Shown: piece by piece, positions 1 through 64,000 of the stretch
How the letters are laid out: the number at the start of each line of letters is the position of its first letter
Numbering within the stretch: the stretch's first letter is position 1
Assembly (NCBI RefSeq): GCF_001563265.1
Contig: NZ_CP005083.1
Coordinates: forward strand, 2,297,001-2,361,000
Direction: 5' to 3'
Length of the DNA stretch: 64,000 nt
Source: Sphingobium sp. TKS
GTDB taxonomy: Bacteria > Pseudomonadota > Alphaproteobacteria > Sphingomonadales > Sphingomonadaceae
Position numbers and translations under genes: made by a program
The notes under the pieces: model-generated
What the model saw: the letters and a program-made list of their open reading frames with translations, nothing else
Told to the model about the DNA's origin: nothing
Databases searched by the model: none

Positions 1-1
1 T

Positions 2-106
2 GCCTTGCCGATCAATGATGAGGGCGCGCGCGAATTGCCTCCCGGCATGCTGGACCGCGCCCGCGAAATCGCCGCCGTCGCTCAAGATCTGGAAAGCGCG
101 ACATGA
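2..106 (+). CDS. 3' end of an unknown gene (partial at window start)
   Basis: An open frame enters from the left edge and stops with TGA at 104-106, leaving 34 residues rich in Ala, Glu and Leu. Its stop overlaps the ATG of the next gene as ATGA, the arrangement of translationally coupled genes in one operon. No family can be named from so short a tail. Confidence 0.45.
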   Translation, partial: ALPINDEGARELPPGMLDRAREIAAVAQDLESAT

Positions 107-282
107 GTGAAGATGAATTCGACCAGCTGGTCGACGAGGCGACCCATGCCGTCAATAATCTCATCCCCGATCGATTCCTCGACCGGTTGGGAGGAAACGC
201 GCGCCGCGGTCTGCTCATCTCGATCAACGACGCTCTGACCGCAATCCTGCGCGACGTCATCGAACCGGACGACGAGGCCTGA
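103..282 (+). CDS. Small hypothetical protein, 59 aa
   Basis: The ATG overlaps the stop of the preceding frame (ATGA), so it is probably coupled to it. The product begins MSEDEFDQLVDEAT, is acidic, and should be mostly alpha-helical, with no membrane segment. I do not recognise it. It closes the operon that enters from the left; the next gene follows about 150 bp later behind its own promoter-like palindrome. The operon context and the normal codon use support it as a gene. Confidence 0.5.
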   Translation: MSEDEFDQLVDEATHAVNNLIPDRFLDRLGGNARRGLLISINDALTAILRDVIEPDDEA

Positions 283-385
283 TACCATAAGGTGCCGCGC
301 TCTTCACGAAGGCTTCTCGTTCAATCCAGCCCCGCGATCAGCCCGGGCGTCGGCATCACGTCACCGAACAATGGACATTTCGTTA

Positions 386-404
386 TGGTCATCATATATG
401 ACCA
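386..404 (+). promoter_or_regulatory. Palindromic operator of the toxin-antitoxin pair
   Basis: TGGTCAT (386-392) and ATGACCA (398-404) form a perfect 7-bp inverted repeat around CATAT. A wider pair, GTTATG (383-388) and CATAAC (414-419), flanks it. The site lies 30 bp before the antitoxin ATG and includes the -10-like TATATG. Phd/YefM antitoxins usually repress their own operon through such palindromes; that this one does so is inference. Confidence 0.6.
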
Positions 405-433
405 GTCACTAGACATAACCAGGAGCAACCGCC

Positions 434-703
434 ATGCGGGCAGAAACCTATGGCGCCGCGGACTTCAAGACCAACTGCCTTGCTATCCTCGATCGACTGG
501 CCCGTCACGATGTCGACCAGGTGACGATCACCAAGCGCGGCCGAGCCGTCGCGGTGCTGACGCCGCCTCCCAGTACGACCGATGCGATCGAGGGACTGCA
601 CGGCTTCATGCGCGGGTCCGTTTCAGTGCCCACGGGCGTCGATCTCCTCGCTCCCGTGCTCGATGAACCGCTGAACGCCCAGGACGGAAAGCTCCACGGA
701 TGA
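434..703 (+). CDS. Phd/YefM-type antitoxin
   Basis: This 89-residue protein has the Phd/YefM N-terminal fold: a short strand, the helix DFKTNCLAILDRLA, then the strand-turn VTITKRGRAVAVLTP typical of these DNA-binding antitoxins. The C-terminal part should wrap around the partner toxin. An AGGAG ribosome site lies about 10 bp before the ATG, and a palindrome at 386-404 is a likely operator for autoregulation. The gene overlaps the downstream PIN-domain toxin by four bases (ATGA), which couples their translation. Such pairs commonly stabilise mobile elements. Confidence 0.88.
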   Translation: MRAETYGAADFKTNCLAILDRLARHDVDQVTITKRGRAVAVLTPPPSTTDAIEGLHGFMRGSVSVPTGVDLLAPVLDEPLNAQDGKLHG

Positions 704-1155
704 GCGCGGCCGGAGGGGAAACCGACAACCCTCGAGCAGTGCTGCTCGACACATGTGCCGTTATCTGGCTGGCCAATGGCGATCCAATCGCTCCGGCAGC
801 GCTCGGGGCCATCACCCATGCGGCCCTGGCCGATGGGGTGTTCGTCTCGCCGGCGAGCGCGTGGGAAGTGGGATTGCTGAGTCGCGTTCGCGGCGACAAG
901 GCACCGGCCATCTCCTTCCTGCCAGATCCGCAAAGCTGGTTCGCTCGCTTCATGAGCGGACCAGCGATCCGGGAAGCGCCCTTGCTCCCGGAAATCGCGA
1001 TTGCGTCCTCGCTCCTGCCCGACCCGCTGCACGGCGATCCCGCCGACAGGTTCATCATCGCGACCGCCCGGCTTCACCGGATGCCCGTTGTCACACGTGA
1101 CGGCAAAATTATCGACTACGCCGCCAAAGGACACGTCGCTGCCATAGAATGCTGA
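700..1155 (+). CDS. PIN-domain (VapC-type) toxin
   Basis: The 151-residue product is a PIN-domain nuclease. The acidic residues that hold the metal are visible: D17 in LLDTCA, E56 in SASAWEV, D113/D116 in HGDPADRF and D134 in TRDGKI. VapC-like toxins cleave RNA, often tRNA or rRNA, when the antitoxin is degraded. The start overlaps the antitoxin stop (ATGA). A Phd-type antitoxin with a PIN toxin is a common pairing on proteobacterial elements. The toxin looks intact; its RNA target cannot be told from sequence. Confidence 0.88.
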   Translation: MSAAGGETDNPRAVLLDTCAVIWLANGDPIAPAALGAITHAALADGVFVSPASAWEVGLLSRVRGDKAPAISFLPDPQSWFARFMSGPAIREAPLLPEIAIASSLLPDPLHGDPADRFIIATARLHRMPVVTRDGKIIDYAAKGHVAAIEC

Positions 1156-1291
1156 CCACACTCCACGTCAAACGCCTCGCGCATCACCGTCGCCTGAGCC
1201 ATGATCTTCGATAGATCCTGACCACGCGCCTCGACGAAGGGGAGGGAGAAAGGAGGCGTGCGCTCCCTTCGGGAGCGGTCAGGAGCTTTCC

Positions 1292-2446
1292 ATGCCAAAG
1301 CCATGCCCGGCGATCCGGCCTTGTCCCGGATCGGCGCCTGCCGTCGCGCTCGATCCCGCCATTCTCGCCACCATCGAGCGCCACGCCTGGTTCGCGTTCA
1401 GTCTGTCCGGCGGCAAGGACTCGACGGTCGCCGCGCATGCCACGATCGCATTGCTCGACCGGCTCGGTCATCCGCCTGACCGCCGCCTCGCCATTCATGC
1501 CGACCTCGGCCGCGCCGAATGGCGATCGACACCGGCCACCGTCGACGCGGTAGCGGCCCGACTCGGCTTGCCGCTGCTGGTCGTCCGGCGCGGTGCGGGC
1601 GATATGGTCGCGCGGTGGGAACAACGCTTCGAGAGCGGCAAACGCCGCTACGAGGCGCTCGAAACCTACAATCTCATCGGGCCATGGTCGTCATCCTCGC
1701 TCCGCTTCTGCACCTCGGAGATGAAGGCCCAGATCATCGGACCGGAGTTGGCGCGCCGCTTCCGCGGAGAAACGATCGTGTCCGTCGTCGGTCTGCGCCG
1801 CGAGGAAAGTGCCGTCCGGCGCACGACTCCCATCTCGCGCATCGACGACCGCTTCGCCAAAGCCCGAAATCAAGCGGGCACCCGCATGATCAGCTGGCAT
1901 CCGTTGGTCGATTGGACCGCCGATCAGGTTTTTGCGGCCCATGAGCGGCACGATCTCCCGCTCCACGAAGCCTACTGCCGCTATCATTCGACGCGTCTCT
2001 CCTGCGCCTTTTGCGTGCTCGCCTCGGGCCGCGACCTTGAGGCTGCCTCCCGTGCCAGCTCTAACCGCGATCTCTACCGCCATCTCGTGTCGATCGAGGC
2101 CCATTCGACATTCTCCTTCCAGCCGCAACGCTGGCTTGCAGACGTTGCGCCCGGACTCCTGCCCGCTTCCTTGCAGAAGGACATCGAACGGGCCAAACGC
2201 GATGCGGCCGGGCGCCGACATATCGAAGCAGCGATGCCGGTAGGGCTGCGCTTCGTCAAAGGCTGGCCGCCACGCATGCCCAGCCTTGCCGAGTCCACGC
2301 TGATCGCAGCTGCCCGCTCGCGGATCCTGCGCCGGCACAACCTCGACGATCTGTATCCCGACGCGGCGGCAGTACGAACCCGTTTCGCCGCTCTGATCGC
2401 CGCCAAGCACGGCCGGGCCACGAAGACCGCCATTCCGCGTCCCTGA
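1292..2446 (+). CDS. PP-loop ATPase of the PAPS reductase family
   Basis: The 384-residue product carries the PP-loop SGGKDST at residues 39-45, the pyrophosphate-binding signature of ATP pyrophosphatases such as PAPS reductase, adenylyltransferases and DndC. A Cys-containing stretch (SCAFCVLAS) follows the later ExxxRR-type motif (LRREESAVRR), as in members that bind a metal or Fe-S cluster. It has no ferredoxin-like or C-terminal thioredox motif of the assimilatory enzyme, so a role in nucleic-acid modification is as likely as sulfate reduction. Start chosen at the ATG after GGAGCTTTCC. A second, divergent PP-loop gene lies at 10830. A small hairpin (GCTCCC-TTC-GGGAGC) precedes the start. 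Confidence 0.75.
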   Translation: MPKPCPAIRPCPGSAPAVALDPAILATIERHAWFAFSLSGGKDSTVAAHATIALLDRLGHPPDRRLAIHADLGRAEWRSTPATVDAVAARLGLPLLVVRRGAGDMVARWEQRFESGKRRYEALETYNLIGPWSSSSLRFCTSEMKAQIIGPELARRFRGETIVSVVGLRREESAVRRTTPISRIDDRFAKARNQAGTRMISWHPLVDWTADQVFAAHERHDLPLHEAYCRYHSTRLSCAFCVLASGRDLEAASRASSNRDLYRHLVSIEAHSTFSFQPQRWLADVAPGLLPASLQKDIERAKRDAAGRRHIEAAMPVGLRFVKGWPPRMPSLAESTLIAAARSRILRRHNLDDLYPDAAAVRTRFAALIAAKHGRATKTAIPRP

Positions 2447-2469
2447 AGCGCCGCCATTTCGCCGTCATC

Positions 2470-2749
2470 ATGCGCTATCGTCGCAACGAGGACCCCATGC
2501 TCGATGGCCGATCCAGCACGCGCCGATCAACCCGCGAACTCACCCGCGAACAAGCGATCCGCTTTGCCGAGGGCGACCGCTAGAAATCGCTCTCGCTTTG
2601 AGGAATGCGCCCTCTTTCAGCTCGGACAGGATTGTCTATGCATGCCGTTCACGCGCTTCATGGAAGGCGTGAGCGCCTTGCTCCGCCGCCCGGTCTTTAC
2701 TCATGAATTTGCCAATCCGGACGTCCTGTGGGCCGAGTTTTGCCAGTAA
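2470..2749 (+). pseudogene. Decayed gene of a phage/ICE-type unknown family (nonsense plus frameshift)
   Basis: The frame from ATG 2470 encodes a start ending LTREQAIRFAEGDR, then meets TAG at 2581-2583. Reading that codon as Trp and dropping one T in the CTTT at 2596-2599 restores a continuous protein through WKSLSLEECALFQLGQDCLCMPF to a C-terminus ending LWAEFCQ. The restored protein resembles a small family common in phages and integrative elements (REQAI...W...FQL..D.LCMPF...RPV.THEF), possibly DUF7736. Two independent lesions make it a pseudogene of about 92 codons. The downstream half alone stays open from 2504, but that start would be accidental. Confidence 0.65.
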
Positions 2750-2876
2750 TGGCCCGCGTCTGACATCATCACGATCATCCAGCGGATTCGATGGGATGAT
2801 CGCGATTTTGATCGAAGCCCACGATCGCGAGCCGCGAACTAGCGCGTGACACCAAGCGCGTCCTCTTTCACCCGAC

Positions 2877-3458
2877 CTAGTTCAAGGTCCGCTCGCCATG
2901 CATGAGCGGATATCGCGAACGCATCTCCTCGACCTTCCTGATCTCGGCAATCTTCCGCTGAACAACGCTTTCGGACAGACCAACCCGCCGCGCAATGTCC
3001 TTGCGCGTCAGACCCTCCCGGTCGTGTAGATCCCTCAGCGCGCCGGCGCGCTCCAGCGCTTCACGCCGCTGCGTCGCCAGATGCGCGCGGGCTGCCAGGG
3101 CTGCCTCCATCCTGCGGCGGTCTTGCTCGGTCTCGCGCTCCAAAGCGTGGCCCCAGGACCAGCCGAACATCTTCATCGCGGCGTAGAGATCAAAATAGCA
3201 GCGGCGGCCGAAATTGGGCACTCTCAACATGTCGCGTGCCGAAACGACCGCCACATCGCCGAGCCGAAGCGCTTCAATCGCAATTCCGCCCGGTCCCTCT
3301 CCCGGTTCGAACCAGCGAGTAGCCGTCACCAGGCAACCATATGTTCGGATGCTGATCAGATCCCAAGCGCTGAGCGCAACGATCAGGGGATTGGCCATCG
3401 GCACCGCGGATGATCCGCTCTCGAGAAGAGCTCCAGACGTCGCATGTTTCGACATCAT
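2877..3458 (-). CDS. RNA polymerase alpha-CTD-like domain plus helix-turn-helix protein
   Basis: About 193 residues from the tandem ATG at 3458/3455; a TTG at 3536 would add 26 residues. The middle resembles the alpha-subunit C-terminal domain: LSAWDLISIRTYGCL matches the first helix, and, after an insert of about 20 residues, DMLRVPNFGRRCYFDLYAAM matches the helix-hairpin-helix that binds UP-element DNA. The C-terminal quarter has a basic coiled segment and a helix-turn-helix (LTRKDIARRVGLSESVVQRK). It is the only minus-strand gene in this stretch and is divergent from the 3752 operon, so it may regulate the element. Its function is unknown; a replication or partition role is an alternative. 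Confidence 0.6.
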   Translation of the reverse strand: MMSKHATSGALLESGSSAVPMANPLIVALSAWDLISIRTYGCLVTATRWFEPGEGPGGIAIEALRLGDVAVVSARDMLRVPNFGRRCYFDLYAAMKMFGWSWGHALERETEQDRRRMEAALAARAHLATQRREALERAGALRDLHDREGLTRKDIARRVGLSESVVQRKIAEIRKVEEMRSRYPLMHGERTLN

Positions 3459-3751
3459 CCGGCAAGTTTCTCCAGCAAGCATCGGCGCCGGCTGATCCGG
3501 CGGTTCAAGCTCAGCGCCAAGCCAATATTGCCACAACGCCTGCAGCCATCAACAGTTGACGCGCCATTTTGGATGAAATCTCCGCCTCGGGCGCCTCAAC
3601 GCTTTCCGCGACAGGCTCTTCTGAACCATCCATTGCCCAATCCGGATTCTCGCGCGTCGTTGGTTCGAACATCCGCGCGTCGCGAAGGGAAGCGGAGAGG
3701 GGGGGCGATGGGCGGGCGTGACGACGCGTCCGTACGCCGGGAGCCACCTCC

Positions 3752-4399
3752 GTGTCCTACGATATCGCTTTTCGCTTCCAACAGGCGCTCGATCCTGCCG
3801 CCCTCACGACCTTGTCGGCCTGCCTCCATGCGCTGACCGCCGCCATCGAGGACTGCCGCAACGCCGGCAAATCCTCGGACACCGATCCTGCGGTGTTGCT
3901 GCTCGCACGGCACCTTGGAACGGTCGCCGCTGGACTCGGCGCCAACGATACGACCCTGCGTCGCGCCTGCATGGACGCAGTTGCCGAGCTTCGGCGCCGG
4001 CCCGCGCTGATCGCGCTCGCGCACAAGGGCGTCAGCTACGATGCGCCCGCCAAGAAGCTCTTCCACAGCGACGGCCGCAAGGCCCTCAAGCGGCTCGCCG
4101 CGGCGCTCGGTCTTGCCGATGACAGCTACGACATCCGTTCGAACAAGGCCGGACCGGCAGCCAGCGGCGATATCACCCTGCATGGTGAGGAAGTCTACGT
4201 CCAGCTGAGTCTCAGCGCCCTCGGTCCCGGTCATGAGGTCATGTTCCGCCGGGTCAAGGGCCGCAAGGACCACTGCGGCGATCGGAATCGCTGGGCATCG
4301 GTCCATGACCTCCTCCAGTGCGATCGCTTCGCCGCGCGACTGCGCCGCGAACTCCACCTCACAGAACCCGACGCTGCGCCCGCTCGGCTCGTAGCCTGA
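3752..4399 (+). CDS. Hypothetical protein, first gene of the 3.7-7.8 kb cargo operon
   Basis: The product has 215 residues and starts at GTG 3752, nine bases after a GGGAG site. It begins MSYDIAFRFQQALD and has an Ala/Leu-rich helical first half and a basic second half (FHSDGRKALKRLAAALG). There is no signal peptide, membrane segment or motif I recognise. It heads a tight co-directional series of at least six unknown genes; the about 200-bp space before it, facing the divergent regulator-like gene at 2877-3458, should hold its promoter. Confidence 0.6.
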   Translation: MSYDIAFRFQQALDPAALTTLSACLHALTAAIEDCRNAGKSSDTDPAVLLLARHLGTVAAGLGANDTTLRRACMDAVAELRRRPALIALAHKGVSYDAPAKKLFHSDGRKALKRLAAALGLADDSYDIRSNKAGPAASGDITLHGEEVYVQLSLSALGPGHEVMFRRVKGRKDHCGDRNRWASVHDLLQCDRFAARLRRELHLTEPDAAPARLVA

Positions 4400-4410
4400 G
4401 GAAATCTCCC

Positions 4411-4872
4411 ATGGACATTATCGTCACACGGACCCGCATCCGCGGGACGCTGCCCTTTTATGAATATCGCGCCCTGGTCCCTGCCGAGGATATCGGCACG
4501 GATCGACGCGCTTTGGTCAGCTGCGTTGCCGCACCGCGCGTGGCGGGTCGCCTGGCCTGTGTTCGCCTGGCCCAAATCATCGCACCGGACCGCTATTTCC
4601 TCATTCCCGATGGCCGACGGCGCGCACTGGCGGCCGATATCGGCCTGCTGGCCAAGCGTCTCGAGACCGCGGCGGTACGCACCATCTTCCCTGAAATGAC
4701 TGCGGACCTCCTGCCCGTCGTCTTCCTCCTCGACAGCGATCCAGGGAACGCATGCACCTGGACATCGATCAAGGATCTCACCGCCGCTTTCGATCGGCTC
4801 GCAGCAAATCCCTCGATGCCGACGGCATCCGACCTCGGCCTCGCCGCCGACTGCGCCCGGCAAGCAGCCTGA
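4411..4872 (+). CDS. Hypothetical protein, 153 aa
   Basis: The ATG at 4411 is chosen because GAGGAAA lies eight bases before it and the previous gene ends at 4399. The frame is open further upstream, but only across the preceding gene. The product (MDIIVTRTRIRGTLPFYEY...) looks like a mixed alpha/beta cytoplasmic protein. I recognise no family. It is probably cotranscribed with its neighbours. Confidence 0.6.
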   Translation: MDIIVTRTRIRGTLPFYEYRALVPAEDIGTDRRALVSCVAAPRVAGRLACVRLAQIIAPDRYFLIPDGRRRALAADIGLLAKRLETAAVRTIFPEMTADLLPVVFLLDSDPGNACTWTSIKDLTAAFDRLAANPSMPTASDLGLAADCARQAA

Positions 4873-4907
4873 TCGCGCGTCCAGCTCAGTTCACTGGAGT
4901 AGAAACG

Positions 4908-5450
4908 ATGATATCCGCCACCAGCGACTTCGCACTCGAGACCGCCGCTTGCCTCTGGGAAGCCGTGCTCGCAATGCGCGACTATCGCGGCGTCGACGCC
5001 GACTGCATCGCGCGTGGCGCCGCCATTCAGAATGCTTTCGGCACGCTCGGAACAGCTGCCGTCCGGCTGCTCGTGATCGGATGGACGCCGGTAGTCGATG
5101 CCGCCTGGGCTCGGATCGGCTCGGACTACCAGTTCTGCTTCGACTGGGATTTCGTTCCTGCCTGGATCATCGACAATGTCGACTGGTCCGACCCCAGCGC
5201 TCCTCGCCTGGCCCAGGACAGCGCATCGCGACAATCGTTTCTCATTCAGATTCCGATGCAGCTTTCGGCGATCGTTCGCACCGGCGATGGGCTCACCTCT
5301 GCGCAGCATCTCGCCGGCTTGCTTCTCCAATCCATCGAATGCGTCGACCAGCCCGCGCCCGATGAAGCCGTCGCGGCCGCGATCCCAAGCTTCAGCCTTG
5401 TCCGCGCCAGCGCCGCCATCACCCTCAACCCGATTTTCGAGGAGGATTGA
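4908..5450 (+). CDS. Hypothetical protein, 180 aa
   Basis: Start set at ATG 4908 behind a GGAG site at 4895-4898; the frame is open further upstream, but only over the end of the preceding gene. The product has many Trp and Asp residues in the middle (CFDWDFVPAWIIDNVDW) and Ala-rich helices at the end. There is no transmembrane or signal segment, and no family is recognised. It is followed after three bases by the next gene, so they form one operon. Confidence 0.6.
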   Translation: MISATSDFALETAACLWEAVLAMRDYRGVDADCIARGAAIQNAFGTLGTAAVRLLVIGWTPVVDAAWARIGSDYQFCFDWDFVPAWIIDNVDWSDPSAPRLAQDSASRQSFLIQIPMQLSAIVRTGDGLTSAQHLAGLLLQSIECVDQPAPDEAVAAAIPSFSLVRASAAITLNPIFEED

Positions 5451-5453
5451 ACG

Positions 5454-6191
5454 ATGCTCATCTATGTCACAAGCGGCCGGCATTTCGCGCATCCGTCTAT
5501 CCTTCGCCGCCATTTCGGAACCTTTCGGGCCGCGCGAGAAGCGGCCGCCGAAATGGTCAATCTCCTGCGGGACTCCATAGACCGCGACAGGCTTCCGCCT
5601 GTTCCGACCGATGGATGGCAGCAGGGGCTCCACGAGGCACAGCGTGAGCGCCTTCTGCAAGAGAGCCACGATCCTGGGTCTCTCGCCTCCGAGGACCTCG
5701 CCGCCAAGGCCGACTGCAACGTCTGGATCGAACGCGCGCATGTGGAGGATCCGATTTCGTTCCCCGTCGTCGACGACCGCGAGCTCGGTGCCCTTCTCGC
5801 CGCCTTGCGCCTTTTGCAGCAGCAGGGCTGTCCGGAAGAACTGCTCGATGTCGCCACCGATGGCGCTGCGTTCAGGACGATCGACACCAGCGAGATCGAC
5901 GCTCTTTGCGAACGCCTGAACGCCGCCGGCACATCCACGGAGATCCCGCGAATCGTGGTTGCCCTCGAAGGTGGCCTCGTCTCCGGCGTCGTCACGAACA
6001 GGCCGGTCATTCTCCACACTGTCGACTATGAAACCGAAGGGGCTGACGACGACGACATCACTCTCGTCCCCCAGGACGACCATGATCCCGTCGAAGCCAT
6101 CGTCAACCAGTGGGCCGGCGACGCGCTGACGCTGGATCCCGACTGGATCGCCCGGCTGGAAGCCGCGATCGCAGACACATCCGAGGCCTGA
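5454..6191 (+). CDS. Hypothetical protein, 245 aa
   Basis: Begins three bases after the preceding stop. The first 70 residues (MLIYVTSGRHFAHPSILRRH) are basic and helical; the last 80 are strongly acidic (DYETEGADDDDITLVPQDDHD). The acidic C-terminus could be a protein-interaction surface or a nucleic-acid mimic, but that is speculation. No catalytic motif is visible. The ATG of the next small gene follows within four bases. Confidence 0.6.
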   Translation: MLIYVTSGRHFAHPSILRRHFGTFRAAREAAAEMVNLLRDSIDRDRLPPVPTDGWQQGLHEAQRERLLQESHDPGSLASEDLAAKADCNVWIERAHVEDPISFPVVDDRELGALLAALRLLQQQGCPEELLDVATDGAAFRTIDTSEIDALCERLNAAGTSTEIPRIVVALEGGLVSGVVTNRPVILHTVDYETEGADDDDITLVPQDDHDPVEAIVNQWAGDALTLDPDWIARLEAAIADTSEA

Positions 6192-6194
6192 ACC

Positions 6195-6401
6195 ATGGGG
6201 AAATTCTTCGCAACCGCCCGCTATTGCACGCGAAGCGGAAACCTCGGACGTTGGTCCGACACCATCGACGCCGACGACATCGACGATGCCTTGCGCCTCG
6301 CGCAGGCTGCCGTCGAAAGGCGGCACCGCGGTGCGTCGAAAATCGATGTGACCGTCTCGCCGGATCTCCGCCCATCGTCGATGACACGGCCGTCCGCGTG
6401 A
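6195..6401 (+). CDS. Small hypothetical protein, 68 aa
   Basis: Starts at ATG 6195, four bases after the preceding stop, so probably translated by coupling. The product begins MGKFFATARYCTRSGNLGRW and contains the acidic helix DTIDADDIDDALRLAQAAVE. I do not recognise it. The beta-strand then helix layout suggests a compact alpha/beta domain. Confidence 0.5.
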   Translation: MGKFFATARYCTRSGNLGRWSDTIDADDIDDALRLAQAAVERRHRGASKIDVTVSPDLRPSSMTRPSA

Positions 6402-6510
6402 TGGGGCTGCGATCCGGTGATCGGGGGAAGGGAAGGAGGGAAGGCAAGGGCGATCGGAGGGCCGGCACGGGCCCCGCCGCATCTCTCCCCTCAAGCCAGA
6501 GGAAACATCC

Positions 6511-6813
6511 ATGTCCCGATTCCTGATCATCGCCCACGACGCTGAATTTGGCCCACCCATCAACGGCGTCCGCTTCGTGAAGTTCGAACCGTTCAAGCCG
6601 ATTCTCCGCGAACAGTTCGAAGCGACGAAACTTGCCGAGGTAAGAATGAGGCTCGACGAGGCCGGCGACCGTCTGCGCGCGACCGGTCGAAGCTTCGTTG
6701 CGACGGTCGTTCATGTCCGCAACTCGGGCAGAAAGCCTGCCGGATTCGACAAGGCTCGCCTCAAGATCGAGCATGACGTGAGCCACCCAGCCCAGCTGGT
6801 GGCTGCAGCATGA
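6511..6813 (+). CDS. Hypothetical protein, 100 aa
   Basis: ATG 6511 follows an AGAGGAAA site. The product (MSRFLIIAHDAEFGPPINGV...) has an opening beta-strand and an amphipathic helix (FEATKLAEVRMRLDEAGDRL). No family is recognised. Its stop overlaps the next start by four bases (ATGA), so the two are coupled. The 110 bp before it is G/A-rich without an obvious promoter. Confidence 0.55.
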   Translation: MSRFLIIAHDAEFGPPINGVRFVKFEPFKPILREQFEATKLAEVRMRLDEAGDRLRATGRSFVATVVHVRNSGRKPAGFDKARLKIEHDVSHPAQLVAAA

Positions 6814-7811
6814 ACGCGGCGGTCCTCGACACAGCGACCACGCCGGATACGGCTGCCGTCCATGTAGCGCTCAGCAGCTTCGAACTTTCCGCGCTGCGCT
6901 TCATCGACTTCGATCCCGATGTCGCCCATGCTGTCCGGCAGGGGGCATGTATAAACGCCATCGATGGCGATGACAGTGGCGCCCTCTGCTATATCGTTCC
7001 GCTGCCGGGATTTCCCGAAGCGGCGTGGCGGGCGCTGGCGTCGGCCGTGCCGGGCCTTTCGGAGGGAGCCGCCAACCGCCCGCTGATCGACGTCTATAAA
7101 TCGCGAATTATTCCGCCCGCGCTTCCCGAGCCGCCCTTCTACCGCCTCGATCCGCTCGAACTGGCCGCAGGCCTTCGGGTCGATCATCCCGATGCCTTCT
7201 TCGACGACGACGCCATCGGCGCCCGAATCCATACCCTCGAGTGCCTGAAGGGTATCGACGATTTCTATTTTCCGGTCGCGCCCGACGAGCTCACCGATGC
7301 CGGGTGGCGCGCGGCGGTCGCGGCGATGCCGAAACCTGTGGGCACAACGATCTGGTCGCCGGCATTGCTTCGCCAGCGCCGTGCCATCGCTGGCCGCGAC
7401 GCTGTCGAGGAGCGTGCCTGGTCGGCAATCGCCGAGCTTCATTCGGCGATCTGCGTTCTGCACGAGGCCCCGTTCAGTGCCGGCCTCGATTTCGCGACCT
7501 ATCTGACCGACCTTATCAACCGCCTGCGGGACAACCCGGTTTCCGTCGCACAGCTTCAGGCGGCTGACGCCGAATTCTATCAGCGTTATCATGACTTGAC
7601 GCTTGACTCCGACGCCATCGGCATGGCCGCCGCAACAATGATGAAGGCGCTCGCCGACGAGGCACGCCGCCGCGGCAGGAAGCCCGGCCCCCGGATCGCC
7701 ATCTTCGCCGACGAAGAAGAGATGCTGAAAAGGGAGGGGGGCATCGGCAGCAACGTCGATCCGATCCCTGGCGACAGCGATCCCTCGCCCGAACTCTCGC
7801 CGCCGGACTGA
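6810..7811 (+). CDS. Hypothetical protein, 333 aa
   Basis: Overlaps the preceding gene by ATGA. The product is a soluble 333-residue protein with several proline-rich turns (SRIIPPALPEPPFYRL) and a basic C-terminal helix (KALADEARRRGRKPG) before an acidic tail. I see no nucleotide-binding, metal-binding or membrane motif. It closes the cargo series that began at 3752. Confidence 0.58.
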   Translation: MNAAVLDTATTPDTAAVHVALSSFELSALRFIDFDPDVAHAVRQGACINAIDGDDSGALCYIVPLPGFPEAAWRALASAVPGLSEGAANRPLIDVYKSRIIPPALPEPPFYRLDPLELAAGLRVDHPDAFFDDDAIGARIHTLECLKGIDDFYFPVAPDELTDAGWRAAVAAMPKPVGTTIWSPALLRQRRAIAGRDAVEERAWSAIAELHSAICVLHEAPFSAGLDFATYLTDLINRLRDNPVSVAQLQAADAEFYQRYHDLTLDSDAIGMAAATMMKALADEARRRGRKPGPRIAIFADEEEMLKREGGIGSNVDPIPGDSDPSPELSPPD

Positions 7812-8123
7812 ATATCGTCGACGGCCGTTGGCGCTGCCCGACGAGGCTTCCAACATTCACGGTCCCTCCGCCTGTCCGCAAGAACTCGGACAAGCGTGGA
7901 CAGCCGAATGCAGGCGCCCCGGGGACCCATGCGTTTGCTGCGGGCAACCCGCCAATTGCCCCTACGAACCCATGCGAGCGGGTTATCCCCGAAACGCGCT
8001 GAGCAGGCGCTCGCGCCGGCAACGCCAATCTGCACCCACCGGCCGCCGAACCTCCAGGGCCTTGGGAAGAAAGGCGGGGGGAACGGGCTGGACCGATTGG
8101 GTCTGAGGCCAAGGAGCGACCAA
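7812..8123 (+). other. Intergenic region without a supported gene
   Basis: About 310 bp between an unknown gene and the GHKL ATPase. Open frames cross it on both strands, but none has a ribosome site, a convincing start and protein-like composition together. A G-rich run (AAAGGCGGGGGGAACGGG) lies about 60 bp before the ATPase start. It probably holds a promoter, although no clear -35/-10 pair is seen. Confidence 0.4.
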
Positions 8124-9791
8124 ATGCTACCCAGCACAATCTCAGCACGCGTCAGCCAGGACGCGATCACCAAGGTCACGCGCCTGTTCAACGGTACGAT
8201 CACCGACGTTCTCAACGAGATGCTTCAAAACTCCCGGCGCGCCCGCTCGACCGGGATCGACGTCGATATCGCCCAATTCGACGGACAACCGACCCTCCTC
8301 ATCAGCGATGATGGTTCTGGAATCGATGACCCGACAACGATCCTCACGCTTGGTCAATCGGACTGGGGCGCGGATCTCGTTCGCCGTGAAGACCCGGCTG
8401 GCATGGGCGTGTTCAGCCTTGCCGGTCAGCGCGTAAGAATCCGCTCCTTCTCCAGCAGCGCGGCGCAGGGATGGCAGGCCGATATTTCGGCGGACGCGTG
8501 GCTTGGTTCGGTTCCGGTTGCCGTCGAGCCCTGCGAAATCACCCGGGGCACCGCCTTCCTGATTGCCATGCCCGCCGCGTGGGCACAGCAACTCGATGGC
8601 GCTATTAAGGACGCTGCCCTCTATTATCCGCTTCCGGTCCGTTTCCGGGGGCGGGAGCTTCCGCGCGCCGATTTTCTCTCCAAGGCACACCGCGTCGAGG
8701 ACTGGAACGGATGTCGGATCGGCATCTTCCGTGATCACGAACACGAACCGCCACATCCGCCGCGCATCAACTTCCATGGCGTCAAAGTGCCGTGCCACCT
8801 TCCGACTGTGTCCGAAATCGATGCTCCCCACAAGTGGATCGCCAAGATCGACATAGTCGACGCGCCGACACTCCAGTTGGTGCTGCCTGCTCGCAAAGAG
8901 ATGGTCGAAAATGCAGCCCTCGACGATCTCCGGCTTGAGATCGAAGCGGCGATCTATCGCACTATTGCCCTGGAAGCGCAGCATCGCCTCTCATTTGCCT
9001 CGTGGACGAGGGCAGGCGAACTCGACATCATACTCGCCGAGGCAGCCCCATGGCTCGAATCCTGGAAACCAACGAGCGCCGAAGGGTACAGAAACGAAAT
9101 CGGTCGACACGTCGCCGACGAGCCCATGATCATCATGCCGGCCCATGAACCCGACATCGAACAATGCGCGGCTCAGGCGCTTCTCCAGGAAGGCCTGCCG
9201 CTCGGCTATCAACCGGTCCGCGCAGAACGCAGCCTCGAAGGCTATAGCTGGTACGACGAACTGCCTCGCGTGACGGGCTTGTCTTTCACGATCAATCGGG
9301 GCGACCACCAGTTTTCCTATGACGAAGAACATATGCTGCCGACGGAGACTCTGTCCGGCCGCGTCGCCGACATCAGACTGATCGTCCCCATCGCCCGTTC
9401 CGGAAAATATGACGACCCGATTGCGCTTCTCGGCTTTTCCCTCGACATGTTGGTCTGTCGCAATGATGGATCCGACCTTGATGACGCGATCATCTTCGTC
9501 AGGGAAGGGGCCTCGGTAAAGCCCTCGAGCCTCGCGTGGCTGATGGAATTATGCTGCTTCTGGCACAATGACGATAGCGACTGCGACAGCTGGGACACGC
9601 AGCACCGCGACTTTGAACGATATGCCCGGAATCTCGCCAACAAACTGCTCCTCGGTGAAGAGGAAGCGCTTCTCGAGCGCATCCGCAATGCGGTGCGTGA
9701 GGAAATACTCTGGCTGATCCCCAAGGATCGCAAAATCGAATTAAGCGCTTCCTACAATGACCTCTCCCTAAGTTTCGCTAGTCCTGCATGA
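8124..9791 (+). CDS. GHKL-family ATPase (Hsp90/MutL/histidine-kinase-like fold)
   Basis: Start set at ATG 8124 behind AAGGAGCG, giving 555 residues. The ATP-binding Bergerat fold is clear: the N-box ELLxN equivalent NEMLQNSRRA (residues 31-40), the G1 box DDGSGIDD (62-69) and the G2-like GMGVFSLA (93-100). The remaining 400 residues match nothing I know; there is no HisKA, receiver or MutL endonuclease motif. The layout (ATPase first, large unknown C-terminus) resembles Hsp90/MORC-type clamps and several anti-phage proteins. It lies among cargo genes and stands behind its own spacer. Confidence 0.72.
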   Translation: MLPSTISARVSQDAITKVTRLFNGTITDVLNEMLQNSRRARSTGIDVDIAQFDGQPTLLISDDGSGIDDPTTILTLGQSDWGADLVRREDPAGMGVFSLAGQRVRIRSFSSSAAQGWQADISADAWLGSVPVAVEPCEITRGTAFLIAMPAAWAQQLDGAIKDAALYYPLPVRFRGRELPRADFLSKAHRVEDWNGCRIGIFRDHEHEPPHPPRINFHGVKVPCHLPTVSEIDAPHKWIAKIDIVDAPTLQLVLPARKEMVENAALDDLRLEIEAAIYRTIALEAQHRLSFASWTRAGELDIILAEAAPWLESWKPTSAEGYRNEIGRHVADEPMIIMPAHEPDIEQCAAQALLQEGLPLGYQPVRAERSLEGYSWYDELPRVTGLSFTINRGDHQFSYDEEHMLPTETLSGRVADIRLIVPIARSGKYDDPIALLGFSLDMLVCRNDGSDLDDAIIFVREGASVKPSSLAWLMELCCFWHNDDSDCDSWDTQHRDFERYARNLANKLLLGEEEALLERIRNAVREEILWLIPKDRKIELSASYNDLSLSFASPA

Positions 9792-9848
9792 CGCCTTCGG
9801 CCTCAAAGCGGGTAAGTAAAGGACGGCGAACGGCATGAATGGGGCGAA

Positions 9849-9971
9849 ATGGGCTGGTTCGGCCTGTCCCACGGAGACATGCCGGCCCATATTTGGGACG
9901 CAGAAGTGGCCAAGATGCTCGACAGTCTTCCGCCGTCAGCATGGCTCACCGTTATCGACTGCCACATCTGA
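9849..9971 (+). CDS. Very small hypothetical protein, 40 aa
   Basis: A 41-codon frame starts at ATG 9849 and ends at TGA 9969. It begins MGWFGLSHGDMPAHIWD and ends SAWLTVIDCHI. The composition (three Trp, alternating hydrophobic residues) is much more protein-like than the two overlapping frames, which are Arg/Pro/Ser-rich. A weak G-rich site precedes it. Function unknown. Confidence 0.42.
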   Translation: MGWFGLSHGDMPAHIWDAEVAKMLDSLPPSAWLTVIDCHI

Positions 9972-10057
9972 GCGTCACCGACGGCAATCCCTTCGACGCT
10001 TACGTCCCGCCCAATATGCCCGGTGGCCCGACCAGCCGGCTTGAATGGAGACGTTCC

Positions 10058-10267
10058 GTGGCCTTCATTCCCTATAATATCGAAAAGCGCCGCTTCCGCG
10101 CCCATTACTCCCACGCACCCTATCGGGCATGGGATGGCGCGGGACGGGTCTACTCCGTCTCGCGGAACGTCGACGTGTGGGTCGCCTGGTGTCGCGACCA
10201 CAACCTGCCTTCCCTCAAGGCGCGGACGTTCGCGCAGCTCTCCGCGTTGCTCGAAGCCGTGCGATGA
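10058..10267 (+). CDS. Small hypothetical protein, 69 aa
   Basis: GTG 10058 is chosen because a GGAG site lies eight bases before it; the frame is open further upstream, but that part has no good start and overlaps the 9849 gene. The product begins (M)AFIPYNIEKRRFRAHY and is aromatic-rich (VDVWVAWCRDH). No family is recognised. Confidence 0.5.
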   Translation: MAFIPYNIEKRRFRAHYSHAPYRAWDGAGRVYSVSRNVDVWVAWCRDHNLPSLKARTFAQLSALLEAVR

Positions 10268-10396
10268 GCGCTGCTCCACCGCGGCCTCGCGCTCATCGTG
10301 TGGAAGGGAGTGGGTCAGGGCTACGGTAGCGCTGTCGCAAATGAGACCGGAGGCAGCAATGCCCCTCCGCCACCTCCACGAAGCAAGGAAATCACT

Positions 10397-10585
10397 ATGT
10401 CAGCCTGGTCCCCGCTACGCGCGAGGCTTGCCTCGTTCGAGCATGCCTATGCGGTCGCCGTGCAGCGGCGCGATGCGACCGGCAGGCATCAGTTCGTCAT
10501 CCAAACCGGCGACCCGACACAGCCTTATCGCGTCACCGCCATTCCGCCGGCCGACACCCACGATCTGGTCACCCGTGTCGCCTGA
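10397..10585 (+). CDS. Small hypothetical protein, 62 aa
   Basis: ATG 10397 follows an AAGGAAA site. The product begins MSAWSPLRARLASFEHAY and continues through YAVAVQRRDATGRHQFVIQT, a helix followed by strands. No family is recognised. The frame is open upstream, but the ribosome site decides for this start. Confidence 0.5.
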   Translation: MSAWSPLRARLASFEHAYAVAVQRRDATGRHQFVIQTGDPTQPYRVTAIPPADTHDLVTRVA

Positions 10586-10829
10586 GCACCGCCGGATATG
10601 CATCGGCCAACGCATGCGCATCCGTGAACGTCCACGAATCGGCGATGACCGCATCAAGAACCGGGAGGACATCGTCCTCCGGAAAAACAGCGTGAACGAA
10701 TATTACGTCCGCCTCGACATACCGCCACGCCAACGCGTTCAGAACACCGCGCCCGCCGAAGCCCAACGCCTCGAAATCATTTCCATGCGGCCCTCGCCGC
10801 CGGCCGCCTGACCTTTCGGAAATTTCGCC

Positions 10830-11825
10830 ATGCCAATCAATGCGCCTTCTGCGCCACCGATGGCGCACGCCCCCGATTTTTCGTCTCCCGTCGTCGCGGC
10901 CTGGGGCATGGGTGTCGACAGCACTGCCATGATCATCGAGTGGGCGGCACGTCGATATCGCCTCGATGCCGTGATTGCAGCCGACCCTGGCGCAGAAAGG
11001 CCCGAGACCTACGCCTTTCTGCCGATCTTCCAAAAATGGATGAATGATCGCGGAATTCCCAATCACATCGTCCGCTATCAGCCAAAGCGCTTCAAGAACT
11101 GGCCGCCATATTACACGATCATCGAGAATTGCCTCACCAACGGTACGCTGCCCTCGATCAGCTTTGGCGTGAACCACACCTGCAGCCAGAAATGGAAAAT
11201 TCAGCCTCAAAACAAATGGGTAGAGGAGTGGGAGCCGGCCCAGCGCACCTGGGCCACGGGCGCAAAGGTGCTCAAACTGATCGGCTATGATTCCTCACCC
11301 GCAGACAGTCGACGCTATGCCCATCGTGAAGGCCATGTCGATGATCGCTACGATTATCGATATCCTCTTCGCGAATGGAGTTGGACCCGCGAAGACTGCA
11401 TCCGCCGCATTACGGAGGAGGGCTTGCCGGTTCCCCACAAGAGCGCCTGTATATGCTGTCTCGCAGCTCGCCCTTCAGAGATCAGGACACTTCCGCCCTG
11501 GTGCCTCCGCTTGATCGTTCTGCTCGAGGCGCGCGCAGCGCCACGTCTGCGCACTATCGACGGTCTCTGGCGGAAAGGCACCAAAGGGATGCGCGGCCGC
11601 GAAGCTCATCCAGGCTCGATGACGGAGTTCATTCGCATCGAAGGACTGCTTCCAGCCAGCGACATCGACAATATCGTCGCCAATGCGCCAGCCGATCTCA
11701 TCCGCTTCCAGGATGCCGCCGCGTTCGTGCCGGTCGAAGAGCGCGAGCCGCTGCGGAGCTGGCTTGATCGTTTCAACGCTGGCGCCGAGCCCGTGGACGC
11801 GATCCTTGAGCGCCGCGCGGCCTGA
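10830..11825 (+). CDS. PAPS-reductase-like PP-loop protein with a variant loop
   Basis: The 331-residue product opens with a PP-loop-like segment AAWGMGVDSTAM (residues 23-34), a variant of the SGGxDS loop seen in phage and plasmid members of the family. Further in are ADPGAERPETY, NHTCSQKWK and KSACICCLA, giving several Cys residues that could bind a metal or cluster. It differs strongly from the PP-loop protein at 1292, so the two are not recent duplicates. The normal SGGKDS is absent, so activity with ATP is not certain. It stands alone behind about 245 bp without a supported gene. Confidence 0.7.
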   Translation: MPINAPSAPPMAHAPDFSSPVVAAWGMGVDSTAMIIEWAARRYRLDAVIAADPGAERPETYAFLPIFQKWMNDRGIPNHIVRYQPKRFKNWPPYYTIIENCLTNGTLPSISFGVNHTCSQKWKIQPQNKWVEEWEPAQRTWATGAKVLKLIGYDSSPADSRRYAHREGHVDDRYDYRYPLREWSWTREDCIRRITEEGLPVPHKSACICCLAARPSEIRTLPPWCLRLIVLLEARAAPRLRTIDGLWRKGTKGMRGREAHPGSMTEFIRIEGLLPASDIDNIVANAPADLIRFQDAAAFVPVEEREPLRSWLDRFNAGAEPVDAILERRAA

Positions 11826-11942
11826 TCAAGCGAGCGAATGATTGATGTCTCCTCGGCACGCTTCATTATGGTGAGACCTGACCATCTACCGATCAAATCC
11901 TGATTTGATAACTGCGCATATCGGATCGACTAGGAGGACGCC

Positions 11943-12137
11943 GTGATAATCTTCACCGCCCATGCTGGCCCGTCGACGAACCTCTCCGACGCGTGTCACG
12001 AAGCAACAGACCTCTGCAATCGCCTCGGCGTCGGCATAGACCTGACCTTTGAAGGGCGCGTGATCGCGGTTCGAGCAGGGAATCATCTCTACAACCTCAT
12101 TCAGGCGCATAAGCACCACGTCGGCGGGCGCTCCTGA
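11943..12137 (+). CDS. Small hypothetical protein, 64 aa
   Basis: Starts at GTG 11943, five bases after a perfect AGGAGG (11932-11937), one of the strongest ribosome sites in the region; the next in-frame ATG would lose most of the protein. The product begins (M)IIFTAHAGPSTNLSDAC and has a strand-helix-strand look (ATDLCNRLGVGIDLTFEGR). No family is recognised. The next gene follows at 12149. Confidence 0.58.
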   Translation: MIIFTAHAGPSTNLSDACHEATDLCNRLGVGIDLTFEGRVIAVRAGNHLYNLIQAHKHHVGGRS

Positions 12138-12148
12138 AGAGCGCCAAT

Positions 12149-12649
12149 ATGCGTCTCGTTGACGAACTCGCCGCGCACCGGATGCTGTATGTCCGAGCCC
12201 TTCCGACGCTCCCCGACATCCTCCTGATCGACATACCGCCGCGCTTCGCCGCGCCAACCCTCCCGATGGGCCGCTACTATCCCATCATCCTCGAGACCCC
12301 GACAGAACTCTTGGAGATGGAAGCGTTTCTCCACGCCGAGCGCCCAACCGCGATTCCGCCGAACCTCTTCGATCGGCGGTCCTCGGCTCTCCTGACCGAA
12401 GACATCATCTTCGCCCGCTATGCGCCTCCAGGGCCCGCATGGCCTTGGCTATTGCTGTGCTGCTGGCCCGCGGCTTACCGTTCCCTGGTCCCGTCCGAGA
12501 GCGATCAATTCGCACGCGAAATTTATACGATCGAGCTCTTCGCGACCCTCGCCGACTTGGAAGCCACCGAAATGCTTCTCTTGGAAACGCTCGGGACGCA
12601 GCAGGTGCTGCAGATCAAATATCTCGCTGATAACGAGGGAAACGCCTGA
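12149..12649 (+). CDS. Hypothetical protein, 166 aa
   Basis: Follows the small gene by 11 bases, probably in one transcript. It begins MRLVDELAAHRMLYVRALP and contains a hydrophobic Trp/Leu/Cys-rich patch (PAWPWLLLCCWPAAY) that could be a short membrane-associated segment, though it has interrupting prolines. The last third is an acidic Leu-rich helix (LADLEATEMLLLETLG). No family is recognised. Confidence 0.55.
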   Translation: MRLVDELAAHRMLYVRALPTLPDILLIDIPPRFAAPTLPMGRYYPIILETPTELLEMEAFLHAERPTAIPPNLFDRRSSALLTEDIIFARYAPPGPAWPWLLLCCWPAAYRSLVPSESDQFAREIYTIELFATLADLEATEMLLLETLGTQQVLQIKYLADNEGNA

Positions 12650-12663
12650 GCGTTGGTGCGGTC

Positions 12664-13077
12664 CTATCCGTTCGGCAAGACGGGCATCGGTGCACCCGCC
12701 GCCCTGATCACGCGATACATGTCGGCGCGCACGCCCATCAGGTCGGAAAGCCACCGCAGATATGCCAGCGCCTCCACAAAGGTCAAATCCGCCAAGGCAT
12801 CGTGGAGGCTTCGCTGATAGTGGCACCCCGGGCGGTCGATCAGTTCCATCAGGTCCCGAGCAGCGTCGCTCTCCAGCATATCGAGGCCCAGATCATGATC
12901 GGAAGCCACACCGAGCACCAGATCCGCCAGTTCTTGGCTATCATAATAGCCGCCATCCAGACCCTGCCGCAGCGAAAGGGATGCAAGCTGCCGCTGCCGT
13001 TCATCCGTCTCAGGATCCTCGATCACATCAAGCAGAGGCAGGTTGAAATCATAGGTCCGTAGCAGCGAAGCAATCAT
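12664..13077 (-). CDS. Hypothetical protein, 137 aa
   Basis: Minus-strand gene converging on the 12149 gene. The ATG at 13077 is preferred over an in-frame ATG nine codons upstream because GGAGG lies immediately before it. The product is acidic and almost wholly helical (MIASLLRTYDFNLPLLDVIE...). The repeated Leu/Asp pattern suggests a helical bundle. No catalytic motif is seen. Confidence 0.55.
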   Translation of the reverse strand: MIASLLRTYDFNLPLLDVIEDPETDERQRQLASLSLRQGLDGGYYDSQELADLVLGVASDHDLGLDMLESDAARDLMELIDRPGCHYQRSLHDALADLTFVEALAYLRWLSDLMGVRADMYRVIRAAGAPMPVLPNG

Positions 13078-13177
13078 GGTTTCCTCCATGTCCGTTAAGA
13101 ACATAATCGGAACGCGATTGCAAGAATCGGCTCACGCGTGGCACATCGCAATCGAGAGGGAATACTGAACATGATGC

Positions 13178-13304
13178 CTACGATCCACTCGCGCCATCTC
13201 CGAACAGGCGCATCACGGCCGCGTCCGCCTGTGATTCGGCCATGACGAACGGCCCATATCGTCGGCTGACGGGCATACTTCGATCAAACGGACGCAGTTC
13301 GGTC
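13178..13304 (-). pseudogene. 3' part of a gene split by the IS1380-family element
   Basis: On the minus strand, a frame leaves the left IS end and reads TELRPFDRSMPVSRRYGPFV to a TAG at 13178-13180. It has no start of its own. Joined to the fragment at 14955-15205 without the IS and its two CTAG ends, the reading is in frame (FAVIGL-TELRPF), so both were probably one gene. Family unknown. Confidence 0.55.
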
Positions 13305-14958
13305 CTAGCCCGCCTTATTCACCAAAAGTGTCCTGAAGGGTTGGCGGGAGTGGCGTAAGCCTCTGATCTGAATTAGGAACTGGGTGTCTAAGCCGAACCT
13401 GCCGCAGGGCAGAAAATGCCACGGGCCACACCCGCCATGAACGATGATATCGCAAGCTCATTTGGATTCCCAGCAGTCGGCCGCAAGAAAATCACAGCTG
13501 CGTTCGACGGTGGCCGGCTTACCTCGGATGGCGGTGTTCTACTGCTTGCACAGGCCGAGCGCGCGATGGGGATTTGCCAGCGCCTGGCGGCTTGTATTGC
13601 CGATCCGCGCGATCCAGCGCGGGTGATCCATCGCCTGGATGACATTCTGCGTGCCCGTGTGTTCGCGATTGCGTGCGGCTATGAGGATGCCGATGATCTC
13701 GATGCTCTGCGCGACGATCCAGGCTTCCGCCTGGCGCTCGGCAAGCTGCCGGAATCGGGCGCGGGGCTGGCCAGCCAACCGACGATGAGCCGGTGGGAAA
13801 ATGCACCGACTACGCGCGAACTGGCCAGCATGATGGCCGCGATGATCGACATCTACTGCGCCAGCTATCCCGCCCCTCCGACAGCGGTCACGCTGGATAT
13901 CGACGACACGTGCGACGTCGTGCATGGCTATCAACAGCTCTCGTTCTGGAACGGGCATCATGGGGAGCGCTGCTTCCTACCGATCCATATCTACGACACC
14001 GCGACCGGCAGGCCGGTGGCCATGCTGCTGCGCACAGGCAAGACGCCTTCTGGAAAGGAGGCGGCGGGGCACATCCGACGCCTGGTGCGTCACCTGCGCC
14101 GTAATTGGCCCGATACCCACATCACTATCCGCGGCGACGGGCACTATGGTCGACCCGAGGTCATGGCCTACTGCGATGCGGCCCGCGTCGATTACGTGTT
14201 CGGCCTGCCCACCAATTCAGCGCTGCGCGCCGATCCCGCCATTGTTGCGGTCGCCGATGCCTGCGCGGTCAAGCGCGCCCAGCGTCAGTGTCCCGTCCTG
14301 CGCAACTATGCCGAGACCCGCTATGGGGCAAAGACCTGGAAGTGCCAGCGTCGCGTCGTTGCACGGATCGAGGCCAGCACGCTGGGCATGGACATCCGCT
14401 ATGTCGTCACCTCGTTGGCAACAGGATCGGCCGAGCACATCTACGACACGCTCTACTGCGCGCGTGGTCAGGCCGAGAACCTGATCAAGCGCCACAAGTC
14501 CCAGCTCGCCAGCGACCGAACCTCGTGCCGCTCGGCCAATGCCAATCAGATGCGCCTGATACTGCACACTGCCGCATACTGGCTGCTATGGCGCATCCAG
14601 CAGGCGATGCCCAGGACCGCTGCTCTGGCAAGCGCGGAGTTTACCACCTTGCGCCTGCGGCTGCTCAAGGTCGCTGCGCGCGTCGTAGAAAGTGCTAGCC
14701 GCATCCGCATTGCCTTCGCTTCCGCCTGTCCGGATGCCGACCTGTTCCGCGCCCTCGTTCTCCGGCTGAAGCCTGCGCCGACGTAGCCCATGCGGCAGCG
14801 CCGCAGAACTCCGAGCCCAGCCCTTCAACCCGAAAAGCCCATCAATCCGAATGCGGTGAAACAAACGCCAGCGATGCCGGTCGTCCGCGCAATACAGCCA
14901 GCCGCAGCAAATGCCCAGAGCGGGCCCGAAACCGAGCGTCGTGAATAAGAGAGGCTAG
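13305..14958 (+). mobile_element. IS1380-family insertion sequence
   Basis: A complete transposase gene lies between imperfect inverted ends: 13305-13322 on the left and the reverse complement of 14941-14958 on the right agree at 15 of 18 positions, sharing CTAGCC and CTTATTCAC. CTAG occurs at both outer edges. It may be a 4-bp target duplication, in which case the IS is 13309-14954, or part of the ends. The element appears intact, about 1.65 kb, with one transposase frame and no passenger. It has split an unknown minus-strand gene. Confidence 0.8.
13416..14786 (+). CDS. IS1380-family transposase
   Basis: The 456-residue product opens with the family's typical first segment (AFDGGRLTSDGGVLLLAQAE) and has DDE-type acidic residues in TLDIDDTCDVVHG, ITIRGDGHYGRPEV and, near the C-terminus, ARGQAENLIKRHKSQL, the Y/E region. 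Length is normal for IS1380/IS1247 transposases (about 440-470), with no frameshift, so it is probably active. The start could also be the ATG at 13437 (MNDDIASSFGF). It catalyses cut-and-paste movement of the surrounding IS. Confidence 0.9.
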   Translation: MPRATPAMNDDIASSFGFPAVGRKKITAAFDGGRLTSDGGVLLLAQAERAMGICQRLAACIADPRDPARVIHRLDDILRARVFAIACGYEDADDLDALRDDPGFRLALGKLPESGAGLASQPTMSRWENAPTTRELASMMAAMIDIYCASYPAPPTAVTLDIDDTCDVVHGYQQLSFWNGHHGERCFLPIHIYDTATGRPVAMLLRTGKTPSGKEAAGHIRRLVRHLRRNWPDTHITIRGDGHYGRPEVMAYCDAARVDYVFGLPTNSALRADPAIVAVADACAVKRAQRQCPVLRNYAETRYGAKTWKCQRRVVARIEASTLGMDIRYVVTSLATGSAEHIYDTLYCARGQAENLIKRHKSQLASDRTSCRSANANQMRLILHTAAYWLLWRIQQAMPRTAALASAEFTTLRLRLLKVAARVVESASRIRIAFASACPDADLFRALVLRLKPAPT

Positions 14959-15205
14959 AGACCGATGACGGCGAAATAGTCCGCCTTGCGACCTCTGATG
15001 ACCATACCGTCCACGATGGAACCCGCGTCATCGTCGAAGGCCGGATGTCCGGACCGGACCTCCTCAAGCTCGTCTGGATCGGGTCGGCAACCGTCTAGTC
15101 GGTCACACTCGCCGATCTTGAGCACGACCTGCCTCGCGACCGATGCGAAACCAATCGGCAAGCCATTTTGGCTTACCAGAACCTTTCCCCGAAGTAGTGC
15201 GACAT
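14955..15205 (-). pseudogene. 5' part of the gene split by the IS, possibly also frameshifted
   Basis: The frame reading LVSQNGLPIGFASVARQVVL to FAVIGL ends at a TAG formed by the IS end (14955-14957), a sign of truncation. A strong AGGAGG site stands before ATG 15205, but that ATG reads only MSHYFGERFW and stop; a 2-base deletion or 1-base insertion would fuse MSHYFG to KVLVSQNG. Either the true start is a non-ATG codon or the gene was already frameshifted. The rest of the gene lies at 13178-13304. Function unknown. Confidence 0.45.
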
Positions 15206-15610
15206 GCGCGCCTCCTGCGCGCTCCAAGGTAGCAAGCCGATCCCAGCAAATTTGGTGGTCGCGCGGGTGAGGTAAGGAAAGCTGCGGTGGGGAGGGCGGT
15301 CGCGCGGCGCGTGTCCGCCGCGTGGATGACGTTTCGCGTTTTGCATCACGCCTGCTGCTCCCGGGATCTTCGACGTCGCCGGGATCGTCCGCGGATACCA
15401 CCTCGCTGCATCGATAATCCCGAGTTGGAGTCTCTCCAGCCTCATCAATCCAGACGGCGAACCACGCGGCCATGAAGAGGACTGGCGGCGAACAAGGCGC
15501 GCCAGCCGCAGCGGCGCGCCAGGCGGAGCCGTCCGCGCCATAGAGGAGAGAAGGACTTGAGAGAGTGTCGCCGGAAATGAGTTCCGAGCGATACTCGAAA
15601 GGTTAAGTCC
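15206..15610 (+). other. Intergenic region before the DUF736 gene
   Basis: About 400 bp between the split gene and the DUF736 gene. Frames on both strands are Arg/Pro-rich and have no ribosome site. The part next to the DUF736 gene is less GC-rich and should carry its promoter; AAAGG lies nine bases before that ATG. No repeat of the 17.8-21.6 kb family is present here. Confidence 0.4.
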
Positions 15611-16114
15611 ATGAATATCGGTGAAATTCGGAACGTGAACGGTCGTCTGATGGGATCGATCGCCACTCGCACGATCGACCTCCCCCGCATTGGTCTGCGG
15701 ATGGTCGAGAGCGACAACGAGCGCGCACCCGTATGCGAAGTCGTTGCCCTCAACGTGGCGCGCCGCTGGGTGCAGATCGGCGCCCTGTGGAAGGCCTATT
15801 CAAAGCGCACGGGCGAGGAGTTCCTCGCGGGCAGCATCGACGATCCGAGCCTGCCTGAACCGCTGCCGGTCGCCCTGTTCCCGACCGAGAATGGCGGCTT
15901 CATGATCGCATGGCGTCGCGAGACCGTCCGCGCCGAATTTGGCGGAGGCTTCGGCGCTACGCCCGCCAACAGCCCGCTCGGTGGCGGCTTCGGATCTCCG
16001 CAGCGCAGCTATGATGAGCGTGCTGGCGGCGGCTTCGGGGAGAGCACGGCCGGCGACGACGGCTCGCTGGTCGGCGCGGGTGCGGATCTCGACGACGACA
16101 TCCCGTTCTCCTGA
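15611..16114 (+). CDS. DUF736 protein with an SSB-like acidic C-terminal tip
   Basis: The 167-residue product starts MNIGEIRNVNGRLMGSIATR, the hallmark of DUF736, a single-domain beta protein common on alphaproteobacterial plasmids and integrative elements. Residues 1-105 form the domain; then comes a Gly/Phe-rich linker with three GGGFG repeats and an acidic end DLDDDIPFS. The last residues closely mimic the C-terminal tip of single-stranded DNA-binding protein (DDDIPF), which recruits replication and repair enzymes. The linker and tip copy the layout of SSB, so an ssDNA-binding role is plausible. It stands alone with its own promoter region; a GC-rich hairpin (about 16144-16179) follows. 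Confidence 0.8.
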   Translation: MNIGEIRNVNGRLMGSIATRTIDLPRIGLRMVESDNERAPVCEVVALNVARRWVQIGALWKAYSKRTGEEFLAGSIDDPSLPEPLPVALFPTENGGFMIAWRRETVRAEFGGGFGATPANSPLGGGFGSPQRSYDERAGGGFGESTAGDDGSLVGAGADLDDDIPFS

Positions 16115-16209
16115 GCACCAAGGGCTGAATCTCAGCCTCAGCCGGGCCGGGGGAGCGCTGAGCCGCTTCTCCGGCCCTTTGGCTTCCCCAGATCCGAAGG
16201 AATTGCATC

Positions 16210-17262
16210 ATGGCCAGCAAGGCACAGTCGCGCCGCGTCAGCAGCTTGGCGGACCTCAAGGAACTTTACGCAGAACAGATCGCGACGCCCGAGTTTCAGG
16301 CGTCATTTGGTGATCCGATCCCGCTCTCGATCGTCGAGCCCGGTGAAGAGCCGGGCGAACATGATATGCCGAACCCCTTCGCGGCGCAGGCGGAATGCGG
16401 TGGCATCATCGCCGCCATCTTCGATCTGTTCGCCGGAACACGGCTCGAAGCGCTCGCCCCTGAGATCGCTTGGGGGTTCGTGAACAGCTTCCACTTCGTC
16501 GCGACGAAGCTGGAGCGCCGCGAGGACAGTCTCGCTTCGGAGATCGGCGACATGGTGCGCCGTCCCGACATGAGCGAGGTGTTCAGCAGCCAGCTCGAAG
16601 AAAAGCAGCTCCTGTGCCGATCGACCACCGAGCAACGCGACGCGATCGAATGCATGCGCGACTATGCCGCCGAAATGTATCGTGCGCAGTCCGGCTGGCC
16701 TTGGTCGCCGGCCCGCGGCTCACGCGCATCCTCTGCCTCGACGGCAAGCGTGATCGCGGCCCAGGACTTCCTGCGGGAACGTGCGCTCGCCGAACGCGAG
16801 AAGCATGTCCCGCAAGGGCCGATCGTCGTCTTCTCGGGGCCGGCGCAGTGGCACGACTGGGAGATGCTCTGGCGCAAGCTCGACGAGGTCCATGCGCGCG
16901 TTCCGCACATGACGCTGGTCACGACAGGCCAGCGCAAGGGAGCCGACGCGATCGCCGCTGCATGGGCTGCCCGCGCCGACGCCCGAGTGCCCGTGGTTGC
17001 CTATGGCCTCTACGGGACGGGCAAGAAGACCGCCTTCACACGTAACCGCAAGCTTGCCGAACTGAAACCGGTCGAGGCGGTCCTCTGCGAGGGCTCCGGA
17101 CTTCAGGCCAACCTCTATCAAACACTGCGGAAGGCGGGCGTTCCCATCCATGCTTTCCGCAAGGTTGATCAGGCTCCGGACACGCAGCTGCCCCTGCCAA
17201 GGCCTGCCGCTCGGGGCTTCGGAAGACGTTCGCAGGCCGATCAACTCTCTGCGGCGGCCTAA
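16210..17262 (+). CDS. DUF2493 (SLOG-superfamily) protein, copy 1
   Basis: The 350-residue product has an N-terminal helical region unique to this pair, then the DUF2493 domain at about residues 202-316: VVFSGPAQWHDWEMLW, VTTGQRKGADAIAAAWAARA, FTRNRKLAELKPVEAVL. DUF2493 is a Rossmann-like SLOG relative thought to bind nucleotides or nucleotide-derived ligands. In place of the usual SGGxxGAD loop it has TTGQRKGAD. A paralogue lies at 18882. Start is the ATG shortly after a purine-rich GAAGGAATT site. Confidence 0.72.
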   Translation: MASKAQSRRVSSLADLKELYAEQIATPEFQASFGDPIPLSIVEPGEEPGEHDMPNPFAAQAECGGIIAAIFDLFAGTRLEALAPEIAWGFVNSFHFVATKLERREDSLASEIGDMVRRPDMSEVFSSQLEEKQLLCRSTTEQRDAIECMRDYAAEMYRAQSGWPWSPARGSRASSASTASVIAAQDFLRERALAEREKHVPQGPIVVFSGPAQWHDWEMLWRKLDEVHARVPHMTLVTTGQRKGADAIAAAWAARADARVPVVAYGLYGTGKKTAFTRNRKLAELKPVEAVLCEGSGLQANLYQTLRKAGVPIHAFRKVDQAPDTQLPLPRPAARGFGRRSQADQLSAAA

Positions 17263-17336
17263 CGAAGGCCCATTATCCGCGTAGAATATCGAGCCGGTCA
17301 CTCCGTGGCCGGCTCTTCCCTCCAACGGAGGTGGTC

Positions 17337-17633
17337 ATGAGCCGGCACACCCTTCCACCATTGCTCAATGACGGTCCCCATCCACTCGCTGTCGCGATCG
17401 GATGGGATCCCCCATTGGCGACCTTCTTCGCCGTGGTGTCGCGGCCCGGCGGGGACGACGACGAGGACGATATCATCCTTTGGGTCGGCACCGATTATGC
17501 TGAACTGCCGGAAGTCCGGGCAGCCATCGAGGCGGTGCGCCCCTATGCGGCCATACCGGACGATCTGGTTTCCCTGCTGGAGAGCGATCGCCTTAACGAG
17601 GGCGCGCGACCGCGCCCGGTTTGGCTCACCTGA
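17337..17633 (+). CDS. Hypothetical protein, 98 aa
   Basis: ATG 17337 follows CGGAGG closely; a GTG six bases earlier would overlap that site and is less likely. The product begins MSRHTLPPLLNDGPHPLAV and has an acidic centre (SRPGGDDDEDDIILWVGTD). No family is recognised. A hairpin (GAGCCGG/CCGGCTC, about 17291-17315) precedes it and a strong terminator follows, so it is probably a single-gene unit. Confidence 0.55.
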   Translation: MSRHTLPPLLNDGPHPLAVAIGWDPPLATFFAVVSRPGGDDDEDDIILWVGTDYAELPEVRAAIEAVRPYAAIPDDLVSLLESDRLNEGARPRPVWLT

Positions 17634-17662
17634 TACCCGCGATCATCTCGATGCTACTCGAT

Positions 17663-17698
17663 GGGCCGGCCGCGGCTTCGCGCGCCGGCCCTTTTTTT
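17663..17698 (+). terminator. Rho-independent terminator
   Basis: GGGCCGG (17663-17669) pairs with CCGGCCC (17685-17691) and is followed directly by seven T residues. It ends transcription of the 17337 gene and isolates the next repeat-and-gene unit. Confidence 0.85.
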
Positions 17699-17776
17699 GC
17701 TGCGCGCGAAGTGTCGGCAGCCTCGCCTTGGCGAGCGCAGCACGGCCGACACGGACGAAGCGCCCGCGTTACCCGT

Positions 17777-17809
17777 GCGATCCGAGGGGCGTCGAACCCC
17801 CCGAATCGC
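17777..17809 (+). repeat. Small hairpin belonging to the palindrome family (copy next to repeat A)
   Basis: GCGATCCGAGGGG and CCCCCCGAATCGC form an imperfect stem with a 7-base loop. A related hairpin with different bases stands at 18606-18636 before repeat C, and the sequence between each hairpin and its long repeat (CTCTCTCAA..TCTTC..) is also similar. It appears to be a second module of the repeat unit. Confidence 0.55.
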
Positions 17810-17863
17810 AGCCTCTTCCTCTCTCTCAACTCTTCCAAGGATGGCACGGGGTCAGCACCGGCC

Positions 17864-17998
17864 TCAAGGACGGCGGGGCCCCACCATTTTCTTTGGCGGA
17901 TCAGGCGGAGGCGCGCTCCTTCGACCTTGGAGGGCCGCCAAAGAAAATCGTGACCCCCACCGCCGCTTCGCGGTCGCGGACAGGCTCGCGATCCTTGA
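17864..17998 (+). repeat. Long imperfect palindrome, copy A
   Basis: A 135-bp unit bounded by TCAAGGA and TCCTTGA. The inner arms ATTTTCTTTGGCGG and CCGCCAAAGAAAAT pair perfectly; a GC-rich outer stem and a terminal CTCC/GGAG stem complete it. One side has an extra small hairpin region (CGCTTCGCGGTCGCGG), so the palindrome is asymmetric. It lies 62 bp before the DUF4326 gene. There is no T-run, so it is not a classical terminator. Confidence 0.85.
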
Positions 17999-18060
17999 CC
18001 CCTACGCTCAGAGCCCGTGCCGGGGATGAGCCTCATCGATCAGTGTTGAAGGAGGCAAGC

Positions 18061-18360
18061 ATGTGCAGGGTGCTCAACAAGCGCGTGGTCGGATTGCCGC
18101 GTGGCGCGGTCTATATCGGACGCGGCAGCAAATGGGGCAATCCGTTCGTCATCGGACGGGACGGGGATCGCGCGACTGTCATCGCGAAATATGAGCGTTG
18201 GCTGCGCACGCGGCACGATCTATTGCGCGCGCTGGACGAACTGCGCGGCAGGGATCTCGTGTGCTTCTGCGCGCCGCTGGCATGTCATGGCGATGTGCTG
18301 CGACGGCTTGCGAACGCCACGCGCGAAGAGCGTATCGCATGGTGGGGAGCGGCGGCATGA
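18061..18360 (+). CDS. DUF4326 protein
   Basis: The 99-residue product shows the DUF4326 pattern: AVYIGRGSKWGNPFVIGRDG near the N-terminus, then LRGRDLVCFCAPLACHGDVL with the conserved Cys/His (CFC..ACH) that probably bind a metal. Length fits the family (about 90-130). DUF4326 is frequent on phages and plasmids; its biochemical role is not settled. ATG 18061 has a GGAGG site eight bases before it. The gene is bracketed by long palindromes A and B. Confidence 0.82.
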   Translation: MCRVLNKRVVGLPRGAVYIGRGSKWGNPFVIGRDGDRATVIAKYERWLRTRHDLLRALDELRGRDLVCFCAPLACHGDVLRRLANATREERIAWWGAAA

Positions 18361-18441
18361 CCCATGATCGAGAACCTGCCGAGCCTGGCGGCTCTGCAGC
18401 GTTCTCAGTCCCATTTTAGGGCGCTGGAGCGCCGAGGGGCG

Positions 18442-18576
18442 TCAAGGACGGCGGGGCCCCACCATTTTCTTTGGCGGATCAGGCGGAGGCGCGCTCCTTC
18501 GACTTTGGAGGGCCGCCAAAGAAAATCGTGACCCCCACCGCCGCTTCGCGGTCGCGGACAGGCTCGCGATCCTTGA
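18442..18576 (+). repeat. Long imperfect palindrome, copy B
   Basis: 135 bp, almost identical to copy A, with the same TCAAGGA/TCCTTGA ends and inner arms. It stands about 80 bp after the DUF4326 gene and is followed by copy C before the next gene. The near-identity to A suggests recent duplication or gene conversion. Confidence 0.85.
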
Positions 18577-18605
18577 CTCCCAGGTCGCGCCAAGCCGCAC
18601 CCATT

Positions 18606-18636
18606 GCGAATCAGGGGCATCGAGCCCCCGATTCGC
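18606..18636 (+). repeat. Hairpin accompanying copy C
   Basis: GCGAATCAGGGG and CCCCCGATTCGC pair around a 7-base loop with a single mismatch. It is the counterpart of the hairpin at 17777-17809, with base changes on both sides of the stem that keep pairing. Confidence 0.6.
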
Positions 18637-18690
18637 AAGCCTCCTCCTCTCTCTCAAGTCTTCTTAGCGTGGCACGGGACCGCGCCGGCC

Positions 18691-18822
18691 TCAAGGACGG
18701 CGGGGCCCCACCATTTTCTTTGGCGGTTCGAGCGTCAGCGTCTCTTCCCCGACCTTGGCTAACCGCCAAAGAAAATCGTGACCCCCACCGCCGCTTCGCG
18801 GTCGGCTTCGCTCGATCCTTGA
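18691..18822 (+). repeat. Long imperfect palindrome, copy C
   Basis: 132 bp with the same end motifs. The inner arms extend to ATTTTCTTTGGCGGTT and AACCGCCAAAGAAAAT, longer by two pairs than in A and B because both sides changed together. The loop sequence differs completely from A and B. It stands 60 bp before the second DUF2493 gene. Confidence 0.85.
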
Positions 18823-18881
18823 CCCCGTCGCTCGGCGCCCGTGCCGACGGAAGAGCCTCTTTCAATTCAAAGGAGGCTATC

Positions 18882-19868
18882 GTGGCTCAGTTCAAGCGCA
18901 GCATTCGGGACTTCAGGGACATCGCCGCTCTCATCGCCGAGGAGACAGGACAGGCGAACGACAACTTCGCGACAGCCTTCGCTTCCGACCTCGACGGGGT
19001 CCGCTTCGGCCGTGGCGACGAGGAAATGACCACCGACATGCCGGATGCGATGCAGGCCCAGCTCGCCGTCGAGTTGATCATCGCCACGATCTTCGATGTC
19101 CTTCGCGACACACGCCTCGAACGCGCAGCCGAACGCATCGCATGGGGCGTCGTTCACAGCTTCCACCGGGTATCGAACGAATGGTCCGGCATCGCCGACA
19201 AGGCCGTTCGAGAGGTGCAGGACCTGCTCAAGTCCGTCGACGGTTCGGAAATCCACAGCGTCGAACTCGAAGCCGCACGGGACGCTGTGGCGTTCCTCGA
19301 CGAAGCGACCGACGCTCTCGCCTGCATGCGGGACCATGCCGCCGCAACATACCGTGTCGAGGTTGGCCGTCCGTGGTCAGCGCCGAAGGCGACGCTGGTG
19401 TCCTCAAAGCGCACCCACGCCGTCATTCAGGGCACCGATTACCTCGCAGCACGTCGCCAAAGGCGGATAGGGCAGCACCATCCCGAAGGCCCGCTGGTCG
19501 TCTTTTCCGGAGGCAAGCGGTGGAGCAACTATAGGCCGATCTGGAAGGCGCTGGACGAGATGAGGGCGATCCGGCCGAGGATGGTTCTGCTCACCACCGC
19601 GCAGGACGCAGGCGCGGACGCGATCGCCGAAGCGTGGGCCGCGCGGACCAAGACGCCGCTGGTCAAGCTTGGCCTCGATGTTCCGCGCTGGGGGCCGAAG
19701 CGGGCCGGGTTCGTCCGCAACGACCAGATCGCGCGGTTGCAGCCAGCGGACGCAATCGTCGCCGAGGGAACAGGCGTGCAGGCGCAACTGGTCCGGGTGC
19801 TGCGCTCCATAGGCATCGCGCCGACATTGCTTACACTCTACGGCGGTCCGGCGGATTGGGCCTGCTGA
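18882..19868 (+). CDS. DUF2493 (SLOG-superfamily) protein, copy 2
   Basis: GTG 18882 follows AAAGGAGG; the upstream open frame only crosses the palindromes. The 328-residue product is a clear paralogue of the 16210 gene along its length: a helical region (LERAAERIAWGVVHSFHRVS against the first copy's LEALAPEIAWGFVNSFHFVA), ACMRDHAAATYRVEVGRPWS, then the DUF2493 domain (VVFSGGKRWSNYRPIWKALD, TTAQDAGADAIAEAWAAR). The shared N-terminal extension indicates an element-specific subfamily. It probably binds a nucleotide-like ligand. Confidence 0.72.
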   Translation: MAQFKRSIRDFRDIAALIAEETGQANDNFATAFASDLDGVRFGRGDEEMTTDMPDAMQAQLAVELIIATIFDVLRDTRLERAAERIAWGVVHSFHRVSNEWSGIADKAVREVQDLLKSVDGSEIHSVELEAARDAVAFLDEATDALACMRDHAAATYRVEVGRPWSAPKATLVSSKRTHAVIQGTDYLAARRQRRIGQHHPEGPLVVFSGGKRWSNYRPIWKALDEMRAIRPRMVLLTTAQDAGADAIAEAWAARTKTPLVKLGLDVPRWGPKRAGFVRNDQIARLQPADAIVAEGTGVQAQLVRVLRSIGIAPTLLTLYGGPADWAC

Positions 19869-20075
19869 TCCGGCGATGCGCGGGGCCGCTTCGGGATGCT
19901 TCCCGGATCGGTCCCGCTTTCTCTTCTGTCGATCCAGCAATCGTCGCCTTCCGGGGACCAGGCGCGCGCGCACCTGGTCCCGTCAGGCGACGATGCGACA
20001 CCTACGGTGCCGGCCTCCTGTGCGCGGCTCCGCCGTGCTCGTCGCTGGGTCATCCCTTCGGGATGAATCGGGCGC
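19869..20075 (+). other. Hairpin-rich intergenic region
   Basis: Between convergent genes. It contains the large two-tier hairpin at 19940-19994 and further small inverted repeats (ATCCC-TTC-GGGAT near 20053-20063; GGCGC-TCA-GGCGCC near 20069-20082). A weak GC-rich stem after the DUF2493 stop, followed by CTTTCTCTTCT, could terminate that transcript. Confidence 0.5.
19940..19994 (+). repeat. Two-tier perfect hairpin
   Basis: Outer arms ATCGTCGCC (19940-19948) and GGCGACGAT (19986-19994), and inner arms GGGACCAGG and CCTGGTCCC, pair without mismatch, separated by short asymmetric bulges and a GC-alternating loop. It could be a bidirectional terminator between convergent genes, but there is no T-run. 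Confidence 0.65.
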
Positions 20076-20315
20076 TCAGGCGCCCTGCGCCGGCACGGCC
20101 TTGAGCGCCGCAATCGCAGGTGGTCCGCCGACGCGTATCGCCTGCGCCAGAATATCGCGGAACTCGCGTTCCGTCAGTCTTTCGATCTCCAGCTCCGGCA
20201 CCAAACCGGCGTATCGGCCCCGCAAAGCGCGGCGCGCGCTCTCGACTTCGTCGTCGAGCTTCCGCCGACGCGCTTCGAGATCGGCAAGTAGTTCTCGTTC
20301 ACTCTTCTTGGGCAT
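20076..20315 (-). CDS. Small coiled-coil protein, 79 aa (mobilisation-accessory-like)
   Basis: ATG 20315 is chosen for the AAGGA before it; upstream in-frame codons translate non-coding-looking sequence. The product MPKKSERELLADLEARRRKL... is a charged helix in the first half, then LTEREFRDILAQAIRVGG. It resembles small proteins found next to conjugation genes on alphaproteobacterial plasmids (TraC/TraD-like), but the match is by impression only. The orientation is opposite to the transfer operon. Confidence 0.55.
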   Translation of the reverse strand: MPKKSERELLADLEARRRKLDDEVESARRALRGRYAGLVPELEIERLTEREFRDILAQAIRVGGPPAIAALKAVPAQGA

Positions 20316-20635
20316 TTCCACGATCCTTCTCATGGGTCTGCCCGCCAACCCATGACATCGCTCAACGGAGCGTCCGTTGCAACCCAGCGCAGGTGATAGC
20401 CGGCGCTCCGCCGGCGATGAAAAGCTTCTCCCTGAGCGATTCCAGCGCCCGCCACCCCTGACGGACATATCTCCTGCCTCGGCCGCTCGTGCGCAGCTAC
20501 GTTCGGTCCGATCAGCGGTGCTTTGCTGTTAACCCCGAACCCCTGCGGGGCTCGGGGGCAAAGCAGGGCGCTCTCACATCTCGACATCAGACTGAGCCTC
20601 ATCGCCAAAGCATGACGCTGGGTGTCCATCGGCCG
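20316..20635 (+). other. Hairpin-rich intergenic region
   Basis: No gene is supported. It holds a small GCCGGCG/CGCCGGC hairpin near 20400-20416 and the nested hairpin at 20521-20563. It should contain the promoter of the minus-strand gene ending at 20076. A frame at 20489-20740 is the translation of the hairpin and repeat E. Confidence 0.45.
20521..20563 (+). repeat. Nested three-tier hairpin
   Basis: CTTTGC/GCAAAG, CCCCGA/TCGGGG and CCCC/GGGG lie inside one another around a TGC loop, giving a very stable structure. It precedes palindrome E. Its role is unknown: a leader RNA, a terminator without T-run, or a replication or transfer signal are all possible. Confidence 0.6.
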
Positions 20636-20740
20636 TCAAGGATCAGCGGTCCCCCCAATTTTGCCGCCGCTCCGCTACGCTCCGCGACAACAAAATCGGT
20701 TCCCCCGCTGCCCGCTGCGCGGCGGCTGCGCCGTCCCTGA
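20636..20740 (+). repeat. Long imperfect palindrome, divergent copy E
   Basis: Bounded by TCAAGGA and TCCCTGA. The inner stem of copies A-D is replaced by a shorter ATTTTG/CAAAAT pair, and the outer GC-rich part differs, yet the plan (ends, T-rich/A-rich inner arms, GC-rich flank with GCGCGGCGGC) is the same. It lies 75 bp before the 20816 gene. Confidence 0.6.
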
Positions 20741-20815
20741 CTGCCTCAACACCGCGTCCCGATGCTTCCATCCTCATCTGATGGAGATGGGGAGCGCCTG
20801 ACGATGGAGGCTCTC

Positions 20816-21307
20816 ATGGACGATTTCGAGGACAATTTCTCTACCATATTCTCTGCCCCAATCTGCCCGACCTGCGCGACAAGCTTCGACTCGGATCAAT
20901 ATGACGACGTCGATGACTGCGCGCGTTGCTCGAACTGCGGCACGACCTACAAGATACCCGACGATTGCCGGCCGCTTCACCCGGAAGACAACGCCGAACA
21001 TGCCTTCTTGGAGACCGCTCAGTCCGTCGCTCTCGACCAGTTCCGGGCCGACGCCAAGCGGGTCTCCGAGGCAATGATGCGCCAGACCGCCGGCGGAACC
21101 TACGAGATGTATGAGCGCTGGTTCACCGAGGCCCTAGAGCCCTATCTCGACGACCTCGATCCGGCGCTGCGCCACCACGCCATCGCGATCGCCCGCGACC
21201 TCGGTTACATCGACGATCCCGACGTTATTGCGGCAGGATTCGGTCCCGGCCTCTGCTCCATATCCGGCATCGAGGAACACTATTGTCACTGCGGCCGGCA
21301 CGAATGA
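20816..21307 (+). CDS. Zinc-ribbon-like hypothetical protein, 163 aa
   Basis: ATG 20816 lies five bases after GGAGG; ATGs at 20762 and 20804 have no such site. The product has four N-terminal cysteines in CPTCATSF and CARCSNCGTTYKIP, the layout of a zinc ribbon (CxxC...CxxC), followed by a helical region and an acidic/aromatic part, and a C-terminal CHC cluster (EEHYCHCGRHE). Zinc ribbons of this kind often contact nucleic acids or proteins. No named family is recognised. Confidence 0.58.
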   Translation: MDDFEDNFSTIFSAPICPTCATSFDSDQYDDVDDCARCSNCGTTYKIPDDCRPLHPEDNAEHAFLETAQSVALDQFRADAKRVSEAMMRQTAGGTYEMYERWFTEALEPYLDDLDPALRHHAIAIARDLGYIDDPDVIAAGFGPGLCSISGIEEHYCHCGRHE

Positions 21308-21315
21308 CCAACCCC

Positions 21316-21349
21316 GGGATCGGGCCTTGCGCCCGGTCCCTTTTCTTTT
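21316..21349 (+). terminator. Rho-independent terminator
   Basis: GGGATCGGGC (21316-21325) pairs with GCCCGGTCCC (21331-21340), with one G-T pair, and is followed by TTTTCTTTT. It ends transcription of the 20816 gene and so separates it from palindrome D and the next gene. Confidence 0.8.
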
Positions 21350-21488
21350 GTCGCTTGACCTCCCTTCGGCTCGCTCGCGTACCGCGCGGACCGTTCGGTC
21401 CGCACGCCGCTACGCATTGCCGGGGTCTCCCGACCGAGAGGAAAAATCTCTCACAGACTTCCCATCCTGTCGGACGGCCGAGCCCGCC

Positions 21489-21614
21489 TCAAGGACGGCG
21501 GGGCCCCACCATTTTCTTCGGCGGGCCGAGGCCAGCGCTCTCCCTTTGACGTCGTGGGCGCCGAAGAAAATCGTGACCCCCACCGCCGCTTCGCGGTCGC
21601 TTCGCGATCCTTGA
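21489..21614 (+). repeat. Long imperfect palindrome, copy D
   Basis: 126 bp with TCAAGGA/TCCTTGA ends. The inner arms are ATTTTCTTCGGCG and CGCCGAAGAAAAT: relative to copies A-C, a T-to-C change on the left is matched by A-to-G on the right, so pairing is kept. The loop sequence is unrelated to the other copies. It lies 58 bp before the 21673 gene. Confidence 0.85.
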
Positions 21615-21672
21615 CCCGGTCTCGGCCGCCCGACGCCCGCTCCGCTGTCATTCAAGACAGCAGGAGGCCCAC

Positions 21673-21897
21673 ATGCAGATCATCTCGACCATCGCCGCTT
21701 ACGATCATGCCGGGTTCATGGCCGCAATCGCGTGCGCAGAGCGTCGCGCTCTCCATAGCTACTTCGACCAGCACGTGATCGAGGACCCCGAAAACGGCTA
21801 CATCGCCATCGACCAAGGCGACTATGACGCGCTGCCGATGACGATCATCGACCGGGTGGTCCACACAGTCCCCGGCGGCATGTCCGACGAGTTCTGA
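21673..21897 (+). CDS. Small hypothetical protein, 74 aa
   Basis: ATG 21673 lies seven bases after AGGAGG. The product begins MQIISTIAAYDHAGFMAAIA and contains the acidic stretch YIAIDQGDYDALPM. No family is recognised. It is framed by palindrome D and a terminator, so it is a one-gene unit. Confidence 0.58.
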   Translation: MQIISTIAAYDHAGFMAAIACAERRALHSYFDQHVIEDPENGYIAIDQGDYDALPMTIIDRVVHTVPGGMSDEF

Positions 21898-21905
21898 AAT
21901 GACAG

Positions 21906-21934
21906 GGAGGGGCGGTAACGCCTCTCCTTTTTTT
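21906..21934 (+). terminator. Rho-independent terminator
   Basis: GGAGGGGCG (21906-21914) pairs with CGCCTCTCC (21919-21927), with one G-T pair and loop GTAA, and is followed by seven T. It closes the small gene at 21673 and insulates the oriT-like region that follows. Confidence 0.88.
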
Positions 21935-22099
21935 GTTCGAGCACACCAACATGAAGAGGCTGTCGATCACCTTGTGGGGAAGCCCCGCCCGTGCCCGGAC
22001 GAGGCTACGCAGCGACGCTGTCGCTGCGAAGAAGGAACGCACGCCCGGAGGCGTTTGTAATGCACCCCACGCACGGGTGCTGCGGCGATAAACGCCTGC

Positions 22100-22300
22100 G
22101 AATCAATGGTTTGCTTTGGGTGCCACGGGAGCCATCGGCACCATGAATTGGCATCCGTGGCACCCAGGACAGCATTTGACCGCGATGAAGCCCAGCATTT
22201 CCGCCATTTCAATGCGGGTGCCATGGCACACAGTCATTTTTATTGAGAGTCCGGGCGACTTCGGCTATAAGGACGACGCTTCATGACTTCCGGCATCGGG
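22100..22300 (+). other. Putative origin of transfer (oriT)
   Basis: This gene-free stretch before the transfer operon holds a perfect 11-bp inverted repeat, GGGTGCCACGG (22118-22128) and CCGTGGCACCC (22155-22165), with a third GGTGCC-type half site inside (reverse complement at about 22136-22142) and a further palindrome GTGCCATGGCAC (22218-22229). The lower strand contains TATAGCC (complement of 22263-22269) preceded by GTCCT, resembling the nic region of MOBF plasmids such as R388 (TCT/ATAGCC). Position, repeats and the adjacent MOBF relaxase support oriT; the exact nick is inference. Confidence 0.6.
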
Positions 22301-22316
22301 GCTCCACCTGTGGAGC
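22301..22316 (+). promoter_or_regulatory. Palindrome overlapping the ribosome site of the transfer operon
   Basis: GCTCCAC-CT-GTGGAGC is a perfect 7-bp inverted repeat whose right arm holds the GGAG ribosome site of the 22323 gene. It may be an operator for the ribbon-helix-helix protein, or an RNA hairpin that hides the ribosome site. Either would let the operon limit its own expression. Confidence 0.55.
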
Positions 22317-22322
22317 GCCGAT

Positions 22323-22622
22323 ATGTTTCGAGTAAGTGTGCGGGTCGACGCCGACCTGTACCAGCGACTTTCCCGCCGGGCCGCCGGCGCTGATCTCTCC
22401 CTTTCCGACTTCGTTCGATCGGTCCTGACGCAGGCTGCGGACCCCGGCGGGCGGTACATCTATTCCTCGCAGGACGAGATACTCGCCACCTGCATTCAGA
22501 TCCTCTCGATCGTCGCAACCGCCACTGGGCAGCAGTCGCCGAAGGCTCTCGAACAGGCGAAAGCGGGCGCCCGCGATATGCTCCTTCAGCGCGGCCTGCT
22601 CGGTCAGGAGGGCGCCCGGTGA
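22323..22622 (+). CDS. Ribbon-helix-helix relaxosome accessory protein
   Basis: The 99-residue product opens with a ribbon-helix-helix pattern, VSVRVDADLYQRLSRRAAGA then LSLSDFVRSVLTQ, as in MobC/TrwA-like proteins that bind oriT and help the relaxase. The rest is helical. The position fits the R388 order trwA-trwB-trwC: RHH protein, coupling protein, relaxase. Its stop overlaps the next start (22619-22622), and the putative oriT with repeated GGTGCC half sites lies directly upstream, so it may also repress the operon. Confidence 0.7.
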   Translation: MFRVSVRVDADLYQRLSRRAAGADLSLSDFVRSVLTQAADPGGRYIYSSQDEILATCIQILSIVATATGQQSPKALEQAKAGARDMLLQRGLLGQEGAR

Positions 22623-24688
22623 GCATCTTCCGCAACGACACGCTCGGCTCCTGGACACGGGGTGGTCAGGCTATCGTCCACAACGTCCGGATGACCACCC
22701 AGGTCTTCTTCCAGACCATGGTTGCTGGGCTGGTGATCTGGGTCATGGGGATCATCTGGTACGCGCTTGAGAAATCCAGCGACTACGAGCGCTTCGTGCT
22801 GATGAAGCTCGTCGAGGCAAGCTTCAAGGTCGACGCGGCCGCCGGCACCAACGACCCCGTGCTCTTCAAGACGCCGGCCGGAAAACAATATTGGACGTCT
22901 TCCGATTGGCTGATGGCATCGAGCCTCGCCAAGAAGACGCTTCACAGCTTCGAACTCTACCTTATCCATGGTGCCCTAGTCTCCGGGATATTCGCGCTCG
23001 GCGCGCTCGCCTGGGCCTGGTTCTACTTCACGCGAACAGGAAAGGGACTTGGCTCCAATCAGTATCTGCGCGGGGCGCGGTTCGGCACCCTCCGGCAGGT
23101 GAAGCGGGCGCTGCTCTGGCAGAAGAAGGGGGGGCTCACGATCGGGGGCGTCACCGTTCCGGAAGCCTTCGAGCCCGAGCATATTCTCCTGTGCGGGGCT
23201 CCCGGGACGGGCAAGACCAACCTCATCATCAAGATGCTCGACGGGATCCGCAAGGCGGGAAAGCGCGCCATCGTCTACGACACCGCGGGCACATTCGTGG
23301 AAAAATTCTATCGGCCCGAAGTCGACTCGCTCCTCAATCCGCTCGACCAGCGGACGGCGCGCTGGTCGCCGTGGGTCGACGTGCCACGGGACTATCATTA
23401 CGACCAGATCGCGGAGTCGACGATCCCCGATAAAACCGGCGATCCCTTCTGGGCGAAGGCAGCACGCGGGACCCTTGTCGCGGTCATGCGCAAGCTCGCC
23501 AAGCAGAAGCATACATTCGTTTCCGTCCTGCTTGACCGGCTGCTGCGCTCCAAGCTGAGGGATCTCGCAGCCTTCGCGGCGGGTACGGATGCCGCCGCCT
23601 TCATCTCCACCGAGGGGGAGCGCACGTCCGCCGGCATCCAGGCTGAACTCGCGTCGGTGATGCGCAGCTTCGCCTATCTCGATGACACCGAAGATGGCTT
23701 CTCCATCCGCGACTGGGTGGAGACGGGGGCGGCCGGCAGCTGGCTGTTCATCACCGTCAAAGCGGACCAGCTTCCTTCTCTCAGACCCCTGATCACGGTT
23801 TGGCTCGACATCGCGATCTCGGCGATCATGAGCCTCGTTCCTGATCGCGACCGGCGGCTCTATTGCGTGATCGACGAGCTGCCGACACTCCAGAAGCTGC
23901 CGTCCCTGTCCGACTTCCTCGCCCGCGCCCGCAAATATGGCGGGTGCGGCATTTTGGGCTTCCAGTCCTATCCCCAGCTGGAGGCCACATACGGCATCCA
24001 GGATGCCGCAGCGATCACCGGCTATTGCTCGACCTGGGTCGCGCTGCGCGCCAACGACTCCCCCACCGCCAAGCATGTCTCCGAGAATCTCGGCCAGGTC
24101 GAGCAGGTCGAGGCGAACGAAGGCATGTCCTATGGCGTCAACGATATGCGGGACGGTGTGAACCTCTCGCGCATGCAGGTGACCCGGCCGCTGGTGATGC
24201 ACACCGAGGTCACCAATCTCCCCAACCTGTCCGGTTTTCTCCGCTTCGGGCGCAATCTCCCGGTGGTTCGGTTTGCCGACCAATATAACGAGGTCGCCTC
24301 TTTGGCCGAGCCATTCGTCGAGCGCACGACGCCGCCGGTCCGTCTCTCGCAGGCCAGCAAGCTCATAAGGCTGGCCCATGCGGAGGCGCGGATCCGTGAA
24401 CAGATGGAGCGGGAACAAAAACAGGGGAATCCGCCGCCGCAGGACAAGCCAAGGCCGGACCGGAAAGCCGCGCCGCCGTCCGACAAACAGCCGGACCTCT
24501 TCGCGCCGGGCATACCTGTCGATCAGGAAGATCAGGTCGATGCCATCCTCTCCGCTGGCGAGGGTGAGATGCCCGTCCCTGTCAGCGTCGCCTGGGATAT
24601 TCTCGCGGCCCGACAAGGCGATATCAAATCGGATCTGGTTCAGCACGGTCAGGCGAACGGCCCGCGTGAACCGGCGAGGCCGGCATGA
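22619..24688 (+). CDS. traD: Type IV coupling protein, TraD/TrwB family
   Basis: The 689-residue inner-membrane ATPase links the relaxosome to the transfer channel. Two N-terminal membrane segments lie at about 26-49 and 113-137, with a periplasmic loop between. Walker A GAPGTGKT is at 193-200 and Walker B LYCVIDEL at about 414-421, followed by the motif GCGILGFQSYPQLEATYG of VirD4/TrwB proteins. The C-terminal 120 residues are charged and proline-rich, the usual substrate-interaction tail. Length is normal. It overlaps both neighbours by four bases, so RHH protein, coupling protein and relaxase are translated as one unit. It starts with GTG. Confidence 0.9.
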   Translation: MSIFRNDTLGSWTRGGQAIVHNVRMTTQVFFQTMVAGLVIWVMGIIWYALEKSSDYERFVLMKLVEASFKVDAAAGTNDPVLFKTPAGKQYWTSSDWLMASSLAKKTLHSFELYLIHGALVSGIFALGALAWAWFYFTRTGKGLGSNQYLRGARFGTLRQVKRALLWQKKGGLTIGGVTVPEAFEPEHILLCGAPGTGKTNLIIKMLDGIRKAGKRAIVYDTAGTFVEKFYRPEVDSLLNPLDQRTARWSPWVDVPRDYHYDQIAESTIPDKTGDPFWAKAARGTLVAVMRKLAKQKHTFVSVLLDRLLRSKLRDLAAFAAGTDAAAFISTEGERTSAGIQAELASVMRSFAYLDDTEDGFSIRDWVETGAAGSWLFITVKADQLPSLRPLITVWLDIAISAIMSLVPDRDRRLYCVIDELPTLQKLPSLSDFLARARKYGGCGILGFQSYPQLEATYGIQDAAAITGYCSTWVALRANDSPTAKHVSENLGQVEQVEANEGMSYGVNDMRDGVNLSRMQVTRPLVMHTEVTNLPNLSGFLRFGRNLPVVRFADQYNEVASLAEPFVERTTPPVRLSQASKLIRLAHAEARIREQMEREQKQGNPPPQDKPRPDRKAAPPSDKQPDLFAPGIPVDQEDQVDAILSAGEGEMPVPVSVAWDILAARQGDIKSDLVQHGQANGPREPARPA

Positions 24689-27645
24689 TCAATCCCGTCC
24701 GCCTCAAGGGCACGCCCGCCAACATCGCCCGCTATTATACGGTCGGCGACTACTACACCAAGGGAGCCGAAGAGCATTCCGAATGGGACGGCAAAGTTGC
24801 CGCCGAGCTTGGCCTCGAAGGCAAGGTTGATCACAAAATTTTCAAGGAGCTGCTCGCCGGCAAGGTCGGCGATCAGCAGCTAGGGCGGCATCGTCAGAAC
24901 GGTGAGATCGAGCATCACCCGGGATGGGACTTTTCGGTCAACGCTCCCAAGTCGATCTCGATCATGGCGCTGGTGATGGGCGACGAGCGCATCCTCGCCG
25001 CTCATGAGCGCGCCGTCACCGCCGCCCTCGACTATCTGGAAGAACACGCCACGCTCCGCCGGCGCGATGAAGGGGAGATACTGCACGAAACAACCGGCCG
25101 CCTGATCATCGCCCGTTTCACTGAGCACGCATCGCGGGAGCGTGATCCCCATCTCCATACCCACGCCGTGGTCATGAACATGACCAATCGCGAGGATGGA
25201 GCACCGATGGCCAGCCTCGAAACCCGGGCCATGTTCGCCGAGCAGATGGTCGCCGGACAGGTTTACCGCAATGAGCTGGCCCGCGATCTTCTCGAGCAGG
25301 GTCATGAAATAGAATTCGACGCCCGCACGGGACTCTTCGAACTGGCCAACTTCCCGAAGGAGCTCCTTCAGGAATTCTCCCAGCGCGGCGAACAGATCAA
25401 CGATCACGCAAAGGAGCATGGCTTCTCGGGCCAGGCCGAAAGGCAACGGTCCTTCTATGCCACGCGACCCCCCAAGGTGAAAATCGGCCTCGACGATCTG
25501 CATCGGCAATGGACGGATCGATCGCAGCCGCACCGCCCATTTCTGGAATCGGTCGCCACTAAGGCCGAGCAGAAGGAGGAGCGCCCCTCCGAGGCCGATC
25601 CGGTCATGGTCGGAAGAGCCGCCCTATTCGGCATTCGTCAGGCGGAAACCCGGGAAGCCGTCAACAACCGCGGCCGTATCTTGAGGCTCGGCCTTGCCAG
25701 CCATGTCGGCGATGTGCGCCTTTCGGATCTGCTGCCACAGGTCGAGATGCATGAAGAGCGCCGCAAGCTGCTCGCCACGCGCGCGCCTACGGGGGATCAG
25801 ACCCTCACCCGTGGGCGGACGACACGGCGAACCGCCCGCCTCGAACTCGCGCTCACCCAGCACCTGGCTTTGTCATTGAATGATGCCCGGCCGATTGCCT
25901 CATCGGATCGTCTCCTCCTGGCTCTCGAAAGTGCAGGGCTCAAGCCGGCACAGGAACAGGCCCTGGTCGATGTCGCGACATCGCGTGACCGCGTGTCTGG
26001 CATTCACGGCGTCGCCGGTTCAGGCAAATCGACGCTGGTGAGGACGCTCAAAGACGCTGCCGAACCGGGCACGACGCTGTTGGCGCTCGCACCGACATCG
26101 TCGGCAGCAGCCGACCTGGGTCGGAAAGCGAATATCGAGTCGCGGACCGTCGCCAGCCTGCTCGCCGGAGGCGGCCACGGCCTCACGGACCGGCACGTCC
26201 TTGTCGTCGATGAGGCAGGCCAGCTCGGCAACCGGCAGGCTCTTCGCGTTCTCGAGATCAGTCGCGCGACCGGCGCCCGGGTGCTCCTGCTGGGGGACAA
26301 CAAGCAGACGGGCGCCATCGAGCAGGGGAAGGCCTTCTGGCTACTTCAGAAGCTGGGAATGCCTACCGCACAGCTCACCGAAGCAATCCGTCAGGAAACG
26401 AAGGTGATGAAGGCTGCGGTCGCGCAGGCGCGTGCCGGAGACTATGCGGCATCTATCACCAGCCTCGACAAGGTCATGAGCGGCGAGACCGCCGACAAGC
26501 TCGCTAAGGGGCTCGTCGAAGAATGGACGCGGCTCAAGCCGGAGAACCGGGCCAATACCAACATCCTCGTCCTCGACAATGCCACTCGGCTCATCGTCAA
26601 CACCCAGATCCGGGAGACCCTGAAGAGGGAAGGGGTCGTCGCCGCCGAAGACACCCGACTCTCCGTCCTGACCGCGTCCGGCATGACCGACGAGGAAAAG
26701 CGCAATGCCCGCTTCTATTCCGGCGGGCAGGTCGTGACCTTCGGCCGTGATATCGCCGGCGCGGGGATCGCACGCGATACGGAATATCGCGTCATCGGGC
26801 TTGGACGCGATGCCAACGGCCGCCAGATGGTCCGGCTCGTTGACGAAAATGGGCGCACCATCCGCTGGGATCCTCGGCTCGGTTCAGCGCGCCGGGTCAA
26901 TGTGTTCAATCGGGAGGAGCGCGACCTGGGCGAGGGAGATCGCATCCAGTGGCGGCTGGCGAACAAGGACCTGCATCTCAAGAACGCTGAGCGGGGTACC
27001 GTCGAGAAGCTGGATGGAACGATCGCCACAATCCGCTGGGATCGTGACGAGCGCGTACAGAAGGTCGATCTCTCGGTCCATAAGACCTGGGATCATGGCT
27101 ACTCCGAAACGGTCTACTCCGCCCAGTCGAAGACATACGATCGCGTCTACGTGCTGGCGCCCGTCAACTCAGGCCTCGTCAACGGCCAGAATTATTACAC
27201 GGCGATCACGCGGGCTCAGTATGGCGTGAAGCTCTGGACCGAGGACGTGAAGCGGCTCGCGCAGCGGCTGGCCCAGCGTTCCGGAGAAAAGACATCGTCC
27301 CTCGAAGGCCTTGGCCGCCTCGATCGCGACAAGCACAGCCAGTTTTCGGAACGTCATCCGGATCATTTGCGTGAGACGCGCGAGGAGCAGGAGAAGGCCA
27401 GGCAGGAGCGTCGCGACGCCATGCTCGAGCGGCAGCTCGCTCGCCGCGGCCCATCGCACAGCAGCTTGGCCGACCGCCTTGCGGGCGGAGCGAGAAGCAT
27501 CGCCGAGGTGCTGGATCGCTTCCTGCAGTCCGTCCTCGATCGGGGCGGTGCGGCCGATCCGCACGACGCGCGAGAGGCGCATGACGATCGCGCGTCCCCG
27601 GCGCCCAGCCAACAACCTGAACCCTCCCATGGCCCAGAGCGATGA
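24685..27645 (+). CDS. mobF: MOBF-family conjugative relaxase-helicase (TrwC-like)
   Basis: The 986-residue bifunctional protein nicks oriT and unwinds the transferred strand. The relaxase domain (1-300) has the catalytic tyrosines in ARYYTVGDYY (Tyr 17/18 and 23/24) and the metal-binding histidines in HLHTHAVV (from 156). The helicase has Walker A GVAGSGKST (442-450) and VLVVDEAGQLGN, with a late UvrD/RecD-like segment (TVYSAQSKTYDRVYVL, NYYTAITRAQ). The C-terminus is Arg/Glu-rich. Length matches TrwC/TraI-type relaxases of about 970 residues. No frameshift or missing motif, so it should be active. Overlaps the coupling-protein stop by four bases. Confidence 0.92.
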   Translation: MINPVRLKGTPANIARYYTVGDYYTKGAEEHSEWDGKVAAELGLEGKVDHKIFKELLAGKVGDQQLGRHRQNGEIEHHPGWDFSVNAPKSISIMALVMGDERILAAHERAVTAALDYLEEHATLRRRDEGEILHETTGRLIIARFTEHASRERDPHLHTHAVVMNMTNREDGAPMASLETRAMFAEQMVAGQVYRNELARDLLEQGHEIEFDARTGLFELANFPKELLQEFSQRGEQINDHAKEHGFSGQAERQRSFYATRPPKVKIGLDDLHRQWTDRSQPHRPFLESVATKAEQKEERPSEADPVMVGRAALFGIRQAETREAVNNRGRILRLGLASHVGDVRLSDLLPQVEMHEERRKLLATRAPTGDQTLTRGRTTRRTARLELALTQHLALSLNDARPIASSDRLLLALESAGLKPAQEQALVDVATSRDRVSGIHGVAGSGKSTLVRTLKDAAEPGTTLLALAPTSSAAADLGRKANIESRTVASLLAGGGHGLTDRHVLVVDEAGQLGNRQALRVLEISRATGARVLLLGDNKQTGAIEQGKAFWLLQKLGMPTAQLTEAIRQETKVMKAAVAQARAGDYAASITSLDKVMSGETADKLAKGLVEEWTRLKPENRANTNILVLDNATRLIVNTQIRETLKREGVVAAEDTRLSVLTASGMTDEEKRNARFYSGGQVVTFGRDIAGAGIARDTEYRVIGLGRDANGRQMVRLVDENGRTIRWDPRLGSARRVNVFNREERDLGEGDRIQWRLANKDLHLKNAERGTVEKLDGTIATIRWDRDERVQKVDLSVHKTWDHGYSETVYSAQSKTYDRVYVLAPVNSGLVNGQNYYTAITRAQYGVKLWTEDVKRLAQRLAQRSGEKTSSLEGLGRLDRDKHSQFSERHPDHLRETREEQEKARQERRDAMLERQLARRGPSHSSLADRLAGGARSIAEVLDRFLQSVLDRGGAADPHDAREAHDDRASPAPSQQPEPSHGPER

Positions 27646-27658
27646 CAGGACATCGACC

Positions 27659-28195
27659 ATGTTGCTTGCCATACTGACCGTGCTGCTGATCGTCGCTGCG
27701 CTGATCGCGCGTGCGGCACATATTCCGCTTCGCCATCGGTGGAGACGCCGACAGGCGAGGACCATGTGCATCGCACTTCACGGTCCCGACCGCTCCCAGC
27801 CGCCGGGGCGCATCTATGCGCGATTGCGGGCTATGGATGCGCTCGCATTCGAGGAGCTGCTTCTCGAGAGTTTCGCGATGCGAGGCCACAAGGTGGTGCG
27901 CAATCATCGTTATACGGGCGACGGCGGCGTTGATGGACAGGTGACGATTGGCGGCGAGACCTGGCTCATCCAGGCCAAGCGCTATGCCAGTGCGATCCGG
28001 CCTGAGCATGTGGAAGCGTTTGCGTTGCTCTGCAGACGCCGCGGGATGCCTGGAGTTTTCATCCACACGGGGCGGACAGGTGGACTGAGCCGCAGCCTCA
28101 TCGATCGTCATCAGCATGTCGAACTGATCTCGGGTGAGCGGCTGATTGCTCTCCTCACCGGCGGACAACTCGCGCTCAAGGGAGTTGGCATATGA
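27659..28195 (+). CDS. Membrane-anchored Mrr-like restriction endonuclease domain protein
   Basis: ATG 27659 follows a GACAGGA site. The 178-residue product begins with one membrane segment (residues 1-20, MLLAILTVLLIVAALIARAA) and a basic stop-transfer stretch, then a Mrr-type nuclease fold: HKVVRNHRYTGDGGVDG (D92 of the active site) and TWLIQAKRYA (Q105-x-K107), the D...QxK signature. Members with an N-terminal membrane helix are seen in transfer operons; whether it cuts DNA at the membrane during conjugation is unknown. Its end overlaps the next start by four bases. Confidence 0.75.
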   Translation: MLLAILTVLLIVAALIARAAHIPLRHRWRRRQARTMCIALHGPDRSQPPGRIYARLRAMDALAFEELLLESFAMRGHKVVRNHRYTGDGGVDGQVTIGGETWLIQAKRYASAIRPEHVEAFALLCRRRGMPGVFIHTGRTGGLSRSLIDRHQHVELISGERLIALLTGGQLALKGVGI

Positions 28196-28755
28196 GCGGC
28201 TGGCAACAGGCTTCCCGCAGATTGCTGCCGCTGTGTCGCCATGCGGCGATCCTGCTTCCCGCGATCATGTTGTGCGATCTCTCTGCGGCTGTCGCTAGCC
28301 CGAGCACGCGTTCGATGAATGAGCGTGAAGTGGCGCGCTGCATCCAGAAGGCAGCCGAAGGTAGACTGTGGCTGGAGAGGACGCTCTGGGGCCTTCGGGA
28401 CCAGGAGGGGGGCTGGGTCGGCGCCGAGGTACGAAACACCAACGGCTCGCACGATCTTGGTCCTCTTCAAGTCAATAGTTGGTGGGTCTCGAAGATCGCC
28501 GCCACTACGGGCCGGCCGGCCGCGCACGTACGATGGTGGCTCACCCACGACGCCTGCTTCAATGTCAGCGCCGCCCGTTGGATATTTCTGTCCGGCTTGG
28601 CTGCCACCCGGGACTACTGGAGCGCGGTCGGCGTCTATCACAGCCCAACGGAATGGCGCCAGCGTCGCTACGCAGCCAGCGTCTCGCAACATCTCAAACA
28701 GCGATTTGGCGAGCATGTCTTCGCTGTCGCCAGCGTTAGTCCGGTGCCGCGATGA
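28192..28755 (+). CDS. Lytic transglycosylase-like protein of the transfer system
   Basis: The 187-residue product has a signal-like hydrophobic segment (AAILLPAIMLCDLSAAVA, about 18-36) and an SLT/lysozyme-like core: catalytic Glu72 in RDQEGGWVGAEV and SHDLGPLQVNSWWV. Proteins like VirB1/TrbN cut peptidoglycan so the transfer channel can be built. Its operon position, next to coupling protein and relaxase, supports that. The four-base overlaps on both sides indicate coupling. It is the only piece of channel-building machinery seen here. Confidence 0.8.
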   Translation: MSGWQQASRRLLPLCRHAAILLPAIMLCDLSAAVASPSTRSMNEREVARCIQKAAEGRLWLERTLWGLRDQEGGWVGAEVRNTNGSHDLGPLQVNSWWVSKIAATTGRPAAHVRWWLTHDACFNVSAARWIFLSGLAATRDYWSAVGVYHSPTEWRQRRYAASVSQHLKQRFGEHVFAVASVSPVPR

Positions 28756-29156
28756 GACGCGCCCGCCTCGAGACTACCGCCTATGGTGATTTGCAGCCAC
28801 CGGCGCACGGCGAAATCGCACCTCCGGAAAAGCCGTCGCCTGCTCGCGAAGCAGGTCGCGACGATCGTTGGGTCATACGGCGGAGCGCCCTTTCGCGCCA
28901 ACTGGTCCTTGAGGCGCAATCCTTCTTCGAAAACGGGCTGCAGCGATCGGTCTCCGAAAGCGAAGCGCGCAACCTGCTGGGCAACCTCGGCGATTATATG
29001 TGGATCCTGGTCAAATGGGAGGTCGGCCCATTCGAGCCGGGTCCTGAGAAAACTTTAGGCAGGCAGCGTGGCCCCTCCCGCAAGGTCCGAAGACCAGAGA
29101 TCGCGTCTCGGCCGCGCGGACGGCCTCGAAAAACTCCGAAGCCGGATTCTGATTAG
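28752..29156 (+). CDS. Hypothetical protein, 134 aa, end of the transfer operon
   Basis: Overlaps the transglycosylase gene by ATGA. The ends are Pro/Arg-rich and probably disordered (SRPRGRPRKTPKPDSD, an AT-hook-like GRPRK); the middle is a short ordered helical part (VLEAQSFFENGLQRSVSESE, LLGNLGDYMWILVKWEVGPF). It could bind DNA through the basic tail, but that is inference. No family is recognised. Confidence 0.55.
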   Translation: MRRARLETTAYGDLQPPAHGEIAPPEKPSPAREAGRDDRWVIRRSALSRQLVLEAQSFFENGLQRSVSESEARNLLGNLGDYMWILVKWEVGPFEPGPEKTLGRQRGPSRKVRRPEIASRPRGRPRKTPKPDSD

Positions 29157-29214
29157 TCGTTGCTGATCCAATTGGCCCCCGGGGAAGGAGCCGCGAGGCG
29201 GCCCGGGAAGGGAA

Positions 29215-29232
29215 ATATCTCGTTCGCGATAT
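29215..29232 (+). promoter_or_regulatory. Imperfect palindrome before the first recombinase
   Basis: ATATCTCGTTCGCGATAT reads nearly the same on both strands (ATATC.CG..CG.GATAT) and ends ten bases before the recombinase ATG. It is a candidate operator, or part of the leader; no similar site precedes the second recombinase. Confidence 0.4.
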
Positions 29233-29241
29233 GGGAAATTA

Positions 29242-30744
29242 ATGGCAAGACCGCGTAAACCGAAACCTAAAGCACCTCGTCGCGACCGGTCGACGACGGG
29301 GCACAAAGCCGTTCTCTACGCCCGTGTTTCCACACCGGAACAGGAGAAGGAGGGGTTCTCCATCGACGCCCAGGTGAAGCTCATTCGCGAATATGCGGCA
29401 CAGCAGGGACTTACCGTCGCCGAGGAATATGTGGACGTCGAAACGGCGAAGAAAACGGGCCGGACGCAGTTCGAGGCGATGCTCAAATATCTCAGAGCGC
29501 ACGCCGCGGTCCGTCACTTGCTCGTCGAGAAAACGGATCGGCTCTACCGGAACCTGAAGGATTGGGTGACGCTAGATGACTTCGATATCGAGATTCACTT
29601 AGTCAAGGAAGGGACTGTCCTCTCGCGCGATTCCCGATCGTCGGAAAAATTCATGCATGGGATCAAGGTCCTCATGGCCAAGAATTACGTCGACAATCTC
29701 TCGGAGGAGGCCCGCAAGGGAATGTTGGAAAAGGCGAAACAGGGTATTTGGCCGTCGGTCGCCCCGATCGGCTATGCGAATGTTGTCGGCCCTGTTGGTA
29801 AGAAGATCATCGTGCCAGACTCGGATGCGGCGCCGCTTGTGACGCGCGTCTTCGAATGGTTCGAGACGGGAAACTATTCTCTCAAGGAAGTGACGAAAAT
29901 GGCTCGCGCGGCGGGGCTGAGATACCGTAGGAGCCAGCTTCCCGTCGGTATCAGCACCATCCATTTCATGCTGCGCAATAGGCTCTACGCCGGCGCCTTC
30001 GAATGGGCGGGCCGGCTATATCAAGGTAATCACGAACCGCTAGTCACGACCGAGACTTGGGAAAACGTCCAAGAGGTTCTGGATGGTCGCAGCATCAGTA
30101 ACGTCCGGGCGGCGCCAATGCGCTTCGCCTTCACCGGGCTCATCACCTGCGGCCACTGTGGGTGCGCGGTGGTGGCCCAGATGCAGCGCGGCCGGTACGT
30201 TTACTACCACTGCTCAGGATTCAAGCAGAAGTGCCCGGAGCGATATGTTCGCGAGGAAACGCTCACCCACGCGTTCGCTCAACATCTCGCCCGCCTTCGA
30301 ATGGATGACAGTGTGTTCGCCCTCATCGAACGAGTGGTTCGCGAATCGCATGTCGATAGAAGCAGGGAGCGGCTCGAGACAATATCCCGTCTACGCGCTG
30401 ATTTGGACCGGCTGCAGCAGCGATTGGACGCGCTCTACATCGATCGCCTCGATGGGCGAATAACGACGGACACGCACGACCGTATGGCAACAACCTGGCG
30501 TGAGGAGCGGGAGCGGTGCCAGCATGAACTGGAGATACTCTACAAGGCGGAGGATGGGTATGTCCAAGACGCAGTTGCTCTGTTCGATCTCGCCCGCAAA
30601 GCTCACCAAACCTTCGGTACCCAAACGCCCGATGCCAAGAACAGCGCTTTGAACTTGTTGGTTTTAAGTAGCACATGGGCAAACGGCATCCTCACAGTGA
30701 CGTTCCGCGAACCCTTCGGAATGCTTGAGCAGATTTCCATCTGA
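29242..30744 (+). CDS. Large serine recombinase, copy 1
   Basis: The 500-residue product has a resolvase-type catalytic domain with the serine in AVLYARVSTPEQEKEGFSID, a recombinase domain (AGLRYRRSQLPVGISTIHFM), a zinc ribbon (CGHCGCAVV and CSGFKQKCPERYV) and a C-terminal coiled coil (RADLDRLQQRLDALY). This is the full layout of phage- and ICE-type serine integrases, which cut and exchange att sites. A basic N-terminus (MARPRKPKPKAPRRD) is shared with copy 2. The gene is preceded by an A/T-richer leader and is likely transcribed apart from the transfer operon. Confidence 0.9.
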   Translation: MARPRKPKPKAPRRDRSTTGHKAVLYARVSTPEQEKEGFSIDAQVKLIREYAAQQGLTVAEEYVDVETAKKTGRTQFEAMLKYLRAHAAVRHLLVEKTDRLYRNLKDWVTLDDFDIEIHLVKEGTVLSRDSRSSEKFMHGIKVLMAKNYVDNLSEEARKGMLEKAKQGIWPSVAPIGYANVVGPVGKKIIVPDSDAAPLVTRVFEWFETGNYSLKEVTKMARAAGLRYRRSQLPVGISTIHFMLRNRLYAGAFEWAGRLYQGNHEPLVTTETWENVQEVLDGRSISNVRAAPMRFAFTGLITCGHCGCAVVAQMQRGRYVYYHCSGFKQKCPERYVREETLTHAFAQHLARLRMDDSVFALIERVVRESHVDRSRERLETISRLRADLDRLQQRLDALYIDRLDGRITTDTHDRMATTWREERERCQHELEILYKAEDGYVQDAVALFDLARKAHQTFGTQTPDAKNSALNLLVLSSTWANGILTVTFREPFGMLEQISI

Positions 30745-30855
30745 CCGCCGTCTCCCGCGCCACAGATGAATTCGGAATGGTCTCGCACCGTCGTGCCTCC
30801 CGCTGTAGGAGGAACGGAGGAGAAAGCATTCGGCATCAGGTAGGCAGGAAATTCA

Positions 30856-32424
30856 ATGGCGAGACCACGCAAACCCAAGCCCGCGCCCGTACGCCGTGGC
30901 CGGCCAGCTGCGGAACAGAAGGCTGTTCTCTATGCCCGTGTCTCAACGGCTGAGCAGGAGAAGGAGGGCTTCTCGATCGACGCGCAGGTCAAGCTCATAC
31001 GGGAATATGCCGAGAAGCAGGGCCTGGCGATCACTGAAGAATATGTCGATATCGAATCCGCCAAGAAGACCGGCCGCACTCAGTTCGAGGCAATGCTCAA
31101 ATTTCTAAGAGCGCGTGCTGGCGTCCGTCATGTCCTCGTCGAGAAGACGGACCGGCTCTATCGGAACCTGAAGGATTGGGTGACGCTCGATGATTTCGAC
31201 ATCGAGATTCATCTGGTGAAGGAAGGAACCGTCCTCTCGCGGGATTCCCGATCATCTGAGAAGTTCATGCACGGGATCAAGGTCCTGATGGCAAAGAACT
31301 ACGTAGACAACCTTTCCGAGGAAGCTCGCAAAGGAATGCTGGAGAAGGCAAAGCAGGGCATGTGGCCCTCGGTCGCTCCTATCGGCTATGTCAATGTTGT
31401 CGGTCCGCTCGGAAAGAAGATTATCGTCCCGGATACCAACGCTGGCTCAATCGTGGCACGCGTCTTCGAGTGGTTCGAAACGGGAGCATATTCGCTCAAG
31501 GAAGTGACCAAGATGGCTCGCGATGAGGGCCTGAGATATCGGCGAAGCCAGCTTCCCATCGGAGTCAGCACGATTCATTTTATGCTCCGCAATCGGCTCT
31601 ATGCTGGAGCCTTTGAATGGGCGGGGCGCCTTTATCAGGGCACACACGAGCCCTTAGTCACCACCGAGACCTGGCAAAACGTCCAGGATGTGCTGGATGG
31701 CCGGAGTGGTGGCAATCTCAGGGCGGAGCCGAGGCGCTTTGCCTTCACAGGTCTCATCAGCTGCGGCCATTGCGGGTGCGCGGTGGTGGCGCAAATGCAG
31801 AGGGGTAGGTACATTTACTACCACTGCTCAGGCTTCAAGCAGAAGTGCCCGGAGCGATATGTTCGGGAGGAAACGCTCGCCGCGGCGTTTGCCCAGCAGC
31901 TCGCCCGCCTTGAAATGAATGACACCGTATTTGCCCTAATCGAGCGTGCGCTGCGTGATGTCCATTCAGAGAGCAGTCGGGAGCGGACTGACACCATCGC
32001 ACGCCTGCGAACCGAATCGGATCGGCTGCAGCTGCGACTGGACAAACTCTATGTGGACCACGTCGACGGGCGGATCACGGCCGACATGCACGATCGAATG
32101 GCAGCCACCTGGCGAGAGGAGCGAGAGCGGTGCCAACGCCAAATGGACGCCCTCTACAGCGCCGAGGACGCACTCGTCGATGATGGAATCGCCCTACTCG
32201 ATCTCGCTAGAAAGGCACACAAGACATTCAGCATACAGTCGCAAAGCGCCAAAAACACCGCTTTGAATCTGTTGGTTTTGAACAGCACCTGGGCCAACGA
32301 CACCCTCACAGTCACATTCCGCGAACCTTTTGGAATGCTTGAGGAAATGTCATTCCTGGTGCCGGCTTCCGAGCCCGCCAAGGGCTCGGAAAATCCGCCG
32401 CGTACGGAATGGCTCCCCGAGTAG
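30856..32424 (+). CDS. Large serine recombinase, copy 2, ending in tRNA-Asn
   Basis: This 522-residue paralogue of the preceding gene has the same domain order: YARVSTAEQEKEGFSID, zinc ribbon CGHCGCAVV/CSGFKQKCPERYV, and coiled coil. Long stretches are identical (RNLKDWVTLDDFDIEIHLVK), so the two arose by tandem duplication. It is longer at the C-terminus by about 20 residues, and its final codons (WLPE and stop) are read from the 3' end of the tRNA-Asn gene. A recombinase directly beside a tRNA 3' end is the usual sign of an element border. It probably integrates and excises the element at tRNA-Asn. Confidence 0.9.
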   Translation: MARPRKPKPAPVRRGRPAAEQKAVLYARVSTAEQEKEGFSIDAQVKLIREYAEKQGLAITEEYVDIESAKKTGRTQFEAMLKFLRARAGVRHVLVEKTDRLYRNLKDWVTLDDFDIEIHLVKEGTVLSRDSRSSEKFMHGIKVLMAKNYVDNLSEEARKGMLEKAKQGMWPSVAPIGYVNVVGPLGKKIIVPDTNAGSIVARVFEWFETGAYSLKEVTKMARDEGLRYRRSQLPIGVSTIHFMLRNRLYAGAFEWAGRLYQGTHEPLVTTETWQNVQDVLDGRSGGNLRAEPRRFAFTGLISCGHCGCAVVAQMQRGRYIYYHCSGFKQKCPERYVREETLAAAFAQQLARLEMNDTVFALIERALRDVHSESSRERTDTIARLRTESDRLQLRLDKLYVDHVDGRITADMHDRMAATWREERERCQRQMDALYSAEDALVDDGIALLDLARKAHKTFSIQSQSAKNTALNLLVLNSTWANDTLTVTFREPFGMLEEMSFLVPASEPAKGSENPPRTEWLPE

Positions 32425-32484
32425 GATTCGAACCTACGGCCATTCGATTAACAGTCGAATGCTCTACCGCTGAGCTATCGGGGA
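32410..32484 (-). tRNA. tRNA-Asn (GTT), copy 1
   Basis: On the minus strand the sequence runs TCCCCGATAGCTCAGCGG ... CTGTTAA ... GGTTCGAATCC ... TCGGGGA-G-CCA. The acceptor stem TCCCCGA/TCGGGGA, D-arm AGCTCAGCGGTAGAGC, anticodon GTT and the T-loop TTCGAAT are all intact, and CCA is encoded. The 3' end abuts the serine recombinase gene, so it is the likely attachment site of the element. Confidence 0.97.
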
Positions 32485-32513
32485 GCGACCCGGCTTTCGC
32501 CGGGCAGGCCGCG

Positions 32514-32543
32514 CCTATAGCAGCGGCTTTTGCGGAATGGCAA
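32514..32543 (-). promoter_or_regulatory. Promoter of tRNA-Asn copy 1
   Basis: Reading the minus strand, TTGCCA (complement of 32538-32543) and TATAGG (complement of 32514-32519) are 18 bp apart, with the -10 about 29 bases before the tRNA. The same pair with the same spacing precedes copy 2, although the bases between differ, which supports function. Confidence 0.72.
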
Positions 32544-32678
32544 GGGTCTGGAAACCCTCCCGCCTCAAAAAATGGATAAACCGCCCCGACTGCACGAAGC
32601 ATGGGGCGCGATCCAATCAAAAGCGCCGATCTATTTGATTATGGAAGGTTTTTCCGGCCTCAGTCGCCGGATGAAAAG

Positions 32679-32753
32679 TGGCTCCCCGAGTAGGATTCGA
32701 ACCTACGGCCATTCGATTAACAGTCGAATGCTCTACCGCTGAGCTATCGGGGA
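32679..32753 (-). tRNA. tRNA-Asn (GTT), copy 2
   Basis: Identical over all 75 bases to the copy at 32410-32484, with encoded CCA and anticodon GTT. Its 5' flank (CGGGCAGGCCGCGCCTATAG region) is also nearly identical to that of copy 1, whereas the 3' flanks differ, as expected for a tandem tRNA duplication with element insertion at the outer copy. Confidence 0.97.
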
Positions 32754-32782
32754 GCAACCCGGATTTCGCCGGGCAGGCCGCG

Positions 32783-32812
32783 CCTATAGCAGCGGCTTTC
32801 CGACAATGGCAA
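32783..32812 (-). promoter_or_regulatory. Promoter of tRNA-Asn copy 2
   Basis: TTGCCA (complement of 32807-32812) and TATAGG (complement of 32783-32788) with an 18-bp spacer, matching the promoter of copy 1. Confidence 0.72.
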
Positions 32813-32831
32813 GCGCCAAATTGCGGAATTT

Positions 32832-33608
32832 TTACGCGATGAACTGTTCCGCCGCGATCCGGTCGTCCAGCGTATGTTCCGGGTCGAACAGCAGCGTCAG
32901 CGGCGTCGCGCGATCGATCTTCACCTCTACCTGCGCGATGTCGCGCACTTCGCGCTGATCGGCCACGGCGCTGACCGGGCGCTTCACCGGATCGAGCACA
33001 GTGAACTGGATCGCGGTATTTTCCGGCAGGATCGCGCCGCGCCAGCGCCGGGGACGGAAAGGGCTGATCGGCGTCAGCGCCACCAGCGCCGATCCCAAAG
33101 GCAGGATGGGTCCATGAGCCGAGAGATTATAGGCCGTCGATCCCGCAGGCGTGGCCACCAGCACGCCGTCGCAAACCAGTTCGGGCAAGACGGTGCGGTC
33201 GTTGACCTTCACCTCCAGCTTGGCGGTCTGGCGCGTTTCGCGCAACAGCGAGACCTCATTGATGGCGGGGATCGAGAATCGCTCTCCATCCACCGTATCG
33301 ACGGTCATGCGCAACGGATTGACCTTGAACAGCTTAGCCGCCTCGATCCGCTGTTCCAGCCGTTCCAGCCGCCATTCGTTCATCAGGAAGCCGACCGTGC
33401 CGAGGTTCATGCCGAACACCGGCAAAATCCGCCGCCCCTCCAGCATGGCGTGCAGCGTCTGGAGCATGAAGCCGTCGCCGCCCAGTGCGATGATCATGTC
33501 CGCCTGATCGACGGGCACGAAATCATAGGCGGCGCGCAGCCTTTCCTCCGCCGCCTTGGCTGCCGGACTGGGGGAGGCGACCAAGGCGCGCCGAACGTCT
33601 TCGGTCAT
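32832..33608 (-). CDS. nadK: NAD kinase
   Basis: The 258-residue enzyme phosphorylates NAD to NADP. The diagnostic GGDG motif is in MIIALGGDGFMLQTLHAM, with later AINEVSLLR and LVCDGVLVATPAGSTAYNLS, the NE/D and GDG...TPTGSTAY regions; here TPAGSTAY. Length is near the family's short bacterial form. The start overlaps the moaA stop by four bases (33605-33608), so it is translated after moaA from one transcript. Both tRNA-Asn genes lie just downstream in the same direction. Confidence 0.93.
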   Translation of the reverse strand: MTEDVRRALVASPSPAAKAAEERLRAAYDFVPVDQADMIIALGGDGFMLQTLHAMLEGRRILPVFGMNLGTVGFLMNEWRLERLEQRIEAAKLFKVNPLRMTVDTVDGERFSIPAINEVSLLRETRQTAKLEVKVNDRTVLPELVCDGVLVATPAGSTAYNLSAHGPILPLGSALVALTPISPFRPRRWRGAILPENTAIQFTVLDPVKRPVSAVADQREVRDIAQVEVKIDRATPLTLLFDPEHTLDDRIAAEQFIA

Positions 33609-34615
33609 CCGCCGGTCACGCTCATATGCCGCCTGACCGCCGCCTCAGTTCCTGCGCCGATGCGGAAATCATGGGCCGCGGGTTTCAGCCGCAGCGCGCG
33701 ATCGATCAACGGTTCCACCGCATCCAGCCCACCTTCGCGGAAGGCGGTTTTCAGGTCGACATGATCCTCATGACCCAGACACATGAAGATCTTGCCCTCG
33801 CAGGTCATGCGCATTCGGTTGCAATCGGCGCAGAAATTATTGGTGAGCGGCGTGATCAGCCCCAAGCGGACACCTAGACCCTCGACCGCATGATAGCGTG
33901 CCGGTCCGCCGGTGCGATGCGCGATCGGCGTCAGTGCATGATGCTGCTGGATCGAATCGGCCACCTGCGTCAACGGCAGATAATGGTCGGTCCGATCTTC
34001 CCCGGTTTCGCCCAATGGCATCGTCTCGATCAGCGTCAGGTCGAAGCCCTGAGCATCGCACCAATGCAGCATCGGCAGGATTTCATCCTCATTAATGCCC
34101 TTGAGCGCCACCATATTGATCTTGACCGCGAGTCCGGCTGCCCGCGCAGCCTCCAGCCCTTCGAACACCAATCGAATGTCGCCATTGCGCGTCACATTGG
34201 CGAAGCGATCCGGATCGCGGCTGTCCAGGCTGACGTTGATCCGCCGCACGCCTGCATCGGCCAGCGCCTGCGCATGCTGCGCCAGCCTTGTGCCGTTGGT
34301 GGTGAGCGTCAGTTCATCCAGCCCCTCGCCCAGATGCCGCCCGATGCGTCGGACGAGGTCGATAATGTCCCGCCGCACCAGCGGCTCGCCGCCGGTCAGC
34401 CTGATCCTGCGCACGCCCCGCATGATGAAGAGGTCGGCCAGCAGCGCGATCTCCTCCAGAGTCAGCACCTGGTCCTTGGGCAGGAAAGTCATCCGCTCCG
34501 CCATGCAATAGCGGCAGCGCAGGTCGCAGCGGTCCGTCACCGAAATCCGCAAATAGCTGATCCGGCGGCCGAGTGCATCGGTCAGCGCCCTACGCCCAAG
34601 ATCGACCTTCTCCAT
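33605..34615 (-). CDS. moaA: GTP 3',8-cyclase MoaA (molybdenum cofactor synthesis)
   Basis: The 336-residue radical-SAM enzyme makes the first intermediate of molybdopterin from GTP. The SAM cluster motif CDLRCRYCM is in the N-terminal part, preceded by SYLRISVTDRC. The second cluster is in NNFCADCNRMRMTCEGKIFMC, and the C-terminus ends with the required Gly-Gly (HMSVTGG). All key residues are present. It heads a two-gene unit with nadK. No other molybdopterin genes are in the window. Confidence 0.96.
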   Translation of the reverse strand: MEKVDLGRRALTDALGRRISYLRISVTDRCDLRCRYCMAERMTFLPKDQVLTLEEIALLADLFIMRGVRRIRLTGGEPLVRRDIIDLVRRIGRHLGEGLDELTLTTNGTRLAQHAQALADAGVRRINVSLDSRDPDRFANVTRNGDIRLVFEGLEAARAAGLAVKINMVALKGINEDEILPMLHWCDAQGFDLTLIETMPLGETGEDRTDHYLPLTQVADSIQQHHALTPIAHRTGGPARYHAVEGLGVRLGLITPLTNNFCADCNRMRMTCEGKIFMCLGHEDHVDLKTAFREGGLDAVEPLIDRALRLKPAAHDFRIGAGTEAAVRRHMSVTGG

Positions 34616-34682
34616 ATTTCCTAGCTAGGCGATGGACCCGCGCCGTGCAAGCGTCCCCGGTTGCGACAACGTAAACAGGTCG

Positions 34683-34700
34683 CTAACCGATAAGGGTTAG
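34683..34700 (+). promoter_or_regulatory. Inverted repeat before the GGDEF/EAL gene
   Basis: CTAACC (34683-34688) and GGTTAG (34695-34700) form a 6-bp inverted repeat with a GATAAG spacer, about 34 bases before the chosen GTG. It may be an operator or a leader hairpin. Confidence 0.35.
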
Positions 34701-34733
34701 AATGGGACGATGGGCCGTCCCGGGGAGCATCAT

Positions 34734-36746
34734 GTGAGCGGCGAGACCGCACTGGACGGACAGCGCAGCCTTTTCATCCTGTCGCCAGGTGACCGCGATG
34801 GGCTGTCACAGCAGGCGCGGACGGCTGGCTGGCGGGCGATGGCGGCCCGGCGCGCCACCGACGCCGCGCAACGCTTCCTCCACAGCGATGCCCAGATCGC
34901 CCTGGTTGACATGCGGGGCGCGCGCGACGGCGACGTGCGTTTGATCACCGCCTTGGTCCCGGCGGTGGATGCGGGCGGCGGCGCGCTGATCGTGCTGGTC
35001 GACGGACAGGACATCGCCGTCGTGCCGCGGCTGCTGGAGGTGGGGGCCACGCATTTTCTCGCCGCGCCCTTCACGCCCGGCGACTTGCGCGCCACGCTCG
35101 CTTCCGCCCAGCGGCTGGTCGACCGGCTGGTCGGCGGCGCCACGCATAGTCGACGCGCCCAGCGCATCAGGCGCGGCGACGCGCTGTTCTGGGAGAGGGA
35201 GGGGGATCGCATCCGCCTCAGCGACAATCTTGCCCGCCATCTCGGCCTTGATGAACAGAGCATCGGTCCGGCGGGCTTCATCCGCTGCCTGCCGCGTTCG
35301 GAGCGCCGTTCGGTGATGGCGGCCTTGCGCGGCATGATGCGGTCCGGTCGCCCCGAAGCCTTCGCCCACGCCGCGCCCGGCCGCCCCGGCGACCGGCTGG
35401 TTCACCATCTGCGGCTGATCGATGGCGTGGTCGCGGCGGATGTGGAGTGGCTATCCGACGCCCATGGCCCTGACGAGACGGGCCGCGACGACCTGACCGG
35501 CCTGCGCTCACGCCCGGCGGCGCTCGACTGGCTCGAACGGCGCAAGGGGCTGGCGACGACTGTCCTGCTGCTCTCGATCAGTCAGTTCGACCGGATGAAC
35601 GCTGCCTATGGTCAGGTGGTGGGGGACGCGCTGCTGGGTCGCATCGCCCGCCGGATCGAGCGCATGACCGTCGACATGGCCGTCGGCGCCATGGTGGCGC
35701 GCATCGCCGGGACGGAATTCCTGATCGGCCTAACGGGGGAAGCAGCCACAGCCGAGAAAGCGACTTTTCTCGCCCGGCAACTGATCGGCGCCATAGGCCG
35801 CCCTTTCAGCGCGGGTGACCATCTCATCCGCCTGACCGCCCGTTGCGGCATCGCCCAGTCGCGGTCCGACGACGACGCCACTCGCCTCATCCGCCGCGCC
35901 GGCACGGCCCTGGCCGACGCCAGAGTCGGGGGAGGGGAGGGTATCCGCATCTTCTCTTCGGAAAAACGCAGCCGTCAGGTCGACGCCGACCAGTTGGAAA
36001 CCGACCTGCGCCTTGCCCTGCATCGCGGCGAAATCGCCATCCTGTTCCAACCGCAATATCCCGTCGATGGCGAACATATGATCGGGGTCGAGGCGCTGGC
36101 CCGCTGGAACCACCCCCAATATGGGGCGCTAGGCGCGGGGATGCTGTTCGCGACGGCGGAGCGTTCCGACTATATGCTTCCGCTCTCGGCGCATATTCAG
36201 GCCGAAGCGCTTCGCCAGGCGGCCGCATGGCCGCGCGCGCTGTCCCATCTCCGCCTGTCGATCAACGTCACGGCGGAGGATATCGCCCAGCCCGGCTTCA
36301 TGCCGCAATTGCTCAATCTGGTCGACACCAGCGGCTTTCCTCGTTCGCGCCTGACGGTGGAGATCACCGAAAGCGGTCTGATGGAGGATGTGGACAACGC
36401 CACCGCCCTGCTGACGGCCCTGCGCGCCGAAGGGCTGGCGGTCGCGGTGGACGATTTCGGCACCGGCTATTCCAGCCTCGCCTATCTGAAAAGCCTGCCG
36501 CTTGATTATCTGAAGATCGACAGCGGCCTGGCGCAAGACATCGCCGGCACCGCCCGCGACCGCATCATCGTGCGCGGCGTCATCCACATGGCCAAATCGC
36601 TGGGCCTGCATGTGATTGCGGAAGGGGTGGAAACCGAACAGCAACTCGATCTCCTGTCCCGCGAAGGCTGCGACTATTATCAGGGCTTCCTCCGCTCGGC
36701 GGGAGTCTCCTCCGCCGATCTGGTCGCGCTGGCGTTGAAACCCTGA
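34734..36746 (+). CDS. GGDEF-EAL protein with degenerate GGDEF (cyclic-di-GMP phosphodiesterase)
   Basis: GTG 34734 follows GGGGAG; an ATG at 34710 would add eight residues. The product has about 670 residues: an N-terminal receiver-like domain (AQIALVDMRGARDGDVRLIT), a PAS-like part, a GGDEF domain whose signature is AGTEF rather than GGDEF, so diguanylate cyclase activity is unlikely, and an EAL domain with GVEALARWNHP, INVTAEDI, EITESGLMED, VDDFGTGYSSLAYLK and AEGVETEQQ. The metal and catalytic residues of EAL look complete, so it should hydrolyse cyclic di-GMP. No membrane segment. Divergent from moaA. Confidence 0.88.
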   Translation: MSGETALDGQRSLFILSPGDRDGLSQQARTAGWRAMAARRATDAAQRFLHSDAQIALVDMRGARDGDVRLITALVPAVDAGGGALIVLVDGQDIAVVPRLLEVGATHFLAAPFTPGDLRATLASAQRLVDRLVGGATHSRRAQRIRRGDALFWEREGDRIRLSDNLARHLGLDEQSIGPAGFIRCLPRSERRSVMAALRGMMRSGRPEAFAHAAPGRPGDRLVHHLRLIDGVVAADVEWLSDAHGPDETGRDDLTGLRSRPAALDWLERRKGLATTVLLLSISQFDRMNAAYGQVVGDALLGRIARRIERMTVDMAVGAMVARIAGTEFLIGLTGEAATAEKATFLARQLIGAIGRPFSAGDHLIRLTARCGIAQSRSDDDATRLIRRAGTALADARVGGGEGIRIFSSEKRSRQVDADQLETDLRLALHRGEIAILFQPQYPVDGEHMIGVEALARWNHPQYGALGAGMLFATAERSDYMLPLSAHIQAEALRQAAAWPRALSHLRLSINVTAEDIAQPGFMPQLLNLVDTSGFPRSRLTVEITESGLMEDVDNATALLTALRAEGLAVAVDDFGTGYSSLAYLKSLPLDYLKIDSGLAQDIAGTARDRIIVRGVIHMAKSLGLHVIAEGVETEQQLDLLSREGCDYYQGFLRSAGVSSADLVALALKP

Positions 36747-36759
36747 GCCTCACATAATT

Positions 36760-39700
36760 CTACCCTGCCGCCTTCGCCAATCCCTTCGAAAGCTGCAAAG
36801 CCCCGTTCAACCGCGCCCCCGGATCGGCCCAGGCCCGGTTCACCACGATCTTGCTGTCCGGCCGCAACCGGGCGACTCCATTCAACCGCTGAATATAAGC
36901 CACCAGCGCCTCGGGCCGCGGGAAGCGATCCTCGAAGAAGCTGACCAGCGCGCCCTTTGGCCCCACATCGATCTTGGCGATATTGGCGGCCACGCAATTC
37001 TGCTTGATCTCGATGATCTTGAACAGATTCTGCGTCGGCGCTGGCAGCTTGCCGAAGCGGTCGATCAGTTCCGCTGCGAAAGCCTCCAGCCCCTGCCGGT
37101 CCTCGACCTCGTTCAAGCGCCGGTAAAGTCCCATGCGCAGATCCAGATCCGGCACATAATCCTCCGGAATCATGATCGGCGCATCGACGCTGATTTGCGG
37201 CGAGAAGCTGTCGCGCGCCTTCTCCAGACCCGCGCCGCCCGCCTTCGCCTCCAGGATCGCATCCTCCAGCATCGACTGGTACAGTTCGAATCCGACTTCC
37301 TTGATATGCCCGGACTGCTCGTCCCCGACGAGGTTCCCCGCGCCGCGAATATCCAGATCGTGGGAGGCCAACTGGAACCCGGCCCCCAGCGTATCCAGAT
37401 CGGACAGCACCTTTAGCCGCTTTTCCGCCGTTTCGGTGATCACCCGATTCGCAGGCGTGGTGAAATAGGCATAGGCCCGCGTCTTCGCGCGCCCGACCCG
37501 CCCGCGAAGCTGGTAAAGCTGCGCCAGCCCAAAGCGATCGGCCCGATGGATGATGAGCGTATTGGCCGAAGGAATATCCAGCCCGCTCTCGACGATGGTG
37601 GTGGACAGCAGGACGTCGTAGCGCTTGTCGTAGAAGGACGACATGCGCTCCTCGACTTCCGTGGCGCTCATCTGCCCGTGCGCGACGACGGGCCGAACCT
37701 CCGGCACCTCGGTTCGCAGGAACTCCTCTATCTCGGTCAGGTCGGAAATGCGCGGCACCACGAAGAAGCTTTGTCCCCCGCGATAATGCTCGCGCAGCAA
37801 CGCCTCGCGGATCACTACCCCGTCCCAGGGCATGATGTAGGTCCGCACCGCCAAACGATCCACCGGCGGCGTCTGGATCACCGACAGTTCCCGCAAGCCC
37901 GACATTGCCATCTGCAAGGTGCGGGGAATAGGCGTCGCCGTCAGCGTCAGCACATGCACATCGGTCTTGAGGCTCTTCAGCCGCTCCTTGTGCGTCACGC
38001 CAAAGCGCTGTTCCTCGTCGACGATGACCAGCCCCAGCCGCTTGAACTCCAGCCCCTTCGCCAGCAGCGCATGGGTTCCCACCACAATATCGACGGTTCC
38101 ATCGGCCAGCCCCGCTTTCACGGTCTTGGCCTCCTTGTCCGGTACAAGCCGCGACAGGCGCCCGATATTCACCGGAAAGCCACGGAAGCGCTCCTCGAAA
38201 TTCATATGATGCTGCCGGGCGAGCAGGGTGGTGGGGCAGATCAGCACCACCTGCATTCCCGCCATCGCCGCCACGAATGCGGCGCGCAAGGCCACCTCCG
38301 TCTTGCCGAAGCCCACATCGCCACACACCAGCCGATCCATCGGGCGGCCTGCGCCCAGATCCTCGACCACATCCATGATGGCGCGGTCCTGATCTTCCGT
38401 CTCCTGATAGGGGAAGCGGTCCACGAACGCCGGATATCCGGCGCTGTCCGGCTCCGCCACGGTCGCGGCGCGCAAGGCCCGCTCCGCTGCCGTCTTGAGC
38501 AATTCACCCGCAATCTCGCGGATGCGCTCCTTCATCCGCGCCTTGCGCCGTTGCCAGGCCTCTCCACCCAGCTTGTCGAGGCTCACGCCCTCGCTGTCGG
38601 AGCCATAGCGGGAGAGAACCTCTAGATTCTCCACCGGCACATAGAGCTTGTCGCCGCCCGCATATTCCAGCGCCACGCAATCATGCGCCGCCTTGGCCAC
38701 CGGAATCTGCGTCAGCCCTTCATAGCGGCCGATGCCATGATCCATATGCACGACCAGATCGCCGGGGGAGAGCGTCGCCAGTTCCTGAAGGAAGGCGTCG
38801 GCATTCTTCTTCCGCTTGGCCCGTCGCACCAGCCGGTCGCCCAGCATGTCCTGCTCTGTCAGCACAGCCACGTCGGGCGCGGTAAAACCATGATCCAGCG
38901 GCAAGACGGTCAATACAGCGCTGCCGCCCGCCGCGATTCCCAAAGCCTCCTGCCAGCTATCCGCCGCCGCTATCCGCTTCAGCCCATGATCGGCCAGCAG
39001 CCCCGAAAGCCGCTCCCGCGCGCCCACCGAGTAACTGGCGATGACGACCTTTTTCTTCGCCCGCTGGAGCGAAGCGATATGCTTGCCGACCGCCTCATAG
39101 ACATTGGCGTTCTGCGCCCGCTCCGGCGCGAAATCGCGAGGGCCATCAACCGCGAAATCCAGGACCGAGGCGCTTTCCGGCTCATGAAAAGGGGTGGTGG
39201 CATGCATCGGCCACTCGCGCGCGACGGCATCCCATTCTTCGGCATCCAGATAGAGCGCCTTGGGCTCCAGCGGCCGATACGCCCCCGGATCGGAGGACTT
39301 CGCCTGCACGCGATTGGCGTGATAGTCCCGGATCGCCTCGAACCGCGCCTCGGCCGCGCCCGCCACGCCATGATCCAGCACGACCAGCGTGTCGTCGCCC
39401 AGATGCTCGGTCATCGGCACTAGCCGTTCCTCGAACAGCGGCAACCAATGTTCCATACCCGCCAACCGCCGTCCGTCGCTCACCGCCTGATAGAGCGGAT
39501 CGCCCGTCGCCGTGGCCCCGAAAGTCTCGCGATAGCGCCCGCGGAACCGCTTGATCGTCTCCTCGTCCAGCAAAGCCTCGGACGCAGGCAGCAGCGTGAA
39601 GCCCTCGACACTGCCGCTGGTCCGCTGATCGGCGGGATCGAAGCGCCGCACCGTCTCGATCTCATCCCCGAAGAAATCGAGCCGCAGCGGCTGTTCCTCG

Positions 39701-40224
39701 CCGCCGGGAAACAGATCGACAATGCCGCCGCGAATGGCGAATTCGCCCCGGTCATGCACGGTATCGGTCCGCACATAGCCATTGGCCTGCAACATCTCCG
39801 CCAGCCGCGAAATCGCGATTCGTTCCTTGGGCGCGAGCTTCGCCACCAACTGCCGCACGCGAAAAGGCGTCAAAGTCCTCTGCGTCAACGCATTGAGCGT
39901 CGTCAGAACAAGCTGCGGCCCCTTGGGCTTCGCCTGCAAGGCATGCAAGCCAGCCAATCGCGCCGAAGCCGTCCGCAGCGAAGGACTGGCCCGGTCATAG
40001 GGCAAGCAGTCCCAGGCGGGAATTTCGACGATCTCGATCTCCGGCGCGAAATAATGCGCCGTATCCGCCACCGCCCGCATGAGTTGCTCATCCGGCGCCA
40101 CGAACAGCGCGCGCGAAGGCGCCGCCCGAGCGATGTCCGCCAGCAACCAGGGCTGGAAGCCGGCGGGCACCCCGGAAAGCGTAATCGGGGTGGAGGCTTT
40201 GAGAATCTTGAGAAGGTCGGTCAA
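36760..40224 (-). CDS. mfd: Transcription-repair coupling factor Mfd
   Basis: This large ATPase removes stalled RNA polymerase and recruits UvrA. From TTG 40224 (MTDLLKILKAS...) it has 1154 residues; an upstream ATG (40302) would add 26, but those translate a REP-like repeat and are unlikely coding. In order: UvrB-like domain (LLADIARAAPSRALFVAPDE), RNAP-interaction domain (LSPGDLVVHMDHGIGRYEGL), translocase with Walker A GDVGFGKTE and DEEQRFGVTHKE, LTATPIPRTLQMAMSG, and the C-terminal TRCF domain. Length is typical (about 1150). It lies downstream of sdhE with a REP between. Confidence 0.95.
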   Translation of the reverse strand: MTDLLKILKASTPITLSGVPAGFQPWLLADIARAAPSRALFVAPDEQLMRAVADTAHYFAPEIEIVEIPAWDCLPYDRASPSLRTASARLAGLHALQAKPKGPQLVLTTLNALTQRTLTPFRVRQLVAKLAPKERIAISRLAEMLQANGYVRTDTVHDRGEFAIRGGIVDLFPGGEEQPLRLDFFGDEIETVRRFDPADQRTSGSVEGFTLLPASEALLDEETIKRFRGRYRETFGATATGDPLYQAVSDGRRLAGMEHWLPLFEERLVPMTEHLGDDTLVVLDHGVAGAAEARFEAIRDYHANRVQAKSSDPGAYRPLEPKALYLDAEEWDAVAREWPMHATTPFHEPESASVLDFAVDGPRDFAPERAQNANVYEAVGKHIASLQRAKKKVVIASYSVGARERLSGLLADHGLKRIAAADSWQEALGIAAGGSAVLTVLPLDHGFTAPDVAVLTEQDMLGDRLVRRAKRKKNADAFLQELATLSPGDLVVHMDHGIGRYEGLTQIPVAKAAHDCVALEYAGGDKLYVPVENLEVLSRYGSDSEGVSLDKLGGEAWQRRKARMKERIREIAGELLKTAAERALRAATVAEPDSAGYPAFVDRFPYQETEDQDRAIMDVVEDLGAGRPMDRLVCGDVGFGKTEVALRAAFVAAMAGMQVVLICPTTLLARQHHMNFEERFRGFPVNIGRLSRLVPDKEAKTVKAGLADGTVDIVVGTHALLAKGLEFKRLGLVIVDEEQRFGVTHKERLKSLKTDVHVLTLTATPIPRTLQMAMSGLRELSVIQTPPVDRLAVRTYIMPWDGVVIREALLREHYRGGQSFFVVPRISDLTEIEEFLRTEVPEVRPVVAHGQMSATEVEERMSSFYDKRYDVLLSTTIVESGLDIPSANTLIIHRADRFGLAQLYQLRGRVGRAKTRAYAYFTTPANRVITETAEKRLKVLSDLDTLGAGFQLASHDLDIRGAGNLVGDEQSGHIKEVGFELYQSMLEDAILEAKAGGAGLEKARDSFSPQISVDAPIMIPEDYVPDLDLRMGLYRRLNEVEDRQGLEAFAAELIDRFGKLPAPTQNLFKIIEIKQNCVAANIAKIDVGPKGALVSFFEDRFPRPEALVAYIQRLNGVARLRPDSKIVVNRAWADPGARLNGALQLSKGLAKAAG

Positions 40225-40236
40225 ACTAACAACATC

Positions 40237-40287
40237 CGTTCGCGCTGAGCTTGTCGAAGTGCCCGGCTGAGCGAAGGCGAAGCCGGG
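40237..40287 (+). repeat. REP-like palindromic repeat
   Basis: Contains CGCGCTGAGCTTGTCGAAG, a motif often repeated between sphingomonad genes (from general knowledge), followed by a hairpin CCCGGCT/AGCCGGG (40262-40268 and 40281-40287). It lies between sdhE and mfd and is translated spuriously if the upstream ATG of mfd is used. Confidence 0.65.
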
Positions 40288-40352
40288 TTGGGATGATCTC
40301 ATTTCGTTCGATCAAGGGGCTTCGATTTCGCCTTGCCCGAACGGGGAGAGGC

Positions 40353-40622
40353 TTATTTCTTCCCGATTTCCACAAAATCCAGCTTGGCGAACTTGTCCCA
40401 CATCGCGCCCTGCCACTCCTCCGGCACCGGCAGCACGCCCATGGCCCAAGCCATGATGTCGGCATCCTGCTCATCCATGAACCGCTCGAACCACTGAATC
40501 TCTTCCTCACCCCACTGGGCATGGTAGCGATCGAAATACCCGCCCACCGCAAGGTCCGCTTCCTTGATGCCGCGATGCCAGGCCCGGAATTGCAGGCGGC
40601 GTATACGGGGATCTTCGTTCAC
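40353..40622 (-). CDS. sdhE: Succinate dehydrogenase assembly factor SdhE
   Basis: Small 89-residue protein that attaches FAD to the flavoprotein subunit of succinate dehydrogenase. The family core is plain: RRLQFRAWHRGIKEADLAVG contains the RGxxE motif needed for flavinylation, followed by GEEEIQWFERFMDEQDADIM. Start is GTG 40622, preceded by AAGGA. Divergent from recG with an 85-bp shared spacer; mfd follows downstream. Confidence 0.93.
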   Translation of the reverse strand: MNEDPRIRRLQFRAWHRGIKEADLAVGGYFDRYHAQWGEEEIQWFERFMDEQDADIMAWAMGVLPVPEEWQGAMWDKFAKLDFVEIGKK

Positions 40623-40707
40623 AATTTGTTCCTTAACCGGACATGCTAAAATCACCGATCGGATGTTTGCGCATCGTCCCGGCTGGGCTAGACACCGCCA
40701 GATAGCC

Positions 40708-42771
40708 ATGCGACCCGATATCCTCAACCCACTCTTCACCGAAATCGAAGCGCTGAAAGGCGTAGGCTCCGCGCTCGCAAAACCGCTGGAGCGGCTGGGG
40801 CTGGCCCGGGCCGTCGACGTGGCCTTCCATCTCCCGGTCAGCTTCATCGACCGTCGGATGGTGGACGAACTGATTCTCTCCGACTCCGGCCGGGTCATCG
40901 GCATAGAACTCACCCCCACCGACTATCGGGCATCCGGCAGCGCCCGCGCGCCCTTTCGCGTCATCGCGCAGGACAAGCACGGCAACAGCGTCGCGCTGGT
41001 TTATTTCGGCCGCAACAGCGCCTGGCCCCGCAAGCTATTGCCCTTGAACGAGCCCAAATTCATCTCCGGCAAGCTGGATGCCTATGGCGACAATCTCCAG
41101 ATCGTCCACCCGGACTATGTCCTTCCCCCCGAGGAAGCCGCGACGATCCCTGCCCGCGAGCCGGTCTATGGTCTTTCCGAAGGCCTGACCAACAACCGCA
41201 TGCGCGATCTGGCCACCCAAGCCCTGACCCGCGCCCCGGACCTTCCCGAATGGATCGAACCCAGCCTGCTCGCCCGCAAGGGCTGGCCCACATGGCACGA
41301 AGCGCTCATCCGCATCCACGCCGACCCCTCCGACGCGCAGGCACGCGAACGCCTCGCTTATGATGAAATCTTCGCCGGCCAGCTCGCGCTGATGCTGGTC
41401 CGCCAGTCCTCCCGCAAACGCAGGGGCGTGCCCATTGCCGGAGACGGCCGCCTGCGCGCCATGCTTCAATTGCCCTTTGCGCCGACCGGAGCGCAACGCC
41501 GCGCCTTTTCGGAGATTGAAGGCGACATGGCCCAACCCGTCCCCATGCTCCGCCTGCTGCAAGGCGATGTAGGCTCGGGCAAGACGCTGGTCGCGCTGAT
41601 GGCGCTCCTCAACACGGTCGAGGCGGGCGCCCAGGGCGCGCTCCTCGCACCCACGGAAATCCTCGCCCGCCAGCATTATGAAACGCTGCGCAAAATGGCG
41701 TCGGGCCTGCCTGTCACCATCGCCATCCTCACTGGCCGGGAAAAGGGCAAGACCCGCGAATCCACCCTCATGGGCCTGGCGGACGCCAGCATCGATATCC
41801 TCGTCGGCACCCACGCCATCTTCCAGGAAGCCGTGCGCTACAAGAATCTCGCGCTGGCGGTGATCGATGAACAGCATCGCTTCGGGGTCGCCCAACGCAT
41901 GATGCTTGCCTCGAAAGCTGAACGTACCCCCCATCTGCTGGTGATGACCGCTACCCCGATCCCGCGCACGCTGACGCTCACTTATTATGGCGAAATGGAC
42001 GTCTCCCGCCTCGACGAGATGCCCCCCGGCCGCCAGCCGATCCAGACGGTCGTCATGTCCGCCAACCGCCTGGATGAAGTGGTCGAAGCGCTTGCCCGCC
42101 ATGTCGAAGGCGGCGGTCAGGCCTATTGGGTCTGTCCCCTGGTCGAGGAAAGCGAAACCAGCGACCTCGCCGCGGCCGAAGCTCGCGCCGAAATGCTGAA
42201 AATGCGCTTTGGCGAGTTGGTCGGCCTCGTTCACGGCCGCATGAAGGGGCCGGAAAAGGACGCCGCGATGGAAGCCTTCGCTTCGGCCCGCACCAGGATA
42301 CTTGTCGCCACCACGGTCATCGAAGTCGGCGTCGATGTTCCCAATTCCAACCTCATCATCATAGAAGGCGCCGATCGTTTCGGCCTCGCCCAACTTCACC
42401 AGCTCAGAGGCCGCGTGGGTCGGGGCCAGAACCATTCGGTCTGCATCCTCCTGCGCGGCGGCGCGCTGAGCGAAACCAGCCGCGCCCGCCTGGCCCTGAT
42501 GCGAGAAACCAATGACGGCTTCCGCATAGCCGAAGAAGACCTCCGCCTGCGGGGCGCGGGCGAAATTTTGGGCACCCGCCAATCGGGCGAACAGCAACTC
42601 AAACTCGCCACCCCGGAACATCTCTCGGCGCTGCTGGATTCGGCCCGGGATGACGCGCATCTCCTGATCGACCGGGACGGCGGCCTGACCGAAACGAGAG
42701 GGGAGGCTGCCCGAACCTGTCTCTACCTCTTCGAACGCGATGCCGCCGTGGGCCTGCTTCGCAGCGGCTAA
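40708..42771 (+). CDS. recG: ATP-dependent DNA helicase RecG
   Basis: The 687-residue branch-migration helicase reverses stalled forks. ATG 40708 begins MRPDILNPLFTEIEALKGVG, the wedge-domain helix-hairpin start; in-frame sequence upstream is non-coding. Order: OB/wedge domain, Walker A LQGDVGSGKTLVALMA, DEQHRFGVAQRMML, MTATPIPRTLTLTYYGEMD, VEVGVDVPNSNLIIIEGADR and QLRGRVGRGQNHSVCIL, the last ones being motifs V and VI. Length is normal. The gene stands alone and is followed by a long REP-type inverted repeat that may end the transcript. Confidence 0.96.
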   Translation: MRPDILNPLFTEIEALKGVGSALAKPLERLGLARAVDVAFHLPVSFIDRRMVDELILSDSGRVIGIELTPTDYRASGSARAPFRVIAQDKHGNSVALVYFGRNSAWPRKLLPLNEPKFISGKLDAYGDNLQIVHPDYVLPPEEAATIPAREPVYGLSEGLTNNRMRDLATQALTRAPDLPEWIEPSLLARKGWPTWHEALIRIHADPSDAQARERLAYDEIFAGQLALMLVRQSSRKRRGVPIAGDGRLRAMLQLPFAPTGAQRRAFSEIEGDMAQPVPMLRLLQGDVGSGKTLVALMALLNTVEAGAQGALLAPTEILARQHYETLRKMASGLPVTIAILTGREKGKTRESTLMGLADASIDILVGTHAIFQEAVRYKNLALAVIDEQHRFGVAQRMMLASKAERTPHLLVMTATPIPRTLTLTYYGEMDVSRLDEMPPGRQPIQTVVMSANRLDEVVEALARHVEGGGQAYWVCPLVEESETSDLAAAEARAEMLKMRFGELVGLVHGRMKGPEKDAAMEAFASARTRILVATTVIEVGVDVPNSNLIIIEGADRFGLAQLHQLRGRVGRGQNHSVCILLRGGALSETSRARLALMRETNDGFRIAEEDLRLRGAGEILGTRQSGEQQLKLATPEHLSALLDSARDDAHLLIDRDGGLTETRGEAARTCLYLFERDAAVGLLRSG

Positions 42772-42778
42772 AGTTGAT

Positions 42779-42844
42779 GTGCTCCTGCGAAGGCAAGAGC
42801 CCAGTCCTGCCGATCGAACTGGACTCCTGCCTTCGCAGGAGCAC
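42779..42844 (+). repeat. Long inverted repeat after recG (REP-like)
   Basis: Seventeen bases starting GTGCTCCTGCGAAG (42779-42795) are repeated as a perfect inverted copy at 42828-42844. A further inner AGTCC/GGACT pair extends the stem. The CTGCGAAGGCA core is related to the CGCGAAGGCGG core of the repeat at 46881. It probably forms a stable 3' hairpin after recG. Confidence 0.8.
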
Positions 42845-42917
42845 GTTTCACCTAGTCCCATGGCCCGCAATTGCTGCAACCGCGAAACCATCCCGCCGCC
42901 AAGCCGTTGCTTGCATC

Positions 42918-44009
42918 ATGCAATCGGACATCAGCCTGCACCACATCACGCCGATGGCGGCGATCTCCATCGCCCTGTCGGTGGTCGCCGCCTTCCTCTT
43001 CCACTGGCTCGCCTACTGGACAGCCACCCGCATATTTCGCCGGATGCGCATAGAGCCGATCATCCTCCCGGCCATCTACCAGCCGACCCGCTGGATCATC
43101 GTCCTGATGACGCTCGCCGCAGGCATCCAGCCCCTGACCTTCAGTCCCAATGTCGAGGCGATCTGGTCGATCGGCTCGAAAATGCTGTTCATCCTCCTCA
43201 ACGGCTGGCTAATCTTCGCGGCCATGCGCGCAGGCCGCATTTTCCTCGAACGGCGCAGCGACATCACGGTCGAGGACAATCTCAAGGCCCGCCGCCACCA
43301 CACGCGCATCCGCATCCTCTATCGCGTGGCGCAGTGCATCATCGGTTTCCTCATCCTCTCGCTGATGCTGATCGCCATTCCCGGCGTTCGCAGCATCGGC
43401 GTCACCCTTATGGCGTCGGCAGGCCTTGCGGGCCTCGCGGTAGGCGCAGCCGCCCAACCCGCGCTCAAGAACCTGATCGCCGGTATCCAGATGGCCTTTT
43501 CCGAACCCATCCGCCTGGATGACGTGCTGATCGTGGAGGGCGAATGGGGCAGGGTGGAGGACATAAAGCTCACCTATGTCGTGATCCGCATCTGGGACGA
43601 CCGCCGCCTGATCGTTCCCGTCTCCTATTTCCTGGAAAAGCCTTTCCAGAACTGGACGACCAGGACGTCGGACCTACTCGGCACTGTCTTTCTTTATGTC
43701 GATCCCGCCACGGACATAGAGCCGATCCGCGCCAAATTCATCGAAGCGGTCCGGTCAAACAGCCGCTGGGACGGCCGCGTCGCGATCCTGCAAGTGACCG
43801 ACCACCGCGCCGACGCGCTGGAGCTACGCGGTTTGCTGAGTGCGCGCAACGCCGGCACCGCCTTCGACCTGCGTTGTGAAGTGCGCGAAGCTATGATGAA
43901 TTTCCTGCGCACGCACATGCCGCAAGCGCTGGTCCGGTCGCGTCAGCGTCTGGAAGCAGGGGAGGGGTTTGCGGAAGCCGTTACCAGGCCGTCTGCCGCG
44001 GCGGGATGA
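42918..44009 (+). CDS. MscS-family small-conductance mechanosensitive channel
   Basis: ATG 42918 (MQSDISLHHITPMAAIS) gives 363 residues; the open frame before it covers the REP. Four hydrophobic segments are visible (about residues 11-33, 51-71, 83-101 and 130-155), then the pore-lining helix typical of MscS (TLMASAGLAGLAVGAAAQPALKN) and the beta domain start GIQMAFSEPIRLDDVLIVEG. The C-terminal alpha/beta domain follows. Such channels release solutes on osmotic downshock. It overlaps the convergent PilZ gene by 29 bases. Confidence 0.85.
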   Translation: MQSDISLHHITPMAAISIALSVVAAFLFHWLAYWTATRIFRRMRIEPIILPAIYQPTRWIIVLMTLAAGIQPLTFSPNVEAIWSIGSKMLFILLNGWLIFAAMRAGRIFLERRSDITVEDNLKARRHHTRIRILYRVAQCIIGFLILSLMLIAIPGVRSIGVTLMASAGLAGLAVGAAAQPALKNLIAGIQMAFSEPIRLDDVLIVEGEWGRVEDIKLTYVVIRIWDDRRLIVPVSYFLEKPFQNWTTRTSDLLGTVFLYVDPATDIEPIRAKFIEAVRSNSRWDGRVAILQVTDHRADALELRGLLSARNAGTAFDLRCEVREAMMNFLRTHMPQALVRSRQRLEAGEGFAEAVTRPSAAAG

Positions 44010-44334
44010 GGGACAGCATCGCGTCATAGACGTGCGGCTCGATCTTCTTCAGAAACTCGACGCCTATGCGGCCATCTTCGGCCCAGCGCACTTCCCCGGC
44101 ATGATCCTTCACGACCGGCAGCCATATCGTCACCCGCTCACCGATCGCCAGTTGCGCCTCGGTCCGGCACATCAGTCCCAGCGCGGAGATATTGATGATC
44201 CGCGTCCCATGGGTCCGGCCCTGCGCCGTGATATGGCTCACCATATCGACCAGATCGCGCTGTGCGCGTCGCTGGTTGACGGCAGGATCCCGCGACTGGT
44301 TCAGGTGAGAGAGGCTTGCGAACATCGAAGGCAT
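43981..44334 (-). CDS. PilZ-domain protein (cyclic-di-GMP receptor)
   Basis: The 117-residue single-domain protein shows both PilZ motifs: RxxxR in NQRRAQRDLVDM and (D/N)xSxxG in INISALGLMC, followed by GEVRWAEDGRIGVEFL. Such proteins bind cyclic di-GMP and alter partner proteins. A cyclic-di-GMP phosphodiesterase lies 8 kb away at 34734; any link is speculative. The 3' end overlaps the MscS gene on the other strand. Confidence 0.82.
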   Translation of the reverse strand: MPSMFASLSHLNQSRDPAVNQRRAQRDLVDMVSHITAQGRTHGTRIINISALGLMCRTEAQLAIGERVTIWLPVVKDHAGEVRWAEDGRIGVEFLKKIEPHVYDAMLSLIPPRQTAW

Positions 44335-44410
44335 GCCCGCAGGATAAGGTAAGGAAGATAGCCCCTTCCTTACCTCATCTGGTTAACGCGCCATATACGC
44401 TCTTTTGATT

Positions 44411-45628
44411 TCAGGCGGTTACCAGCCCGTGCTTCTTCGCGCCGAAGCTGACCTTGTCGCCGGGTTTCAGCACCAGAGCAGGATCGCTGACCACTTCGCC
44501 ATTCACGCGAATGGCGCCCTCGGAAAGCTTGCGCCGCACTTCTTTGTTGGAGGCGGCAAAGCCCAGCGCCGTCGTGCCCTGAACGATATTCAGCCCCTCG
44601 GCCCCCAGGCTGACGGTCGGCAGATTGGCATCCGATGCGCCCTCCTCAAAGGTCCGTCGCGCCGTCTCAGCCGCCAAGGCCGCCGCATCGGCACCCCGGC
44701 AAAGCGCCGTCGCCTCATTGGCCAAAATCTTCTTCGCCTCGTTGATATCCGCCCCTTGAAGCGAAGCCAGCCGCTCCACCTCATCCATCGGCAGGTCGGT
44801 GAACAGCCTCAGCCGGTTCGCGACGTCGGCATCGGCGGTATTCCGCCAGAACTGCCAATAATCATAGTTGGAAAGCTGATCCTCGTTGAGCCAGACCGCG
44901 CCGCCTACGGTCTTGCCCATCTTGGTCCCATCGGCGTTGGTCAGCAGCGGCGTGGTGAGGCCGAACACATGAGTCCCGTCCACGCGCCGGGCCAGTTCGA
45001 CGCCGTTGACGATATTGCCCCACTGGTCCGATCCGCCCATCTGCAACCGGCAGGCCGACCGCCGGGACAGCTCCAGAAAGTCATAGGCCTGAAGGATCAT
45101 ATAGTTGAATTCGAGGAAACTCAGCGACTGCTCACGATCCAGGCGCAGCTTCACCGAATCGAAGCTCAACATCCGGTTCACGGAGAAATGCTGTCCGATA
45201 TCCCGCAGGAACGGGATATATTCCAACTTGTCCAGCCATTCGGCATTGTCCAGCATGATCGCGTCCGTCGGCCCGTTACCGAAGGTCAGGAAGCGCTCGA
45301 ACACCCGTTTGATGCTCGCGACATTCTCCGCGATCAGATCGGTGGTCAGCAGCTTGCGCGCCTCGTCCTTGAAGCTCGGATCACCGATCTTGCCGGTGCC
45401 GCCACCCATCAGAACGATCGGCTTGTGCCCGGCCTTCTGCAACTGCCGCAGCATCATGATCGACACCAGATGACCGACATGCAGCGAGGGCGCCGTCGGA
45501 TCGAAGCCGATATAGCCCGGTACGATCTGCTTGGCGGCCAGGGCGTCCAGCCCCTCCGCATCGGTCAACTGATGAATGTAGCCGCGCGTTTCGAGCAGGC
45601 AGAGCAGATCGGATGAGTAGCTGGTCAT
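44411..45628 (-). CDS. tyrS: Tyrosyl-tRNA synthetase
   Basis: The 405-residue class I enzyme charges tRNA-Tyr. The HIGH-type motif is [14 protein letters not shown] and the KMSKS-type motif KMGKTVGG; the tyrosine-binding segment includes [12 protein letters not shown] and [11 protein letters not shown]. The C-terminus is an S4 RNA-binding domain ([20 protein letters not shown]). Length matches bacterial TyrS (about 400-420). It is divergent from anmK with a 100-bp spacer. Confidence 0.96.
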
Positions 45629-45727
45629 AGTGCGGCGCCCTTAGCATCGCGGTTTGTCATCGTCACCATTATGTTGATAGTCACGCCAAAGTTGATTCTC
45701 CGCATTTTAGGGGCAGCAGGACAGGCC

Positions 45728-46834
45728 ATGACAGACAGTCACCCCATGCTGGCAATAGGCCTGATGTCGGGCACCTCGCGCGACGGCATAGACGCCGCGC
45801 TGATCGAAACCGACGGAGAGGGCGCCAGCATAGGCATCGCCTTCCACGCCATGCCCTATGGCGACGGCTTCCGCATGCGCCTGGCCGAAGCCTGTCAGCG
45901 TGCCATGACAATGGAAAAGCCCGGCTTCGAACCCCTAATCCACGCGGTCGAGGAAGAATTGACCGAACTCCATGTCGAGGCGGTATCTGACCTTCTCGCC
46001 CGTAGCGGCCATGTCACGCAGGACATCGCCGTCATCGGCTTCCACGGCCATACCGTCGCCCACCGCCCCGAACGCCGCTGGACCTGGCAGATCGGGGACG
46101 GCGCCGCCCTCGCAGGCGCGTTCGGCATTCGCGTTGTCGCGGACCTGCGCAGCGCCGACGTCGCCGCGGGAGGGCAGGGCGCTCCGCTGCTTCCGGTCTA
46201 TCACCGTGCTCTCGCCTATGATCTTCCCAAGCCGGTCGCCGTCCTGAACCTAGGCGGAGTCGCCAATATCACCGCCATCGCCTCCGACGGCGAGATCGTC
46301 GCCTTCGACACCGGCATGGCGAGCGGCCTCATCGACAATTGGATGCAGACCCATAGCGACCGCAGCTTCGATGAAAATGGCGCCGCGGCTGCCAGGGGCA
46401 AAATCGACGAAGCGCGCCTGGCGTCCATGCTCTCCGACCCCTGGTTCGTCGTCGCGCCTCCGAAAAGCATAGACCGGGAAGCCTTCACCATCGAAGCCAT
46501 GCGCGCGCTCTCCCTGGAGGACGGCGCGGCAACCCTCACGGCCTTTTCCGCCGCAGCCGTCGCCAAAGCCCTCGGCCATCTGCCGGAACGCCCGAAACAT
46601 ATCTATGCCGCCGGCGGTGGCCGCCACAACGCCACGCTCATGCGGATGCTGGCGACCTATACCGGCACGGAGGTCCGCCCTGTGGACGAACTGGGCTGGG
46701 ACGGCGACGCCCTTGAAGCGCAAGGCTTTGCCTATATGGCCGTCCGTCATCTGAAAGGCCTGCCGATCAGCTTCCCCGGCACGACTGGCGCGCCGCAGCC
46801 CATGACGGGCGGCGTGCTCTTCGAACCGGCTTAG
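45728..46834 (+). CDS. anmK: Anhydro-N-acetylmuramic acid kinase
   Basis: The 368-residue enzyme phosphorylates and opens 1,6-anhydro-MurNAc during peptidoglycan recycling. The phosphate-binding motif GLMSGTSRDGID is near the N-terminus; AVIGFHGHTVAHRPERRWTW, NLGGVANITAI and FDTGMASGLIDNWM follow, all typical. ATG 45728 lies after CAGGACAGG and is preferred over upstream starts. It is divergent from tyrS, an order common in alphaproteobacteria. A long REP follows the stop. Confidence 0.95.
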   Translation: MTDSHPMLAIGLMSGTSRDGIDAALIETDGEGASIGIAFHAMPYGDGFRMRLAEACQRAMTMEKPGFEPLIHAVEEELTELHVEAVSDLLARSGHVTQDIAVIGFHGHTVAHRPERRWTWQIGDGAALAGAFGIRVVADLRSADVAAGGQGAPLLPVYHRALAYDLPKPVAVLNLGGVANITAIASDGEIVAFDTGMASGLIDNWMQTHSDRSFDENGAAAARGKIDEARLASMLSDPWFVVAPPKSIDREAFTIEAMRALSLEDGAATLTAFSAAAVAKALGHLPERPKHIYAAGGGRHNATLMRMLATYTGTEVRPVDELGWDGDALEAQGFAYMAVRHLKGLPISFPGTTGAPQPMTGGVLFEPA

Positions 46835-46880
46835 CCTGTCGACGGCTCGAATTGGCCATTTCCGGACATTTTCGAAGGTC

Positions 46881-46968
46881 GTCATCCCCGCGAAGGCGGG
46901 GATCCATCTCCCAGCGTTGCATCAAGCGGTTAGGTCAGGAGATGGATTCCCGCCTTCGCGGGAATGAC
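46881..46968 (+). repeat. REP palindrome after anmK
   Basis: Two 31-bp arms (46881-46911 and 46938-46968) are inverted copies with only two differences; both contain the CGCGAAGGCGGG / CCCGCCTTCGCG core and a GGAGATGGAT/ATCCATCTCC part. This is a typical chromosomal REP seen in many alphaproteobacteria. Confidence 0.82.
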
Positions 46969-47269
46969 AAAACAGGAAGCGTCCGCCTTCCACCCATTCC
47001 CGCCAATCCACACGCCCTTTGTCGCCCATTTTGCACATATCATCTGATAATCCGAGAGAGCGAACCTCAGGACAGTATCAGCCCATTCTTCTATCCTGCC
47101 GAAAAACATGATGAATTTCGGTCGATAAAGCTTCATCGGCGCATGGTCATTTCGATTTTCCCGAAACTAATTCTTTCGATCGATTCCACGCCGGAAAGAA
47201 ATCAGCAACATACAGGGCGGGCCTTCGAACCGGAAGCGCCCGGGGGTGTCACAACATAGGAGAGTCGCA
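46969..47269 (+). other. Promoter region of the repeat-protein gene
   Basis: About 300 bp, more AT-rich than the surroundings, without a protein-like frame. It holds no obvious -35/-10 pair that I would assert. The A/T-rich part around 47080-47200 is the likely promoter of the secreted repeat protein that follows. Confidence 0.4.
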
Positions 47270-47620
47270 GTGACCAGATTTACCCTTCCCCTCATCGGCC
47301 TTGCCGTCCTGACCGCCGCTACGGGCGCACAGGCGCAGGATAGCGGCGTCAAGGGAACCCTGCAGGACAGCAATGTGAAGGGAACGCTGCAAGATGCCAA
47401 TGTGAAAGGCACCTTGCAGGACGCCAATGTCAAAGGCACGCTGCAGGATGTGCAGAGCGCCACGAGGGCGGCGCAGGATGCGCGTACCGCGTCGACCGAA
47501 GCGCGCTCCTCGGCTGCTGAAACCCGCAGCGCTGCGCAGGATGCCCGCGCCAACGCGAGCGCTGCCCGCGAAACGGCCACGTCGGTCAAGGAAACCGCGC
47601 GTTCGACCCGCGGCAGTTGA
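47270..47620 (+). CDS. Secreted repeat protein, 116 aa
   Basis: GTG 47270 lies about nine bases after TAGGAGAG. A signal peptide (MTRFTLPLIGLAVLTAATGAQA) is followed by a tandem nine-residue repeat, GVKGTLQDS, NVKGTLQDA, NVKGTLQDA, NVKGTLQDV, then an Ala/Arg/Thr-rich helical tail (QSATRAAQDARTASTEARSS) with no aromatic residue. The DNA repeat unit is 27 bp and almost perfect, so copy number may vary. The low-complexity helical tail could be a coiled coil or periplasmic spacer. A barrel-type outer-membrane protein gene follows and may be cotranscribed. Confidence 0.62.
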   Translation: MTRFTLPLIGLAVLTAATGAQAQDSGVKGTLQDSNVKGTLQDANVKGTLQDANVKGTLQDVQSATRAAQDARTASTEARSSAAETRSAAQDARANASAARETATSVKETARSTRGS

Positions 47621-47695
47621 TCGCATCCCAAGCATGAAGAGTGGAGGGCGGGCCCATCAAAGGCTCGCCCTGCTTGGCATATGGAGGGGAAATCG

Positions 47696-48523
47696 ATGAA
47701 GGGGACCATGAAGCTGGTCGCTGCCGGCATGGCCATGGCTGCCGCGCCCGCGCCGGCACAAATCGCGGCGCAAAGCGGCCCGCAAACCATGCAGGCCGAA
47801 GAGCCGTCCACAGCCTTATCTACAGGCGGCAGTCTCACCGCGATCACTGGCGTCGACTATAGCAGCGGCGATTACGGCACCGGCTCCGACACCCATATAT
47901 GGGTCGTGCCGATGAGCCTGCGTTATCGCACCGGCCCGCTCCGCTTCACCGCGACCTTGCCATGGCTGCGCATCAACGGATCGTCCGCGATCGTCGGCGG
48001 CGGATCGGGCGGCGTCATCATCGATCCGAACGCCCCCCGCACCACTCGCAGCGGCCTTGGCGACCTGACATTGGGCGTCGGCTACCAGATTCCGGAGGAA
48101 CAACTCGGTTTCGGTCTAGACCTCTCAGCCCGCGTCAAGCTCCCCACCGCCTCGCGCTCCAAGGCGCTGGGGACCGGCAAGACGGATGTGACGGTCGCGG
48201 CGGAAATCTCCAAAAGCTTCGGCATCGTCACGCCCTTTGCCAATGTGGGCTATCGCATGCCCGGCGACCCTTCGGGCTTCAATCTGCACAACGCCTGGAC
48301 AGCATCGGGCGGCGCAAGCGTGATGCTGGGCAAGTCGGCGCTGATCGTCTCCTACGACTATCGTGAATCCACCAGCGACCTTGCCCGCGACAGCCGGGAA
48401 CTGTTCGGCGCCTTCAGCACGCCGGTCGCGGAAAAGCTGATCTTCACCCTCTATGGCACCGGCGGCCTCAGCAAAGGCGCCGCCGACTATGGCCTGGGCT
48501 CCATGGTCAGCGTGAAATTCTGA
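47696..48523 (+). CDS. Outer-membrane beta-barrel protein
   Basis: ATG 47696 follows GAGGGGAAA, giving about 275 residues. A signal peptide ends near PAPAQIAAQ. The mature part alternates polar and nonpolar residues in strands (LRYRTGPLRFTATLPWLRI, GLGDLTLGVGYQIP, ITPFANVGYRMPGD-like) and ends with the outer-membrane signature phenylalanine (MVSVKF). It resembles small porin-like or transporter barrels without a plug. Substrate unknown. Confidence 0.68.
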   Translation: MKGTMKLVAAGMAMAAAPAPAQIAAQSGPQTMQAEEPSTALSTGGSLTAITGVDYSSGDYGTGSDTHIWVVPMSLRYRTGPLRFTATLPWLRINGSSAIVGGGSGGVIIDPNAPRTTRSGLGDLTLGVGYQIPEEQLGFGLDLSARVKLPTASRSKALGTGKTDVTVAAEISKSFGIVTPFANVGYRMPGDPSGFNLHNAWTASGGASVMLGKSALIVSYDYRESTSDLARDSRELFGAFSTPVAEKLIFTLYGTGGLSKGAADYGLGSMVSVKF

Positions 48524-48545
48524 TCCTGCTGCCAGCCGGTAAAGC

Positions 48546-49721
48546 TTACCGCTTCCGGGTCAGCTCCCGCATCGCGTCGTCAATCCCCTCGATCGTGAGC
48601 GGATACATGCGCCCGTTCATGATCTCGCGGATGATCTTCGTCGACTGGCTATAGCCCCAATGCGCCTCCTGCGCGGGGTTCAGCCAGACCGCGGCGGGAT
48701 AGGTGTGTAGCACACGGCTCAACCATGTCGCGCCCGGTTCCTCGTTCATATGTTCGACCGATCCGCCGGGATGGCTGATCTCATAAGGACTCATCGCCGC
48801 GTCCCCGACGAAGATCACCTTATAATCATGCCCATATTTGTGGAGGATGTCCCAGGTCGGCGTTCGTTCCGAAAAGCGCCGCTTATTGTCCTTCCACACG
48901 CCTTCGTAGAGGCAGTTATGGAAGTAGAAGAACTCCATATTCTTGAATTCGCTGGTCGCCGCCGAGAACAGTTCCTCGCAGAGCGTGATGAACGGGTCCA
49001 TCGACCCGCCGACATCCAGGAACAGCAGCAGCTTCACCGCATTGTGCCGTTCGGGCCGCATGCGGATGTCGAGCCAGCCCTGCCGCGCCGTGCCCCGGAT
49101 CGTCTCGTCCAGGTCCAGCTCGTCGGCCGCGCCCTCCCGCGCAAAGCGCCGCAGCCGCCGCAGCGCCACCTTGATGTTGCGGGTGCCCAGCTCCTTCTGA
49201 TTGTCCAGATTGGCGAATTCGCGCTTTTCCCACACCTTGATGGCGCGCTTGTGCTTGCTTTCGCCGCCGATCCGCACGCCTTCGGGATTATAGCCGCCAT
49301 GGCCGAAGGGGGATGTGCCGCCGGTGCCGATCCACTTGTTGCCGCCCTGATGGCGCTCCTTCTGCTCCTCCAGCCGCTTCTTCAGCGTTTCCATAATCTC
49401 GTCCCAGCTTCCCAGCGACTTGATCTTCTCCATCTCCTCGGGGCTGAGGAATTTCTCCGCGACCAGGCGCAGCCATTCCTCCGGGATTTCCGCTTCGACG
49501 CCCTCCGTGCCCAGCACGCCCTTGAACACGCGGGCGAACACCTGATCGAAGCGGTCGATCAGCCCCTCATCCTTCACATAGGTGGCGCGGGCGAGATAAT
49601 AGAAATCCTCCGGCCGCTGCCCGATCACATCGCGATCCAGCGCCTCCAGCAGCAGCAGATGTTCCTTGATGCTAGCGGGGATGCCGGCAGCACGCAGCGC
49701 GTCGAGAAAGTTGAGCATCAT
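48546..49721 (-). CDS. VWA-domain, CoxE-like protein (MoxR partner)
   Basis: The 391-residue product has an N-terminal helical part (MMLNFLDALRAAGIPASIKE) and a C-terminal von Willebrand A-like domain with a MIDAS variant LLLFLDVGGSMDPF, DVGGS in place of DxSxS. The CoxE-like family normally works with a MoxR-type AAA ATPase to mature metalloenzymes or complexes. The matching MoxR gene lies at 52769-53626, separated here by three genes, one on the other strand. No signal peptide; cytoplasmic. Start is the ATG pair at the N-terminus. Confidence 0.82.
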   Translation of the reverse strand: MMLNFLDALRAAGIPASIKEHLLLLEALDRDVIGQRPEDFYYLARATYVKDEGLIDRFDQVFARVFKGVLGTEGVEAEIPEEWLRLVAEKFLSPEEMEKIKSLGSWDEIMETLKKRLEEQKERHQGGNKWIGTGGTSPFGHGGYNPEGVRIGGESKHKRAIKVWEKREFANLDNQKELGTRNIKVALRRLRRFAREGAADELDLDETIRGTARQGWLDIRMRPERHNAVKLLLFLDVGGSMDPFITLCEELFSAATSEFKNMEFFYFHNCLYEGVWKDNKRRFSERTPTWDILHKYGHDYKVIFVGDAAMSPYEISHPGGSVEHMNEEPGATWLSRVLHTYPAAVWLNPAQEAHWGYSQSTKIIREIMNGRMYPLTIEGIDDAMRELTRKR

Positions 49722-49785
49722 GACGGCGCTCTTGTCTGCCAGCTTGGTCAGCGATGCAAGCTCTGCCGCGTTGTCGGAATGTTAA

Positions 49786-51225
49786 GTGTTGCAATGCATC
49801 GTTAACAAGGCAGTATCCATATCGAGCGGAATAGGGCAGCGATCATTGGAAAACGGGGATTTGTTGACCGACCTAGGGGAACGATCGGGCGACATCGCAT
49901 TGCAATGCAGCGAAACGGCGGGCTTCCTGGGGGAGCTTACGCGTCGCATCCAGGCCGATTCCGCGCATCTGGGAGAATTGCAATCGACCATGGAAACGCT
50001 GGCCGTCAGCCAGAATGAAAGCGTGCTGGCGGCGCAGGAACTCAGCCTCACCGCTCGTCGCGCCGGAACCATCATCGCCCAGGGGCACGAAACCATTGGG
50101 CGTTCGCTGGGGCAGATCACGGAACTCATCGAGAATGTGACGGGACTGGAAGGGCATTTGCGCCAGTTTCTGGATGTCATCGAAACGGTGGGCGATATTT
50201 CCGATCAACTCGGCGCCATTGCGCGCCAGACCCGGCTGCTGGGCGTCAATGCGGCGATCGAGGCGGCGCGGGGTGGGGAGGCGACCCTGGGGTTCGCCGT
50301 GGTGGCGGATGAAATCCGACGGCTGGCGGGACAGGCGGGCGAGTCCGCCGCGTCCGTCGGAGACAAGCTGGGCCAGCTCGACCGTGACGCGCGCCAACTG
50401 ATCGGAGGGGTGGAGGCCAATATCCTGCGTGGTCGCGATGTCGGTTCCCATATCGACACCTTGCGGATCAGCATGGCCGAAATCGCCTCTCTTGTGACGC
50501 AGTTCGGGGCACGGTCCGACACGATCGTCACCTGCACGGATGAGGCCGACAGCGATGTGGCGGCGCTGCGGCAAGGCCTTGCCCGGTTCAGCCGTTCCTC
50601 GACGGAAAGCGCCACCCGCGTCGAAACCGCGCGCAGCCATCTGGAAGGTCTGGAGGGGATGGCGAATGCGATGCTCAACACCGCCGCGCACAGTGGTCAT
50701 GTCACGCGCAACAGCCGCTATATCGCCATGGCCGAAGAGGGCGCCGAAGAGATGCAGGCGCTGATCGAACAGGCGCTGGCCGAGGGGCAATTGGACATGG
50801 CCCGCCTGTTCGATACCGCCTATCGGCCGCTTCCCGGTTCCGAACCGGCGCAATATGAAAATGGCTTCACCGCCTTTGCTGACCGCTTCGTGCGGCGCTT
50901 GCTCGACCGGCGGACGGCGCAGGACAGCGCGATCGTCGGCTGCTGCCTGATCGACATGAACGGCTATCTGCCCACCCATATCAGTGCGCGCAGCCAGCCG
51001 CAGCGGGCCGGCCAGACGCGCTGGAACATGGAACATGCGCGCAACCGCCAGATATTCATGGACAGCCAGACCCGCCGCGCATTGGATGGGGAAGGGGACT
51101 TCTTCCTGTTCACCTACCGGCAGGATCTGGGCGAAGGACGCTATCGTGCGCTGCGCAGCGTGTTCGTGCCGCTGATGTTCGGCGGTCGGCGCTGGGGCCT
51201 TTATGAAGTCGGCTATCTCATTTAA
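49786..51225 (+). CDS. Soluble methyl-accepting chemotaxis-like protein
   Basis: About 479 residues from GTG 49786; TTG at about 49861 is an alternative with better protein-like sequence. There are no membrane segments. A coiled-coil signalling domain carries the hairpin tip DQLGAIARQTRLLGVNAAIEAARGGEATLGFAVVADEIRRLAG, close to the canonical MCP tip. The C-terminal 120 residues form a separate domain (AIVGCCLIDMNGYLPTHISA, FLFTYRQDLGEGRYRALRSV) that looks like a Cache/PAS-type sensor placed after the signalling part. This reversed layout, sensor at the C-terminus, suggests a cytoplasmic signal. The tip has R/G changes from the consensus. Confidence 0.78.
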   Translation: MLQCIVNKAVSISSGIGQRSLENGDLLTDLGERSGDIALQCSETAGFLGELTRRIQADSAHLGELQSTMETLAVSQNESVLAAQELSLTARRAGTIIAQGHETIGRSLGQITELIENVTGLEGHLRQFLDVIETVGDISDQLGAIARQTRLLGVNAAIEAARGGEATLGFAVVADEIRRLAGQAGESAASVGDKLGQLDRDARQLIGGVEANILRGRDVGSHIDTLRISMAEIASLVTQFGARSDTIVTCTDEADSDVAALRQGLARFSRSSTESATRVETARSHLEGLEGMANAMLNTAAHSGHVTRNSRYIAMAEEGAEEMQALIEQALAEGQLDMARLFDTAYRPLPGSEPAQYENGFTAFADRFVRRLLDRRTAQDSAIVGCCLIDMNGYLPTHISARSQPQRAGQTRWNMEHARNRQIFMDSQTRRALDGEGDFFLFTYRQDLGEGRYRALRSVFVPLMFGGRRWGLYEVGYLI

Positions 51226-51228
51226 ATT

Positions 51229-52263
51229 CTAGCGCAGCTTCGCGTCCGCCGTCCGCATCGTAATCTCGCCATTGGCGGCATAATCGGCAGTTGCTCCGGC
51301 CTGGGCGGTCTGGGGATCCTTTCCATCCAATATCTGCGCAATCTGACGAGCGCTCGGCACCTTGTCATAGATGCCGTAAAGGTCGGTTTGACCCACCGAA
51401 TGGATCGAAAGTTGATAACCTTGGCCGGCTTTCGCCGGGTCGAACGCCACTACAGTGCCTGCATCGTCTACCGGGACGATGATCGCGCCGTTGGCGGCGT
51501 CCGCCTGCTGAAGAATGTCGTAGCTGCCGTCAGCCGTATCGACCTTGCCCCGCACGCAGAGCGGTTCCCGCCCTTCACGCGGCAGGGAAATATCGGCTGG
51601 CTCAGCTACCGTTTGCGTGGTGAGGCGCGCGTCCCCGCCGTCATTGGCCGGGCAGGCAGCCAGTCGCGCCGGCTTTGTCGCATGGAGGGAGGCCGGGTCG
51701 TCAAAGCGAAGGCCGGCCAGCATGCCATCCAGCCCGGCCAGCACTTCCTTACGGCGCTCCGCTGGTCCGGTAACGCGCATCTTCACCACCCAGTGCCCCG
51801 CATGCAGGAAAGCCGCCGCTGTGGTGAGCGCGCCGTCCGCCGCATCGTCATAAACGGCGCGGATCGCGCCATCGGCATGGCCCGCCACAGCCACGGCTGC
51901 ATAAGCGGTGCGATGCGTCCTGGCGCCGAAACGCTCCATCACCGCCTTGTCCGTCATATAGGCGGCGAGGGAGGCGTCGGCATAGCTCGGCAGATAAACA
52001 TAGAGCGTCGCCTGAATCGCGCCATCATCCGACAGATATTGGGCGTAATTGTCGATGCCCTTGCCGCCGTTGGAAACCTCCCCGCTCTTGGATAGCGACA
52101 GGCCTGCCACGCTTTGCGGCATGCTGATTCCGGCGGCATCGGCGCGCAGGGTTGTGGCAGTCGGTGTCCAGGCTTCCCGTTCCTCGGCGGCGCGCACGAG
52201 CGCAGGCGCTGACAAGGCCAGCACCGCCGATAAAAAGGACAACGCACGCTTGGGCATTGGCAT
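51229..52263 (-). CDS. Secreted hypothetical protein, 344 aa
   Basis: A signal peptide is seen (MPMPKRALSFLSAVLALSAPALVRA-A), so the protein is periplasmic or secreted. The mature part is Ala/Asp-rich and soluble, with two Cys residues in the second half (LAACPANDGGD, EPLCVRGKVD) that could form a disulfide. No family is recognised. Transcribed leftwards, downstream of the GFA-type gene after an 87-bp gap. Confidence 0.62.
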   Translation of the reverse strand: MPMPKRALSFLSAVLALSAPALVRAAEEREAWTPTATTLRADAAGISMPQSVAGLSLSKSGEVSNGGKGIDNYAQYLSDDGAIQATLYVYLPSYADASLAAYMTDKAVMERFGARTHRTAYAAVAVAGHADGAIRAVYDDAADGALTTAAAFLHAGHWVVKMRVTGPAERRKEVLAGLDGMLAGLRFDDPASLHATKPARLAACPANDGGDARLTTQTVAEPADISLPREGREPLCVRGKVDTADGSYDILQQADAANGAIIVPVDDAGTVVAFDPAKAGQGYQLSIHSVGQTDLYGIYDKVPSARQIAQILDGKDPQTAQAGATADYAANGEITMRTADAKLR

Positions 52264-52350
52264 CCTTCCCTTATTCTTTACCGTCTTTTCGCGGCTTTGA
52301 ATGTCAGGAGGAAGATTGAGCCGAAATGCAGAGCCTGCGCAAGCGGGCTT

Positions 52351-52764
52351 TTAGGCGACCGGCGGAATTTGTGCCGGATAATGGGGCAGATCCGGGTCCA
52401 GATGCGCCCAAGCGGGGGCCGCATCGGTCCAGATGACCGCCTGAGGGGCCAGAAGATCGGGATCGTCCAGCGCTCCGGCCCGGATGAAGGTCAGGTGCGG
52501 ACGCGATTCGGCCAGGCTGAACAGAGGCGTGCCGCATGCAGGACAGAAACCGCGCCGCATCGCATTGCCGCTGTCCGCGACGGCGTGATGCCAGCGCACC
52601 TCACCCGTGGTCGCCACTTTGTCGGAGGGGAAGCAGACATTCACCGTCCCCGACCCGCCGCCCAGATATTGGCAGAGCCGGCACCAGCACATGCGCGCCG
52701 CCATGGGTTCCGCGTCGATGCTGATCCGGACCTGTCCGCACAGGCAACCCGCACCATGCGCCAT
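52351..52764 (-). CDS. GFA/CENP-V family zinc protein
   Basis: The 137-residue product has the zinc-binding cysteines of the glutathione-dependent formaldehyde-activating fold: CLCGQVRISI, CWCRLCQYLGG and GFCPACGTPLFS. Members bind zinc, and some add formaldehyde to glutathione, but most have unknown substrates. Length is normal (about 130-150). Four bases separate it from the stop of the MoxR gene, which precedes it in the same direction, so they may be cotranscribed. Confidence 0.85.
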   Translation of the reverse strand: MAHGAGCLCGQVRISIDAEPMAARMCWCRLCQYLGGGSGTVNVCFPSDKVATTGEVRWHHAVADSGNAMRRGFCPACGTPLFSLAESRPHLTFIRAGALDDPDLLAPQAVIWTDAAPAWAHLDPDLPHYPAQIPPVA

Positions 52765-52768
52765 GGTC

Positions 52769-53626
52769 TCAGCGCCCCTGTCTGCGCGCCATGAAGGCGA
52801 GCCGTTCGAACATCATGACGTCCTGCTCGTTCTTGAGCAACGCACCATGGAGCGGCGGGATCGCCTTGGTGGGATCACGATCCTGCAACACGTCGAGCGG
52901 CATGTCCTCGGCCAGGATCAGCTTCAGCCAGTCGAGCAGTTCGCTGGTCGAGGGTTTTTTCTTGAGGCCCGGAACCTCCCGGATTTCGTAGAAAATCTCC
53001 AGCGCGCGGTTGACCAGGATTTTCTGGATGCCGGGGAAATGCACGTCGATGATTGCCTGCATCGTCTCCCGGTCGGGGAATTTGATATAGTGGAAGAAAC
53101 AGCGGCGCAGGAAGGCGTCCGGCAGTTCCTTCTCGTTATTGGAGGTGATGACGACGACCGGCCGTTCCTGCGCCGCCACCGTCTCGCCCGTCTCATAGAC
53201 ATGGAAGGCCATGCGATCGAGTTCCTGCAACAGATCGTTGGGAAATTCGATATCAGCCTTGTCGATCTCGTCGATCAGCAGCACCGGCAAGGTCGGGGAA
53301 GTGAAGGCCTCCCACAGCTTGCCCTTGCGGATATAATTGCCGATCTCATGGACGCGTGGATCGCCAAGCTGGCCGTCGCGCAACCGGGCCACGGCATCAT
53401 ATTCATACAGTCCCTGATGCGCCTTGGTCGTCGACTTCACGTTCCATTCGATCAGCGGGGCATTGAGCGCCGTGGCGATTTCCTGTGCCAGCACGGTCTT
53501 GCCGGTGCCCGGTTCACCCTTCACTAATAAGGGGCGGCGAAGCAACACCGCAGCGTTGACGGCCACCTTCAGATCATCGGTGGCGACATAATCCTGCGTG
53601 CCTTCAAACCGCATATTCTTGTTCAC
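52769..53626 (-). CDS. MoxR-family AAA+ ATPase
   Basis: The 285-residue chaperone-like ATPase has Walker A VKGEPGTGKTVLAQE, Walker B VLLIDEIDKADIEF, sensor 1 PVVVITSNNEKELPDAFLRR with the arginine finger nearby. Members work with VWA proteins such as the CoxE-like gene at 48546 to mature target complexes. The family norm is a close gene pair; here they are 3 kb apart. Starts with ATG 53626 (MNKNMRFEGTQDYVAT). Confidence 0.9.
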   Translation of the reverse strand: MNKNMRFEGTQDYVATDDLKVAVNAAVLLRRPLLVKGEPGTGKTVLAQEIATALNAPLIEWNVKSTTKAHQGLYEYDAVARLRDGQLGDPRVHEIGNYIRKGKLWEAFTSPTLPVLLIDEIDKADIEFPNDLLQELDRMAFHVYETGETVAAQERPVVVITSNNEKELPDAFLRRCFFHYIKFPDRETMQAIIDVHFPGIQKILVNRALEIFYEIREVPGLKKKPSTSELLDWLKLILAEDMPLDVLQDRDPTKAIPPLHGALLKNEQDVMMFERLAFMARRQGR

Positions 53627-53681
53627 TCATCCTGCCTGCACTGGCCCAACTATGGCAAAGCAGGGATGGAGCGCAAAGCCT

Positions 53682-54383
53682 TTATGCGCGATTCAAGACT
53701 TGGTCTTTGCCGGTGCGGATCTTTGCGCGGGCTTGAAGCACATCCCAAAGCCCGCGATGCTGGTTGAGCAATTGGCGCGCGCCGAACAGGATGGCGCGAT
53801 CGATCGCATCATCCCCGCCGATTTCCCGGGCAACCTCCAGCGTCGCTGCGCGGTCCGGCAGGTCGCAGACATGGGGTTCCAGTCCGACGCGGATCGCGGC
53901 GATATCCAGAATGTGGCGCACGGCCCGCCAATCGAGAACCAGCGCGATCGCCGCGCCCATGGCGCAGCCGCGACGGTCCGATTGTGCCAGCATGTCGAGC
54001 GCGTGGCGCTGCTGGCTGACGACCGTTTCGCAATCGCTCTGTCCTGCGGTGCTGGGGGCGGGGCCGACCGCGACCGTCACCTGCGTCAGATAGGCTCGTT
54101 CCCGCGCAAAGGCATCCGCCGCCTGGATCAGCCAGCCGCGCGCAGCATTGTCGGCCGATCGCGTGGCGGCATGGTCGATGACGCCTGGATGCCGGCCATG
54201 GAGCAGGCAAAGATAATAGGCTCCGTCCGCCAGATCGGGCAGTGAGAGCGTCGCATTCGGCCCGAAGCTTGCGCGGGCGCCGCTGGCATAGCCGTGGCCG
54301 GCGGTGCCATCGGCGGCCACGACGGCCTCCAAAATCTGCGATACATTGCCAAATTGATAGCGCGGTGCTGCTTCGCTCATCAT
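53682..54383 (-). CDS. Hypothetical protein, 233 aa
   Basis: ATG 54383 (MMSEAAPRYQFGNVSQILEA) gives a soluble product with His/Asp/Ala-rich helical middle (GWLIQAADAFARERAYLTQV) and a C-terminal helical region (ARQLLNQHRGLWDVLQARAK). No signal, membrane segment or family motif is seen. It lies 56 bp upstream of the MoxR gene, same strand, and may be cotranscribed with it. The rpoD terminator separates it from rpoD. Confidence 0.6.
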   Translation of the reverse strand: MMSEAAPRYQFGNVSQILEAVVAADGTAGHGYASGARASFGPNATLSLPDLADGAYYLCLLHGRHPGVIDHAATRSADNAARGWLIQAADAFARERAYLTQVTVAVGPAPSTAGQSDCETVVSQQRHALDMLAQSDRRGCAMGAAIALVLDWRAVRHILDIAAIRVGLEPHVCDLPDRAATLEVAREIGGDDAIDRAILFGARQLLNQHRGLWDVLQARAKIRTGKDQVLNRA

Positions 54384-54463
54384 CTTCCCCTGGGCCCCGG
54401 TGCTGGCGAGGCATCATCGGAACGACCCTAGAGAGACGAGGTAAAAGAGGAGTTTACGCCAAG

Positions 54464-54494
54464 AAAAAAGGGCGGCCCGAAAACCGCCCTTTTT
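54464..54494 (-). terminator. Rho-independent terminator after rpoD
   Basis: GGGCGG and CCGCCC pair around an 8-base loop, with A6 on one side and T5 on the other, so it can end transcription in both directions. Leftward transcription from rpoD (stop at 54623) meets it after the triple repeat at 54515-54615. Confidence 0.85.
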
Positions 54495-54514
54495 GATCAT
54501 TTTACCGCGCCTTA

Positions 54515-54615
54515 GCCTCGGCCTGCCGAGGCGCCCTTACCCGTAGAAGCCTCGGCCTGCCGAGGCGCCCTTACCCGTAGAAGCCCCGGCCTGCCGAGGC
54601 GCCTTCGCCTGTCAA
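54515..54615 (-). repeat. Triple 34-bp hairpin repeat in the rpoD 3' region
   Basis: The unit GCCTCGG-CCTG-CCGAGGC plus CGCCCTTACCCGTAGAA occurs twice exactly (54515-54548 and 54549-54582) and a third time in altered form (54583-54615). Each copy contains a 7-bp hairpin. They lie between the rpoD stop and the terminator and so are transcribed as the 3' untranslated end of the rpoD message. Confidence 0.88.
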
Positions 54616-54622
54616 AGCGCCT

Positions 54623-56668
54623 CTATTGGTCGAGGAAGCTGCGCATCTTGCGGCTGCGGCTGGGATGCTTGAGCTTGCGCAGTGCCTTCGCCTCGATCTG
54701 GCGGATGCGTTCACGGGTCACGCTGAACTGCTGGCCGACTTCCTCCAGCGTATGGTCGGTGTTCATGCCGATGCCGAAACGCATGCGCAGCACGCGTTCC
54801 TCACGCGGCGTCAGCGAGGCGAGCACGCGGGTGACGGTTTCCTTGAGATTCGCCTGAATCGCGGCATCGACCGGGATGATGGCATTCTTGTCCTCGATGA
54901 AATCGCCCAGATGCGAATCTTCCTCGTCACCGATCGGGGTTTCGAGGGAGATCGGCTCCTTGGCGATCTTCATCACCTTGCGCACCTTCTCCAGCGGCAT
55001 GGACAGGCGCTCGGCCATTTCCTCCGGAGTCGGCTCGCGGCCCTGCTCGTGCAGGAACTGGCGGCTGGTGCGAACCAGCTTGTTGATTGTCTCGATCATA
55101 TGGACCGGGATACGGATGGTCCGCGCCTGATCCGCGATCGAGCGGGTGATCGCCTGTCTGATCCACCAGGTCGCGTAGGTGCTGAATTTGTAGCCGCGGC
55201 GATATTCGAACTTATCGACCGCTTTCATCAGGCCGATATTGCCTTCCTGAATAAGATCAAGGAATTGCAGGCCACGGTTCGTATATTTTTTAGCGATGGA
55301 AATCACGAGACGCAGGTTCGCCTCGACCATTTCCTTCTTCGCGATGCGCGCCTCGCGCTCGCCCTTCTGCACCATGTTCACGATGCGGCGGAATTCGCTC
55401 AAGGACATGCCGGTCGCCTGCGCGATCTCGCTGACCTCGGTGCGGATACGCTCCACCGCGCGGCCCTCGGCGGCGGCAAAGGCGGCCCATTTCTTGTCGA
55501 GCCCCGACACCCTGTCCATCCAGCCGTCATCCAGCTCATGGTTCACATAGCGGTCGAGGAAGTCCTTGCGGCTGACCTTGTGGCGCTCGGCCAGGCGCAG
55601 CATCTGCCCGCCCAGCGCGGTCAGGCGGCGGTTATAGGCATAGAGCTGGTCGACCAGATATTCGATCTTCTGCTGGTGGAACTGGACGCTCTCGACCTCG
55701 GCGGTTAGTTGCTCGCGCAGTTCCTGATAATCGTCCTCTTCCTTCTGGCTCAGCGTTTCGCCGATCGCCATGGCAATCATGCGCGTTTCCTGCGCGTTGG
55801 AGAAGGCGCGGAAAATCTCGGTGATGGTCGCGAACTTCTCCAGAGCCATGGGCTTCAGAGTCTCTTCCATCTGGGCGAGGGAGAGGGTGTTGTCCTCCTC
55901 TTCTTCCTCTTCCACCCGGCGCGTGCGGCGTTCGGTCAGGCCGTCCTCATCCTCATCGGCGTCGGCGGATTCTTCTTCCGGCTCTTCCTCTTCCTTGAAG
56001 CTGGGGCCAGCGGTCTTCTCGCTGATTTCGCCATCATCGTCCTCGGCGCCTTCCTCCAGATTTTCCGGAGCCGGATCCTTGGACAGCATCGCGTCGAGAT
56101 CGAGTATCTCGCGCAACTGCATCTCGCCATTGTTGAGCGCGGTCGACCATTCGATGATCGCGTTGAACGTCGTCGGGCTTTCGCATAGCCCCAGGATCAT
56201 GGTGTCGCGGCCGGCCTCGATCCGCTTGGCGATGGCGATTTCGCCCTCACGGCTGAGCAGCTCCACCGCGCCCATTTCGCGCAGATACATGCGCACCGGG
56301 TCATCGGTGCGATCGACGGTCTCTTTCTTTTTCTCGGCTACCGGACGCGGCGAGCCATCGTCTTCGGCGCTGTCATCGCTGCTGTCGTCATCGCTGTCGT
56401 CTCGGCTGTCGTCGCCATCCTCGCTGGCTTCCTCATTCTCGACGATGTTCACGCCCATTTCATTGAGCGCGGACATGATGTCCTCGATCTGCTCGGAGGA
56501 CATCTGATCCTGCGGCAGGGCGTCGTTCAGCTCGTCATAGGTGATGTAGCCGCGCTTCTTGGCGCGGGCGATCAGCTTCTTTACCGACGCTTCATTCAGA
56601 TCCAGCAGCGGCGCATCGCCGGTATCCTGTTCCTCGCCCGCACCCTTGCTGTTCGCCTTGCTCGCCAT
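54623..56668 (-). CDS. rpoD: RNA polymerase primary sigma factor RpoD
   Basis: The 681-residue housekeeping sigma-70 factor. N-terminal region 1.1 is followed by a long Asp/Glu/Ser-rich stretch, then region 1.2 ([20 protein letters not shown]), another acidic non-conserved region, and region 2 with [18 protein letters not shown] and [15 protein letters not shown]. Region 4 ends the protein with [20 protein letters not shown]. Length and order are as expected for alphaproteobacterial RpoD. It follows dnaG by 42 bp in the same direction, the classical primase-sigma pair. Confidence 0.98.
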
Positions 56669-56710
56669 TTATTCGCCTTAACTGCGTCGACCCGAAAAGG
56701 GGCGATCTAA

Positions 56711-58609
56711 TCAAACAATATCTTCGGGCTGCGCCAGTTCCGCTATGCGAGCCAGATGGTTCCGATGAGCGCTCAGAGCCTGCTGTTGAGCAGTCAGATT
56801 CTCTTCGTTCACATCTTCCATCAGCCGCCGGGTGGCTTCAGCCAAATTCAATTCGAGCTCCGGCCCTAACGCAATTTCCCCAATGACCTCATCCAGATCG
56901 CGCTGCACGCGATCCGAGTCGGTCTTGCTTCTGTGGGGGGTGAATGTGAACGTGTCGGCCCGAAGCATCCCCTTCGCCATATTATACACTTCACCTTGCC
57001 CCAATATGGTAAGGAGGCCACCGGTTTCAACTGTTTCTTTGCCGAATGAGGCCGCGATCATCACGTTCAGCAATTCCGCCAGGGCAGCGTCAGCGATTCG
57101 CAAGCCTGAAAGCATTTCCCGATGCAGCGCGATCTGCTCCGGATGCCGCAGCAGACTGGCGAGAACGGCGCGCAAAAGCCTTTGTTCCATGCCGCTTGCG
57201 CCGATCGCCCGAGCCTCGTTTCCGGCGGGTGGAAGAGGTGGCTTCCAATTGCCCCGCCGATCCCGTTGCCAGCCGGAGCGCGCGCCACCACCACGTTGAT
57301 GCCGGGGTTGAAAAGGCGCCCGCGCAAAGAACAACGCATCGTAACGCTCGCGAAAGGCATGAATATAATGCGCCCGCACATCGGGATGCGCGATGGCGTC
57401 GGTGATGGCGGAGAGCCGCTGCTTGAGCGCGGCCTTCTGTTCCGGCGTGTCGAGTGGGGCCGCCGCTTTCTCATATTTCCACAGACGTTCGACCAACGGC
57501 TCGGCCGCGCTCAGCACGGCCTCCATGGCCGCAGATCCCTCGGCACGGATCAGGTCGTCGGGGTCCTGTCCGCCCGGCAAGGTCGCGAAGGCCAGGCTCA
57601 TCCCCGGTTGCAGCATGGGCAGGGCACGCGTCGCTGCCCGGATCGCCGCCTTCTGCCCCGCCGAATCGCCGTCGAAACAAAGGATCGGCACGTCGGCCAT
57701 TTTCCACAGCCGCTCGATCTGATGCTCGGTCAGCGCTGTCCCCATTGGGGCCACCGCCTCGCCAAAACCCGCCTGCGCCAGCGCGATCACGTCCATATAG
57801 CCTTCGACGACGATGATCCGTCCCGTCTGGCGACTGGCCGGTGAGGCGCGGTCGATATTGTATAGCGTCCGCCCCTTGTCGAAGAGCGGGGTGTCGGGCG
57901 AGTTCAGATATTTGGGTTCGCCCGCGCCAAGGATGCGCCCGCCAAAGGCAATGACGCGGCCCCTAATGTCCCGGATCGGCAGCATCAGCCGACCCCGGAA
58001 GCGATCATAGCTGTCGCGCTTTTTGATTTTGCCGTCGTCCGGCTCGGCTCCATCAGGATCGATCAGCAACCCGGCTTCGATCAGCAAAGGTTCGCCAAAA
58101 TCCTTGAGCGCGGCCTTGAGCCGCCCGCGTCCGTCAGGCGAAAAGCCGAAGCCAAAACTTTTGACGATCGTCGCGCTCATCCCCCGCTTCTGGAGATAGG
58201 CCCGCGCCTCCGCGCCCTCGATCCCGCCTAGCTGCTCCTCGAAAAAGCTTTGCGCCGCCGCCATGACGTCGTGCAGCCCCTTGGCCTGCTCCGCTCGCTT
58301 TGCCGCGCGAGGATCGGGGGCAGGGACCTCCATCCCCGCCGTCTGCGCCAGTTCCTTCACGGCCTCCATGAAGGGCAGGCCGCGCTGATCGGTCATCCAG
58401 CGGATCGCATCCCCATGCGCACCGCAGCCGAAGCAATGATAAAAGCCCTTCTCGTCGTTGATGGTGAAGCTGGGCGTCTTCTCATTATGGAAGGGGCAGC
58501 AGGCCTTATACTCGCGGCCCGCCTTCTGCACCTTCACCGTCCGCCCGATCAGGGTGGAGAGCGATGTCCGGGCGCGCAACTCATCGAGAAAGGCGGGGGA
58601 TAGGCTCAT
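56711..58609 (-). CDS. dnaG: DNA primase DnaG
   Basis: The 632-residue primase makes RNA primers for replication. The CHC2 zinc motif is C38-P-F-H41 with C59-F-G-C62 (YHCFGCGAHGD); the Toprim core shows IIVVEGYMDVIALAQ and ILCFDGDSAGQKAAI. The C-terminal helical domain that contacts DnaB is recognisable and basic. Length is normal. Its ATG overlaps the TGA of a tiny upstream frame (58606-58608), and rpoD follows 42 bp later, so the genes form an operon. Confidence 0.97.
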   Translation of the reverse strand: MSLSPAFLDELRARTSLSTLIGRTVKVQKAGREYKACCPFHNEKTPSFTINDEKGFYHCFGCGAHGDAIRWMTDQRGLPFMEAVKELAQTAGMEVPAPDPRAAKRAEQAKGLHDVMAAAQSFFEEQLGGIEGAEARAYLQKRGMSATIVKSFGFGFSPDGRGRLKAALKDFGEPLLIEAGLLIDPDGAEPDDGKIKKRDSYDRFRGRLMLPIRDIRGRVIAFGGRILGAGEPKYLNSPDTPLFDKGRTLYNIDRASPASRQTGRIIVVEGYMDVIALAQAGFGEAVAPMGTALTEHQIERLWKMADVPILCFDGDSAGQKAAIRAATRALPMLQPGMSLAFATLPGGQDPDDLIRAEGSAAMEAVLSAAEPLVERLWKYEKAAAPLDTPEQKAALKQRLSAITDAIAHPDVRAHYIHAFRERYDALFFARAPFQPRHQRGGGARSGWQRDRRGNWKPPLPPAGNEARAIGASGMEQRLLRAVLASLLRHPEQIALHREMLSGLRIADAALAELLNVMIAASFGKETVETGGLLTILGQGEVYNMAKGMLRADTFTFTPHRSKTDSDRVQRDLDEVIGEIALGPELELNLAEATRRLMEDVNEENLTAQQQALSAHRNHLARIAELAQPEDIV

Positions 58610-58755
58610 CCTTGCTGCATATCCTCATGCGCGGGTCCATTTCTTCCACACCCGTTCGTTTCGAGCTGCCCGATCCGATACTCCAGATTGCCCGCATGCC
58701 CGGTATGATAGCGCCCGTCCGAGCATCGCAGCATGTAGGTCCAGAACGCCATCAT
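58606..58755 (-). pseudogene. Truncated GIY-YIG nuclease remnant coupled to dnaG
   Basis: A 49-codon minus-strand frame starts (M)MAFWTYMLRCSDGRYHTGH and continues to NLEYRIGQLE, the first third of a YhbQ/UPF0213-type GIY-YIG domain: here the GIY position is WTYML and the YIG position is YHTGH. After about 32 residues the similarity ends and the rest looks random, so the domain (normally about 90 residues) is cut short by a deletion or frameshift. Its stop overlaps the dnaG start (TGA/ATG), so it may still act as a leader frame that couples dnaG translation. An adjacent ATG at 58752 is possible. Confidence 0.6.
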
Positions 58756-58862
58756 CCGATTATGCCGGAACCCATGCTAATGTCGAGCGGGCGCCTGCTT
58801 CCCTGAACGGAGGCTGGCCTGAACGGAGGCGGGGCAAGGAAGAATGCCGTCCGCTCCGCAGA

Positions 58863-59315
58863 TCAGGTCAGAGCCGCCTTCACCAGCCCGCTGGCCTTGC
58901 TCATGTCGATCACCGACCCATGCCGTTCCTTCAGCACAGCCATTACCTTGCCCATATCCTTGACGCTCGCCGCGCCCACTTCAGCCTTTATCCCTTCGAT
59001 CGCGGCCCTGGTCTCATCCTCGCTGAGCTGCTGCGGCAGGAAGCTTTCGATCACGTCAAGTTCGGCCTGTTCCTTCGCGGCCAGCTCATCGCGCCCGCCA
59101 TTCTTGAACATCTCGATGGATTCGCGCCGCTGCTTGGCCATCTTCTGCAGCACTTCGACCACGACCACATCGTCATCCGGCACATTCGAAGCGGTACGCA
59201 GCTCGATATCCCGGTCCTTCAGCTTCGCGAGGATCAGGCGCACGGCGGCCAGCCGATCCTTCTCCCCGGCTTTCATGGCAGTGACCTGGGCACTCTTAAC
59301 AGCGTCGCGAATCAT
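58863..59315 (-). CDS. GatB/YqeY-family protein
   Basis: ATG 59315 (MIRDAVKSAQVTAMKAGEKD) is the family's usual start; upstream residues are not conserved-looking. The 150-residue helical protein has the YqeY repeats RLAAVRLILAKLKDRDIELR and QKMAKQRRESIEMFKNGGRD, related to the tRNA-binding tail of the GatB amidotransferase subunit. Its exact role is unsettled; a link to tRNA or amidation is presumed. It is divergent from carA, with about 150 bp between them. Confidence 0.9.
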   Translation of the reverse strand: MIRDAVKSAQVTAMKAGEKDRLAAVRLILAKLKDRDIELRTASNVPDDDVVVVEVLQKMAKQRRESIEMFKNGGRDELAAKEQAELDVIESFLPQQLSEDETRAAIEGIKAEVGAASVKDMGKVMAVLKERHGSVIDMSKASGLVKAALT

Positions 59316-59380
59316 GCGAATGAGTCCTGTTCGTTGGGAAAGGATCAGATATAACGCCAAAAGAGATTTTTAACAGGAGT

Positions 59381-59463
59381 TGACCCGACGGCCTCACGCG
59401 CATAGGTGACCGGCCGTTTAACCCGCTTGAGACGGGTTCTTAGCAAAAGCATAAAAGGACGAT
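59381..59463 (+). promoter_or_regulatory. carA leader with promoter candidate and hairpin
   Basis: TTGACC (59381-59386) is a good -35; a 17-base spacer leads to the weak -10 TAGGTG. Downstream, AACCCG (59420-59425) and CGGGTT (59433-59438) form a hairpin with a CTTGAGA loop, followed by CTTAGC. An AAGGA site precedes the carA ATG. The hairpin could attenuate or protect the leader. Confidence 0.45.
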
Positions 59464-60633
59464 ATGACCATGGCTGACGCCAAGACCCTCATTGTGCCCA
59501 AAGGAGCGACAGGGGTATTGGTTTTTGCCGATGGCTCCGTGGTGTTCGGCCGCGGTTTCGGTGCGACCGGCGATGCGGTGGGCGAGCTTTGCTTCAACAC
59601 GGCGATGACCGGCTATCAGGAAGTGATGACCGACCCCAGCTATGCGGGCCAGATCGTCACCTTCACCTTCCCGCACATCGGCAATGTCGGCACGAATCTG
59701 GATGACGTGGAGGCGGACGCCCCCCACGCGCTGGGCTGCGTGGTGCGTCAGGATGTGACCGAGCCGAGCAATTTCCGCAATGTCGAACCCTTCGACCAGT
59801 GGATGAAGGAAAAGGGCCGCATTGGCCTTGCCGGGGTCGATACCCGCGCGCTGACCCGCATGATCCGTGTGAAGGGCGCGCCCAATGTCGTGATCGCCCA
59901 TGATCCCGAAGGCCGGTTCGACCTCGAAGCCCTCGCCGCCAAGGCTGCGTCGTGGCCGGGCCTCGAAGGCATGGACCTCGCCATCGAAGTGTCGGGCAAG
60001 GAAAGCCGCCTCTGGAAAGACGGCGTCTGGAAGCTGGGCTTCGGCTACGGTCTCGATGAAGCGGGTGAAGAGCGCCCCCATGTCGTCGCCCTCGATTATG
60101 GCGCGAAGAACAATATCTTCCGCAATCTGGTGAAGGCGGGCGCCCGCGTCACCGTGCTGCCCGCCACCGCCAGCTACGAGCAGGTGATGGAGCAGCAGCC
60201 CGACGGCGTGTTCCTCTCCAACGGCCCCGGCGATCCGGCCGCGACCGGCGCATATGCCGTGCCGGTGATCCGCAAGCTGCTGGACGCGGAAAAGCCGATC
60301 TTCGGCATCTGCCTTGGCCACCAGATGCTGGCGATTGCCGCTGGCGCCAGGACGATCAAGATGCATCAGGGCCATCGCGGCGCCAACCATCCGGTCAAGC
60401 GCCTGTCCGACGGTCTGGTCGAGATCACCTCTATGAACCACGGCTTCGCGGTCGATGCCGACACGCTGCCCGCCAATGTGAAGCCGACCCATGTGTCGCT
60501 CTTCGACGGTAGCAACTGCGGCATCGAACTGACGGATAAAAAAGCCTTTTCGGTCCAGTATCACCCCGAAGCCTCGCCCGGCCCGCAGGACAGCTTCTAT
60601 CTGTTCCAGCGCTTCGTCGAGGGGCTGAAGTGA
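59464..60633 (+). CDS. carA: Carbamoyl-phosphate synthase small subunit (glutaminase)
   Basis: The 389-residue subunit releases ammonia from glutamine and passes it to CarB for carbamoyl phosphate, the precursor of pyrimidines and arginine. The glutamine amidotransferase domain has Cys in PIFGICLGHQMLAI and His/Glu in VQYHPEASPGP; the N-terminal domain carries LCFNTAMTGYQEVMTDPSYA. Length is normal. Start is ATG 59464; ATG 59470 is possible. The RraB-like gene overlaps its stop by four bases, and carB follows after a small lipoprotein gene. Confidence 0.97.
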   Translation: MTMADAKTLIVPKGATGVLVFADGSVVFGRGFGATGDAVGELCFNTAMTGYQEVMTDPSYAGQIVTFTFPHIGNVGTNLDDVEADAPHALGCVVRQDVTEPSNFRNVEPFDQWMKEKGRIGLAGVDTRALTRMIRVKGAPNVVIAHDPEGRFDLEALAAKAASWPGLEGMDLAIEVSGKESRLWKDGVWKLGFGYGLDEAGEERPHVVALDYGAKNNIFRNLVKAGARVTVLPATASYEQVMEQQPDGVFLSNGPGDPAATGAYAVPVIRKLLDAEKPIFGICLGHQMLAIAAGARTIKMHQGHRGANHPVKRLSDGLVEITSMNHGFAVDADTLPANVKPTHVSLFDGSNCGIELTDKKAFSVQYHPEASPGPQDSFYLFQRFVEGLK

Positions 60634-60998
60634 GCCTCAACCTGCCTCCGGTTGATCCCGCCCGGCTCGAAGCGGAGTGGGAGGCGGACAAGGCCGTTCT
60701 CGCCAATCTGGCCGAGAATGGCGACAAGCCGCGCATTCCGCGGCCCGTCGATGTCAGCTTCCGCGGGAGCGAAAAGGATTTCGAGCGCGTGCTGACGATC
60801 GCCAGCCAGTTCGGCTTTGTCGAACTCGACCGCGAAGAGGATGAGGAGGGCGATCTCTACCTGTTCCTCGAAACCGAGCAGGCGGTCGATGAAGCCTCCA
60901 TCCGCGCACTGACGAAGAAGTGTCTCCAGATCGAAATCCTCTGCGGCGTCGAATATGACGGCTGGGGTTGCGAGGCCCGGACGGGGGCGGTGCATTGA
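60630..60998 (+). CDS. RraB-like protein (RNase E inhibitor family)
   Basis: GTG 60630 overlaps the carA stop. The 122-residue acidic product (MSLNLPPVDPARLEAEWEAD, then PVDVSFRGSEKDFERVLTIA and VEYDGWGCEAR) matches the ferredoxin-like RraB fold, including the C-terminal GWGCE segment. RraB proteins bind RNase E and restrain mRNA decay in enterobacteria; whether this one does so in alphaproteobacteria is unproved. Its insertion between carA and carB makes it a passenger in the carAB transcript. Confidence 0.75.
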   Translation: MSLNLPPVDPARLEAEWEADKAVLANLAENGDKPRIPRPVDVSFRGSEKDFERVLTIASQFGFVELDREEDEEGDLYLFLETEQAVDEASIRALTKKCLQIEILCGVEYDGWGCEARTGAVH

Positions 60999-61087
60999 CC
61001 GCAATGAATCAAGTTAAAATATCAACTCGAACACCCCCTTGGGCCGTAGGACTGCTTTTATCTGTCCCAACGGTTCGGAGAGGACGC

Positions 61088-61323
61088 ATGGTAAAAGCTT
61101 TGTTGTCGCTCATGTTGTTGATGGCATGTTCGGACAATCCGACAAGCGCCGAGATAGCTGAGCATTGCAAAGTGACTGAGCAGGCCTTGAACGCAATCAA
61201 ATCAGACCTCGCACTGAAACCGAGCGGATCGCTTCAAAAATTGGGCGAAAAATGCTGGGTTAAGAAATCCGAGGACGGCCATCTTACTTTCGCTTCGATC
61301 GAGCAACCGGGACAAGAGCAATA

Positions 61324-61324
<1 letters not shown>
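61088..61324 (+). CDS. Small predicted lipoprotein between carA and carB
   Basis: ATG 61088 is preceded by GGAGAGG and gives 78 residues. A lipoprotein signal is clear: [17 protein letters not shown], with the lipobox LMAC. The mature part has two further Cys ([15 protein letters not shown]) that could form a disulfide. The gene is visibly richer in A/T than its neighbours, and such proteins are not usual between carA and carB. Its TAA overlaps the carB ATG. Family unknown. Confidence 0.62.

Positions 61325-64000
<2,676 letters not shown>

Follow-up and report, generated by a model that had tools for sequence, protein, structure and literature searches.

A predicted family of folded single-stranded promoters preceding leading genes of alphaproteobacterial conjugative elements

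A MOBF conjugative element in the window (the whole 64,000-nucleotide stretch of Sphingobium sp. TKS DNA that was analyzed) carries five structured repeats in its leading region, four of them preceding genes, and these repeats very probably represent a family of folded single-stranded-DNA promoters of the sigma70 type, Frpo-like in their working. With the same high confidence, the modeled promoter consists of a repeat and some 40 nt of flank to its left and right, and would form only on the single-stranded transferred (bottom) strand. The computation supports the predicted structure, the folding strand, the geometry of the promoter boxes, and the position and orientation of the repeats. Together with their relatives, they probably constitute a separate, alphaproteobacteria-wide family of single-stranded promoters in which the fold sets the edge of the bubble, carried by plasmids and by integrated elements that span three or more relaxase classes, among them the Ti-type transfer systems of rhizobial plasmids, and expressing entry genes before second-strand synthesis.

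Repeats and leading genes in the window

The folded upper part of copy 1 (17864..17998) comprised an outer stem, two small hairpins and a main stem with an A/T-rich tip, with the bottom strand as the folding one; copy 2 (18442..18576) was 98% identical to it, and copy 2 and the folded upper parts of copies 3 (18691..18822), 4 (20636..20740, of a type that also occurs in Rhizobiales plasmids) and 5 (21489..21614) were likewise assigned to the bottom strand. A search with the core pattern ATTTTCTTYGGCGG, allowing up to two mismatches, yielded nine matches in the window, eight of them inside the repeats (shuffles, 0.97 ± 0.90). The initial annotation had described five structured repeats with matched stem changes, and this observation was confirmed: the paired arm change from TTCTTTGG/CCAAAGAA to TTCTTCGG/CCGAAGAA is real, as are the extra TT/AA and the ATTTTG/CAAAAT arms. 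Its description of the loops as unrelated held in general but not for the near-identical copies 1 and 2, and the functional unit exceeds the limits then given: the flanks pair too, and carry a -10 box. The statement that the repeats are not simple terminators also stood, as the hairpin followed by a T-run that defines an intrinsic terminator was absent on either strand, and no terminator-like site overlapped a repeat. At the gathering score, no Rfam family matched the window or five relatives, the sole weak match being MIR7510 (29-30 bits; cut-off, 93).

A repeat preceded each of four plus-strand genes, as had been noted; by the coordinates, 62, 59, 75 and 58 nt separate the end of the repeat from the start codon. 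These genes encode a DUF4326 protein of 99 aa (18061..18360), a DUF2493 / YAcAr SLOG-family protein with a GTG start (18882..19868), a 163-aa protein with a weak zinc-ribbon match under the Pfam cut-off (20816..21307), and a 74-aa protein with no Pfam family (21673..21897). The exception was copy 2, possibly a duplicated or decayed copy, which is followed by copy 3 without an intervening gene. An F-like nic core, TGCGTGGGGTG, lies on the minus strand at 22063..22073 as a candidate oriT nic site, indicating that the bottom strand is the transferred one and that the repeats are on its leading side. It is followed on the plus strand by genes for a ribbon-helix-helix accessory protein in a TrwA-like position (22323..22622), a TrwB-type coupling protein (22619..24688) and, on the last-transferred side, a TrwC-type (MOBF) relaxase (24685..27645). 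No SSB gene was detected among the 20 window proteins scanned; in relatives, an SSB gene was found in the same block as the repeats, a feature shared with the Frpo / ssi promoters of F and ColIb-P9.

The distance from repeat to start codon was 52-62 nt in 27 of 43 annotated pairs, 63-82 nt in eight, 83-110 nt in seven and 15 nt in one; this count leaves aside copies with no usable annotated start (window copy 2, locus L027, where the start lies inside the element, L032:15152 and the two copies of L191) and the unannotated L021, L031 and L192. Neither a set spacing to the start codon nor one copy per gene is needed by priming alone, and a role of the repeats as single-strand initiation sites, priming synthesis of the complementary strand with gene expression incidental, is unlikely. 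Such a role would agree with the transferred strand being the folding one, and the F Frpo is itself called both promoter and primer site in the title of Masai & Arai 1997 (cited in PMC11541004 and PMC9849209); a dual use of the repeats, as promoters and for priming, may also apply.

Covariation and strand specificity of the fold

The earlier claim of selection on structure was borne out by a covariation score of 0.304 over 27 distinct rows, compared with 0.115 ± 0.010 when shuffled (0/500) and at most 0.088 when slid, bearing in mind that the copies share ancestry and that such statistics overstate independence. When folded as bottom-strand DNA, copies 1 to 5 gave z-scores of -5.7, -5.8, -6.6, -1.8 and -4.1, respectively. 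Predicted stability was higher on the bottom strand in 81 of 84 distinct copies (two opposite and one tie), the share among 400 control windows being 54%, and all the held-out copies (n = 18/18) folded better on that strand. Inner-stem wobbles, read on the bottom strand, were G·T in 38 cases and A·C in one (40 of 41 distinct copies, the row left out being L036:11629), and in a wider set 60 and six, respectively (72 copies used and 12 skipped, of 84). RNAalifold on the aligned columns, with the T-strand structure of A1, gave 29 G·T and no A·C; on the other strand the program returned merely a four-pair structure, so that the symmetric wobble test was preferred.

This asymmetry bears on the proposal in the initial annotation that the repeats could be leader RNAs, or attenuators, within the mRNA of each gene, since bottom-strand G·T wobbles would become A·C mismatches in a fold of the mRNA. 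The placement before genes and the compensatory changes would suit a leader, and most of 28 chosen repeat-gene pairs (the longer-spaced ones left out) had a hairpin in the interval from the repeat to the start codon, at the ribosome-binding site or adjoining it. Folded as mRNA-strand RNA, four of the five copies also surpassed their shuffles (z from -2.7 to -6.6), which is expected of an inverted repeat, and the 20636 copy did not (z = 0.32). The wobble counts and the folding both favor the opposite strand, and the inferred start site would exclude the repeat from the mRNA; a leader was rejected on the strand asymmetry and is extremely improbable. The other option in that annotation, folded single-strand sites, fits the data, and the evidence extends it to single-strand promoters with a -35 box and a pre-opened -10, so that the original interpretation was supported in part.

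Strand-specific folding is also a property of integron attC sites, a family of structured repeats with variable loops in which one strand folds. By analogy, the repeats could be mobile palindromes or sites of recombination, with the leading genes reshuffled as cassettes through a folded bottom strand, and the near-identical copies 1 and 2 do flank one gene. An attC site ends a cassette, whereas the repeats precede genes and carry promoter boxes, and their orientation to the relaxase side and their spacing to the start codon are constant across orders; a recombination role has, in our judgment, only a minimal probability.

Promoter boxes and the edge of the fold

For the preferred reading, a folded promoter, the closing arm of the repeat, TCCTTGA, provides the predicted -35 box, and a NANNNT -10 box lies about 17-21 nt beyond that arm (16 to 23 nt from TTGA). 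In copy 1, the -35 TTGAGG (17862..17867, minus strand, as all the boxes that follow) is inside the closing arm and the -10 is CATCCT (17838..17843), followed by TGGA, with a spacer of 18. The remaining pairs are TTGACG (18440..18445) with a candidate -10, TAAAAT (18413..18418), at a spacer of 21, outside the usual range, in copy 2; TTGAGG (18689..18694) and CACGCT (18666..18671), spacer 17, in copy 3; TTGACG (20634..20639) and CATGCT (20609..20614), spacer 19, in copy 4; and TTGAGG (21487..21492) and CAGGAT (21464..21469), the latter followed by GGGA, spacer 17, in copy 5.

A NANNNT starting 13-23 nt after TTGA was present in 75 of 77 distinct flanks (six of 83 having been dropped as duplicates or because a sequence end truncated them), compared with 25.8 ± 4.4 in shuffled flanks (maximum 38), and 40 of the flanks matched at least four of the six -10 consensus bases (shuffled, 4.6 ± 2.1). 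In the identical window of the opposite flank the numbers were 18 and zero. As this search window was chosen after inspecting the flanks, the clean test is the held-out set, in which all the flanks carried the box (n = 18/18; shuffled, 5.4 ± 2.0); these were what remained of 24 flanks after six already seen were dropped, and four of the 18 shared roughly 90% identity or more with earlier flanks. After thinning below 70% identity, the box was still found in 42 of 43 flanks (14.0 ± 3.0). Many of the -10 boxes were weak (CATGCT, CACACT, CACCCT). An alternative -10 at the conserved tip AAAAT, where NAWWWT occurred in all the copies (n = 83/83), was dropped because minimal copies leave no space for a -35 above it and because the flanks showed full boxes; the A/T tip may cap the structure or be UP-like.

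Folding predictions placed the -35 and the spacer in paired DNA, with opening from base 2 of the -10 hexamer, where the unpaired probability rose from 0.22 to 0.81. The mean unpaired probabilities were 0.08 for the -35 arm, 0.24 for the spacer and 0.59 for the -10, which was more open than the spacer in 70 of 75 cases; for 150 of 249 unrelated TTGA-NANNNT pairs, used as control, they were 0.49, 0.38 and 0.48, with the -10 more open in 100/150. Flanks paired better with their own partner (-19.7 kcal/mol) than with swapped ones (-14.0 kcal/mol), although only 25 of 50 flank pairs fell below the 5th percentile of the swapped ones.

Flank pairing and its stop at the -10 would be left unexplained if the bottom strand carried a conventional duplex promoter and the palindrome were secondary, as would the spacing to a plus-strand start codon and the leading-region position. 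The boxes are indeed read on the bottom strand, and in duplex DNA would point away from the gene and give an antisense RNA, but a simple scan of 17600-22000 returned no sigma70-like site at its threshold; such a promoter is very unlikely. In the single-stranded promoter model, the transferred strand would fold back, with the A/T-rich tip and the two small hairpins capping the stem, and the closing arm would serve as the -35, followed by the paired spacer; pairing would end at the -10 box, so that the transcription bubble would be pre-opened. We infer that, in the recipient, the RNA polymerase of the host would bind to this hairpin, leave it at its base and transcribe the single strand, the downstream leading gene thus being copied from the incoming strand ahead of second-strand synthesis.

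Distribution in the genome and among Alphaproteobacteria

In the genome of the strain, 12 of 14 copies were located 3.1-7.3 kb to the leading side of five of the six TrwC genes, with the relaxase gene on the other strand in every case; the TrwC locus L063 had no copy. The other two were on contig C7, which had no match to TrwC or MobA/MobL, the relaxase families searched for in this genome, and near relatives of these two are carried by a MOBP plasmid. Two second MobF loci that had been predicted were also located. F-like and Ti/RSF1010-like nic motifs marked the bottom strand as transferred in 13 of 16 sphingomonad loci and two of six Rhizobiales loci; they were absent from L034 despite its traA, and matches out of place also occur (e.g. 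L022 + 1128 and L030 + 1125). A MobF relaxase was annotated in 11 of 15 sphingomonad stretches, its side being consistent in all 11, and the relaxase side also supported leading-region placement at L034-L037, L191, L194, L195 and L196.

The relaxases near the copies were MOBF, MOBQ or MOBP, and the organisms among the matches listed were all alphaproteobacterial (Sphingomonadales, Rhizobiales, Acetobacteraceae, Azospirillum and Eilatimonas). A survey of the class detected copies in 10 of 385 genomes, the own genome included, a sparseness to be expected of mobile elements; the whole-record search left out the records behind L030 and L031. The family provides a searchable model, and its repeats flag the entry genes on plasmids from rhizobia, sphingomonads and acetic acid bacteria, which makes these genes (DUF2493, DUF736, DUF4326 and many unnamed small proteins) candidate anti-defence genes and makes early expression in Alphaproteobacteria directly testable.

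Comparison with known single-stranded sites

RNA polymerase uses single-stranded DNA hairpins to make primers at the M13 complementary-strand origin and at the sso of rolling-circle plasmids; the repeats share the hairpin, but precede leading genes at a set distance. In the literature found, the single-stranded promoters described so far are those of F and ColIb-P9 (Frpo and ssi; the 2023 Nat Commun live-cell study, PMC9849209, and Samuel et al. 2024, PMC11541004) and sites found through similarity to Frpo or a box consensus. As far as these accounts describe that functional class, the repeats resemble it in their leading-region position, with genes read toward oriT from the transferred strand (by nic polarity and relaxase side), in folding specific to that strand (by predicted folding and wobble counts), and in a stem that reconstitutes both promoter boxes, -35 and -10 (judged from the sequence and the modeled fold). 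An A/T-rich part upstream of the -35 also recalls the UP element described for Frpo. No report of such sites in Alphaproteobacteria was found in the open-access PMC literature, where one match for Frpo in rhizobia proved to be a primer name.

The likeness did not extend to sequence, with the F sites as the only comparison: blastn of 77 copies against two F Frpo stretches gave no match at E 1 or better, and model R1 had none at E 10 in the F leading region (L038). The core measures some 80-150 nt and bears two small side hairpins, whereas the F sites have a predicted hairpin of roughly 300 nt, and, unlike Frpo, the repeats are alphaproteobacterial and accompany relaxases of three classes. The existence of a family unrelated in sequence, in a different bacterial class and with the edge of the bubble encoded in the fold, suggests that this solution arose more than once. 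The box scan found no qualifying -35/-10 pair in the F Frpo stretches, so F does not serve as a positive control for the box test; in the best windows of F Frpo, the transferred strand folded slightly better.

Covariation and position of the repeats in the window

The five palindromes described by the initial annotation were located at 17864-17998, 18442-18576, 18691-18822, 20636-20740 and 21489-21614, with the matched changes on both stem arms that it had reported. The covariation check was run on a MAFFT alignment of 29 copies (27 distinct rows) and gave a score of 0.304, compared with 0.115±0.010 for shuffled controls (0/500 reached 0.304) and a maximum of 0.088 when the partners were slid; the covariation among the repeat copies is real. 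That the repeats precede genes held for four copies, whose coordinates place them 62, 59, 75 and 58 nt before the start codons of the genes at 18061, 18882, 20816 and 21673, respectively, while the copy at 18442 stands before another repeat. Of 43 repeat-gene pairs taken from annotation tables, 27 had a gap of 52-62 nt between repeat end and start codon, 8 a gap of 63-82 nt, 7 a gap of 83-110 nt and a single pair a gap of 15 nt.

A second small hairpin at or beside the ribosome-binding site, sometimes hiding it, lies between repeat and start codon in most of the 28 copies inspected (e.g. 21644-21661), and it could cap the 5' end of the mRNA or control translation. The leading block of the window also holds two related DUF2493/SLOG genes (16210-17262 and 18882-19868), only the second directly preceded by a repeat, and a separate palindrome outside this family, CTTTGCTGTTAACCCCGAACCCC...CGGGGGCAAAGCAG, between leading-region genes (20520-20567).

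The structure is predicted to form on the bottom strand

The core, as seen in minimal copies of about 82 nt, comprises the TCAAGGA/TCCTTGA closing stem, a pair of small 5'-side hairpins, a lower stem, an internal loop rich in purines and a tip stem rich in A/T. Beyond the closing stem, the flanks tend to pair as well (-19.7 kcal/mol with their own partners vs -14.0 with swapped ones), falling under the 5th percentile of swaps in 25/50 cases, and the bottom (minus) strand paired better in 41/50.

Since any Watson-Crick pair can become either G·T or A·C by a single transition, a strand-neutral stem is expected to show both. Counted without alignment, going inward from the ATTTT/AAAAT anchor, bottom-strand wobbles comprised 38 G·T vs one A·C (40 of 41 distinct copies), and 60 vs six in a wider copy set. 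With DNA parameters the bottom strand folded more stably in 81/84 distinct copies; it was favoured in 54% of 400 random windows drawn from ten of the loci. The initial annotation had offered leader RNAs as one reading; both results argue strongly against selection for a leader structure in the mRNA. A transcript with the bottom-strand sequence would fold equally well, and nothing else pointed to such an RNA.

A putative -35 box in the closing stem and a -10 box predicted to be open

Read on the bottom strand, the closing arm is TCC-TTGA, extended to TTGACG in 35/77 and TTGAGG in 25/77 distinct flanks. A NANNNT hexamer followed 16-23 nt after TTGA in 75/77 (most commonly at 19, 21, 17 or 20 nt), as against 25.8±4.4 in shuffled flanks, 18 in the opposite flank and 29 in a shifted window; in the other two (L022:8235 and L109:6651) it was absent at that distance. 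The -10 hexamers include TACAAT, TACGAT, TAAAAT, CACAAT, CAGAAT and CATAAT, along with the weaker CATGCT and CACACT, and GGGA was the most frequent tetramer after them (15/75). Both boxes are present in each of the five repeats of the window; in copy 2, the one without a gene, the spacer is over-long at 21. Because the distance window had been chosen after viewing the flanks, flanks from loci not scanned earlier were held out: NANNNT was present in 18/18 (5.4±2.0 expected), four of them having roughly 90% or higher identity to flanks used before, and at least 4/6 consensus bases in 8 (0.9±0.9).

In the predicted ensemble, the unpaired probability rose from 0.08 in the TCCTTGA arm to 0.24 in the spacer and 0.59 in the -10, with a sharp step within the hexamer from 0.22 at the first base to 0.81 at the second. 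Promoter opening begins at the -11 A, which we take to be this second base. Unrelated TTGA-NANNNT pairs (150 drawn from 249) gave 0.49, 0.38 and 0.48, and the -10 was more open than the spacer in 100/150 of them vs 70/75 copies. Held-out copies gave 0.04, 0.23 and 0.58, with 0.80 at position 2 and a more open -10 in 15/18.

Conjugative surroundings and the transferred strand

Downstream of the window repeats are a ribbon-helix-helix gene, a TrwB-type coupling protein and a TrwC-type (MOBF) relaxase; the conjugative element appears to be integrated, since the contig measures 4.25 Mb. A DDE transposase (PF13701) lies upstream on the leading side (13416-14786), and beyond the relaxase are a large serine recombinase (29242-30744) and two minus-strand tRNA-Asn(gtt) genes (32410-32484 and 32679-32753), 194 nt apart.

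MobF was annotated in 11 of the 15 fetched sphingomonad plasmid stretches, and in all 11 the genes after the copies read toward it; of the remaining four, L021 and L031 lack annotation and L020 and L027 have other genes at that place. SSB was annotated in 7 of the 13 annotated stretches. pLB1 (PLSDB type MOBP) has mobC-virD2, with SSB in the repeat block. Extra repeat hits in pSWIT01 (typed two MOBF) and pHR1a predicted a further MobF on one side, which was present in both, about 13 kb distant in pHR1a. In pSA3 and pSA2 an IS110-family element (L029 13595-15108 and L030 13595-15120) sits inside the palindrome at an identical point, splitting the copy after TCAAGGACGGCGGGGCCCCA.

In the genome of the window, 12/14 model hits lay 3.1-7.3 kb to the leading side of 5/6 TrwC genes, on the strand opposite the relaxase gene; the exceptions were two copies on contig C7 and the sixth TrwC locus (C1:3822000-3838000), where no repeat was detected and whose leading genes are DUF736 and DUF2493. 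In four Rhizobiales stretches (L034, L035, L036 and L194) the repeat block is on the traCDG side of a Ti-type traA; no relaxase was seen within L032 and L033. A barely above-threshold match to the sRNA Atu_Ti1 (RF02506) was noted at 22977-23068 of L035, within traB on the opposite strand.

In the F leading region, TTTTTGCGTGGGGTGTGGTGC, presumably the nic region, is on the minus strand, with the leading genes at lower coordinates. Its core TGCGTNNGGTG was found on the minus strand after the leading genes in 13/16 sphingomonad loci searched, including the window (22073, by motif search), where the adjoining inverted repeat TGGGTGCCACGG...CCGTGGCACCCA (22117-22166) possibly belongs to oriT. The RSF1010/Ti-type motif TGCGCCCTTGG, whose polarity we assume in assigning the strand, lies between traC and traA on the minus strand in L035 and L036; motif search did not find it in L034. 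The positions and strands of these motifs point to the bottom strand as the transferred one, which would put the repeats on the side entering first.

Comparison with Frpo

The repeat family probably works like Frpo, the single-stranded promoter of the F plasmid: it shares every feature of that class that could be tested, apart from similarity in sequence, which was absent between the copies and the F sites. From polymerase binding onward we infer the steps: RNA polymerase would dock on the hairpin, in which the -35 and spacer are double-stranded and the bubble is already open, exit the stem at its base and proceed into the 5' part of the transferred strand, which would serve as template for the leading gene. 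For copies of the 52-62-nt class, we estimate from the geometry a start about 20-35 nt upstream of the ATG, near the small hairpin by the ribosome-binding site, and the repeat hairpin would disappear once the second strand is made. PMC9849209 describes expression in F as transient and dependent on Frpo1 and Frpo2. Samuel et al. 2024 (PMC11541004) identified Frpo-like sites through similarity and a box consensus, and a word search of its main text returned no Alphaproteobacteria, Rhizobium or Sphingo-. No report of this family was found in the open-access literature searched.

Distribution of the repeat family

At least 119 genome stretches shared a 15-mer with the repeats, and the model confirmed 28/80 and 11/39, none titled as another phylum. 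The 39 confirmed stretches have alphaproteobacterial titles, except L154, titled just Proteobacteria; six of their genera were checked as such, and the others are presumed so. Model R2 hit 10/385 genomes of the class and 11/299 of a phylum sample (share outside the class not shown), all 11 within the class, the genome of the window being in both counts. Among plasmids, with organism tallies covering the ten commonest names and the range thus seen in part, the repeat occurred in 32 records, from sphingomonad genera only, and minimal types in 86 and 82 (25 of each listed). Repeats like the copy at 20636 occurred in 184 records (60 listed individually), including Rhizobium (103), Sphingobium (23) and Agrobacterium (11).
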